Part shown: positions 1-32,704 of the stretch, one piece after another
Layout of the letters: each line of letters opens with the position of its first letter
Position numbering within the stretch: position 1 is the first letter of the stretch
Virus record (IMG/VR): IMGVR_UViG_3300030060_007902
Coordinates: 1-32,704 of that record
DNA from: a virus
Direction: 5' to 3' (one strand)
Length of the DNA: 32,704 nt
The notes under the pieces: generated by a model
Seen by the model: the letters and a program-made list of their open reading frames with translations, nothing else
Databases searched by the model: none
Told to the model about the DNA's origin: nothing
Program-made: the position numbers and the translations under genes

Positions 1-534
1 GGAACCTATAACAGGTATAAACCTACCAAATTTTAATAATCTTTTACCTATCTTTCCAGCTATGCCAGTTAATGTAGCTAAAAGTTTTCCACCTTTTATT
101 GCTGTAAAAAACCCCTTTGCTACATTTCCCATAGGTTTAAGTATTTTAGGTAATGTTTTAGTTATAAACTCTCCTACCGGTCCTAAGAAATCTGCTAACC
201 AAGTAGCAAAAGCTGTAATACCAGCTCCTAAGGCTAGGAGTAGAGGTAATTTACCTGGCTTCATTGCAGCTCCCTTTGTTGCTGTTGCTGTTGCTTTCTC
301 AGCTGGGGTAGTAGCTGTAGCACCAAAAGTATCTTTTTCGTTCTTTTTCTTAACTGTAAAAAAAGCATTAGCAAGAGCTGTACCTATATTAAAAGCTCGT
401 CTTGCTTCATTAGACTTCAAAACCGGATTAACTTTATCAGAACCTCTTACATCCCGATCTTTAACAGACTTTCTATTATTTTTGCTGTTAGATTGGCTTA
501 ATGCCTGTATTAAGTCTAGAGTTTCGTCATCCAC
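1..534 (-). CDS. Partial tail-module protein, Ala/Gly-rich with a hydrophobic segment (C-terminus beyond the window)
   Basis: The reading frame stays open from a GTG at 532-534 to the window edge, giving about 178 residues. It starts VDDETLDLIQAL, continues with a polar stretch and an Ala/Thr-rich linker, and then has a hydrophobic segment near residues 105-125 (KLPLLLALGAG and onward) followed by Gly/Lys-rich amphipathic sequence. No ATG lies between the upstream in-frame stop and this GTG. The GTG sits exactly 5 bases after the late-type octamer CATAAATA, which supports it. An ATG two bases earlier is out of frame and closes after seven codons. It follows the baseplate hub genes in the same direction. 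Its position and composition would suit a tape-measure or hub protein, but I do not recognise the family. Confidence 0.7.
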   Translation of the reverse strand, partial: MDDETLDLIQALSQSNSKNNRKSVKDRDVRGSDKVNPVLKSNEARRAFNIGTALANAFFTVKKKNEKDTFGATATTPAEKATATATKGAAMKPGKLPLLLALGAGITAFATWLADFLGPVGEFITKTLPKILKPMGNVAKGFFTAIKGGKLLATLTGIAGKIGKRLLKFGRFIPVIGS

Positions 535-539
535 ATATA

Positions 540-547
540 TATTTATG
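540..547 (-). promoter_or_regulatory. Late-type promoter octamer CATAAATA
   Basis: Read on the minus strand, CATAAATA is followed by 5 bases and the GTG start at 534. It overlaps the stop codon of the upstream gp26-like gene. Confidence 0.6.
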
Positions 548-1286
548 TATTAGACGCAGCATCAAAGAAGGTTGGGTCAATAGCAATTGTTGTATCATCA
601 ACAGTTAATATTGATTTGTCATATTCACTAACATCCTTTAAAAAGGTAGTAATACTTTCATATAACTCTAGAGGCAACTCTTCAACAATTTTAACTCTAT
701 CAATTACTTTTAAGTCGTTAAACTCTACCGCCTGATCATCAATTGTTATAGATTCAATATGTTTAATAAGTTCAAAGATATATATTAATCCCATAGCCTC
801 TGATAAATCTTCTGTCTTAAGTTTATCAATCTCTGAAATACACTTTTTAACAATTTGATTTTCTTCTTTAAGAGTGGGTATACGTAAATTAACTTTTATT
901 GAATCAATAGTAGCCTTACCATTTAATTTAAACTTAGTAGGTGCTTTTGCTTTTTTGAGACATGAGTTAATAGATATGGTTTCCCCGCTCTCAACATTAA
1001 CATTATCTCCGAGAGAATGACTTCTTAACCCTAGAATAATTGGCACTCTATCAAATGCATAAAACTGATCACCTTCAACATTTTCTAGAATTATATTGTT
1101 AATAGCCTCGGTAAACTGCAATGCACCAAGTACACCATTAACAGCTGTTGAAATTATATCTTTTTGTTGCTTTAACGTAATAGGTTTTGCAACTACATCT
1201 TTTTTGATAGAAGGTACATACACTTTAAAGTCATTTTTTAAAGAGGATAGCTTATCTAAAAAATCACTAGTGGTTGAATTGCTCAT
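543..1286 (-). CDS. Baseplate hub protein, gp26-like (T4-type)
   Basis: This 247-residue protein has the pattern of the marine T4-like baseplate hub subunit annotated gp26: an N-terminal FKVYVPSIKKDVVAKPITLK stretch (about residues 20-39) followed by QQKDIISTA, then INNIILENV, FYAFDRVPIILGLRS and SLGD (about residues 63-94). In that family a peptide-ligand-like strand is followed by KPFTLKEQK-like sequence. The C-terminus is acidic and ends near PTFFD, as in several relatives. The start ATG lies 5 bases after GTTAAATA. It belongs to a minus-strand tail block that also contains tube, sheath and terminase. The hub role is known for the family; the assignment rests on motif resemblance only. Confidence 0.62.
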   Translation of the reverse strand: MSNSTTSDFLDKLSSLKNDFKVYVPSIKKDVVAKPITLKQQKDIISTAVNGVLGALQFTEAINNIILENVEGDQFYAFDRVPIILGLRSHSLGDNVNVESGETISINSCLKKAKAPTKFKLNGKATIDSIKVNLRIPTLKEENQIVKKCISEIDKLKTEDLSEAMGLIYIFELIKHIESITIDDQAVEFNDLKVIDRVKIVEELPLELYESITTFLKDVSEYDKSILTVDDTTIAIDPTFFDAASNT

Positions 1287-1291
1287 ACGAA

Positions 1292-1299
1292 TATTTAAC
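1292..1299 (-). promoter_or_regulatory. Late-type promoter octamer GTTAAATA
   Basis: On the minus strand GTTAAATA is followed by TTCGT and the ATG at 1286, a 5-base spacing shared with most late sites in the window. Confidence 0.55.
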
Positions 1300-1306
1300 G
1301 AAGTAT

Positions 1307-2071
1307 CTATTTTTGCAACTTCTCGTTCTCTTCATCACATTCTCTTTTATACAGCTCTAGATAATCTAATATGTCTACTAATGTACTATTAACGAGGAAG
1401 TTTACATCAGGTATACGTCTACTTAGTATAAACAAATACTCTCTATATGTGTTTTCATCTAGTCCGGAAAACATACTATCAATAAACAAAAACGGTGAAC
1501 TACTTAAAAAATTTAAATTAATGGGGTTATTTTTTCCTTGAAGAAGAGGGTATCTAAATGCATCTTGTTTTTCACTAACAAACTCATTTACATTGTTTAA
1601 AACATCAGCAGGTAGTTTATTAATAATTTGTACAAACTCTTCATCAGTTAATATATCTAAGTTTAATGCTTCGCCCTCAATTGTTATGCCGCGTATAACA
1701 CTTAACACGTTATCTGTATTTACACAAAAACGTGAAGGGTAATCTAAAGTTATCTCAATGTTATCTCTAATAACTTCACGCCTTATATCTAAACACTCTT
1801 GAAATGATTCTAGAATGTATTTGATATTAACATCCTTATCATTACCGCCAATAGTTATTTGCGCAGTAGGTCTAATACATTTTTCTCTCAACATTAGTAG
1901 AGTGATAAACTTTTCAATAACATTTAAGTTTTTGGTAACAATAAAATCTTCTAGATAATTTAACTTTGTATGTAATGAATTATTATGAAGTAGTAGTTCG
2001 CGTATATGCTTATACAAAAATTGTTTTACTTTTACTTCCTTACCATTTGGAAGTGTGAAGGTCATGACCAT
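1307..2071 (-). CDS. Baseplate hub-region protein (gp26/gp51-like candidate)
   Basis: A protein of 254 residues (252 if the second Met is used) that begins MTFTLPNGKEVKVKQFLYKH after Met-Val. This LPNGK..V.V..F.YK opening resembles small T4-like hub proteins, in which a short beta-hairpin is followed by a mainly helical domain. A mid-region ITLDYPSRF and a charged C-terminus (KRECDEENEKLQK) follow. It lies between the gp26-like gene and a tube-like gene in the same direction. No late octamer precedes it. Instead a perfect 16-base palindrome touches its start, so transcription probably comes through from the gene upstream. I infer a hub or hub-assembly role from position and the opening motif, and the exact T4 counterpart is uncertain. 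Confidence 0.5.
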   Translation of the reverse strand: MVMTFTLPNGKEVKVKQFLYKHIRELLLHNNSLHTKLNYLEDFIVTKNLNVIEKFITLLMLREKCIRPTAQITIGGNDKDVNIKYILESFQECLDIRREVIRDNIEITLDYPSRFCVNTDNVLSVIRGITIEGEALNLDILTDEEFVQIINKLPADVLNNVNEFVSEKQDAFRYPLLQGKNNPINLNFLSSSPFLFIDSMFSGLDENTYREYLFILSRRIPDVNFLVNSTLVDILDYLELYKRECDEENEKLQK

Positions 2072-2087
2072 GTGATTAATTAATCAC
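2072..2087. repeat. Perfect 16-base palindrome GTGATTAATTAATCAC
   Basis: The sequence equals its own reverse complement. It lies between the stop of the tube-like gene (2099) and the ATG at 2071, directly abutting that ATG. It could be a protein-binding site or an RNA hairpin over the start codon. There is no T-run, so it is not a normal terminator. Confidence 0.6.
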
Positions 2088-2098
2088 TAATTCTATAA

Positions 2099-2767
2099 CT
2101 ACAACACCGGCGGAGCTGGTACCGGTCGTGGATCACCAAATATAGGAATTGGTTGATAATTTTTAAATCCAAACGTAATTGATTTTTCAATATAGTCTGT
2201 ATTATCATAGTTTAACGAATAACCTTCAACATTTGTTGGAAAAACATCAAGAAATCTATAACCTTTACGACGTGCACCTACATTATTATATTGTACTAAT
2301 TCTACTGCAGGGCAAAGTAAATTACGTAACATTAAGCCGTCGATACCTACTGCTACCATCCATGGTCTAAAAAACAAATGCTCTATATCATCTTCTGTAT
2401 CAAAAAAGTTTATTACTAGATTCTTACTTAAAAAATCTGTTCGTTTTTGAACTGCATAACCAGGTAAAAAGCCACCTTGGTTCATATTACCCGCAACATC
2501 AAATTGTGTATTTTCATTCGGAACAGTAATAGAGCGAGCAGCAAGTATATTACCGATTGTATGATCTGTGTAGTCGTATGGTTGCTTAATTGCACGCCAA
2601 TGCTCTTCAGGGCTTTTCTCTAGCGCAGCGTTAATTGAATATACTAAATCCTGTGGGTAGAAGAAAGACACTTTCCATAGAAATGGATGTGATAAAAAGA
2701 ATTTAGATGTATAATTTGACGTACTGTACGCATCAAGAAAATCATACGTTGGTTTATGAAATGCCAT
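2099..2767 (-). CDS. Tail tube-like structural protein (baseplate/tube region)
   Basis: This 222-residue protein looks like a diverged member of the tail-tube fold family. It has SKFFLSHPFLWKVSFFYP near residues 21-38, then RSITVPNE, LVINFFDTEDDIEHLFFRPW, and a C-terminal strand region ITFGFKNYQPI. The beta-strand / 'N.F.......L.F.RPW' / strand arrangement parallels gp19-type proteins encoded nearby. It is immediately downstream of the tail tube gene. In T4-like phages, proteins with this fold sit at the tube-baseplate junction (gp48/gp54). Whether this is such a junction protein or a second tube subunit cannot be told from sequence alone. It ends in a Pro-rich tail (DPRPVPAPPVL). The start lies 6 bases after ATTAAATA. 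Confidence 0.5.
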   Translation of the reverse strand: MAFHKPTYDFLDAYSTSNYTSKFFLSHPFLWKVSFFYPQDLVYSINAALEKSPEEHWRAIKQPYDYTDHTIGNILAARSITVPNENTQFDVAGNMNQGGFLPGYAVQKRTDFLSKNLVINFFDTEDDIEHLFFRPWMVAVGIDGLMLRNLLCPAVELVQYNNVGARRKGYRFLDVFPTNVEGYSLNYDNTDYIEKSITFGFKNYQPIPIFGDPRPVPAPPVL

Positions 2768-2773
2768 TAATAG

Positions 2774-2781
2774 TATTTAAT
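2774..2781 (-). promoter_or_regulatory. Late-type promoter octamer ATTAAATA
   Basis: On the minus strand ATTAAATA is followed by CTATTA and the ATG at 2767 (6-base spacing). Confidence 0.55.
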
Positions 2782-2804
2782 CGGCAACCTATAAGAAAGA
2801 ATAA

Positions 2805-3368
2805 TTATGCTGCAGCAAAATCTCTGTAGAAGTGGTATGCAAACGTTACAGAAAAGCTTAACACTTCACCAGTACCATCTGCTATGTCATAACTAATTGG
2901 TCCAATGTCTCTTATAGAAGCACCAACTAGTTTAAACTTTCTAACTGGATTTAATTCTTTATTCAATTGAACTAAATCAATATAAGATCCTTCACCAGGC
3001 ATACCATATTGACCTAAGGAAGTTTCATTGTTGAAAACAATCCTAGAAGCTGCTTCAAATTTAGTTCTTAACTGACAGTTTTCATCATGATAAAAATCAA
3101 TTGAATAACCAGCTGCTCCAGGGTAAGTAGACTTACCAGGTAAGTGAAACTCTTGTCCAAAATAGTTTACAACTTTATCTTCAATATTTCTACCAGGTAA
3201 CTCTGCTGTTTTAGCATAAACTAAATCAGGTGAAATATCTCCGTTACCATCTCCTAGAAACTCAACTCCAGGTAAACTAATCCCTTGCACACGAAAAAGA
3301 AAATCTCGCGAAAATTGATTCGCTCCAGCTTGAGAAAAGAATTTTTGAATTGTTGTTGTATCGGCCAT
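2805..3368 (-). CDS. gp19: Tail tube protein, gp19-like
   Basis: A 187-residue protein with the features of the T4-like tail tube family (gp19; T4 gp19 is of similar length). These are an N-terminal NQFSRDFLFRVQGISLPG, an ELPGRNIED turn (about residues 52-60), FHLPGKSTYPG, the characteristic SIDFYHDENCQLRTKFEA (about residues 89-106) and a C-terminal strand VLSFSVTFAYHFYRDF. Tube monomers form stacked hexameric rings through which DNA passes; this is family knowledge. The gene directly follows the sheath gene in transcription order, as in T4 (18 then 19). The start is 5 bases after ACTAAATA. Confidence 0.85.
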   Translation of the reverse strand: MADTTTIQKFFSQAGANQFSRDFLFRVQGISLPGVEFLGDGNGDISPDLVYAKTAELPGRNIEDKVVNYFGQEFHLPGKSTYPGAAGYSIDFYHDENCQLRTKFEAASRIVFNNETSLGQYGMPGEGSYIDLVQLNKELNPVRKFKLVGASIRDIGPISYDIADGTGEVLSFSVTFAYHFYRDFAAA

Positions 3369-3373
3369 ATTAT

Positions 3374-3381
3374 TATTTAGT
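3374..3381 (-). promoter_or_regulatory. Late-type promoter octamer ACTAAATA
   Basis: On the minus strand ACTAAATA is followed by ATAAT and the ATG at 3368 (5-base spacing). Confidence 0.55.
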
Positions 3382-3392
3382 GTTCAATTTTA

Positions 3393-5813
3393 TTAACCAC
3401 CAACTAACTCTTGGAAATTTGCATCCGTTCTAGTTGCGTAGAAGTTAACTAAGATAAATTCTGCTGTTCTTGTTGGTTTTAAGTATATATCTACAACCAA
3501 CTCATTAGCATCGATTACTGATGGTGTGTTATTTCTTTCATCACATACAATTAAGTAATCAAATAATCCTTCGTTATTTCTTGCTCTTTCGAATATTGGG
3601 GTTAAAGCGTTAACTAATCTTGTTCTAGTAAATTCAGAGTTTTGCTCAAAGACAAACTGCCTTGTTAATTGTTTAGTAGGTCTTTCAAGTGCTAAGAACA
3701 ACCTTCTTACGTTAATTCTATCAAACGCACTTGGTTTCTTCTGCAATGTTTTCTGACCAAATATCACTATTCCTTGATTTGGAAATTGTGCTACAGGGTT
3801 AATGTTTGCTTTATAAAACTCATCACGTTGTTTTTGGTTTGGATTAACACAAATATCAAGTGCATTTCCAACTAAACCTCTTGTAAATCCTGCTGGTGCA
3901 AACCATGGGAAGGCTACTGCGTCTGTTCTTGCCATGGCAGCGCCGGCAAAACCAGAAAATGGTACCCAGACGTTTTGTCCTGTATAACTGTCATTAACTA
4001 GTGACCAGTTACCATATGTTGTTGCATAAGATGTATTCTCATTTTCGAATTGATGCTTAACTGGCCAAAATACATCTGTTTGAAAGTTATTATTCTTATT
4101 ATCAAGAATCTTAGTATTTTGACCTTGTACAAATATTTGCCTAATTGGATCAGCAATGAATATGCAATCACCTCTATCACCACCTTCATACGGTGGTTTA
4201 ACAAATTTTTCAAACTTATTAAACACTGCGGCGTAATCGTTTCTAAGAGTAGCTGCAGTTCCAGAAATATCACTTGATGTTCTAAGTCCATTTACAGCTT
4301 GCACAATTTTGTTAGTTTGTGAAAACTCATCGTAATAATCTCCTGCGAATGCGGCACATGCTACTGAGTAGATCGTTCCCAACCCACCTTCAACAACGAC
4401 GTCAATATTATAGACTTCATCGTTCTTAATATTGTCCAGAGCTCTTTCAATCTTACTTGGTATATTACCAAGTACTTTATCAGTTATTGTTTGGTTAGTA
4501 TAAGCAGCTACCGGGTAAAGGTATGCTGCGTCTGCTCTATTAGGTGGCGGTGCATTATCACCAGCTAGAGCCCGGCGAAGTACGTTTATGGTCGATAAGG
4601 AATCTCCCACTGGAGTTTTTGCGGATAAAGCAAAACCAAGTGAACTTGATAATGCACCAACAAAGTTATCAGATAGAACACGTATTTTCTTAAGAGGTCT
4701 ACCACCTGGATTAAGAGCTTCACCTCCGGCCAGACGATTAGAAAGATAATCATTAACTAAAACTGTTATGTTGTTAGAACCACTAGCCCTATTACTTACG
4801 TAAGATGAAACATCAGGTCCCCCGTTCGGGTTAAGTTGCTTTCTAAATGTATTAATCGAGCCAACTATACCGTCTGTTAACGTATAATCAAGCTTAAATG
4901 CTTCATTCGCATAAATTGATTTACGTAATTTAAATACCCCTAAGCTAAGATAATCATCAAACTCTCTACTATTTAGATCGTAATCAACTAAATTATCAAT
5001 CACCTCTGATATACTATTATTTGTACCGTTTTCATAATTAGCAGTAACATTAAATGTCAGAGTACCGTTTGGTATTTCAGTAAGATCTTCCTCTCTTTGA
5101 CCTGCTGTAGCCGCTTCAGTAGTAGTTTTAATACCGGAAATACTATTAAAATTAGAAGCTGGGTTTACATTTACGTTATCCGTTATACCAACATAAAGAC
5201 CTTCAAACTGTTGATTAATAGTTGTTTGCGCTTTATTTAAAACAACAATACCAGCATGTCCAAATCCTTCAATCTTATTTGCTCCGAGCAAACTTTCAAT
5301 TTTCTTAGCATCATTATTAGTTGCCTGCCATGTATACTCTTGTCCGGCAAGTGCTGATAAATATTGCGACTCGGTTAAATCTACATGCACCGGTGAACCA
5401 AGTACGTACGTAGCAGAACTCGATTGGCTAAGACTTGCCTGTATACCGGTACTACTTATACCGCTATACAGAGTAGGTGAAACAGCAGTAACCGGATACG
5501 CCAGCGCAGAATATTTAGATCCAAACCCATCACCTGTATCAGGACCATAAGGTAACCTTCCTGCATATACGTTTGAAGGAGAGTTTAAAAGCTCTCGTAT
5601 AGTGTAATGGAAATATCTTTCAGAAGAGTTAGTAGGAGTTCCAAATACTTGAGCTAACTCTTGTGTTGTTGTAATTCTTAAAACTTCATCAATGGGTCCC
5701 TGTTGTGCAAACCCAGTAACGTATATGTTAGTTCCTACATTTGCTGGGGCCGTAAGTGAAAGATCTGATTCTCTAATTTCTACTCCAGGGGAGGTAATTG
5801 TACGCTGTGCCAT
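3393..5813 (-). CDS. gp18: Contractile tail sheath protein, gp18-like
   Basis: The 806-residue protein opens with ITSPGVEIRESDLS, the signature start of myovirus sheath proteins, followed by YVTGFAQQGPIDEVLRITT and FGTPTNSSERYFHYTIREL. Its C-terminal part carries the conserved sheath domain: NVRRLFLALERPTKQLTRQF (about residues 690-710), then FVFEQN, and a final strand VDIYLKPTRTAEFILVNF near residues 773-790. T4 gp18 is about 659 residues, so roughly 150 extra residues lie mainly in the central variable part, probably surface-exposed domains. It sits between the two tube-like genes. The start lies 5 bases after GATAAATA. The call is secure; the location of the insertion is inferred. Confidence 0.92.
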   Translation of the reverse strand: MAQRTITSPGVEIRESDLSLTAPANVGTNIYVTGFAQQGPIDEVLRITTTQELAQVFGTPTNSSERYFHYTIRELLNSPSNVYAGRLPYGPDTGDGFGSKYSALAYPVTAVSPTLYSGISSTGIQASLSQSSSATYVLGSPVHVDLTESQYLSALAGQEYTWQATNNDAKKIESLLGANKIEGFGHAGIVVLNKAQTTINQQFEGLYVGITDNVNVNPASNFNSISGIKTTTEAATAGQREEDLTEIPNGTLTFNVTANYENGTNNSISEVIDNLVDYDLNSREFDDYLSLGVFKLRKSIYANEAFKLDYTLTDGIVGSINTFRKQLNPNGGPDVSSYVSNRASGSNNITVLVNDYLSNRLAGGEALNPGGRPLKKIRVLSDNFVGALSSSLGFALSAKTPVGDSLSTINVLRRALAGDNAPPPNRADAAYLYPVAAYTNQTITDKVLGNIPSKIERALDNIKNDEVYNIDVVVEGGLGTIYSVACAAFAGDYYDEFSQTNKIVQAVNGLRTSSDISGTAATLRNDYAAVFNKFEKFVKPPYEGGDRGDCIFIADPIRQIFVQGQNTKILDNKNNNFQTDVFWPVKHQFENENTSYATTYGNWSLVNDSYTGQNVWVPFSGFAGAAMARTDAVAFPWFAPAGFTRGLVGNALDICVNPNQKQRDEFYKANINPVAQFPNQGIVIFGQKTLQKKPSAFDRINVRRLFLALERPTKQLTRQFVFEQNSEFTRTRLVNALTPIFERARNNEGLFDYLIVCDERNNTPSVIDANELVVDIYLKPTRTAEFILVNFYATRTDANFQELVGG

Positions 5814-5818
5814 AAAAT

Positions 5819-5826
5819 TATTTATC
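5819..5826 (-). promoter_or_regulatory. Late-type promoter octamer GATAAATA
   Basis: On the minus strand GATAAATA is followed by ATTTT and the ATG at 5813 (5-base spacing). It drives the sheath gene. Confidence 0.6.
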
Positions 5827-5845
5827 CTTTTTTAACCAAATTAAT

Positions 5846-6436
5846 TCAAAAATTAATGACTTCAGTATGTAATTGCGAATAAACAAATGTAAATCCTGAT
5901 GTTATTTCGTTAGAATCTTGATAATTATAATTTACAGCTTCTAATGTAGTAGGAAATGCTTTAGTATACGTGAATTTTATTCGATTGTTATTAAATTCAT
6001 CTTTACCATAAATTGTTAAATCTGTTTGATAATCTCTAAAGTCAGGTGATTCATTCTGATTTAACTCACGTTGATTGTATTTTCCTATATGTTGATCATG
6101 TAGTAAGTTTATCCATTGATAAATTACCCAGTAGTTTCGATATTCGTTATCAACATTAAAATTAACTGTAACAGGTGGGAAAGGATCTTTAGAGTGAGAA
6201 GATACATATAGTGTACTACCAGCATAGCGTGTTTCTTGAGCAGCTACTGTTATTTCTGGTACTGCTGCACCAAAAATAGAAAACTGTACAGAGTCACTAA
6301 TAATAGTAGTGTTATTTTGTTCTTGAGTATAATTTTTATTAATATCTTTTAAAATTGGAGGTACATCAAAAATTAACAAGAACTTATCTGCTCTTGATTT
6401 ATTCAGCATGGACTGCTGCATAGTGTTTCTAGCCAT
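5846..6436 (-). CDS. Second tail tube-like protein between sheath and terminase
   Basis: A 196-residue protein with tube-fold features: ADKFLLIFDVPP (about residues 16-27), QFSIFGAAVPEITV, a strand-turn KDPFPPVTVNFNVDNEYRNY, the helix YWVIYQWINLLHD near residues 100-113, a strand DYQTDLTIYGKDEF, and a final EITSGFTFVYSQLHTEV. The NFNVDNEY..Y..IYQWIN pattern is typical of tail-tube and tube-cap proteins of marine T4-like phages. It resembles the gp19-like protein in layout but not closely in sequence. It could be a tail terminator or junction protein rather than the main tube subunit. The start is 6 bases after a perfect TATAAATA. Confidence 0.6.
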   Translation of the reverse strand: MARNTMQQSMLNKSRADKFLLIFDVPPILKDINKNYTQEQNNTTIISDSVQFSIFGAAVPEITVAAQETRYAGSTLYVSSHSKDPFPPVTVNFNVDNEYRNYWVIYQWINLLHDQHIGKYNQRELNQNESPDFRDYQTDLTIYGKDEFNNNRIKFTYTKAFPTTLEAVNYNYQDSNEITSGFTFVYSQLHTEVINF

Positions 6437-6442
6437 ATAATA

Positions 6443-6450
6443 TATTTATA
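6443..6450 (-). promoter_or_regulatory. Late promoter TATAAATA (perfect)
   Basis: Exact T4 late consensus on the minus strand, followed by TATTAT and the ATG at 6436 (6-base spacing). It overlaps the 3' end of the terminase gene. Confidence 0.7.
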
Positions 6451-8197
6451 GTAAATTATCTGTTCTTGGTAGACCAGCTTGCCAATCATCTGGCGGTTTT
6501 TCATTAATAAGTTGATACCCGAAAGCTCTTAAATCATCCATATCAGAATCAGCTTCACTTTCGCCCATCCCCCATACTAATGCATTCATTTGATGGTTAG
6601 TACTTCCAACTATTTCATCATCTAAGTATATTGATGTCGGGTCTTCGAAATACTGTACTCCAAAGTCCATAGGCTCAATAACAGAAGGCTTACCCATATC
6701 ATCAACCTCAACTATTTCGAAGAACCGCTCAGTTATTTCTTTCTCCAAAATGAATAATGCATATAACATCGCCATTACTCTATCATCATGAAAACCTGCA
6801 CGAGCTTTCCAAGTACCATTTGGATATCTAACAAAGTTTCTTAACTCAGCTACTGTTTGTTCTTCATTTATATGAACTACTCTTATTTCATTCATGAAGT
6901 ATCTCATATTAAGAACACCTTTGTACTTAGTATTAGTATGAGCTATCATACCTCTCATTACATTTCTACGATGAGCATTTTTGTTACCGTATGATACTAA
7001 TTTTTCATATCCTAAATCTTCTGACAACCTATCCACTACTTGCGCGCCACAATTGTTTCTCTCTATGAGAGCTAAGGGAGACCCCCAGTTACGTAAAATT
7101 TTGTATAATCTATTAGTAAACTCTAAAGGCGGGATCTTGTTGTTTCTATATACAGCTACCTGTTTGATGTCTTTAATATCGGTTATATCTAAAATCTGAA
7201 TGACAGATGAATCAACTCCAACTCCTTCAGATATATCTACTCCTGCAGCATACAATCTACTATCATCAGGCTCTTCCCATATCTTATAATGACCATCATC
7301 TAAAACAATTTTAGGTTCAGTTACCTTAGACATCATTTCTTCAAATAGTTCGTCATCGAGAGTAGATTCACCTGAGTGTATGAACTCACATTCGAATTCT
7401 TGTAACCATGCATCTGCAGACCCAATAGCAGTTTTAGTAGCTTGAGCCCAAGCTTCATCTCTCCCTGGTATTTCATCCCATTTTATTTTATCATGTGCCC
7501 ATCCATTTTCACCTTCAATTGCTCCGTGGTATAATTTATAGAATAAATTATCTGTGCCATTAGAAGTAGAGCAAACAAATACTTTAGAATTCTTAGAAGA
7601 AGTAATAATAGGAAAGACCGATTTCCAAAACTCTTCAACTAAGTGAGACTCAATAAAAGCCATCTCATCAATAACTAAACAGTTAACTGATTGACCACGA
7701 GCAGCAGTACCGGTAGTAGTTGTAATACCTATACGACTTCCGTTTTCTAACGTCATTGATGTTTTAGCATATTCTTTTACCGGTGGTTTAAGCCAGTTAG
7801 GAAGCTCTTCGTATGCCATTCTAACTCTTTGAAAGATTTCAATAGCGGTTGCTTCTTTGTTTGCTACTAAAAGTATACGTTGATCATTATTAAAGCATGC
7901 TTGCCACAATATATAGATAGTCATCATTGTTGACTTACCTATCTGTCTAGATGCTAATAAACAAAAGAATCGATTATCTCTCATCTTTCTAAGAGCTCTT
8001 TTTTGAGGTTTATATAAATTTATTTTTTCTTTACCTCTATCTAGATTAATAATATGAAAGAAGTTTTCAGCAAAATATAAGATATTTTTACTAGCTTTCT
8101 TGAGGTCTCTAACTTGTTCTTTAGTATATTCACCCTTCCAGTTAACGTTGGGTAAGTTTTTATTACCCATATAGAACATATTATCTTGTCTAGTCAC
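6446..8197 (-). CDS. gp17: Large terminase subunit, gp17-like (ATPase and nuclease)
   Basis: This 583-residue protein packages phage DNA into the prohead. Walker A is SRQIGKST (about residues 83-90), Walker B with the catalytic Glu is CLVIDEMAFIE, and the coupling motif is VFVCSTSNG. The C-terminal RNase H-like nuclease has AAGVDISEGVGVDSS, ALIERNN and FHDDRVMAMLYAL, supplying the acidic residues. Length is close to T4 gp17 (610). I chose the GTG at 8195-8197 because it lies 5 bases after ATTAAATA, matching the spacing of the other late genes; ATGs at 8179 or 8170 are alternatives that remove 6 or 9 residues. The GTG start leaves 32 bases to the divergent plus-strand gene. Head and tail genes flank it. 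Confidence 0.95.
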   Translation of the reverse strand: MTRQDNMFYMGNKNLPNVNWKGEYTKEQVRDLKKASKNILYFAENFFHIINLDRGKEKINLYKPQKRALRKMRDNRFFCLLASRQIGKSTMMTIYILWQACFNNDQRILLVANKEATAIEIFQRVRMAYEELPNWLKPPVKEYAKTSMTLENGSRIGITTTTGTAARGQSVNCLVIDEMAFIESHLVEEFWKSVFPIITSSKNSKVFVCSTSNGTDNLFYKLYHGAIEGENGWAHDKIKWDEIPGRDEAWAQATKTAIGSADAWLQEFECEFIHSGESTLDDELFEEMMSKVTEPKIVLDDGHYKIWEEPDDSRLYAAGVDISEGVGVDSSVIQILDITDIKDIKQVAVYRNNKIPPLEFTNRLYKILRNWGSPLALIERNNCGAQVVDRLSEDLGYEKLVSYGNKNAHRRNVMRGMIAHTNTKYKGVLNMRYFMNEIRVVHINEEQTVAELRNFVRYPNGTWKARAGFHDDRVMAMLYALFILEKEITERFFEIVEVDDMGKPSVIEPMDFGVQYFEDPTSIYLDDEIVGSTNHQMNALVWGMGESEADSDMDDLRAFGYQLINEKPPDDWQAGLPRTDNLL

Positions 8198-8202
8198 AGA
8201 AA

Positions 8203-8210
8203 TATTTAAT
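8203..8210 (-). promoter_or_regulatory. Late-type promoter octamer ATTAAATA (terminase)
   Basis: On the minus strand ATTAAATA is followed by TTTCT and an in-frame GTG at 8197. It is only 6 bases from the octamer of the divergent gene at 8217-8224. Confidence 0.55.
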
Positions 8211-8216
8211 AGGTAG

Positions 8217-8224
8217 CATAAATA
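8217..8224 (+). promoter_or_regulatory. Late-type promoter octamer CATAAATA
   Basis: CATAAATA, then ATTAC, then the ATG at 8230 (5-base spacing). It is back to back with the terminase promoter. Confidence 0.6.
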
Positions 8225-8229
8225 ATTAC

Positions 8230-9270
8230 ATGTCAAAAAGTAAAGACTTCATGTCATTAGGAGAAGCATATGCAGATGTGTTTAATAAAGTAGTTATCAA
8301 TGAGGATGTACCGGTAGGTCAAATTGGAGATGCCCCACTAACTAAAGGCGGTCCAGAGGAACAGGGTGGTTTTAGACCAGCAGAAGTTGATATAACCAAA
8401 TTGTCAGATAAAGATAAGAAAGACAATATCTATAATATAAAAGGCTATACGTATGGTAATGGTAATGATCCAGGTGATTGTGACGGTCCAGATCCAACTG
8501 GCCCAACTTACGGTCAGGTAGCTTACTCCGGTAATGTAGGTCCGGAAGAAGATGAAGAAGAAAAAGGTAAAAGACCAGATTACCCGGATGTTGATGATGA
8601 TGGTGATACTGATGAGTCAATGGAAAAAGCTCTAAAAGACAAGAAGAAAGGAAAAAATAACGAAGAAGACGAAGAATTTTTAGAAGAACACGAGAAAATT
8701 GCACGAGATGGCCTAAATAATTTTATGAGCAAGACTTCAGTATTTGATAAACTTTATAATAAGGTAATGGTTAGTGAAAACTTTGGCGAAGATGCTGAAG
8801 ATGTCACAGAGCTTGAAGCCCTTGGAATTGAAACCGATGAGGTGGTTGATGAGGTTCCAGAGGAAATCACAGTATCCATTCCCGGACAACTAGCACAAAG
8901 CCTTTGTGATATTTTACAAACAGCTATCGCACAACAAGAAACAGAAGTTGACATTGATGTTGATGTTGAAGAAGTAACCGACACAGAGTTTGAAGACCAA
9001 GAGCATCCAGAAGAGGATGAAGAGGCAGCTATGAAAGATGGAGGTGGATATGGAATTGACGCTGGATCAACTCTTAAGCACACAGTTGATTACGGACACG
9101 GTGGTAAAAACAAAGTCGGTAACTTAAAACCAACTGGAGCTGCTAAAATGAAAGACGGTGGAGGTTACGGAGTAGACGCTGGATCAACTCTTAATCATAC
9201 TGTTAATGATGGTAAAGGTGGTAAAAACAAAGTTGGTAACTTACCAGTTGGTAAAAACGCTTTTGAATAA
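8230..9270 (+). CDS. Acidic virion-associated candidate with two C-terminal Gly-rich repeats
   Basis: A 346-residue, very acidic protein that I do not recognise. The N-terminus (MSKSKDFMSLGEAYADVFNK) is followed by Gly/Pro/Asp-rich sequence, an Asp/Glu/Lys-rich stretch (about residues 105-160) and a helical segment (GLNNFMSKTSVFDKLYNKV). The C-terminus holds two nearly identical 32-residue repeats starting MKDGGGYG (residues 268-299 and 307-338), separated by KPTGAAK. Transcribed from a late octamer beside the terminase gene and upstream of the neck gene, it is probably made late. A scaffold, internal-head or decoration role is possible but unproven. A clear hairpin terminator follows. Confidence 0.75.
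   Translation: MSKSKDFMSLGEAYADVFNKVVINEDVPVGQIGDAPLTKGGPEEQGGFRPAEVDITKLSDKDKKDNIYNIKGYTYGNGNDPGDCDGPDPTGPTYGQVAYSGNVGPEEDEEEKGKRPDYPDVDDDGDTDESMEKALKDKKKGKNNEEDEEFLEEHEKIARDGLNNFMSKTSVFDKLYNKVMVSENFGEDAEDVTELEALGIETDEVVDEVPEEITVSIPGQLAQSLCDILQTAIAQQETEVDIDVDVEEVTDTEFEDQEHPEEDEEAAMKDGGGYGIDAGSTLKHTVDYGHGGKNKVGNLKPTGAAKMKDGGGYGVDAGSTLNHTVNDGKGGKNKVGNLPVGKNAFE
9031..9243 (+). repeat. Two tandem 96-base coding repeats
   Basis: Units at 9031-9126 and 9148-9243 encode nearly the same 32 residues (MKDGGGYG..DAGSTL.HTV...GGKNKVGNL). They differ at a few residues and at many synonymous sites, so the duplication is not recent and the protein sequence appears conserved. Confidence 0.85.
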
Positions 9271-9291
9271 GCTGCTCAAAAATTAAATAAT

Positions 9292-9328
9292 AAAAAAGCC
9301 CGTTGAGTGACCCTCTTCGGGCTTTTTT
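9292..9328 (+). terminator. Rho-independent terminator
   Basis: An 11-base arm AAAAAAGCCCG (9292-9302) pairs with CGGGCTTTTTT (9318-9328) across a 15-base loop, ending in a T6 run. It lies 21 bases after the stop of the acidic repeat protein and directly before the next late octamer. Confidence 0.9.
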
Positions 9329-9336
9329 AATAAATA
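9329..9336 (+). promoter_or_regulatory. Late-type promoter octamer AATAAATA
   Basis: It begins at the base after the terminator T-run. It is followed by TAAAT and the GTG at 9342 (5-base spacing). Confidence 0.6.
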
Positions 9337-9341
9337 TAAAT

Positions 9342-10376
9342 GTGAGGTTTTACAACGAAACTCTAAATCAAAAGTTTTGGTCTGAGGACAATAAATTTGA
9401 CCCAGATATAAGAAAAAAACTATTGTCTATTACTGATGATTTTGTCGATAATTTAGACCTACAGGGTGTTGAAATAGATGATATTACACTTACCGGTAGT
9501 AATAGTAATTATAATTACAACGAATATTCTGATCTCGATGTTCATGTGTTAATCGATTTTAAAGATATAAATGAAGATGAAGATTTAGTTAAAAAAGCAT
9601 TAGATGGTGATAGGTTTGTATGGAACCTTAGACATAACGTAAATTTAAGAGGACATGATGTTGAAATGTATATGCAAGATAAAGATGAGCCTCATGTTGC
9701 TTCAGGTCTCTATTCTTTAAAAGATGATAAGTGGATTACAGAACCATCCTACGACCCGCCATCAGTAGACGTTAAGGATGTATTTAAAAAGGCTAATGCA
9801 ATTGAAACAGATATTGCAATTTTAAAGGAAAAGATATCTACTGCTAGAGGGAGTGAAGCAAAAGAGCTTCATGATAAAGCTAAACGTTTAAAGGATAAGA
9901 TATCTAAAATGCGTAAGCGTGGTTTAGCTCGTGAAGGAGAATTTAGTGTTGAGAATTTAGCATTTAAAGTTTTACGTAATACAGAGTCTATAGGAGAGCT
10001 AATTGATTTAATTTCTTCATCGTATGATAAAATTTACAACGAGAGCTTTAAAACATTTTTTGAGTATTATCAAGGAGAAGAATTATTAAATCCGCATATG
10101 CGTGTCGGTAAAAATATTAACCGTGTTGGTTTATCTAAGAAACATTTAAACACTGTTCCAAAACAGCATAAACATGCATGCCCTCATGTACGTAATTTAG
10201 TAAATGGTGGTGCTCATCAAATAAAATTAATGGGTATGCCTTTACATGATTCGTTAGATAAGTATCAAGTAGATTTTAGTCCCGGAGTTACTAAGACCCT
10301 CGGTAACTCTGGTGTTGAAGTTGTAATGTTTGAAGATGAAGAGGGTAACCATTGCGGTATATTAAAGAATAGGTAA
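9342..10376 (+). CDS. Nucleotidyltransferase-fold protein (phage structural-cluster type)
   Basis: The N-terminal half has the hallmark of the nucleotidyltransferase fold, a GS followed by two carboxylates: TLTGSNSNYNYNEYSDLDVHVLID (about residues 47-70, with the DLDVH pair), then a third acidic strand HDVEMYMQD near residue 108. A charged coiled segment (about residues 150-190) and a His/Gly-rich C-terminus (KQHKHACPHVRNLVNGGAHQIK) follow. The substrate is unknown. I place the start at GTG 9342, 5 bases after AATAAATA; a TTG start at 9303 would run through the terminator hairpin, and the ATG at 9340 is out of frame and stops at once. The next gene, the neck protein, begins 2 bases after the stop, so the two are probably co-transcribed. 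Confidence 0.75.
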   Translation: MRFYNETLNQKFWSEDNKFDPDIRKKLLSITDDFVDNLDLQGVEIDDITLTGSNSNYNYNEYSDLDVHVLIDFKDINEDEDLVKKALDGDRFVWNLRHNVNLRGHDVEMYMQDKDEPHVASGLYSLKDDKWITEPSYDPPSVDVKDVFKKANAIETDIAILKEKISTARGSEAKELHDKAKRLKDKISKMRKRGLAREGEFSVENLAFKVLRNTESIGELIDLISSSYDKIYNESFKTFFEYYQGEELLNPHMRVGKNINRVGLSKKHLNTVPKQHKHACPHVRNLVNGGAHQIKLMGMPLHDSLDKYQVDFSPGVTKTLGNSGVEVVMFEDEEGNHCGILKNR

Positions 10377-10378
10377 AA

Positions 10379-11209
10379 ATGCCAACATCACCTCCATGTA
10401 ACGAAAATAGATTAAATTGTACGCCAGATAAAGTACTGGCGGCAACTATGATACCGTCGTGTGGAGAGTTTGTTAATCCATCTAATCTGCAAGCAGAGCA
10501 ACTTGTATACGATCAAGCGTTTAATGATCTAATAAACAATTTTGGTATACCGGTTGATTATTATATAAACACTTTCAACTTATCAGCTGCTGATTTATTA
10601 TATGGTGAAGACTTTGGTGAAGCTGCTATTACTTCAGGTGACGCGCAGTTCAAAGGACCTCTATCAAGCGTGCAGATGTATATTGAACTATCTGATGATG
10701 CAGTTAACTTAAGTAAATTTGGTTTTGATCCTGGTGATGAATTTACTGCATTTGTGCACATTAGTACTTTTGCAGCTGCAGCGGGTGAATATTTTGACTA
10801 TGCATCAGTAGGTCAATCAGTTGAACCTAAAGCTGGTGATGTTATTGATTTAAAAGTATTAGGCTGTGATAGACCTAATGGTAGAGGGTCAGTTAAATAC
10901 GAAATTACAGAACGAATGGATCAAGACGTTTCAGCTCTTAATCCAATCTTAGGCCATTACATATATAGATTAAGAGGTAAGCGTTATGCGTACTCGTTTG
11001 AAAGCGGCTTATCAAGTGAGAACGTTAACGAGCAAGTTTATGATAACTCTTTCAGTGGTGTATTATCAACTACATTGGTTGATCAACTTACATCAGATGG
11101 TAAGACTTATCCAACTGTTCAAGATCCATATGACATTGACGATGTATCAAAAGAAGATGTAATGGATATGGATGTTAACGATACTGATATATACGGTTCG
11201 TATTATTGA
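10379..11209 (+). CDS. gp14: Neck / head-completion protein, gp14-like
   Basis: A 276-residue protein that follows the pattern of T4-like gp14 (T4 gp14 is 256 residues). It has NFGIPVDYYINTF, LYGEDFGEA (about residues 74-82), VQMYIELSDDAVNLSKFGFD (about residues 98-117), KAGDVIDLKVL, a strand-rich KYEITERMDQD, then HYIYRLRGKRYAYSFE and an acidic C-terminus ending TDIYGSYY. In T4, gp13 and gp14 form the neck between the portal and the tail. The LYGED, SKFGF and GDVI elements and length agree with the family; I have not aligned it. It is encoded 2 bases after the nucleotidyltransferase-like gene. Its last 7 bases overlap the convergent glycosyltransferase gene. Confidence 0.75.
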   Translation: MPTSPPCNENRLNCTPDKVLAATMIPSCGEFVNPSNLQAEQLVYDQAFNDLINNFGIPVDYYINTFNLSAADLLYGEDFGEAAITSGDAQFKGPLSSVQMYIELSDDAVNLSKFGFDPGDEFTAFVHISTFAAAAGEYFDYASVGQSVEPKAGDVIDLKVLGCDRPNGRGSVKYEITERMDQDVSALNPILGHYIYRLRGKRYAYSFESGLSSENVNEQVYDNSFSGVLSTTLVDQLTSDGKTYPTVQDPYDIDDVSKEDVMDMDVNDTDIYGSYY

Positions 11210-12099
11210 TTATCTACAGACTTTACAATTGCATCAACATCATGAAGCTCTTCAAGCTTGTTATACGGGCATTGATGTATTACACCGGTGAAGTCATAAT
11301 CAAATAGATATGAATCTATATGTCCATCTTTGTATTCTACTTTCGGAGAAATATTATCATGTATTTTATAACCAAATATCTTCGGTTCAGTAGCTACCCA
11401 TGTTACAGTAGACTTAAGTCCTAAAGCTGCTGCAGCATGCTGCAATGATGAGTCAATAAACAACCTCTTATCACTATGAGCAACCATACTAAATAATGCT
11501 TTTTTACCTATTAGCTGATGATATCGATGACAACCTTCAAGTGTAGGGTGAAACTCATAACCAACATGGATAATGTTATATTTTTCTTTTAACCTATTTA
11601 CTACCTCTTGAGCTATTGTTGGATGTAAATCTCTTGTCCAGGAGTATGGATGCTTCTGGTGCTCTGGTCCTGGTCCTCCAAATGGTTGAAATAATAAAGT
11701 AGGTCGACCGTCGCTAAACTGGTTAATATATGCTCTTCCTTCTTCAAGCTCTCTTAAATTAAAATTTAAAACAGGCGATTCACCATTATGTTTAATACCT
11801 ACCATCTTACACCATGTTTTAATAAGATGTGTTTTTTTTGTAATATGTGGAGTAGTTCTATATGGGTCTTGACTATACACTTCAACATCTTTATCTTTAA
11901 TAATATCTTGATAAAAATATGGTGTATTACCAATTGCATAAAACCTAGCAATATGTGGATTTTTAATCCACACTTCAGGCCATGCTGATACAACAATAAT
12001 CTTACGCTTTGGATGCGCTTTCTTATAAGCAGAAGTTACTGCAGTTGCTGCAACGTTTTTACCTATGCCCCCTTCAATGTGAAATATAGTGCTTGCCAT
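11203..12099 (-). CDS. Glycosyltransferase family 9-like (heptosyltransferase-type)
   Basis: A 298-residue protein with an N-terminal nucleotide-sugar transferase opening, FHIEGGIGKNVAATAVTSAY (about residues 6-25), equivalent to the GG.G.......P loop of GT9 enzymes. The C-terminal half has a strand IIHVGYEF and the donor-site-like segment LFIDSSLQHAAAALGLKSTVTWV (about residues 213-235), the counterpart of the D-S/T-..H.AAALG motif. GT9 members move heptose or other sugars onto LPS or glycans. In a phage it may modify host surface glycans or virion proteins; the sugar is unknown. It overlaps the convergent neck gene by 7 bases. The octamer upstream is a weak match (TATATATA, 6 bases before the ATG). 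Confidence 0.7.
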   Translation of the reverse strand: MASTIFHIEGGIGKNVAATAVTSAYKKAHPKRKIIVVSAWPEVWIKNPHIARFYAIGNTPYFYQDIIKDKDVEVYSQDPYRTTPHITKKTHLIKTWCKMVGIKHNGESPVLNFNLRELEEGRAYINQFSDGRPTLLFQPFGGPGPEHQKHPYSWTRDLHPTIAQEVVNRLKEKYNIIHVGYEFHPTLEGCHRYHQLIGKKALFSMVAHSDKRLFIDSSLQHAAAALGLKSTVTWVATEPKIFGYKIHDNISPKVEYKDGHIDSYLFDYDFTGVIHQCPYNKLEELHDVDAIVKSVDNQ

Positions 12100-12105
12100 A
12101 TACTA

Positions 12106-12113
12106 TATATATA
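12106..12113 (-). promoter_or_regulatory. Weak late-type octamer TATATATA
   Basis: TATATATA differs from TATAAATA at one position and is followed by TAGTAT and the ATG at 12099. The spacing fits, but the sequence is low-complexity, so support is weak. Confidence 0.35.
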
Positions 12114-12130
12114 CAAGCTTCCAGAAAAAT

Positions 12131-14593
12131 CTAGACAGATATTTTTAAATCAGTACCATCTCTCCATACTACACCATCGACACCAGGATCAGATGTAGGT
12201 ATACCACTTAAGGCTAATAATGCGGCATGCAGCATATTTGCTGAGACAGACTGCAAGCCTGTTCCAAGTATAGATGAATGTGCATGAGCAGCTGAAAGTG
12301 TATTGTTATGACCTGATCCAATAAAACCGTAATTTGCCATAACTCTATTTACTTTACCAGATACAACAGCTGCATATTTACATGTAGCAGTGTTTTGATC
12401 ACCTCCAACCACTACTGCATATATATCACATGTTGTATTTCTGGATCCTCCTCCAATAAACGTCTGGCTAGCACGTGTATTATTATTACATCCCCCGGCA
12501 ATAACACTAAAATCTCCGCATGCGTGATGATCATACCCACCACCAACAACCTCGTAGCATGCTTGGGCAATATTACTAAAACCACCACCAATAAAAACCC
12601 CTTCCGCGCATGCGCAATTATTTGCCCCACCTACTATTGTTTGCAAGCAGTTATCTGTTTTAATTTTATTTTGTGAACCACCTACTATAACACCGTAATC
12701 ACCATCGACTTCGTGATTTACACCGGTTCCAATAAAACTGTATACTCTACAAGCTACATTGCAGTTACCATTACCAATAAAACTACAAGCAGCTTCAGTT
12801 TTAAGTTCATTTCTAACTCCATTACCAATAAAGCCATAAGGTTCACAACTTATATTGTTTGAACCACCTACAATTGCAGAACCGACTTCATTATTACAAA
12901 TTTTATTTTGTGTACCACCTACAATTATAGCTGCAGGTCCATTAACACTATTACTTTTACCACCACCTATAAAAGCCCCACTAGCGTTTTCAATTAATGT
13001 ATTTATAGCACCACCAACAATAACGTTATTTCCAAAGCAAGCACAAATTCTGCTTATATATCCCCCACCTACGGTGTCGTACTGCTGGTTTGTCATTGCA
13101 CTTAACCCACCACCAATTGTACTATGACCTCCGTAAGCGCTGTTTCTGCAGCCTCCTGTTACAGACGAATTACTACCACTTGCTGTATTGCACGATCCCC
13201 CAGCTATAACTGAGCGATAGCCCGAAGCTGTGTTAGCGTATCCTCCTCCTATTGTACTACAAGCACCGGTAACACAATTTTGACTGCCTCCGCCAACAGT
13301 GGAACCAAACTGATCAACACCGTTATAACTCCCTCCACCTATAGTAGATTGATTTGAGCTATTGCCAGTATCATTACTAAATCCCCCAGCAATTGTATTT
13401 GCGTGACCCGAGTTGGAACAGATACAATTAGCTTGACCACCACCTACAGTACCACATTTTTGTCCTACAAAATTATCTAATCCCCCAGCAATAGTTGAGT
13501 AACTTGGGTCTGAACCTGAATAAGGACCAATTAAGTTACCTTTACCACCACCTATAAAACCACCATCCGCTGTTGTTTCATTACCATAACCGCCCGCTAT
13601 TGTAGCACCTTGGCCCCCAGCAGTATTACCATAACCACCACCCACTGTTGCGCTCAAGGATGTTGTTTGGTTGGAAAGACCACCTACTACCGTACTAAAG
13701 TCTGAACTAGTTGTATTGAGGCAACCAGCTCCTATAAATGATGTTGTTCCTTTAACTATATTTAACCTACCTCCTACGGCTGCAGCACTTAAACCATGAA
13801 CTGCGTTATGTGAACCACCACCTATAAAAGACATATCTGTTGTAGCAATGTTACTTAATCCTCCTACTACAGTTGAATGTTTTCCACATGCACCATTGCG
13901 CGCTCCACCGCCTGCATACGCTCCAAGAGCAGCTGCTGATACAGCGTGACCACCGGTTACAGCGCTGTAACCTCCTTTTGTATAGTTTACTTCACCACCA
14001 CCTATAACAGATGACTTCAACGAACCGTCCTCTAAAATGTAATTATTACATCCACCGCCAATGGATCCAAAAGACATATCAATCTGATTACTACAACCAC
14101 TTCCAATAAATGAGTAAGAATTCTTAATTGTATTTGTATCACCAGACCCTATAAAACTATTATCAGCGCACACATGATTTTGACAACCACCAGCGATAAC
14201 ACCGTAGTTAGCGAAATTACCCTCACGAATGTAATTGCTACGACCTCCTCCAATAAAAGAGCAATCACCTCTCGCGCAGTTAGCTCGACCACCAGCAACA
14301 CTAGAATTATCACCATTATCTGTATCAGCGTCTATACCAATATGAAGTCCTTCAGATGCACTTAAAACTCCAGTAATACTTTGATCTGTTCTAAATAAAT
14401 TATTTTTAAGAGGTGATGCTATTGGCTGTACTCCAGGTGTACCTCCTAAAGAGTTATACACTGCACCGGTTAAGTAGTTGGTAATAGAACTTAGAGTACC
14501 ACCACGGGTTTCACCAGCTTCAACGATTGCGACTAGTTCTTTTCCATCATATGGTAACTCGTTAGAGTTAAGCTGAGTAATCTTTTTCCCCAT
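12131..14593 (-). CDS. Cys-rich beta-roll tail fibre / receptor-binding candidate
   Basis: An 820-residue fibre. The N-terminus (KITQLNSNELPYDGKELVAI, then VEAGETRGGTLSSI) is a common phage fibre opening. From about residue 95 to 770 the chain is built of roughly 14-18-residue units ending in GGG..N, such as SFIGGGRSNYI, STVGGGSQNCV and SVIAGGCNNNT, like the left-handed beta-roll of YadA-type trimeric heads. About 30 cysteines occur at recurring positions, unusual for a cytoplasmically assembled fibre. The last ~22 residues (SDPGV.G..WRDGTDLKISV) match the end of the 1271-residue fibre. Such caps are common in marine T4-like fibres. Its start is 5 bases after AATAAATA. Fibre identity is fairly sure; the receptor is unknown. 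Confidence 0.82.
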   Translation of the reverse strand: MGKKITQLNSNELPYDGKELVAIVEAGETRGGTLSSITNYLTGAVYNSLGGTPGVQPIASPLKNNLFRTDQSITGVLSASEGLHIGIDADTDNGDNSSVAGGRANCARGDCSFIGGGRSNYIREGNFANYGVIAGGCQNHVCADNSFIGSGDTNTIKNSYSFIGSGCSNQIDMSFGSIGGGCNNYILEDGSLKSSVIGGGEVNYTKGGYSAVTGGHAVSAAALGAYAGGGARNGACGKHSTVVGGLSNIATTDMSFIGGGSHNAVHGLSAAAVGGRLNIVKGTTSFIGAGCLNTTSSDFSTVVGGLSNQTTSLSATVGGGYGNTAGGQGATIAGGYGNETTADGGFIGGGKGNLIGPYSGSDPSYSTIAGGLDNFVGQKCGTVGGGQANCICSNSGHANTIAGGFSNDTGNSSNQSTIGGGSYNGVDQFGSTVGGGSQNCVTGACSTIGGGYANTASGYRSVIAGGSCNTASGSNSSVTGGCRNSAYGGHSTIGGGLSAMTNQQYDTVGGGYISRICACFGNNVIVGGAINTLIENASGAFIGGGKSNSVNGPAAIIVGGTQNKICNNEVGSAIVGGSNNISCEPYGFIGNGVRNELKTEAACSFIGNGNCNVACRVYSFIGTGVNHEVDGDYGVIVGGSQNKIKTDNCLQTIVGGANNCACAEGVFIGGGFSNIAQACYEVVGGGYDHHACGDFSVIAGGCNNNTRASQTFIGGGSRNTTCDIYAVVVGGDQNTATCKYAAVVSGKVNRVMANYGFIGSGHNNTLSAAHAHSSILGTGLQSVSANMLHAALLALSGIPTSDPGVDGVVWRDGTDLKISV

Positions 14594-14598
14594 ATGTA

Positions 14599-14606
14599 TA
14601 TTTATT
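14599..14606 (-). promoter_or_regulatory. Late-type promoter octamer AATAAATA
   Basis: On the minus strand AATAAATA is followed by TACAT and the ATG at 14593 (5-base spacing). Confidence 0.6.
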
Positions 14607-14851
14607 TACTTTGGTGCTTTTAACCTGCAACAAACACCAATAACTATAGCAAATACTCCAGAAAAAATTAAATGCTTTTTAAACCCCTCTATGTTTTCAG
14701 TAACATTACAATATAAATCACCGTCAGATGGCATAGCTCCTTTACTTAAAGCATCTAAATATACACTAACCATATCTACACAAAAGTATCCTCTAATAAC
14801 AAATGCCAATATCATAGCTGTTAAAATATAAACTAGATATTTCGGTTTCAT
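14606..14851 (-). CDS. Small membrane protein with two predicted transmembrane helices
   Basis: An 81-residue protein with hydrophobic helices near residues 5-20 (LVYILTAMILAFVI) and 61-75 (LIFSGVFAIVIGVCC), separated by a polar loop containing one Cys. It begins where the holin-like gene ends (the stop and start share bases), so the two are translationally coupled. Its position suggests a lysis accessory such as an antiholin, but I recognise no family. Confidence 0.65.
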   Translation of the reverse strand: MKPKYLVYILTAMILAFVIRGYFCVDMVSVYLDALSKGAMPSDGDLYCNVTENIEGFKKHLIFSGVFAIVIGVCCRLKAPK

Positions 14852-15168
14852 TATTTTTTAATAACCTTTTCAGGATTATCTGCAAATTTTTTACCTAACT
14901 TTACTATACCCTCTATCACTTCAGGTGATATAACTCCAATAATTCCATACGTTACTGCTTTGTAAAGAGATGAAATCTCGGTTTGTTCTAGTATAAACCA
15001 TGCTATGCCGGCAGATATACCAGCAGTTAATATTTTTTTAAGTTGTTGACCCCAGGTATAATTATTTTCACCTGAAAGTAAACGCGCTAACATTGCGCCG
15101 GCACCGATCAAAGGCACGACCCAACCACCGCTTAGAAACTCTTTGAGTAGTGATTTTTCCGGCTCCAT
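14851..15168 (-). CDS. Holin candidate
   Basis: A 105-residue protein with three hydrophobic segments: GGWVVPLIGAGAMLARLL (about residues 14-31), ILTAGISAGIAWFILEQ (about 46-62) and VTYGIIGVISPEVIEGIV (about 72-89), plus a positively charged C-terminus (ADNPEKVIKK). Size, segment number and the Gly-rich first helix resemble LydA/phage_3-type holins, which permeabilise the inner membrane at lysis. It has a perfect late promoter 6 bases upstream, as expected for a lysis gene, and is coupled to a second small membrane protein. No endolysin is visible beside it. The holin call is inferred from topology and context. Confidence 0.6.
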   Translation of the reverse strand: MEPEKSLLKEFLSGGWVVPLIGAGAMLARLLSGENNYTWGQQLKKILTAGISAGIAWFILEQTEISSLYKAVTYGIIGVISPEVIEGIVKLGKKFADNPEKVIKK

Positions 15169-15174
15169 ATTATA

Positions 15175-15182
15175 TATTTATA
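15175..15182 (-). promoter_or_regulatory. Late promoter TATAAATA (perfect)
   Basis: Exact consensus on the minus strand, followed by TATAAT and the ATG at 15168 (6-base spacing). Confidence 0.7.
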
Positions 15183-15221
15183 ATAAAAACTACGTAGTTC
15201 TAGAGATATGTTAATTTAATA

Positions 15222-15248
15222 TTGATTTTATAATAATGTAAGTATAAT
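15222..15248 (+). promoter_or_regulatory. Sigma70-like promoter TTGATT-N15-TATAAT
   Basis: TTGATT at 15222-15227 and TATAAT at 15243-15248 precede the nuclease gene. The same two hexamers with the same 15-base spacer recur before the GMP reductase gene. Here the start codon is 8 bases after TATAAT, giving a very short leader at most. Confidence 0.5.
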
Positions 15249-15256
15249 AGTAGGTA

Positions 15257-15934
15257 GTGAAGATAAAGTTTGACGAAGCAGCGCATACCTATACGCATAC
15301 TGAGACTGGAGAGCCTTTTATATCTGTAACAACTTTACTCGGTAAGTATAAACAACCCTTTGATAGAGATGGTCATTCAAAGAGAGTTGCAGAAAGAGAA
15401 GGAGTATCACAAGAACTGGTATTAGAGATGTGGGAAGAAGAGAAAAATAGAGCCTGTACACGAGGTACTAATATTCATAAAATATTAGAAGACTATATTA
15501 GTTATGGAGATGTAGAAGATAATTACGGGTGGCTGTGTAAGTCATACGATAAAGCTGCAGAGCGTTCAATAGATTCTTTTAATACTGTTTTATGTGAAAA
15601 TCTTCTGTATAATGAAGAGCATAGTGTTGCTGGTACAGCAGATTTAATCTATGAACATAAGCATGAATTTACAATTGGTGACTTTAAGACTAATAAAAGA
15701 TTTAGGTTTAGCTCAGCTTATTCAGAACGCTTAAAAGATCCTATAAGTCATTTACATAATTGTGAGTTTAATTTATACGGTCTACAACTATCACTATATG
15801 CTTATCTATATGAAAAGATGTCAGGTAAGAGGTGCAGGAAATGTGTGATATTTTACTTGAAAGATGATAGATTTTTATCTTATCATGTAAATTATATGAA
15901 AGCAGAAGTAGAGGCTATTTTAGCTAGTATGTAG
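15257..15934 (+). CDS. PD-(D/E)XK nuclease, RecB/Cas4-like
   Basis: A 225-residue nuclease with the RecB-family active site in order: H74 in RGTNIHKILEDY, D129 in AGTADLIYE, D142-F-K144 in IGDFKTNK, and Q177...Y181 in QLSLYAYLYE. These residues bind divalent metal and cut DNA. It lacks a helicase domain, as do other stand-alone phage exonucleases of this family. Its likely role is recombination, repair or host DNA processing. The start is GTG at 15257; the N-terminus (FDEAAHTYTHTETGEPFISV) fits the family, so no upstream extension is needed. The last 15 bases overlap the convergent superoxide dismutase gene. It is preceded by a sigma70-like promoter, not a late octamer, so it is probably expressed before the structural genes. 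Confidence 0.85.
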   Translation: MKIKFDEAAHTYTHTETGEPFISVTTLLGKYKQPFDRDGHSKRVAEREGVSQELVLEMWEEEKNRACTRGTNIHKILEDYISYGDVEDNYGWLCKSYDKAAERSIDSFNTVLCENLLYNEEHSVAGTADLIYEHKHEFTIGDFKTNKRFRFSSAYSERLKDPISHLHNCEFNLYGLQLSLYAYLYEKMSGKRCRKCVIFYLKDDRFLSYHVNYMKAEVEAILASM

Positions 15935-16546
15935 TAAAGCTGAACAAAAATCCCAATTAATAATTTCAAAGAAGTTTTGTAACCACTCTTTTCTTTTCGG
16001 TCCATACATTAGATAATAGCTATGCTCCCACACATCTACCCCTAAGATAGGTTTACCTAAATTAAACATTAATGGGTTATCCTGATTTGGCGTCCGGACT
16101 AAATCTAATCTACCGTCTTTTTCTACTAACCAACCCCAACCAGACCCAAATTGACTTTTACCGTTTTCAATAAACTCCTTTTTAAATTTTGCGTATGTAC
16201 CAAAACGTTTTAAGATTCTATCTTTTATTTCTCCTGTAAAATTACTACCACCAGGTTTCATCATATTAAAAAACAACTGATGATTATATGCGCCACCTGC
16301 ATTGTCTTTTATATGATCGTTGTATTTTTTAATATCTTTAACTAATTCTACTAATGGTGGTTTTTTCTTATTAACCATAGCAGCATTTAACTTTTTAACA
16401 TAACCCTTATAATGATCGTTGTAATGAAAATCTGTTGTTTGTCTATTAACTACAGGTTCAAGAGCATTTAGCGAATATGGTAGATTAATAGGTTTATAGG
16501 AACCTGCTTTTTCTAAAATTAAGTTTACTTCCCTTGAAAATGACAT
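15920..16546 (-). CDS. sod: Superoxide dismutase, Fe/Mn family (Mn-type pattern)
   Basis: This 208-residue protein has all four metal ligands of the Fe/Mn superoxide dismutases: H41 (DFHYNDHYKGYV), H89 (GGAYNHQLFF), D171 and H175 (GVDVWEHSYYLMYG). The second-sphere pattern is of the Mn type, with Gly four residues before H89 and Gln in TPNQDNPL (Q155). GSGWGWLV and the final NW are also conserved. It converts superoxide to hydrogen peroxide and oxygen. No signal peptide is seen, so it should act in the cytoplasm. It has a late octamer (ATTAAATA, 6 bases before the ATG), so it is probably made late, perhaps protecting particles or the cell during lysis. Superoxide dismutase in a phage is unusual; sequence alone does not show the donor. 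Confidence 0.95.
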   Translation of the reverse strand: MSFSREVNLILEKAGSYKPINLPYSLNALEPVVNRQTTDFHYNDHYKGYVKKLNAAMVNKKKPPLVELVKDIKKYNDHIKDNAGGAYNHQLFFNMMKPGGSNFTGEIKDRILKRFGTYAKFKKEFIENGKSQFGSGWGWLVEKDGRLDLVRTPNQDNPLMFNLGKPILGVDVWEHSYYLMYGPKRKEWLQNFFEIINWDFCSALLHTS

Positions 16547-16552
16547 TAACTA

Positions 16553-16560
16553 TATTTAAT
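16553..16560 (-). promoter_or_regulatory. Late-type promoter octamer ATTAAATA (superoxide dismutase)
   Basis: On the minus strand ATTAAATA is followed by TAGTTA and the ATG at 16546. It is one base from the oppositely directed octamer at 16562-16569. Confidence 0.55.
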
Positions 16561-16561
16561 A

Positions 16562-16569
16562 CATAAATA
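16562..16569 (+). promoter_or_regulatory. Late-type promoter octamer CATAAATA
   Basis: CATAAATA, then GCGAT, then the ATG at 16575 (5-base spacing). With 16553-16560 it forms a compact divergent pair. Confidence 0.6.
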
Positions 16570-16574
16570 GCGAT

Positions 16575-16778
16575 ATGAAACGTAATTCGGTTCTTAAAAA
16601 ATTTGACAAAGAGATAGAAAATTTATTTGATGCATTAGATGGTATAAAAGATTTACTTGAAAGTACAGATGATTATGAATTAGCTGAACTTGGTAATAAT
16701 TTTGTTGATCAAATTGCCGATAATTTAGAAGAAGGCGACATAACAGCACAAAATATAAGAGATCAAATATCTAGTTGA
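16575..16778 (+). CDS. Small helical acidic protein, unknown function
   Basis: A 67-residue protein rich in Asp, Glu, Leu and Ile (KKFDKEIENLFDALDGIKDL, then AELGNNFVDQIADNLEEGDI), probably all helical. It has no transmembrane segment or known motif. It is driven by its own late octamer, and its 3' end contains the TTGATT box of the next promoter. I do not recognise it. Confidence 0.7.
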   Translation: MKRNSVLKKFDKEIENLFDALDGIKDLLESTDDYELAELGNNFVDQIADNLEEGDITAQNIRDQISS

Positions 16779-16801
16779 TTATAATTTTATATGCGTATAA
16801 T
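16775..16801 (+). promoter_or_regulatory. Sigma70-like promoter TTGATT-N15-TATAAT (metabolic operon)
   Basis: TTGATT at 16775-16780 and TATAAT at 16796-16801. The ATG of the GMP reductase gene is 6 bases after TATAAT, so the expected transcription start coincides with the start codon. Confidence 0.55.
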
Positions 16802-16807
16802 ATTTAT

Positions 16808-17848
16808 ATGCGCATAGAGACTGAACTAAAGTATGATTTTGATGATGTACTTATTCGTCCTAAACGATCTACTCTTTCATCTAGAAAAGAGGTAGACTTA
16901 ACTAGAACGTTTAGATTCAAATACGGTGGTTCCTACTGCGGTATACCGGTAATGGCTGCTAACATGGATGGTGTTGGTACGTTAGAGGTAGGAAGAACCT
17001 TAAGTGATCTAGATCTCTTTACTTGTTACAAGAAGGACATCGATGAAAAGGAGCTTATTGAAGAGCTAAAAGATAATCAAGGTAAACATGTAGCTGTAAC
17101 AGTAGGTAGAAACGAGTTTGATTATGAGAGGTTAGCTCGTATTAATAAGAAAGCTTCAGTACGTAATATTTGTATTGATGTAGCGAATGGTTATACACAA
17201 GCTCTTGTTGATTTTGTAAAGGTAGTAAGAAGAACGTTCCCTAAATGTAATATTATAGCAGGTAATGTTGTAACAGGTGAAATGGTTGAAGAGCTTCTTC
17301 TAGCTGGAGCAGATATTATTAAAGTCGGTATTGGATCTGGAAGTGTTTGTACTACTCGACTTAAGACAGGAGTTGGTTATCCTCAGTTTAGTTGCATTGC
17401 TGAATGCGCTGATGCTGCTCATGGACTTGATGGTCATATTATTGCTGATGGGGGATGTACGACACCTGGTGATGTAGCTAAAGCATTTGGTGCTGGTGCC
17501 GATTTTGTAATGCTTGGATCAATGTTAGCTGGTTCAACAGAAGGTGGTGGGGAAAAAATTATTATCGATGATAAAGAGTATGTTGAGTTCTATGGAATGA
17601 GCAGCAAGAAGGCCAACGAGAAACATAACGGGGGTTTAAAAGACTACAGAACTTCAGAAGGACGTAGAGTGGTTCTACCATATAAAGGACCTATGCGTTA
17701 TATTGTTCAAGATATTTTAGGAGGTATTAGAAGTACATGCACATATGTAGGAGCTGCTAAGCTTAAGCATCTGAGTAAATGCGCTACGTTTGTAAGATGT
17801 ACCAAGACGCATAGTAAAATATATGAACCAAACACTTTAGAAATATGA
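16808..17848 (+). CDS. guaC: GMP reductase
   Basis: A 346-residue enzyme of the IMPDH/GMPR family (E. coli GuaC has 347 residues). It reduces GMP to IMP and ammonia with NADPH. Visible features are the TIM-barrel opening DFDDVLIRPKRSTL, PVMAANMD, the catalytic loop KVGIGSGSVCTTRLKTGVGYP with Cys181, a phosphate-binding IADGGC, AFGAGADFVMLGSMLAG and a FYGMSS loop. There is no CBS insert, as expected for GMP reductase rather than IMP dehydrogenase. The usual GPGS is GSGS here. I use the ATG at 16808; the frame continues upstream to 16775 but that adds a poor extension and the promoter supports 16808. It is the first gene of a coupled operon and its stop overlaps the next start (ATGA). Confidence 0.9.
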   Translation: MRIETELKYDFDDVLIRPKRSTLSSRKEVDLTRTFRFKYGGSYCGIPVMAANMDGVGTLEVGRTLSDLDLFTCYKKDIDEKELIEELKDNQGKHVAVTVGRNEFDYERLARINKKASVRNICIDVANGYTQALVDFVKVVRRTFPKCNIIAGNVVTGEMVEELLLAGADIIKVGIGSGSVCTTRLKTGVGYPQFSCIAECADAAHGLDGHIIADGGCTTPGDVAKAFGAGADFVMLGSMLAGSTEGGGEKIIIDDKEYVEFYGMSSKKANEKHNGGLKDYRTSEGRRVVLPYKGPMRYIVQDILGGIRSTCTYVGAAKLKHLSKCATFVRCTKTHSKIYEPNTLEI

Positions 17849-18753
17849 TTAAAGTATTGATATTAGGAAGAGGGTATGTAGGATCTTACATACATAAAAA
17901 ACTAGAAGAGGTTGGAAATGATTATCTTTCACAAACCGGGGTTCTTGTTGAGTCAGTAGCTCGTCGAGAATTTGACTACGTTGATATCAATCTTCTAGAT
18001 GAAAAAATATACTGCAGCGATTTTAAAATAAGAGCATTTTTTGCGCGGTACGATTACGTAATTAATTGTTCCGGATTTACCGGTAGACCTAATGTTGATC
18101 AGGGTGAAAGAGAACCTGGTCTGTGTTATGAACTTAATACTTTTGCTCCATTACGTGTGAGTAATATATGCCAAATAAGAAATATTAACTACATACATAT
18201 TTCTTCTGGATGTATATATACAGGATATGGAAAGGCATGGGAAGAAGATGATGAGCCTAATTTTGGTTTACTAAATGAAGAATCATCTACATATTCTAAA
18301 AGTAAGCATGCTTATGAACTTGCTAGTGATTACGGTCTAACGTTAAGAGTGAGGATGCCCTTTTGTGATACACTTCATGAACGCTCTTATCTTACTAAAA
18401 TTTTAAATTATGATAATTTAATTAATCTAGTTAATTCTAAAACGTACATTCCGCAGTTAGTAGATTTTATCGCGCATCTTATAACAAATGAGAAAGAAGC
18501 TAAAGAAAAAGATACAGTTAATTTTGTACAGCCGAACGCGCTTTCAACCGATAAGGTTACAGAAATTATGACAGATTATAATTTGCAAAACTCTAAATGG
18601 AATTGGGTACCATTCGAAGAGTTAGGTTGTATTGCAAATAGATCAAATTGTGTTCTATCTACCGATAAGCTTAAAGAGAAATATAGCTTTGAGCTATTAG
18701 ATGAAGAAGTGGCTATTCATCAAGCTTTGACTAATATAATAAAGGATGAATAA
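17845..18753 (+). CDS. NAD(P)-dependent epimerase/reductase of the extended SDR family (RmlD-like)
   Basis: A 302-residue SDR protein. The Rossmann motif is GRGYVGSYI (about residues 8-16), followed by YVINCSGFTGRP, an NTFAPLRV helix, the active-site Ser region IHISSGCIYTG and the catalytic pair Y150-x-x-x-K154 in STYSKSKHAYE. The layout resembles dTDP-4-dehydrorhamnose reductase and related sugar reductases. With RmlB four genes downstream, it may make a modified nucleotide sugar; substrate and product are unknown. Start and stop overlap neighbours (ATGA before, 8-base overlap after), so it is translationally coupled. Confidence 0.8.
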   Translation: MIKVLILGRGYVGSYIHKKLEEVGNDYLSQTGVLVESVARREFDYVDINLLDEKIYCSDFKIRAFFARYDYVINCSGFTGRPNVDQGEREPGLCYELNTFAPLRVSNICQIRNINYIHISSGCIYTGYGKAWEEDDEPNFGLLNEESSTYSKSKHAYELASDYGLTLRVRMPFCDTLHERSYLTKILNYDNLINLVNSKTYIPQLVDFIAHLITNEKEAKEKDTVNFVQPNALSTDKVTEIMTDYNLQNSKWNWVPFEELGCIANRSNCVLSTDKLKEKYSFELLDEEVAIHQALTNIIKDE

Positions 18754-19186
18754 AGAAGTAGTAGGTTTTACCGCGGGTAGTTTTGATCTCCTTCACCCGG
18801 GTTATATTTACACATTTGAAGAAGCAAAAAGACATTGCAATAGGTTTCTTATTTTTCTTCAAAAAGACCCATCGTCAACTAGATATACAAAATATAAGCC
18901 AGTTATACCTTATTATGAAAGGTATAAGACATTAATGGCTATTCAGTATGTTGATGATGTGTATATGTATCAAACAGAAGAAGAACTATATGACTTAATT
19001 AAGTTCTTTAAACCCGATGTTAGAATTCTTGGAGAGGATTATATCGGTAAACCATTTACGGGAGATGATCTGCCCCCGAAAATAATTTATACGACCCGTT
19101 CACATGAATGGTCAACAACTAGAATTAAAGATTTAATTACTATACAAACAGTTAAACAAAATCCTGATATTTTAAAAAAGAAATGA
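18746..19186 (+). CDS. Cytidylyltransferase-like nucleotidyltransferase (HxGH motif altered to HPGY)
   Basis: A 146-residue member of the TagD/HldE-C/RibF-type nucleotidyltransferase family, in a subgroup common in marine phages. It has GFTAGSFDLLHPGYI near the N-terminus, FLIFLQKDPSSTR, ERYKTLMAIQYVDDV, RILGEDYIGKPFTG and the C-terminal STTRIKDL motif (residues 123-128). Relatives attach CMP or AMP to a phosphorylated sugar or alcohol. The signature HxGH reads H17-P-G-Y20, so the second, normally catalytic His is Tyr. Activity may be altered, lost, or supported differently. It lies between an SDR sugar enzyme and MtnA and overlaps both (8 bases before, ATGA after). A link to nucleotide-sugar synthesis is inferred from RmlB in the same operon. 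Confidence 0.8.
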   Translation: MNKEVVGFTAGSFDLLHPGYIYTFEEAKRHCNRFLIFLQKDPSSTRYTKYKPVIPYYERYKTLMAIQYVDDVYMYQTEEELYDLIKFFKPDVRILGEDYIGKPFTGDDLPPKIIYTTRSHEWSTTRIKDLITIQTVKQNPDILKKK

Positions 19187-20187
19187 GAGAGTATCCAATC
19201 GAATTAACTCCAACAGTGTCGTGGGATAAAGGTAAGATAATTATTCTAGATCAAACTAAGCTACCTAAAGAAGAAAAATATATAGAGACAAGTAATCTAG
19301 ATGAAGTTATTGCAGCTATACAAAGATTATCTATTAGAGGAGCCCCAGCATTGGGTTGTGTAGGTGCATATGCTTGTGCGTTAGTTGCTTTTAAATGTAA
19401 CTCTCTAATAAAAGAATCATTTAATCGACTGTTACTTAGTGATTGGGAAAAAATTGCTGGTGCTAGACCAACAGCTGTTAATCTTAAGTGGGCTGTTGAT
19501 ATAATGAAAGAAAAATTAACAATGTATTTGGAAGATACTAAGTTTGACTTAATAGAGGCAAGACGCTATCTTTTAAAATGCGCTGAAGAAATTCATAAAG
19601 ACGATATTAAAAGATGTGATGCGTTATGTTTATTTGGTTCTAATTTATTTCCTGAAAAGGCAAAGGTAATGACTATTTGCAACACTGGGGGGTTATGCTC
19701 TGGGGGAATTGGAACAGCTTTAGGATGTATACAATATGCGCATGCTTTCGAAAAAGATATAGAAGTTTATGTACCAGAGACGAGACCTCTACTACAAGGT
19801 GCGCGATTGAATACATGGGAATTGGAACGTTCTAAAGTACCGTATAAATTAATAACTGATAGTATGGCAGGGTCAGTAATGAGGGATAAAAAAATTGATC
19901 TTATTATTGTTGGAGCTGATAGAATTACAAAAAATGGAGATGTAGCAAATAAAATAGGTACATATAATTTAGCTGTTTTAGCAAAGCATCATAAAATACC
20001 ATTTTATGTAGCTGCACCCGACTCTACTGTTGATCGTAACATTAAAAGCGGAGCAGAGATACCAATTGAACAACGAGCTGCAGATGAAATATCATCCTAT
20101 ACCTCGAAGGTATATAACCCAGCATTTGACGTAACACCGTTTGAGCTTATTGATACAATAATTACAGAGAAAGGATATTGGAAATGA
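19183..20187 (+). CDS. mtnA: 5-methylthioribose-1-phosphate isomerase
   Basis: A 334-residue protein of the eIF2B-alpha-like isomerase family, with the full MtnA motif set: SIRGAPALG (residues 50-58), GARPTAVNL (93-101), the catalytic Cys166 in ICNTGGLCSGGIGTALG, ETRPLLQGARLNTWEL (199-214), and GADRITKNGDVANKIGTY with catalytic Asp246. The Cys-Asp spacing of 80 equals that of B. subtilis MtnA (C160, D240). It converts 5-methylthioribose-1-phosphate to methylthioribulose-1-phosphate in methionine salvage. The next gene encodes MTA phosphorylase, which makes its substrate, supporting MtnA over a ribose-phosphate isomerase paralogue. Both ends overlap neighbours by ATGA. Confidence 0.92.
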   Translation: MREYPIELTPTVSWDKGKIIILDQTKLPKEEKYIETSNLDEVIAAIQRLSIRGAPALGCVGAYACALVAFKCNSLIKESFNRLLLSDWEKIAGARPTAVNLKWAVDIMKEKLTMYLEDTKFDLIEARRYLLKCAEEIHKDDIKRCDALCLFGSNLFPEKAKVMTICNTGGLCSGGIGTALGCIQYAHAFEKDIEVYVPETRPLLQGARLNTWELERSKVPYKLITDSMAGSVMRDKKIDLIIVGADRITKNGDVANKIGTYNLAVLAKHHKIPFYVAAPDSTVDRNIKSGAEIPIEQRAADEISSYTSKVYNPAFDVTPFELIDTIITEKGYWK

Positions 20188-20912
20188 AAATTGGATTAAT
20201 TGGAGGATCAGGATTAAGTGATGATAACTTTTTCGAGAAAGCAATAACGGTAGGTACAAAGTATGGGAGCCCATCTTCTAGGGTATTTAAAGGTATAATT
20301 AATAACCATGAAATATTTTATATTAAAAGACATGGCGGTGGTCACATCTATACCCCTACAAACGTACCTTATAGAGCAAACATAAAAGCGCTCGCAGAAT
20401 TAGGATGTGAAAAAATAATTGCAGTTACAGCAGTTGGTTCTTTACAACAAGAAATTGAACCTGGTCATTTAGTTTTCCCAGATCAATTTATAGACATGAC
20501 TAAAAAGAGAAAGACCTCTTTTTTTGAAGATGATAAAAAATTTACACACGTTAATATGGCAGAGCCATTTGACTCTAGTATAAGAAGTAAGTTAATTAAA
20601 TGCGCTAAGAAATTAAACATACCACACCATACTGATAAGACTGTTATAACTATAGAGGGGTTAAGGTTTAGTACGAAAGCTGAAAGTCGGCTATGGCGTT
20701 CCTGGGGTGCTGATATAATTAACATGTCGACAGTACCAGAAGTATGCTTAGCAAAGGAATTAGATATACCTTATCAATCGATTGCGTTGAGTACAGATTA
20801 CGATAGTTGGAATGATGAGCATGAATCTGTTACTTTCGAAATGGTTGTTGAGCAGGTTTATAAGAATGTTAAAAATGTTAAAGAGCTTTTAAATTTATAT
20901 TTTAATGAGTAA
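20184..20912 (+). CDS. mtnP: 5'-methylthioadenosine phosphorylase
   Basis: A 242-residue protein of the MTAP branch of purine nucleoside phosphorylases. Motifs are GLIGGSGL (phosphate site), KRHGGGH, NVPYRANIKALAELG, TAVGSLQQEIEPG, DQFIDMTKKR, a substrate segment IEGLRFSTKAES (normally EGPRFS), WGADIINMSTVPEVCLA and STDYDSW, where D205 and D207 match the adenine-recognising Asp pair of human MTAP. It cleaves methylthioadenosine with phosphate to adenine and 5-methylthioribose-1-phosphate, which MtnA (upstream) isomerises. The start is the ATG at 20184, overlapping the mtnA stop; a TTG two codons earlier is possible but unnecessary. Confidence 0.92.
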   Translation: MKIGLIGGSGLSDDNFFEKAITVGTKYGSPSSRVFKGIINNHEIFYIKRHGGGHIYTPTNVPYRANIKALAELGCEKIIAVTAVGSLQQEIEPGHLVFPDQFIDMTKKRKTSFFEDDKKFTHVNMAEPFDSSIRSKLIKCAKKLNIPHHTDKTVITIEGLRFSTKAESRLWRSWGADIINMSTVPEVCLAKELDIPYQSIALSTDYDSWNDEHESVTFEMVVEQVYKNVKNVKELLNLYFNE

Positions 20913-21897
20913 TTATGTTGTAACAGGTGGGTGTGGTTTTATAGGGTCTTATGTAATTAAGGAGCTTTTAAATAGTAAAGAGGAAGATATCTATATCTAT
21001 AATTTAGATAAGATGGGTATAGGTTCATCCAAGGAAAATATTGTAGGTGATGAAAGAGTTGAAAATCATTTCATGGATATTACTAATGATGATTTCTGGA
21101 GGCTTCATATGGCTAACCCTTTAGAGTTTATATCAAAAAAAATTGATTACGTTATTCATCTAGCTGCTGAATCACATGTCGATAGATCTATAGATAATCC
21201 TTTAGAGTTTGTTGACTCTAATTTAAAAGGTACCGCTAACGTACTTGAACTAGTTAGAAAGCATAAAGCTAGAATGGTTCATGTTTCGACAGATGAAGTT
21301 TATGGTCATTTAGGAAAAGATGATCCTCCATTTACGGAAGAGAGTCCTCTAGCTCCAAGGTCACCATACTCAGCTACTAAAGCAGGTTCAGATTTACTTG
21401 TACAGTCATATATCGAAACGTTTGGTATTGATGCTTCTATTACAAGGTGTTGTAATAATTATGGACCGCGACAAGGTGATGAAAAATTAATACCTACTGT
21501 TATCAGATCAATCGTAAAAGGGGATAAAATACCTGTTTATGGTACTGGAGAAAATATAAGGGAGTGGATTCATGCTGAAGATCACGCTAAAGCTATCTTA
21601 GAAGTATTAGTTGATGCAGTACCTGCACATATATACAATATTACAGGAAGCGCGATATATACAAACATAAAATTAATTAATTTAATTATTGATAATGTTG
21701 AAACTCTTTATCCTGAATATAAAAGAGAAGTAATAGGTGCTCGAGAAGAATACATTGAGTTTGTAAAAGATAGAGCAGGTCATGACTTTAAATACGAACT
21801 TTCTACTAAGCATAACTTAAAAGCTGTAAGTTCACAGCAACAATTTTTTATTAGTGATACAATTAGATATTATGTAGAAAAGTACAGCGCTGTGTAA
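20905..21897 (+). CDS. rmlB: dTDP-glucose 4,6-dehydratase-like enzyme
   Basis: A 330-residue extended SDR with the RmlB signature: VTGGCGFIGSYV (NAD-binding), HLAAESHVDRSI, the catalytic triad region STDEVYG (T129, D130, E131), SPYSATKAGSD with Y155 and K159, NNYGPRQ and REWIHAEDHAKAI. RmlB oxidises, dehydrates and reduces dTDP-glucose to dTDP-4-keto-6-deoxyglucose. A related sugar dehydratase using another nucleotide is possible. It is coupled to mtnP (8-base overlap) and directly precedes the long fibre gene. With the SDR and nucleotidyltransferase upstream it suggests that the phage alters a surface or virion glycan; this is inference. Confidence 0.88.
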   Translation: MSNYVVTGGCGFIGSYVIKELLNSKEEDIYIYNLDKMGIGSSKENIVGDERVENHFMDITNDDFWRLHMANPLEFISKKIDYVIHLAAESHVDRSIDNPLEFVDSNLKGTANVLELVRKHKARMVHVSTDEVYGHLGKDDPPFTEESPLAPRSPYSATKAGSDLLVQSYIETFGIDASITRCCNNYGPRQGDEKLIPTVIRSIVKGDKIPVYGTGENIREWIHAEDHAKAILEVLVDAVPAHIYNITGSAIYTNIKLINLIIDNVETLYPEYKREVIGAREEYIEFVKDRAGHDFKYELSTKHNLKAVSSQQQFFISDTIRYYVEKYSAV

Positions 21898-21903
21898 TAA
21901 ATA
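21896..21903 (+). promoter_or_regulatory. Late-type promoter octamer AATAAATA (long fibre)
   Basis: AATAAATA overlaps the rmlB stop and is followed by TGTAT and the ATG at 21909 (5-base spacing). It lets the fibre be made late although the upstream operon has a different promoter. Confidence 0.6.
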
Positions 21904-21908
21904 TGTAT

Positions 21909-24900
21909 ATGAAACTATTTAGCGAAGAGGTAAAGCCTACCTATACTAGCTCAGTTCATAACATCTTAAGAGTTGAAAGTTTAGAGGAAGTTTTCTTCGA
22001 TGTGTTTGAATTTGAGATAAATGGTTCAACATTTATAGCAGAAAAACTAACTACATATAAAGGTAATCCTGTTGTAAATATACCAGTAGAAGTAGGTAAC
22101 ACACAATATAATGCACAATTCATTTTAAGTAAAGGTCCTCAGGAAATTTTACTTAACAATAAAACCTTTAACAAACAAACTGTTAATGAGAATACACCTC
22201 AGAGCTCAGGTATCTTCGAAGAGAGTATAATACACGAAATAGATGAAGCTAGAATTTCAAGTCATAAACTAGAGGAACAACAACAAGAAGCTAAAATTAA
22301 AAAACTAGTTGAGTCGTTAGAATTAAAAGAGAGTAAAGTAAATGATATAATTTCTGATGCTCGTAAGTCATTTGTAGAAGAGTTTTTAAATGTAGCTGAA
22401 AATACTAAATTAGAATTGTATGAAACTAATATACAGTTAGAAGATAATTTAAAAGATAAGTTAAAAATTTATATTAAAGAGTCTTTAAATGATCATAGTG
22501 ATGAATTAACTACATCTGTAAAAAAAGAACATAATAAGTCAGTTGATTTACTAAAAGAAAACTTAAAGGAGCTGACAGATGAAATTTATACTTCAACTCT
22601 AATAAAACTAGTTGAAGATAAAGATAAAAAAAATAAAGAATCTTTTAATTTATTACAAGAAAACTTAGATCTAAAAATTGATGATCTTAATGAAGATATA
22701 AATTTAAGATTTAAGCAATTAGATGCTGAAGTTATATCTATATCAAAGGCTAAAGTTGATATTCATAATGAGTTAAATAAGAGCTTTAATAAAACACTAA
22801 GCCGTGTAGGTAATGTAAAGAAAGGGTTAGAGGATACTTTAGATTCTTCTATGAAATATATAGAAGAAGCTTTAGAGTCTAAGTTTACAAAAGCGGAACA
22901 ATCAGCTAGATCTTATTTTGATACTAAATTAGAAGTTATAGAAGAATCTTTTTCAGGTGAAGAGTCTAAAGTTAAAGCATATATTTTTGATTTAATTAAA
23001 GAAAATAAAGAAGATTTATTATCAAAATTTGCAAATTATCAAAATGAAGCAGCTACAGTAATTGAGCAGTATGGAGATAAAAATGTAAAAATTGATCCTA
23101 AAAAAATACAAGATGATATTCAAACAAATTTAACTAACACTTTTCAGCAACAGATAATGACTCTCCGGAGAGCTGTTGATACATATGGCGGCGGCGGGGG
23201 ATCTGTAGCTAAGCAATTTGCTGCTGGTGGTACAATGGATGGTAATTTGACCGTTAATGGAGAAATAAATGCAGATAAAATATATGCAACTACTTTACTT
23301 TCAGCTGGTACAATTAACTACGAATTTGAATTATCTGGTTTTAGTGTTACAGGAGACATAAGCGCAAATGGGGATATAACTGCAAATCAACTTAGTGCTG
23401 TAGGAACATCACCTAATTACTTCGGAGGTAATGTCGGAATAGGAACAACATCACCTGGGGAAAAACTGCATGTACAAGAAGGCAGTTCAACAAAAGGAGC
23501 TACTATAAGAATTGATAACCCCACTACCACTAACAACTCTTGTGCAGGAATAGAATTTATTAATAGTTCAACAGGTATACCTAGATCAGCTATCATGGCA
23601 CAGAGAGTTGATTCGGGTTATAATCCTGAATTAGTTTTTTACACAAGCGATTCTAATTATTTACAAGAAAGAATGAGGATAGATCATGACGGTTGCATTG
23701 GTATAGGTACAACCTCGCCAAACTCTTTATTGAATGTTCAAGGTGATTCAGACCCAACGATTTTAATAAATGCGGAAACTGGCAATTCTGCAAATAGTGG
23801 AAAGCTAGCGTTTGCAGAAACAGACGGAGGCGCACATCAAGCATTTATTAAATATGACGGTTCTGCTAATAGGTTAGAAATAGGAACAGCAGATGTTTCT
23901 CAAGCTCTCGTAGTAAACAGAACCGATGGCAATGTTGGTATCGGAACACCAGCACCAGCTGAAAAACTAACTGTAGCTGGTAACATTAGCGCTAGTGGAA
24001 GTCTGAGTGCTGCTGGTCCAAGCAGTAATTACTTTCAAGGTAACGTAGGCATAGGTACTAATACTGCTCCTCAAAAACTTACTGTAAGAGGAGGACTAAC
24101 ACACACAAATTCTCTTGGTATTCAAGTTGTCACTATGACGAACGCTAGTGATGCTGGCAGACTTATTGTAAACCAAGCTGGTGGAGTAACAAGAGTTTTA
24201 CTTAATTCTGATGGAGATAGTTATTTTAATAGTGATAATGTTGGTATAGGTACTACCAGCCCGGCTTGTAAGCTTACAGTAGCAGGAGTTATTAGTGCTA
24301 CAGGACTCAAAGGAGTTAGTAGTATAAACCTGGAAGCAGCTGGACCAATAATTACAGCATGCTCTACTAATAACGCAAGTGGTCTTAGAATAAATGTTAC
24401 TGGTCTTGATGCTGATAATGATGATTTACTTAGGGTTCAAGATAATGGCGCTACAAGACTTTGTGTTGAAAGAGATGGTAAGATATTTGGATGTACTGCA
24501 TCTTTAACTGGGTTATCGTTAGCTGATAATTACTATGCATGCTTTGGATCTGGTGCTGATTTAAAGATAAGACATAATGGAACAGACTCTTCAATAGCAA
24601 ATACTTGTGGAGATCTTTACATACAAAATGAAAAGGATGATAAATCTATAATATTTAGAGGTGATAGCGGCGGTAGTGTTGCCGAATATTTTAGAGTAGA
24701 TGGACTTAACTCAGTAAATAAGTTTTGCAAAAATTTGCAGATTTTAGATGGTGTTGAAGCAATGTTTGGTAATGGTAGTGATCTTAAGATTAGTCATGAC
24801 GGTACTAACTCCGGTGTAACTAATTATCTTGGTGATTTTTACATTTCAAATTTTGCAGATGGTAAAGATATTATATTTAGAGCTGATGACGGTGATGGAG

Positions 24901-25724
24901 GATATGAAGAATATTTCCGTTTAGATAGCTCTCTTAATACTGCTGGTAATCCGTATACTGTTTTCCCTGATAATGCCCGTTTATCTTTAGGAGCTGGTGC
25001 AGACCTTAGTCTTTTTCATAACGGCACTAATTCAAGCATTGAAAACACAACAGGTAATTTAAATATTATTAATTATGCTGATGATAAAAATATAAATTTC
25101 CAAACTGATAATCTTAGCGGTGGGGTAACTGATTATTTTACAATAGACGGAAACAATGGATTACTTAACCATCACAAACCCACACTAAATGCAGATGGCG
25201 TATACTCATATTTTGGATCCGGTTACGATTTATCAATATGGCATGATGGTACTAATTCTAATATAAGAAATACAACTAATGACTTATACATTGCTAACTA
25301 TCAAGACGCTGGAGATATCCTCATCCAGTCTGATGATGGTACCGGAGGAGTAGCTAATTATCTACAATTTGATGGTGGTGGTACTTTAATTAGAGCTTAC
25401 AAAAATATTAGAGCGCAAGATGATGTTTTCTTACAAGCTGGGTCAAGTGGAGATTTAGAACTAGTTCATACGGCCAATCATTCATACATTAACAATAAAA
25501 CTGGTGATCTATACATAACAAACTCAGTTGATACATGTGATGTGTTCTTAAGAACAGATAATGGTTCTGGGGGAGTTTGCAATTATATTCAGTTAGATGG
25601 AGGTAGTATATCAACTAATTTGCTAACAACTAAAGTTAATATGCCAAACTTACCAACGTCTGATCCTGGAGTAGCAGGAGACCTTTGGCGTGATGGTACT
25701 GATTTAAAAATATCAGTTGGGTAA
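21909..25724 (+). CDS. Long tail fibre with coiled coil and repeated beta modules
   Basis: A 1271-residue fibre. Residues 1 to about 100 form a putative attachment domain. About 105-420 is a Lys/Glu/Leu-rich coiled coil. A Gly hinge (GGGGGS) lies near residue 427. About 505-800 contains five copies of a VGIGT.SP....L.V module, and about 875-1235 contains five copies of a ~58-residue unit (FG.G.DL.I.HDGTNS.I.NTTGDLYI.N...), both common in marine phage fibres. The last residues, LPTSDPGVAGDLWRDGTDLK then ISVG, match the C-terminus of the Cys-rich fibre. The start is the ATG at 21909, fixed by the late octamer; the ATG at 21903 is two codons upstream in frame. Its stop touches the convergent gene. 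Confidence 0.9.
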   Translation: MKLFSEEVKPTYTSSVHNILRVESLEEVFFDVFEFEINGSTFIAEKLTTYKGNPVVNIPVEVGNTQYNAQFILSKGPQEILLNNKTFNKQTVNENTPQSSGIFEESIIHEIDEARISSHKLEEQQQEAKIKKLVESLELKESKVNDIISDARKSFVEEFLNVAENTKLELYETNIQLEDNLKDKLKIYIKESLNDHSDELTTSVKKEHNKSVDLLKENLKELTDEIYTSTLIKLVEDKDKKNKESFNLLQENLDLKIDDLNEDINLRFKQLDAEVISISKAKVDIHNELNKSFNKTLSRVGNVKKGLEDTLDSSMKYIEEALESKFTKAEQSARSYFDTKLEVIEESFSGEESKVKAYIFDLIKENKEDLLSKFANYQNEAATVIEQYGDKNVKIDPKKIQDDIQTNLTNTFQQQIMTLRRAVDTYGGGGGSVAKQFAAGGTMDGNLTVNGEINADKIYATTLLSAGTINYEFELSGFSVTGDISANGDITANQLSAVGTSPNYFGGNVGIGTTSPGEKLHVQEGSSTKGATIRIDNPTTTNNSCAGIEFINSSTGIPRSAIMAQRVDSGYNPELVFYTSDSNYLQERMRIDHDGCIGIGTTSPNSLLNVQGDSDPTILINAETGNSANSGKLAFAETDGGAHQAFIKYDGSANRLEIGTADVSQALVVNRTDGNVGIGTPAPAEKLTVAGNISASGSLSAAGPSSNYFQGNVGIGTNTAPQKLTVRGGLTHTNSLGIQVVTMTNASDAGRLIVNQAGGVTRVLLNSDGDSYFNSDNVGIGTTSPACKLTVAGVISATGLKGVSSINLEAAGPIITACSTNNASGLRINVTGLDADNDDLLRVQDNGATRLCVERDGKIFGCTASLTGLSLADNYYACFGSGADLKIRHNGTDSSIANTCGDLYIQNEKDDKSIIFRGDSGGSVAEYFRVDGLNSVNKFCKNLQILDGVEAMFGNGSDLKISHDGTNSGVTNYLGDFYISNFADGKDIIFRADDGDGGYEEYFRLDSSLNTAGNPYTVFPDNARLSLGAGADLSLFHNGTNSSIENTTGNLNIINYADDKNINFQTDNLSGGVTDYFTIDGNNGLLNHHKPTLNADGVYSYFGSGYDLSIWHDGTNSNIRNTTNDLYIANYQDAGDILIQSDDGTGGVANYLQFDGGGTLIRAYKNIRAQDDVFLQAGSSGDLELVHTANHSYINNKTGDLYITNSVDTCDVFLRTDNGSGGVCNYIQLDGGSISTNLLTTKVNMPNLPTSDPGVAGDLWRDGTDLKISVG
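24530..25612 (+). repeat. Five tandem ~58-residue coding repeats in the fibre
   Basis: Five units share the order FG.G.DL.I.H.GTNS.I.N..GDLYI.N, then a DD.....F/L.D..GG....YF..DG segment. They start near 24539, 24764, 24986, 25208 and 25430. DNA identity is low, so protein-level constraint rather than recent duplication is likely. Confidence 0.8.
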
Positions 25725-26198
25725 TTAAGATACAGAAAAGAATTTCAAAAACATTTCCTCTTCAGTCATCTCTTGCTCTACGAAATCATCATCAGTTTGC
25801 TCCGCTTCTCCGTAGTAACCATAAATATCATCTTCTTCAACACTGTAGTCAAATGAAGAAGATGTGGTAACAGTTGTATCAAATTTATCTCGCATTGCGG
25901 AAATAATTACATCCTTGATTTGATTTGCGGTAGCATCTGATTTTGCTCTTTTTAAAAAGTCCGTTACATCATCTGTAGTAAATTTACCTTTAAGATCTTT
26001 AAAGGGATCATCATACGTTCCCCATATATGTAAAACAAGATACTTCTGAGTAATCATTGCACAGTCTCTAATAACATAATAAGCAGACTTATTGTTAATC
26101 TCTACTCCAATATCTGGTTTCTTATGAGCTCTTTTCGCTGGTTCGAGAAGTTTAGCTTGTTTCTCCTTACTATATTCTAATATTTTTAGTTCTAACAC
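25725..26198 (-). CDS. Unknown acidic-tailed late protein
   Basis: A 157-residue protein with a mixed helical/strand N-terminal part (LELKILEYSKEKQAKLLEPA, then YYVIRDCAMITQKYLVLHIWG) and a strongly acidic C-terminus (YSVEEDDIYGYYGEAEQTDD). I recognise no family. The start is GTG at 26198, 5 bases after ACTAAATA; the ATG two bases upstream is out of frame and stops after two codons. The gene is convergent with the long fibre gene, with no intergenic base. Its late promoter suggests a structural or assembly role, but nothing in the sequence shows this. Confidence 0.7.
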   Translation of the reverse strand: MLELKILEYSKEKQAKLLEPAKRAHKKPDIGVEINNKSAYYVIRDCAMITQKYLVLHIWGTYDDPFKDLKGKFTTDDVTDFLKRAKSDATANQIKDVIISAMRDKFDTTVTTSSSFDYSVEEDDIYGYYGEAEQTDDDFVEQEMTEEEMFLKFFSVS

Positions 26199-26203
26199 AT
26201 TAA

Positions 26204-26211
26204 TATTTAGT
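26204..26211 (-). promoter_or_regulatory. Late-type promoter octamer ACTAAATA
   Basis: On the minus strand ACTAAATA is followed by TTAAT and the GTG at 26198. A GGAACT box of the divergent promoter begins at the next base (26212). Confidence 0.6.
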
Positions 26212-26238
26212 GGAACTCGGAAGGAACTACTATATAAT
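26212..26238 (+). promoter_or_regulatory. Early-type promoter GGAACT-N4-TATAAT with an extra GGAACT
   Basis: GGAACT at 26223-26228, four bases, TATAAT at 26233-26238, then six bases and the ATG at 26245. A second GGAACT at 26212-26217 lies 11 bases upstream. The fixed geometry is shared with three other genes and predicts transcription starting at the A of the ATG. Confidence 0.7.
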
Positions 26239-26244
26239 TATTAT

Positions 26245-26433
26245 ATGAAAAGGCGCAGACCGCCAATAAAACCTTTCGAATACGGAAAATACATTATCGA
26301 ATACCGTGATAATGTATCTGGTCTACTGCGTTTTCATAAGGAACACATCAATAATTATAAAGATGCAGTTAAAGTTAAAGATAAGCTTCTGTCTGAAGGA
26401 GTTAATGAACCAGTTATAAAAAGAGTAGGATGA
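26245..26433 (+). CDS. Small basic protein, unknown function
   Basis: A 62-residue protein, basic at the N-terminus (MKRRRPPIKP), with a strand-like KYIIEYRDNVSGLLRFHKEH and a Lys-rich helix (KDAVKVKDKLL). The pattern hints at a small nucleic-acid-binding or host-directed early protein, but no family is recognised. It is first in a short operon under a GGAACT promoter and overlaps the next gene by ATGA. Confidence 0.7.
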   Translation: MKRRRPPIKPFEYGKYIIEYRDNVSGLLRFHKEHINNYKDAVKVKDKLLSEGVNEPVIKRVG

Positions 26434-26882
26434 TAAAATTCTATCCATCAAAACGGATAATTAAAGAAACTGAACTAGATTTTGACCTACTGGGTAGAAT
26501 ATGTACTAATATTTTCGAAAGAGGTTTTGATCAAAAAATTAATATTGAATGTAAGGTATGGAAGAGCAGAGTGAAAGAGCAATCTACTATGGATCGAACA
26601 TCACGAAGCTTGCGTTATTATACAATGGACTTAGATACTGAAGGTACAAGACGGTATGTATTTGGAAGCATACTTCATGAATTAAGACATGCTTTTCAAG
26701 AATATGTGTTTAACTTTACTGCTGTAGCTAGATTCGCATCGTATAATGCATACTATAATTCTAAAGAGGAAAAAGATGCTAGAAAGCAAGAGAAGTTGAC
26801 TACTGAGGTTATAAAAATTTATGATTCATTCAAGAAGGCTGAAGAAAAATTTGACAGATTTAATCTAAAGGAACTAGGTTAA
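26430..26882 (+). CDS. Putative zinc metallopeptidase-like protein (HEXXH)
   Basis: A 150-residue protein with H83-E84-L-R-H87 in FGSILHELRHAFQEY, a zinc-binding HEXXH on a helix, followed by YNAYYNSKEEKDARKQEKL, which resembles the region giving the third ligand in small phage/ImmA-like metallopeptidases. The N-terminal half has short strands (KINIECKVW, RYYTMDLD). Such proteins may cut a host protein or only keep the fold. It is coupled to the 62-residue gene before it. The end of the gene contains a GGAACT-AGGT-TAAAAT element that may drive the next gene. The third zinc ligand cannot be fixed by eye. Confidence 0.6.
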   Translation: MIKFYPSKRIIKETELDFDLLGRICTNIFERGFDQKINIECKVWKSRVKEQSTMDRTSRSLRYYTMDLDTEGTRRYVFGSILHELRHAFQEYVFNFTAVARFASYNAYYNSKEEKDARKQEKLTTEVIKIYDSFKKAEEKFDRFNLKELG

Positions 26883-26885
26883 AAT
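26870..26885 (+). promoter_or_regulatory. Variant early-type promoter GGAACT-N4-TAAAAT
   Basis: GGAACT at 26870-26875, AGGT, TAAAAT at 26880-26885, inside the last codons of the HEXXH gene. The spacing matches the other early boxes, but the next ATG (26915) is 29 bases further, so this transcript would have an A-rich leader. Confidence 0.45.
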
Positions 26886-26890
26886 AAAAG

Positions 26891-26914
26891 GGTAGAACAA
26901 AACAAAACAAAACA
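26891..26914 (+). promoter_or_regulatory. A/C-rich leader with AAAAC repeats before the DUF932 gene
   Basis: Between GG at 26890-26891 and the ATG at 26915 the sequence is TAGAAC followed by three AAAAC-type units. No Shine-Dalgarno is near the ATG; an unstructured A-rich leader is a known way to aid ribosome binding. The regulatory meaning is inferred. Confidence 0.4.
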
Positions 26915-27754
26915 ATGGGATTCTTAACAGAAATCGAAACACTAGAAGAAGTACCTCGCTTTGAGGTAAATAAGGTGCCGCTTAAAAATGACCGCGGCGA
27001 ACATAACGGAGTATTCGCTCTTGAACGCTCTGATAACGGCGCACACCTAGGTAGTTGCGGTAATAAGTATCGTCCAATTCAAATGGATGAGATGTTCGAC
27101 ATTTTAAACTCTGCTAGTGATAAGGTAGGTGATATTAAGCATACTGGGTGGACGATGGCTGGTGAAGGTAAACGAGTTGTTGTTCAATCTAAGCTTGGAG
27201 AGCCAATTGATGTTGATGGTGATGAAGTAGATGGTTTCTTCTATACTGTTATCGATAATACTGGTATGAGTTCTAATAAGTGTGCTCCTTCTACTAAGAG
27301 GATTGCTTGTGATAACGCTCTTCATTTAATCGAGAAGAGGCGAGGAGATAATCTTCGGCATTCTGATACTTTCGAAGCTAATGTTGAAGGTATGGTTAAG
27401 CGAATTGTTCGTAACATTGAAGACTTTACGGGATTCAATGAAACTATTGAGTTTCTAAAGAATAATAAGTTCTCTCGTGATCAAATGGCAAAGCTCACTC
27501 AGAAGCTTATTCCTGTAGAGAAGGAAGAGTCAACCCGTAGGATTAATCAACGTGAAAAGATTGTTGATCTTTATGAGAGTGGTCAAGGTAATATCGGAGA
27601 GTCTCGCTGGGATGCTCTAAATGCTTTTACAGAGTTTGAAACTCATAGTAGAAAGCAATCTCCAGAAAAGCTCGTAAGATCTCTTATGGGTAATACTCTC
27701 TCAACTAAAGCACTTAGGGTTCTAAAAGAGCCTAAGATTCAGTGGGCGGGATAA
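26915..27754 (+). CDS. DUF932 / phage-plasmid-like protein (TIGR03299 type)
   Basis: A 279-residue protein of the DUF932 family, found in many phages and plasmids, molecular function unknown. It has the conserved GSCGNKYRPIQMDEMFDIL (about residues 47-65), a strand segment AGEGKRVVVQSKLG, FFYTVIDNTGMSS, PSTKRIACDNALHLI (about 126-140) and a long helical C-terminus. Codon choice looks less AT-rich than neighbouring genes, which may reflect high expression or recent acquisition. It has a variant GGAACT element upstream and an A-rich leader without Shine-Dalgarno, and lies in the early-type region. Confidence 0.8.
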   Translation: MGFLTEIETLEEVPRFEVNKVPLKNDRGEHNGVFALERSDNGAHLGSCGNKYRPIQMDEMFDILNSASDKVGDIKHTGWTMAGEGKRVVVQSKLGEPIDVDGDEVDGFFYTVIDNTGMSSNKCAPSTKRIACDNALHLIEKRRGDNLRHSDTFEANVEGMVKRIVRNIEDFTGFNETIEFLKNNKFSRDQMAKLTQKLIPVEKEESTRRINQREKIVDLYESGQGNIGESRWDALNAFTEFETHSRKQSPEKLVRSLMGNTLSTKALRVLKEPKIQWAG

Positions 27755-27969
27755 ATATTCACAGAACTTATATCCCGGAGTCCAATCTAGGGCCCGGGAT
27801 ATTAGTTCATTCTTATTATGAATTTAAAAAATCTATTCCTTGCATAAAAGATATGCAAGTATATTATGTAGATAAAGAAATCGTTGGTCAAGATATATCG
27901 GAAGAATTGGATATTTTTTGCCATTTATATCTAACAAAATTAGTAACTGAGGAACTAAGTCTAATATAA
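27742..27969 (+). CDS. Small unknown protein (start uncertain)
   Basis: An open frame of 75 residues from GTG 27742 to a TAA at 27967-27969, rich in Tyr and acidic residues (MQVYYVDKEIVGQDISEELD near the C-terminal half). The GTG overlaps the end of the DUF932 gene by 13 bases and has no clear initiation signal; the first ATG would leave only 38 residues. The stop overlaps the next ATG (TAATG), which favours a real, coupled gene. A 9-bp inverted repeat lies inside its first third. Function unknown. Confidence 0.45.
   Translation: MGGINIHRTYIPESNLGPGILVHSYYEFKKSIPCIKDMQVYYVDKEIVGQDISEELDIFCHLYLTKLVTEELSLI
27770..27802 (+). repeat. 9-bp inverted repeat (hairpin) after an orphan late octamer
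   Basis: ATATCCCGG (27770-27778) pairs with CCGGGATAT (27794-27802) across 15 bases. No T-run follows. A late-type octamer GATAAATA lies at 27750-27757 but no start codon follows at the usual spacing. Confidence 0.5.
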
Positions 27970-28148
27970 TGGAAGGTCAAATTGGAAAATACATTTTTCG
28001 TCACGATCCTGTAATCAATAAGATTAACATCTTTGAAAAGCCGGCTTCTGGAGAACCTGAATGGTACATTGAAGTATCTGAAGAAATCACAGAAAAAGAC
28101 TTTCACTATGAAATTATGGATTGGTATGCAAAATTTAAGCATAGTTAA
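27969..28148 (+). CDS. Small unknown protein (59 residues)
   Basis: ATG at 27969 to TAA at 28146-28148. The product begins MEGQIGKYIFRHDPVINK and continues with an acidic, aromatic C-terminal part (EWYIEVSEEITEKDFHYEIM). The ATG overlaps the previous stop (TAATG), typical of coupling in this genome. No known motif. Confidence 0.65.
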   Translation: MEGQIGKYIFRHDPVINKINIFEKPASGEPEWYIEVSEEITEKDFHYEIMDWYAKFKHS

Positions 28149-28150
28149 AA

Positions 28151-28166
28151 GGAACTATCATATAAT
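28151..28166 (+). promoter_or_regulatory. Early-type promoter GGAACT-N4-TATAAT
   Basis: GGAACT 28151-28156, ATCA, TATAAT 28161-28166, six bases, ATG 28173. It begins right after the stop of the previous gene. Confidence 0.7.
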
Positions 28167-28172
28167 AATAGT

Positions 28173-28361
28173 ATGACGTTAGAACTTACCGATAGTGATA
28201 AGAAGTATGCTAAGCAGCATGGACTTACTTATGGTGAAATGCGCGCGTTCAAAGAAGATCAGATTCGTGAAGAGGAGATGATGAGGACCTTCTATGAAAT
28301 GAAAGAAAAAGAGCGCATTGATTTTGAAAACTCTCCTCAAGCTATATATGCAGCATGGTAA
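28173..28361 (+). CDS. Small helical charged protein, unknown function
   Basis: A 62-residue, highly charged helical protein (TDSDKKYAKQHGLTYGEMRA, then KEDQIREEEMMRTFYEMKEK). No known motif. It is directly after a GGAACT promoter with no leader, and its stop overlaps the start of the next gene. Confidence 0.7.
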   Translation: MTLELTDSDKKYAKQHGLTYGEMRAFKEDQIREEEMMRTFYEMKEKERIDFENSPQAIYAAW

Positions 28362-28603
28362 CTTGTGGATGTGGAAATAAAGTCGAAAAAGAGAGAGTTG
28401 AGTACGGGTTTAAGAATTGCGCTGCTTGCGCGCATGCAGGACCTGATGTCTCTAGACCGAAAGGTCGGATGGTTTACGGTCATAAGACTGGTGCAGAAAT
28501 TGAGATACTTTCAGAGGAGAGTTGGAACGATAATAAAAAGTATTTTATTCCGAATGGTGCGAGGTCAGCGATGAAAAACTTTAGTAGAAATATCTGCTCA
28601 TAA
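28355..28603 (+). CDS. Small Cys-rich protein, possible zinc ribbon
   Basis: An 82-residue protein with C4-x-C6 (MVTCGCGNK) and C22-x2-C25 (KNCAACAHAG), which could bind one zinc ion. The rest is basic (RPKGRMVYGHKTG and KKYFIPNGARSAMKN). It may be a nucleic-acid- or protein-binding early factor. It overlaps the preceding gene by 7 bases and ends inside the base of a strong terminator. No family is recognised. Confidence 0.65.
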   Translation: MVTCGCGNKVEKERVEYGFKNCAACAHAGPDVSRPKGRMVYGHKTGAEIEILSEESWNDNKKYFIPNGARSAMKNFSRNICS

Positions 28604-28632
28604 AAAAAGCCTCCTTAAGGAGGCTTTTTTTT
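28602..28632. terminator. Bidirectional rho-independent terminator
   Basis: A perfect inverted repeat: A7, GCCTCC, loop TTAA, GGAGGC, T8. It ends the plus-strand early unit and also lies just past the stop of the minus-strand gene at 28647, so it can serve both. Confidence 0.92.
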
Positions 28633-28646
28633 ATGTTAAGTTAATA

Positions 28647-29090
28647 TTATAAACTATAGACTGATCTGCAATTGAGTTTAGGTTTCTCTCCATGAGGACC
28701 TTTTCTCTTTTTAGGAAGACCATAAGCTTCGCGAATTGAGTTAAGCTCTTCTTCATCTTCATCGTGCTTCTTTTCTTCTTCATCTTTATCCTCATCATCT
28801 GCAGGCTCTTCTTCACCGCTCGCTGGAGGATGGCCTCCTTCTTTAACTATAATAGCTTCATCAGCTGGAACAGAGATTAACTCATCTTTGTAATCTACAT
28901 AATACTCTTCAATAACACCATCAGGAGTTAAGCTGTGATCTACTACAAGAAACTCTTCGTCCTCTTCACCCAGACCTGGGTGTGCAATAGTTTTAGCTCA
29001 GTGATGTTGAATAGCATCTGATGCGCTGTTAATGAAGTTTTCATTTAACCCAGATAAGATACTGTTTGCTGCTTTATCGAATTCTCTCAT
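28647..29090 (-). pseudogene. Late-type acidic gene interrupted by one in-frame TGA
   Basis: From the ATG at 29088-29090 the frame runs 30 codons (MREFDKAANSILSGLNENF, then INSASDAIQHH), meets TGA at 28998-29000, then stays open 116 more codons to TAA at 28647-28649. The second part is clearly coding: FLVVDHSLTPDGVIEEYYVD, PPASGEEEPADDEDKDEEE and a basic end LPKKRKGPHGEKPK. A perfect TATAAATA lies 5 bases before the ATG. TGA is used as a normal stop elsewhere in the window (guaC, mtnA), so the code is not changed. It could be a nonsense mutation, a base error (TGG or CGA to TGA), or readthrough. Function unknown. Confidence 0.7.
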
Positions 29091-29095
29091 GTTAA

Positions 29096-29103
29096 TATTT
29101 ATA
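29096..29103 (-). promoter_or_regulatory. Late promoter TATAAATA (perfect)
   Basis: Exact consensus on the minus strand, followed by TTAAC and the ATG at 29090. An intact promoter in front of a broken reading frame. Confidence 0.7.
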
Positions 29104-29152
29104 TAAAATTGACTAAAAATCTATAAAAGTAACAGTGGAAAGACACAAACAA

Positions 29153-29168
29153 TAAACTACAATATAAT
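29153..29168 (+). promoter_or_regulatory. Degenerate early-type promoter (TAAACT-N4-TATAAT)
   Basis: TAAACT at 29153-29158, ACAA, TATAAT at 29163-29168. The -10-like box directly touches the ATG at 29169 instead of lying six bases before it. With the usual geometry initiation would fall on the third codon (ATT). Confidence 0.4.
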
Positions 29169-29393
29169 ATGGTCATTTCAGAACTAATTAAAAAGCTCGA
29201 AGTACAAAAAGACATACATGGTGATTGTGATGTTGAGCTTATTACTATTAACTCTACAAGCTTTAATAGTAGTGACCCGGGCATACCTAAAGAGATTCCT
29301 TTGGAGCAAACAGATAAGATTAAAATTATTTTAACAGAAGATGACTCAGAAGGAATTAATATCAAAGCTTACAAGTCTATTAACTGGTCATAA
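29169..29393 (+). CDS. Small conserved-type phage protein
   Basis: A 74-residue protein beginning MVISELIKKLEVQKDIHGDC then DVELITI. This helix-then-strand opening (SELI..L......GD..V.) is common in small phage proteins of unknown function. The rest is acidic, with a strand KIKIILTEDD. It is preceded by a degenerate early-type promoter and is divergent from the interrupted late gene. Confidence 0.7.
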   Translation: MVISELIKKLEVQKDIHGDCDVELITINSTSFNSSDPGIPKEIPLEQTDKIKIILTEDDSEGINIKAYKSINWS

Positions 29394-29395
29394 TA

Positions 29396-29411
29396 GGAAC
29401 TCTAATATAAT
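29396..29411 (+). promoter_or_regulatory. Early-type promoter GGAACT-N4-TATAAT
   Basis: GGAACT 29396-29401, CTAA, TATAAT 29406-29411, six bases, ATG 29418. It heads a unit containing two tRNA genes. Confidence 0.7.
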
Positions 29412-29417
29412 AAAAGT

Positions 29418-29726
29418 ATGAAAAAAGAATATTTCGAACTTAGGATTTTTATTTGCTTTATCTTAACTATTTTTTATGTACAGTATACTGTATTAGTTAA
29501 TAATAACAACGAACCATCAACTGTAGAAGCACTTAAAGAAAAGGCTTTAGATGGATTTGAGGTTCGTATTATTAACGACCACGCAAACGAACGACTAGAG
29601 TTAACAGAAACTCTCGATCAAGCGCTAGCCTACATTAAGGAATACTCTATGCATCATGATGACTTAGTAGCATTTAATTTGTCTACTGGTTCAATAGTTG
29701 CTAAAAGTAACCCAGCAATTGACTAG
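29418..29726 (+). CDS. Small membrane-anchored protein, unknown function
   Basis: A 102-residue protein with one N-terminal hydrophobic helix (about residues 9-27, IFICFILTIFYVQYTVLV) and a soluble, acidic remainder (VEALKEKALDGFEVRIINDH and onward). The anchor is consistent with a membrane location. It is leaderless by promoter geometry. The G of its TAG stop is also the first base of the following tRNA gene. Confidence 0.7.
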   Translation: MKKEYFELRIFICFILTIFYVQYTVLVNNNNEPSTVEALKEKALDGFEVRIINDHANERLELTETLDQALAYIKEYSMHHDDLVAFNLSTGSIVAKSNPAID

Positions 29727-29801
29727 CGCTTGTAGCTCAGTGGTAAGAGCACTCGACTCATAATCGATAGGTCCTGGGTTCAAATCCCAGCGGGCGCACC
29801 A
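29726..29801 (+). tRNA. tRNA with anticodon CAT (Ile2 or elongator Met)
   Basis: A complete 76-base cloverleaf with an encoded CCA. The acceptor pairs GCGCTTG with CGGGCGC, the D-arm is GCTCAGTGGTAAGAGC, the anticodon loop is CTCATAA (anticodon CAT), and the T-arm is CTGGG/CCCAG. G1-C72 pairs, so it is not an initiator. The CGACTCATAATCG core resembles E. coli tRNA-Ile2 (lysidine-modified, reading ATA), which would suit this ATA-rich genome; elongator Met remains possible. Confidence 0.9.
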
Positions 29802-29811
29802 AAAATTTAAA

Positions 29812-30111
29812 ATGGATACAGACGAAGCAATAGATACAGTAGTAGGTTTAGCTAAAGCATTCTTAGTTATGAATGATAACCTACAAGAAGGAATTAAAGT
29901 TCAACCTAACAGACTACCTAAAGTTGAAGAAGCAATAAAGGTGCTTGAAGGTCTAAAGCCATCAAATATAATTGATGAAGTGTTTGATAATGAAATGAAC
30001 GCTAGAAAGAAAAGATTACAGCTTTGTGGTAAACACGAAGATCCAAGATACTACGTACCTTTCCCTGATGAAATAGACGGCGGAACAGCTCAAATACCTC
30101 ATCCGGATTAG
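29812..30111 (+). CDS. Unknown protein between the two tRNA genes
   Basis: A 99-residue, mostly helical acidic protein (DTDEAIDTVVGLAKAFLVMN, then RLPKVEEAIKVLEGLKP) with a C-terminal part rich in Pro and Tyr (DPRYYVPFPDEIDGG). No family is recognised. It starts 10 bases after the first tRNA; its TAG stop gives its G as base 1 of the second tRNA. It is probably co-transcribed with both, so RNA processing would cut the message at each side. Confidence 0.65.
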   Translation: MDTDEAIDTVVGLAKAFLVMNDNLQEGIKVQPNRLPKVEEAIKVLEGLKPSNIIDEVFDNEMNARKKRLQLCGKHEDPRYYVPFPDEIDGGTAQIPHPD

Positions 30112-30186
30112 GGAGCGTAGTCCAACGGCAGAGACAACGGACTTAAAATCCGTACAGTGTGGGTTCGAATCCCACCGCTCCTACCA
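30111..30186 (+). tRNA. tRNA with anticodon TAA (Leu) and a short variable arm
   Basis: A 76-base cloverleaf with encoded CCA. The anticodon stem ACGGA/TCCGT encloses CTTAAAA (anticodon TAA, reading TTA). The T-arm is GTGGG/CCCAC with loop TTCGAAT. The variable region is only five bases (ACAGT), whereas bacterial Leu tRNAs have a long variable arm. The 1-72 pair is G-T and the discriminator is A73. Leu identity is inferred from the anticodon. Confidence 0.85.
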
Positions 30187-30193
30187 ATTTATT

Positions 30194-31396
30194 ATGAAAA
30201 AATATATATTACTAACTACAATTGTACTTGCACCATTAGTTGAAGCGCAGAGATACGATCCTCCGCCTCATTCTAAAATGTTAATCAAACCTAAAATGCA
30301 TATACAGGTAAAGGCACCAGCTCCTAGCCCGTTGGAGAGTCCTAGAGTGCAGGATAAATTACTAAGCTTGTTTAAGTCTTCTAATAAAAATAGCCGTTTA
30401 GTTGGCTATAAGGCAGTAAGAGATAAGTTTAAAAAAGGAGAACTCAAACCAGACGATAGGAGGCTGTATAGAGTTCTAATAGGAAGAGCATCTGACTATC
30501 ATTTAGGAGAGTTGAAGGATCATGTAGAAGATATCTCTAAACCATCTGCTCTTAAGACAGTTGATAGTCCTACTAAATTTAAACAGTTTAACCGATTGTA
30601 TGGCGCATGGTTTATAGCAGCGCTCAACGCAAAAGAGATGGTGCAGACGGATTGGAGAAAGGTTCAACAGTCAGGCTCATTTGAGGGTATGCAAAGAGAA
30701 GTAACTCAATGCATAGCTTTATTTGAGCAAGCAGCTTCTAGTTGGGAGAAGATAAAAGATAGCTATGATATTTCTGCTCTTTATGATACTTGCGAAGCTA
30801 TTAATGAATGTAGAGAAGAAATCTCATGGTGCGATGGGGAGAAAGAGTTCGAAAAGACACCTATCTATAGGATGGTTACAGCAGTTCCAGGAGGCGTTCA
30901 GTTAAAACAAACTTTAGATAGAATTGATAGTTTTGATAGACAATTTAAAAATTACGCTAACTCTGAGTCATTTAATGCTAAGCAAGTCTGGGCTTCAGAA
31001 CAACAACGCGAGATGGTTTCTATTTTGAACAAAAATCGAATGATGATGGGCTTAGAGTGTTTAGAGCTAGATAAACTATTATGTAAAATATCTACTGAAC
31101 ATTCTCAAGATATGGTAGAGAGAGAGTTCTTTAGTCATACAGGATCAGATGGTAAGGGATATGAACAACGTGCAAGAGATGTAGATTGGAATGGAGGAAC
31201 TTGGGCGGAAGTAATTTACACAGGTTCTATAGATCCCAAGGCTGTATATGATGCTTGGTGGAAGAGTGAAGATAATAGACCTAAGCTGTTTGAAAAAAGA
31301 CTTAATAGAATAGGAGTAGGTATCGTCAATAAAACATGGACTGTAGTTATAGGTTCTACATATGATTTTAGATCTGATTACTTTATCGTAGATTAA
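30194..31396 (+). CDS. Secreted CAP/SCP-domain protein
   Basis: A 400-residue protein with a signal peptide (about residues 1-18, cleavage after VEA). A long helical, charged middle (about 40-270) precedes a C-terminal CAP domain (about 275-395): NKNRMMMGLECLELDKLL, EHSQDMVEREFFSHTGSDGK (H303, H315), GTWAEVIYTG (E339), AVYDAWWKSEDNRPKL and RIGVGIVNKTWTVVIGS. CAP proteins are extracellular; in bacteria their role is mostly unknown, with lipid-binding or protease-like functions proposed. The combination with a helical N-terminal region resembles secreted proteins of Planctomycetes/Verrucomicrobia, pointing to host origin (inference). It starts 7 bases after the tRNA, with no Shine-Dalgarno. Confidence 0.82.
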   Translation: MKKYILLTTIVLAPLVEAQRYDPPPHSKMLIKPKMHIQVKAPAPSPLESPRVQDKLLSLFKSSNKNSRLVGYKAVRDKFKKGELKPDDRRLYRVLIGRASDYHLGELKDHVEDISKPSALKTVDSPTKFKQFNRLYGAWFIAALNAKEMVQTDWRKVQQSGSFEGMQREVTQCIALFEQAASSWEKIKDSYDISALYDTCEAINECREEISWCDGEKEFEKTPIYRMVTAVPGGVQLKQTLDRIDSFDRQFKNYANSESFNAKQVWASEQQREMVSILNKNRMMMGLECLELDKLLCKISTEHSQDMVEREFFSHTGSDGKGYEQRARDVDWNGGTWAEVIYTGSIDPKAVYDAWWKSEDNRPKLFEKRLNRIGVGIVNKTWTVVIGSTYDFRSDYFIVD

Positions 31397-31408
31397 AGTA
31401 TATAGTTG

Positions 31409-31416
31409 ACTAAATA
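31409..31416 (+). promoter_or_regulatory. Late-type promoter octamer ACTAAATA
   Basis: ACTAAATA, then TTTAC, then the ATG at 31422 (5-base spacing). Confidence 0.6.
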
Positions 31417-31421
31417 TTTAC

Positions 31422-32522
31422 ATGAAGCCTTACATTATAATAGGGCTCTTAATATTATTGTTAGCAATAGTATCCCCTTCAGGAGCTCAAACGATCTCTA
31501 ACTTAACCGGTTTTCAAGTAGAGAGAATAAAACCTAACTCTCTAAATTTAATAGGCTTAAATACTTCAGTAACTCCTAATGGTAGTACTGCTAAGACCAT
31601 ATATAAAATATTTGGAGAAAATGCTACTAACGCTTATGTTAAAAAAAGCAATAACCCTTCCGAAGCTGATATTATTTGGGTGATTCAAAATGATGGTACG
31701 TGGTTACAAATTTATTATGCTCTAGGAGGAGAAGTTTTTCCTCCAGTTACAGAGGGTTGGCGCGCTGTTGGTTATGGTGATACCGATATGGGAGGTACTT
31801 TAATAACTGGTGGATTTTTTTACGAATCAAAAAGAAATGAAGAGTGGGGATTAGTTATGGCAGGTTTTGTAAATACAAACAATACTAATATTATTACAAG
31901 GACAGAATGGACAATATTAAATAGAGGTACCCCTATACCAATGAGTTTTACTGGTTTAAACTTATCATCATCTCAAGGTTTAATAAAAGGTAATGAACGG
32001 GAAGCAGATATATTATGGGTTCAAGAAGATGGCGTCTGGTCAGGTTATTATTATGCACTGAGGCAGAATTTTCCTCCATTGACTGAAGGATGGAGGAAGA
32101 TTGGATCGGGAAATCAAGATTTTAGTTATCATACAGTTAACTCTTCTGGTATTTTATTACAAGCTCCTAAATGGGCTGTTAGTAATGGTATGTTATCAAG
32201 TAGGCGGTTGATTACTTTATGGCCTCCATCAGGATTTCAAAGAGCAAGAAAGGTAACCGACCCAAATGACCCTCCAAAAGCTCAAGTAGATTATAGTCTT
32301 AGTTATGGTATAGGACAGATACCTAGTAGACTATATTTTGCTGTATTATGGCCAGGTAAACAAGGTATAAATTATACAACAGAATATTATGATACATTCT
32401 CAGGATGGACTTTCTTATCAGAGAGAGAAGGAGATGGAGTTAATTTAAATTTTGATTACACAATAGTGGATTATTTATTATGGGGTGTGACGAGAGTTAC
32501 ATCTGAATGGGTTAACTGGTAA
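31422..32522 (+). CDS. Secreted protein with two TIGR02597-like repeats
   Basis: A 366-residue protein with a signal peptide (about residues 1-22, cleavage after SGA). Two related modules follow: SEADIIWVIQNDGTWLQIYY, EGWRAVGYGDTDMGG (about residues 80-150) and READILWVQEDGVWSGYYYA, EGWRKIGSGNQDFSY (about 192-255). The ADxIWV....W..YYY...WR..G....D pattern resembles the TIGR02597 family of secreted proteins known from Verrucomicrobia; function unknown. The C-terminus is rich in aromatic and strand residues. It has a late promoter, unlike the CAP gene just upstream, so it may be virion-associated or released late. The family link was made by eye. Confidence 0.65.
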   Translation: MKPYIIIGLLILLLAIVSPSGAQTISNLTGFQVERIKPNSLNLIGLNTSVTPNGSTAKTIYKIFGENATNAYVKKSNNPSEADIIWVIQNDGTWLQIYYALGGEVFPPVTEGWRAVGYGDTDMGGTLITGGFFYESKRNEEWGLVMAGFVNTNNTNIITRTEWTILNRGTPIPMSFTGLNLSSSQGLIKGNEREADILWVQEDGVWSGYYYALRQNFPPLTEGWRKIGSGNQDFSYHTVNSSGILLQAPKWAVSNGMLSSRRLITLWPPSGFQRARKVTDPNDPPKAQVDYSLSYGIGQIPSRLYFAVLWPGKQGINYTTEYYDTFSGWTFLSEREGDGVNLNFDYTIVDYLLWGVTRVTSEWVNW

Positions 32523-32524
32523 AA

Positions 32525-32542
32525 GGAACTTCAAAAGGAACT
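32525..32542 (+). repeat. Orphan pair of GGAACT boxes
   Basis: GGAACT at 32525-32530 and 32537-32542, each preceded by AAAA, spaced 12 bases apart. No TATAAT follows at the usual distance. They lie just after the stop of the secreted-protein gene and about 80-95 bases upstream of a full GGAACT promoter. Confidence 0.55.
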
Positions 32543-32618
32543 CTGAAAAAAACTGTAATCTTTAGTTGAACATAGGATCAAAAGACATTATATTAAGAGG
32601 TAGTTAATAAAACTAAAA

Positions 32619-32634
32619 GGAACTCTAATATAAT
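32619..32634 (+). promoter_or_regulatory. Early-type promoter GGAACT-N4-TATAAT (sigma factor gene)
   Basis: GGAACT 32619-32624, CTAA, TATAAT 32629-32634, six bases, ATG 32641. The 16-base core equals that before 29418 at every position. Confidence 0.7.
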
Positions 32635-32640
32635 AAGATA

Positions 32641-32704
32641 ATGCCAGTAACTAAAGAACGCGCAGATGATCCGATTCGCGCATATATGAAACAAATGGGT
32701 CAGA
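32641..32704 (+). CDS. Sigma70-family RNA polymerase sigma factor, N-terminus only (cut by window end)
   Basis: Twenty-one codons are visible. DDPIRAYMKQMG matches sigma70 region 1.2, where primary sigma factors such as E. coli RpoD read DPVRMYMREMG. Region 1.2 helps contact the discriminator DNA below the -10 element. This is RpoD-like, unlike the short T4 late sigma gp55, and lacks the long acidic region 1.1 of RpoD. The gene has an early-type GGAACT promoter with no leader. A phage primary-type sigma factor could redirect host RNA polymerase to one of the unusual promoter classes here. The family call rests on one short motif but the match is good; the rest of the gene is outside the window. 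Confidence 0.75.
   Translation, partial: MPVTKERADDPIRAYMKQMGQ

Follow-up and report, generated by a model that had tools for sequence, protein, structure and literature searches.

A predicted exported CAP-domain protein as optional cargo beside a tRNA gene in T4-type phages, probably of marine Verrucomicrobiales

Secreted LysM/YkwD-like CAP proteins are encoded by the Bacillus phages Stills, Staley, Slash and Stahl, and their role is stated to be unknown (PMC4541274). In Rhodobacter sphaeroides, DalA (RSP_1200) is described as binding peptidoglycan and the divisome (PMC10470522); the names SCP and CAP superfamily do not appear in that paper. PrgA of plasmid pCF10 is reported to confer surface exclusion (PMC10588982).

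The protein considered here is encoded in a 32,704-nucleotide stretch of viral DNA, here called the window (Table 1). Like the Bacillus-phage proteins, it is phage-encoded, has a CAP domain and is exported (by prediction), but those proteins carry LysM in place of its helical region and come from phages of Gram-positive hosts. Related LysM-CAP proteins among IMG/VR loci L109-L120 keep the second conserved histidine of the domain, whereas the window protein does not; 13 further CAP-like loci from IMG/VR (L108-L120) match in the CAP domain only and were excluded from the family. DalA is, as is proposed for the window protein, a Gram-negative envelope protein, and the two are related via the CAP domain by an NCBIfam match (NF052539, E 1.2e-9), although DalA is an outer-membrane lipoprotein and the match is limited to residues 267-380 and, at 38.3 bits against a cutoff of 200, falls outside the DalA family. 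PrgA likewise bears a CAP domain on a helical stalk and is encoded by a mobile element, but it has a Gram-positive wall anchor and a reported protease domain, and the likeness is structural only. Beyond common helices, neither DalA nor PrgA matched the helical region. Helical-CAP proteins of Verrucomicrobiales share the helical region as well as the CAP domain, with the difference that the phage copies are without the Zn ribbon and have lost the second histidine in all four alleles.

The sequence-only reading had called CAP proteins rare in phages, which is true of this protein (the window query matches 1 of 50,697 phage records) but not of CAP proteins at large, since a LysM-CAP query matches 60 of the 50,697, some perhaps through LysM alone. 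Phage CAP proteins as such are not new; novel here are the architecture, the probable host phylum, the genome context and a natural presence/absence series. The open-access literature, as far as its text was accessible, yielded no report of a CAP protein from a phage of Verrucomicrobiota.

Table 1. Features of the CAP-gene region, in window coordinates.
Feature	Position	Strand	Remarks
GGAACTCTAATATAATA motif before orf102	29396..29412	+	exact repeat before sigma gene (32619-32635)
orf102	29418..29726	+	first gene of unit
tRNA-Met (CAT anticodon)	29726..29801	+	in orf102-headed unit
orf99	29812..30111	+	flanked by the two tRNAs; not in every relative
tRNA-Leu (TAA)	30111..30186	+	7 nt upstream of CAP start; left slot edge
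Gene for 400-aa predicted exported CAP-domain protein	30194..31396	+	ORF, Pfam, AF2 model, crude Sec rule
Predicted signal peptide, residues 1-19 (MKK..VEA↓QR)	30194..30250	+	cleavage after Ala18 by eye
Helical N-terminal region, residues 45-262	30326..30979	+	homologous to matching region of host proteins
CAP domain, residues 263-390	30980..31363	+	H315 and E339 retained; N361 in place of the second conserved His
S366, second exported host-family protein (predicted)	31422..32522	+	TAAATA late-promoter-like motif at -11
Sigma70-like promoter of sigma gene (TTGAAC-17-TATATT)	32566..32594	+	kept in empty alleles; right slot edge
RpoD-like sigma factor gene, start	32641..32704	+	whole copy L002:2887-4017

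The window's ORF list gives the CAP gene as intact with an ATG start, and its product runs from a predicted Sec-type signal peptide through the helical region to a C-terminal CAP domain. Pfam CAP (PF00188) is matched at residues 278-380 with E 1.4e-8 and 36 bits, above the gathering cutoff of 21.1, and the AF2 model shows a CAP fold over roughly residues 263-390, which aligns with 4ifa at Z 19.6 (rmsd 2.1, 127 aligned); the model matches BB0689 at Z 18.1. The protein falls outside the YkwD family of NCBIfam (TIGR02909, 51.1 bits against a cutoff of 171), and Pfam found no hydrolase domain in it. Foldseek returned no known fold for the helical region at E <= 0.001, and VIA-align gave middling Z scores only (best 8.0). 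The N-terminus passes a crude home-made Sec rule that 3 of the 38 window ORFs pass; shuffled versions pass in 30 of 2000 trials, while for the allele in L086 the figure is 679 of 2000, which makes the rule a weak test there. Where cleavage is predicted, all four phage alleles retain (V/A)xA↓QR, although their hydrophobic stretch varies. The protein has no cysteine in its first 50 residues, so a lipobox is absent. The protein first read from the letters, 400 residues with a signal peptide and a C-terminal CAP domain, is thus upheld by ORF, Pfam, fold and Sec rule, the peptide being predicted, as is its position directly behind two tRNA genes.

H315, E339 and a second histidine position are taken here to be the conserved His/Glu set of the CAP cavity. 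H315 and E339 are invariant in an 11-row alignment, and the second histidine is missing from each of the four full phage alleles (asparagine in the window, L003 and L086, serine in L102), leaving the cavity set incomplete. Because this residue is replaced, a metal-dependent role is unlikely in the phage proteins, judging from the alignment. Among 22 host loci, the position holds histidine in 13 and glutamine or tyrosine in nine. Since those nine are also without it, its loss does not bar membership of the CAP superfamily by descent; the loss may be older than capture by the phage, and the nine loci weaken the idea that it is a phage adaptation.

Chromosomal proteins of Verrucomicrobiales are homologous to the window protein in the helical region and in the CAP domain alike (best E 8e-35, residues 40-388, 29% identity), and host homologues are 22-29% identical to the phage copies. 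Homologues were matched in 14 of 21 handled genomes (16 of 23 records with two phages included) and in 67 of 288 genomes of the order; a phylum-wide sample gave 14 matches in 387, with the N-terminal region covered only in G002. An anchored host form of 508-543 aa joins a Zn-ribbon and a transmembrane helix to the helical region and CAP domain, and an exported form of 354-376 aa begins with a signal peptide. The 22 host loci comprise 12 with Zn-ribbon and transmembrane helix, eight that look Sec-exported and two that are cut. The phage proteins begin with a predicted signal peptide and have neither Zn ribbon nor transmembrane helix, which sets them outside the anchored form; descent from the exported form is possible.

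On these homologies, the donor is the Verrucomicrobiota "helical region + CAP" family, and the search for bacterial donors and phage relatives yielded both full-length Verrucomicrobiales homologues and related phage alleles. In the tree, all four phage alleles fall into a single clade (100/100) whose stem measures about 3 substitutions per column, which argues that the capture is old. The clade is placed with the anchored host forms at 52/60, a support that leaves the notion of a mimic of the anchored form weak. The proposal that a host gene was captured at a tRNA therefore stands in part: the host-family origin agrees with it, as does a polymorphic site immediately behind a tRNA, and recent capture is rejected in view of the 29% identity of the best chromosomal match, the long clade stem and a phage-like base composition (GC3 0.277 against 0.246 for the terminase gene). 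A pattern search of genome contigs found no close relative. Co-capture with DUF1501 was considered and rejected; the DUF1501 protein linked to host CAP is 47-49% identical to the phage copy, and an unlinked paralogue 78%.

Twelve related records, the window included, can be read across the tRNA-Leu. CAP and S366 are both present in seven (window, L164, L149, L147, L154, L155, L156), S366 stands without CAP in three (L148, together with L174 and L175, which are more distant and differ in the further flank), and the slot is empty in two (L151, L153), where the tRNA-Leu is followed directly by the sigma-gene promoter. L150, L152, L158 and L160-L163 were left out of this count, as the site is not reached or, as in L160, the tRNA pair is absent; a search of whole records, most of them fragments, found CAP in 6 of 18. 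The junctions are sharp, with a common tRNA-Leu end on the left and a common TTGAAC-N17-TATATT region on the right. The tRNA-Leu is the phage's own and is retained in alleles that lack the cargo; reading the ORFs of the contigs examined by eye turned up no integrase, and nothing seen points to tRNA-targeted integration. Because the slot's content varies among the 12 records, the CAP gene is optional cargo and not a core virion gene. The earlier account would have failed had the protein proved a widespread virion protein or lacked a functional signal peptide; it is absent from some close relatives, and the predicted peptide is present.

In L148, a hydrophobic mini-ORF of 23 codons (L148:4316-4387) lies directly after the tRNA-Leu, in the place of CAP, and is possibly the signal-peptide remnant of a deleted CAP gene. 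A second S366-like ORF occurs just after tRNA-Thr in L103 (12002-12325), which suggests more than one tRNA-adjacent cargo slot.

In related IMG/VR contigs, one CAP allele at the same place is 88% identical to that of the window and the others about 61%; L102, L103 and L104 look like near-copies and should be counted as one allele. The closest CAP is that of L149 (88%), whereas the closest S366 is that of L147 (88%), the L149 copy being only 63% identical; DUF932 is 85-89% identical to all three records compared, and a rough look at a DUF932 tree did not group the CAP-bearing records together. Because neighbouring genes disagree on kinship in this way, the slot has probably been shuffled by recombination. 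A simple Nei-Gojobori script gave dN/dS of 0.04 (window/L003), 0.15 (window/L086) and 0.21 (L003/L086), with dS near 2 and saturated; by these ratios, the gene is kept by purifying selection.

The T4 late-promoter concept underlies the use of TAAATA as a late-promoter-like motif. In hand-chosen sets of ORFs, 9 of the 11 in the structural module carry TAAATA at -11 to -15, as do 4 of the 24 others; the background is 1.75% of 25-nt windows. The motif is absent from the 25 nt upstream of the window CAP gene, which agrees with the earlier claim that the gene is without its own late promoter, and from the gap before CAP in L003, L086 and L103, while the window S366 has it, as do the S366 copies of the five relatives examined. 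By this contrast between CAP and S366, CAP belongs to the orf102-headed unit, which would be early. The GGAACTCTAATATAATA site before orf102 is a possible start for such an early-type unit; with up to 3 mismatches allowed, the motif matches 3 times, compared with a shuffle mean of 0.45, and 1 of 100 shuffles reached 3. The T4 consensus TATAAATA, allowing <=1 mismatch, occurs 123 times in the window against a chance mean of 136, with no excess, and TAAATA is informative only when placed at gene starts. A scan for sigma70-type promoters inside the unit gave 18 against 13.3 +/- 3.9 by chance, a count on which no claim is possible. Outside the structural module, TAAATA is further found before the superoxide dismutase gene and before two more ORFs (16546, 16575, 26198). 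The RpoD-like sigma factor, whole in the sister contig L002, has its own sigma70-like promoter, and its alleles are 63-69% alike between phages.

The 15 relatives listed among the matches to the window terminase are phages with genomes of 143-158 kb, at 33-39% identity. Their group is presumably that of the T4-type phages, and by this likeness the contig belongs to a T4-type phage. L002 overlaps the last 2949 bases of the window; of the 75 mismatches in this overlap, 68 fall in the final 249 bases. The contig carries a full-length DUF1501 gene (4802-6223; Pfam E 1e-143). Among the best 80 of 577 matches to its product, the eight best genome matches are Verrucomicrobiales or Verrucomicrobiia at 76-78% identity, and Poribacteria and Hydrogenedentota are among the matches at 68-69%. 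Chromosomal homologues of S366 occur in 13 of 20 Verrucomicrobiales genomes. Judged from shared genes, the host is probably a marine member of the Verrucomicrobiales. The DUF1501 gene recurs in two lineages of these phages (L002:4802-6223, L175:6476-7897), and its start in both is presumably a twin-arginine-like motif.

The reading cautiously favoured here is that the CAP protein is an early, exported, non-catalytic mimic of a host CAP protein that changes the envelope of the infected cell, in a phage of marine Verrucomicrobiales. The gene would be transcribed early along with the tRNAs, and its product exported by Sec and trimmed by signal peptidase to a mature protein that may be free and soluble in the periplasm. 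There it would work by binding and not by catalysis, probably without metal, as a loose mimic of the membrane-anchored Zn-ribbon/TM/CAP protein of the host, and the infected cell's wall or surface might be altered to the benefit of the phage, most likely against competing phages or normal septation.

Superinfection or competitor exclusion, in which CAP and neighbouring exported proteins would mask or cut a surface structure much as PrgA acts in conjugation, is a tentative alternative. It accords with the optional nature of the cargo, its strongly differing alleles with conflicting neighbours, and the two small putative lipoproteins that follow in the same cluster. PrgA (6z9l) matches the model at residues 148-393 (Z 11.1, rmsd 4.7, 152 aligned), but this match comprises the CAP fold and common helices only, PrgA is wall-anchored on a ~40-nm stalk in a Gram-positive while the phage protein is without an anchor, and PADLOC gave no hit. 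Rather unlikely is a dominant-negative decoy of the anchored host protein, blocking a septation or wall-remodelling complex. The phage protein does correspond to the periplasmic half of the host protein, minus Zn ribbon and TM, and DalA, a CAP-domain relative by its below-cutoff NF052539 match, binds peptidoglycan and co-precipitates with divisome proteins (PMC10470522); against the decoy, the tree groups the phage clade only weakly with the anchored form. A more elaborate version, and a doubtful one, would see an exchangeable envelope cassette drawn from host surface proteins, early CAP and late S366, with CAP, lacking anchor and cavity metal site, as a soluble decoy that shuts rival phages out of the infected cell and thus a phage counterpart of plasmid-borne CAP surface exclusion.

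An accessory factor for lysis or wall activity is improbable: predicted export, the CAP fold and the putative lipoproteins nearby would suit one, but the protein has no hydrolase domain, no holin was recognised beside its gene, and the late-promoter motif is absent. Presence/absence polymorphism would be expected of a selfish or neutral passenger acquired in a tRNA hotspot, yet the low dN/dS (0.04-0.21, with near-saturated dS) and the identical place held by four diverged alleles make this very improbable. A virion structural protein is scarcely credible for a product with a predicted signal peptide whose gene has no late-promoter motif, lies outside the structural module and is missing from close relatives with the same flanks.

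If the favoured reading of an envelope-changing mimic is true, a lytic marine phage re-uses a host envelope protein as exchangeable cargo, and a group of T4-type phages has Verrucomicrobiota for its likely host. The filled, half-filled and empty alleles would form a natural series for testing an exported phage CAP protein.

Several other genes of these phages deserve mention. S366 (366 aa) matches no Pfam or NCBIfam family, and in all four loci examined, L133-L136, the chromosomal homologue follows immediately after a secretin gene (PF00263 in L133, homologues in the others). The two small putative lipoproteins near the CAP/S366 slot lie after the sigma gene (L002:4036-4440). By Pfam, window positions 15920-16546 (-), 16775-17848 (+) and 19183-20912 (+) hold genes for an Fe/Mn superoxide dismutase, an IMPDH-type enzyme and IF-2B-family (MtnA-like) and nucleoside-phosphorylase-family proteins, perhaps a methionine-salvage and stress set of the phage. 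Two long, internally repetitive proteins of 820 and 1273 aa (12131-14593, -; 21903-25724, +), both ending in DLKISV, are probably tail or fibre-like.

Follow-up and report, generated by a model that had tools for sequence, protein, structure and literature searches.

A phage-borne RpoD-type sigma factor gene and a GGAAC-N4-TATAAT promoter class in marine T4-like phages

What does an RpoD-type sigma factor do in a T4-like phage, and does it read the unusual GGAACT box that precedes its own gene? Both questions are raised by the last bases of the window analyzed here, which is the entire record of a viral contig (IMGVR_UViG_3300030060_007902; 32,704 bp) from a marine T4-like phage. The frame that begins at the ATG at 32641 reads MPVTKERADDPIRAYMKQMGQ up to the last full codon, and the gene is incomplete in the window because the record stops at 32704.

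The sigma gene at the contig edge

Relatives were located using a back-translated pattern for DDPIRAYMKQMG, which returned three viral contigs, and full-protein searches supplied the remainder. One contig, G011 (IMGVR_UViG_3300030108_005945), matches the last 2,950 bases of the window (29756–32704) at 99.25% identity and extends beyond its edge, and here the sigma ORF runs uninterrupted for 377 aa. Two further complete orthologues are 380 and 384 aa long, within a full-length range of 377–386 aa, and a chance ORF is excluded because independent contigs repeat the identical start and protein. A sequence-only reading of the window had proposed an RpoD-type sigma gene at this edge, to be abandoned if the frame closed soon after 32704 or if sigma region 2 was missing; in G011 the frame stays open, and regions 2, 3 and 4 are found in the full-length orthologues.

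The terminase of a further contig, G001, is 100% identical to that of the window across the 576 residues searched, and G001 and G011 come from one metagenome, judging by contig name. When gene order is compared with G003, at 197 kb the largest contig of the group that carries the sigma gene, G001, the window and G011 tile one kind of genome, with the sigma block missing from G001. Loss of the gene in G001 and G002 was considered and rejected, as both contigs end at the sigma block and the absence is a contig gap. Closure of G003 into a circle is likewise unsupported, its ends having 4 kb in common at only 83% identity.

The late sigma factor gp55 was detected in G001, G002, G003, G006 and G007 (E about 1e-25 to 1e-27). 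A search for gp55 in the same genome had been proposed as a check, and it turned up in the same phage type, in G001 and, on one contig with the RpoD-type sigma gene, in G003. It is not seen in the window or G011 because it sits in the part of the genome covered by G001. Separately, a 157-aa ORF in the window (25725–26198, minus strand) ends in EEEMFLKFFSVS, which may resemble the tails by which gp33 and other T4 late-transcription proteins bind the clamp.

The Pfam models Sigma70_r1_2, r2, r3 and r4 (PF00140, PF04542, PF04539, PF04545) exceed their curated cut-offs in the orthologues P0002 and P0003. Region 1.1 is missing, with the N-terminus lying ~9 residues ahead of region 1.2, and the orthologues carry an insert of ~80–90 aa between regions 1.2 and 2.1. 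RpoD is the top-ranked NCBIfam profile, yet the scores are under the equivalog cut-offs (NF004208, 446.7 bits vs 555; TIGR02393, 322.5 vs 354), and both by score and by its N-terminus the protein falls outside the RpoD equivalog (group 1 primary sigma). P0002 and P0003 match the phage sigma family phrog_351 (E 1.9e-90 and 9.7e-92), and the same PHROG search returned no match of either to the gp55 profile phrog_234. A moderate fold model built from seven sequences (pLDDT 64, pTM 0.43) aligns with the primary sigmas of solved holoenzymes, with large whole-length rmsd values owing to the uncertain placement of domains in the model. Model residues 24–211, insert included, align with domain 2 of Caulobacter sigma70 (Z 16.0, 3.3 Å, 188 residues), and from this alignment the modeled insert looks like a sigma70-type non-conserved region. 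The product is a phage-borne RpoD-type sigma factor, for which a promoter-directing role is predicted.

Since the nearest curated profiles are those of bacterial RpoD, the gene might instead be a recently captured host rpoD with no role in the phage. This appears very improbable, as seven contigs with identities as low as 55% keep the frame open and conserved, with the insert, the location and the promoters shared. A single scan of genome contigs returned only two clostridial RpoDs, too little to place the donor phylum of the sigma.

Beyond the window, G011 encodes DUF1501 and DUF1549/DUF1553 proteins (L141:4802-6220, L142:4264-6003), and DUF1501 homologues are also present in L001 and L136. 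These families are typical of Planctomycetes and Verrucomicrobia, and their presence suggests a host from these groups. Within the window are genes for an iron/manganese superoxide dismutase (PF02777, PF00081; 15920–16546, minus strand) and, in one gene run on the plus strand (16775–21897), an IMPDH/GMP reductase, nucleotide-sugar epimerase/reductases and a cytidylyltransferase. Neighboring IF-2B family (MtnA-like) and phosphorylase superfamily (MtnP-like) genes at 19183–20912 on the plus strand are a possible methionine-salvage pair.

The GGAAC promoters and the other promoter classes

The box upstream of the sigma gene is one element of a composite promoter with the consensus GGAAC[ACT]-N4-TATAAT, in which the gap is exactly 4 bp, the two elements begin at -22 and -12 from the ATG, and there is no -35 element. 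A logo of 73 GGAACT sites, numbered with the A of the ATG as +1, reads A-24 A-23, GGAACT from -22 to -17, N4, and TATAAT from -12 to -7; only its flanking positions are informative, as the sites were chosen for GGAACT and TATAAT, and -36 to -31 carries almost no information. The spacing was tested independently in G033, where 55 sites are spaced by 4 and a single site accounts for every other gap between 0 and 12. The reversed GGAAC/TATAAT pattern occurs zero times in every record searched. The sequence-only reading had placed the sigma gene under a GGAACT box, and this holds for the composite rather than for the hexamer, which on its own is not enriched in the window (14 vs 13 expected) and was rejected as a lone signal. 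Two other roles were also rejected: a -35 element, as the box lies only 4 bp from the -10 and there is no information at -36 to -31, and a Shine-Dalgarno sequence, as it lies ~16 nt from the ATG and keeps one fixed spacing to TATAAT. The pair of GGAACT hexamers at 32525–32542 (Table 1), which have no TATAAT 4 bp downstream, are probably not promoters of this class.

Table 1 Sigma gene and promoter features located in the window
Feature	Position	Strand	Basis
RpoD-type sigma gene, 5' part (21 codons + 1 base)	32641..32704	+	ORF reading; full-length orthologue L135:2887-4017
GGAACT-N4-TATAAT promoter of sigma gene	32619..32634	+	GGAACT at 32619-32624
Conventional promoter TTGAAC-N17-TATATT, upstream of sigma gene	32566..32594	+	common arrangement, eight loci
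Two GGAACT hexamers without TATAAT 4 bp downstream	32525..32542	+	pattern match
GGAACT-N4-TATAAT box of ORF 29418	29396..29411	+	pattern match
GGAACT-N4-TATAAT box of ORF 28173	28151..28166	+	pattern match
Degenerate box GGAACT-N4-TAAAAT, before ORF 26915 (DUF932 protein)	26870..26885	+	relatives keep spacing
GGAACT-N4-TATAAT box of ORF 26245	26223..26238	+	pattern match

The boxes lie mainly within one-strand blocks of small genes (e.g., 23 in G013 and, starting at the sigma gene, 16 in G011), with a few elsewhere, and the sigma gene adjoins, or falls inside, such a block. Per contig, 55 boxes were counted in G033 and 22 each in G036 and G032. As TATAAT begins at -12, the predicted transcription start coincides with the ATG; from box position and gene type, we infer that the mRNAs of this class would be leaderless and early. 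The small-gene region of the window also contains a tRNA-Met (cat; 29726–29801) and a tRNA-Leu (taa; 30111–30186), both on the plus strand, followed at 30194–31396 (plus strand) by the gene for a CAP-domain protein with an apparent signal peptide, whose position is kept in L002, L134 and L135.

Eight sigma loci were compared (the window, L001, L002, L134, L135, L136, L138 and L087). GGAACT lies at -22 or -23 of the sigma gene in seven of them, the window and six relatives, the exception being G003, and a conventional TTGAA-N17-TATATT promoter lies farther upstream in all eight, G003 included, so the gene is readable by an ordinary primary sigma. The sequence-only reading had overlooked this conserved conventional promoter. 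Compared with other ATGs, gene starts are enriched in three classes, namely TAAATA at -11, TTGA-N15-19-TATAAT and GGAAC-N4-TATAAT. In G003, TTGA-N-TATAAT lies in front of 19 of 246 genes, compared with 14 of 6,641 control ATGs, and promoters of this class stand ahead of gp55 (G003:130778, G001:75954) and, in G036, of DNA polymerase. They also occur in G033 and G036, where an RpoD-type sigma was not found, and presumably the host sigma can therefore read them. The TAAATA element is of late type (compare NATAAATA and TATAAATA; PMC2984593). Across the structural genes of the window (e.g., ORFs 8230, 3368, 5813 and 6436) and in relatives, a TAAATA-type motif lies at -11/-12 of the ATG, implying that late mRNAs, too, would be leaderless.

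The reader of the GGAAC box

The promoter-contact residues of the sigma factor in regions 2.4 and 4.2 are mostly those of E. coli RpoD. Each of the eight T4-like phage sigmas tested has identical residues at the positions of W433, W434, Q437, R451 and H455 and of R584, E585, R588 and Q589, and ordinary TTGA/TATAAT reading is therefore predicted. The T440 position varies (T, I or S), and group-specific changes fall near the GGAAC end of the promoter, at the positions of T440, R441, D445, A447, V454 and E458; given these changes, altered promoter reading around the GGAAC end is possible.

The sequence-only reading had suggested that the sigma factor may itself read GGAACT. In such a scheme, a changed region 2.4/3.0 or the insert would contact -22 to -17, giving a self-amplifying early class. 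The box stands directly upstream of the sigma gene in seven of eight loci, the gene borders on, or lies among, dense boxes in G011, G013 and G005, and the family-specific changes cluster at the 440–458 positions. Furthermore, a box one helical turn above the -10, with a rigid 4-bp gap and no -35 information, fits a reader fixed to sigma domain 2. Against this, the boxes in G033 (at the same gap) and in G036 occur where no RpoD-type sigma was detected; G003 has the sigma but no box at -22 of its sigma gene; the sigma of G032, a box-bearing contig, is without the insert and most of the group changes; and if GGAAC genes are the first to be read, the phage sigma would not yet be present. With mostly ordinary -10 and -35 residues as well, the suggestion is unsupported, and we judge direct reading by the sigma factor unlikely.

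G033 weighs most here. It is a distant relative (82 of 239 G003 genes are found there) of 221 kb, with gp55 and GGAAC[ACT] promoters, and this contig, the completeness of which is unproven, gave no match to phrog_351 or to sigma region 4. Six further contigs rich in boxes, in which no sigma was detected (G021, G026, G028, G029, G030 and G036), are fragments and carry little weight. G032 encodes a 300-aa RpoD-type sigma of a different kind from that of the window, without the insert (77.8–78.7 kb; L269:1330-2229); this second kind may be a separate acquisition. Because G033, without the sigma, and G032, with a different one, both carry boxes, the GGAAC class probably extends beyond the sigma type of the window, and the RpoD-type sigma is probably not required for reading the GGAAC promoters of its block.

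On balance, we lean towards a scheme in which the sigma factor reinforces conventional TATAAT transcription until gp55 takes over, while the GGAAC element is read by another factor. Host-driven transcription would come first, after which the phage sigma would bind the host core RNA polymerase and raise or secure transcription from the phage's ordinary primary-sigma promoters (TTGA-N~17-TATAAT), perhaps also assisting at the TATAAT of GGAAC-class promoters. gp55 would afterwards shift the polymerase to the late TAAATA promoters. The reader of GGAAC would be shared with phages without this sigma; a factor of host or phage origin that sits on sigma region 2 is one candidate.

The canonical reading residues on a diverged scaffold without region 1.1 would also suit a substitute, with the phage shutting off the host primary sigma (e.g., through a putative anti-sigma) and going on to read ordinary promoters, and AsiA-type anti-sigmas are known in some T4-related jumbo phages (PMC7824862); we think this improbable. 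More tentatively, we propose that this T4-like lineage has a GGAAC box exactly 4 bp above TATAAT with no -35, leaderless early mRNAs, and a specificity determinant held on sigma region 2, which could be the phage sigma itself or a cofactor in common use. If true, the -35 element would be replaced in a manner that, as far as we found, is undescribed for phage sigmas.

Comparison with known systems

The window's sigma factor shares regions 1.2, 2, 3 and 4 and most promoter-contact residues with bacterial RpoD/SigA (group 1 and 2 sigma70, e.g., E. coli RpoD), and differs in its missing region 1.1, its scores under the equivalog cut-offs and its changes at the 440–458 positions. Like T4 gp55, it is a phage sigma for the host polymerase, and the two are found in the same phages; gp55, however, is a separate protein of 147–157 aa whose gene lies at another place in the genome, and the Pfam sigma region models that detect the RpoD-type sigma give no match to T4 gp55. 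An RpoD-like sigma in a T4-related phage has precedents, as RpoD-like sigmas, possibly of cellular origin, have been reported in T4-related group 2 jumbo phages, along with gp33 and a minimal sigma type (PMC7824862). These are, like the window's, fairly complete RpoD-like sigmas in a T4-related phage, and the phage RpoD-type sigma is therefore of a known kind, although G003 falls slightly under jumbo size. The best-covered match in phage records, the sigma-70 of Vibrio phage 2.275.O (MG592671; 31% identical), no longer has the region 4.2 residues that read the -35, whereas the group described here retains them.

Novelty lies more in the promoter class than in the sigma, which belongs to a kind already known. 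A GGAACT/TATAAT phage promoter class was not described in the literature searched, preprints and subscription papers being outside its scope, and the type is apparently undescribed. An RpoD-type sigma, gp55 and three separable promoter classes occur in one T4-like phage type, and with two sigmas and three classes together, it becomes possible to test directly in uncultured T4 relatives how early, middle and late control follow one another. The GGAAC-N4-TATAAT pattern is so sharply defined that a gene class could be predicted from it in metagenomic phages, and its box at -22 to -17 poses the question of what recognizes it. In layout it can be compared with the middle promoters of T4, where a MotA box upstream of TATAAT replaces the -35 element. 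The MotA box lies near -30, whereas the GGAAC box occupies -22 to -17 at a fixed 4-bp gap.
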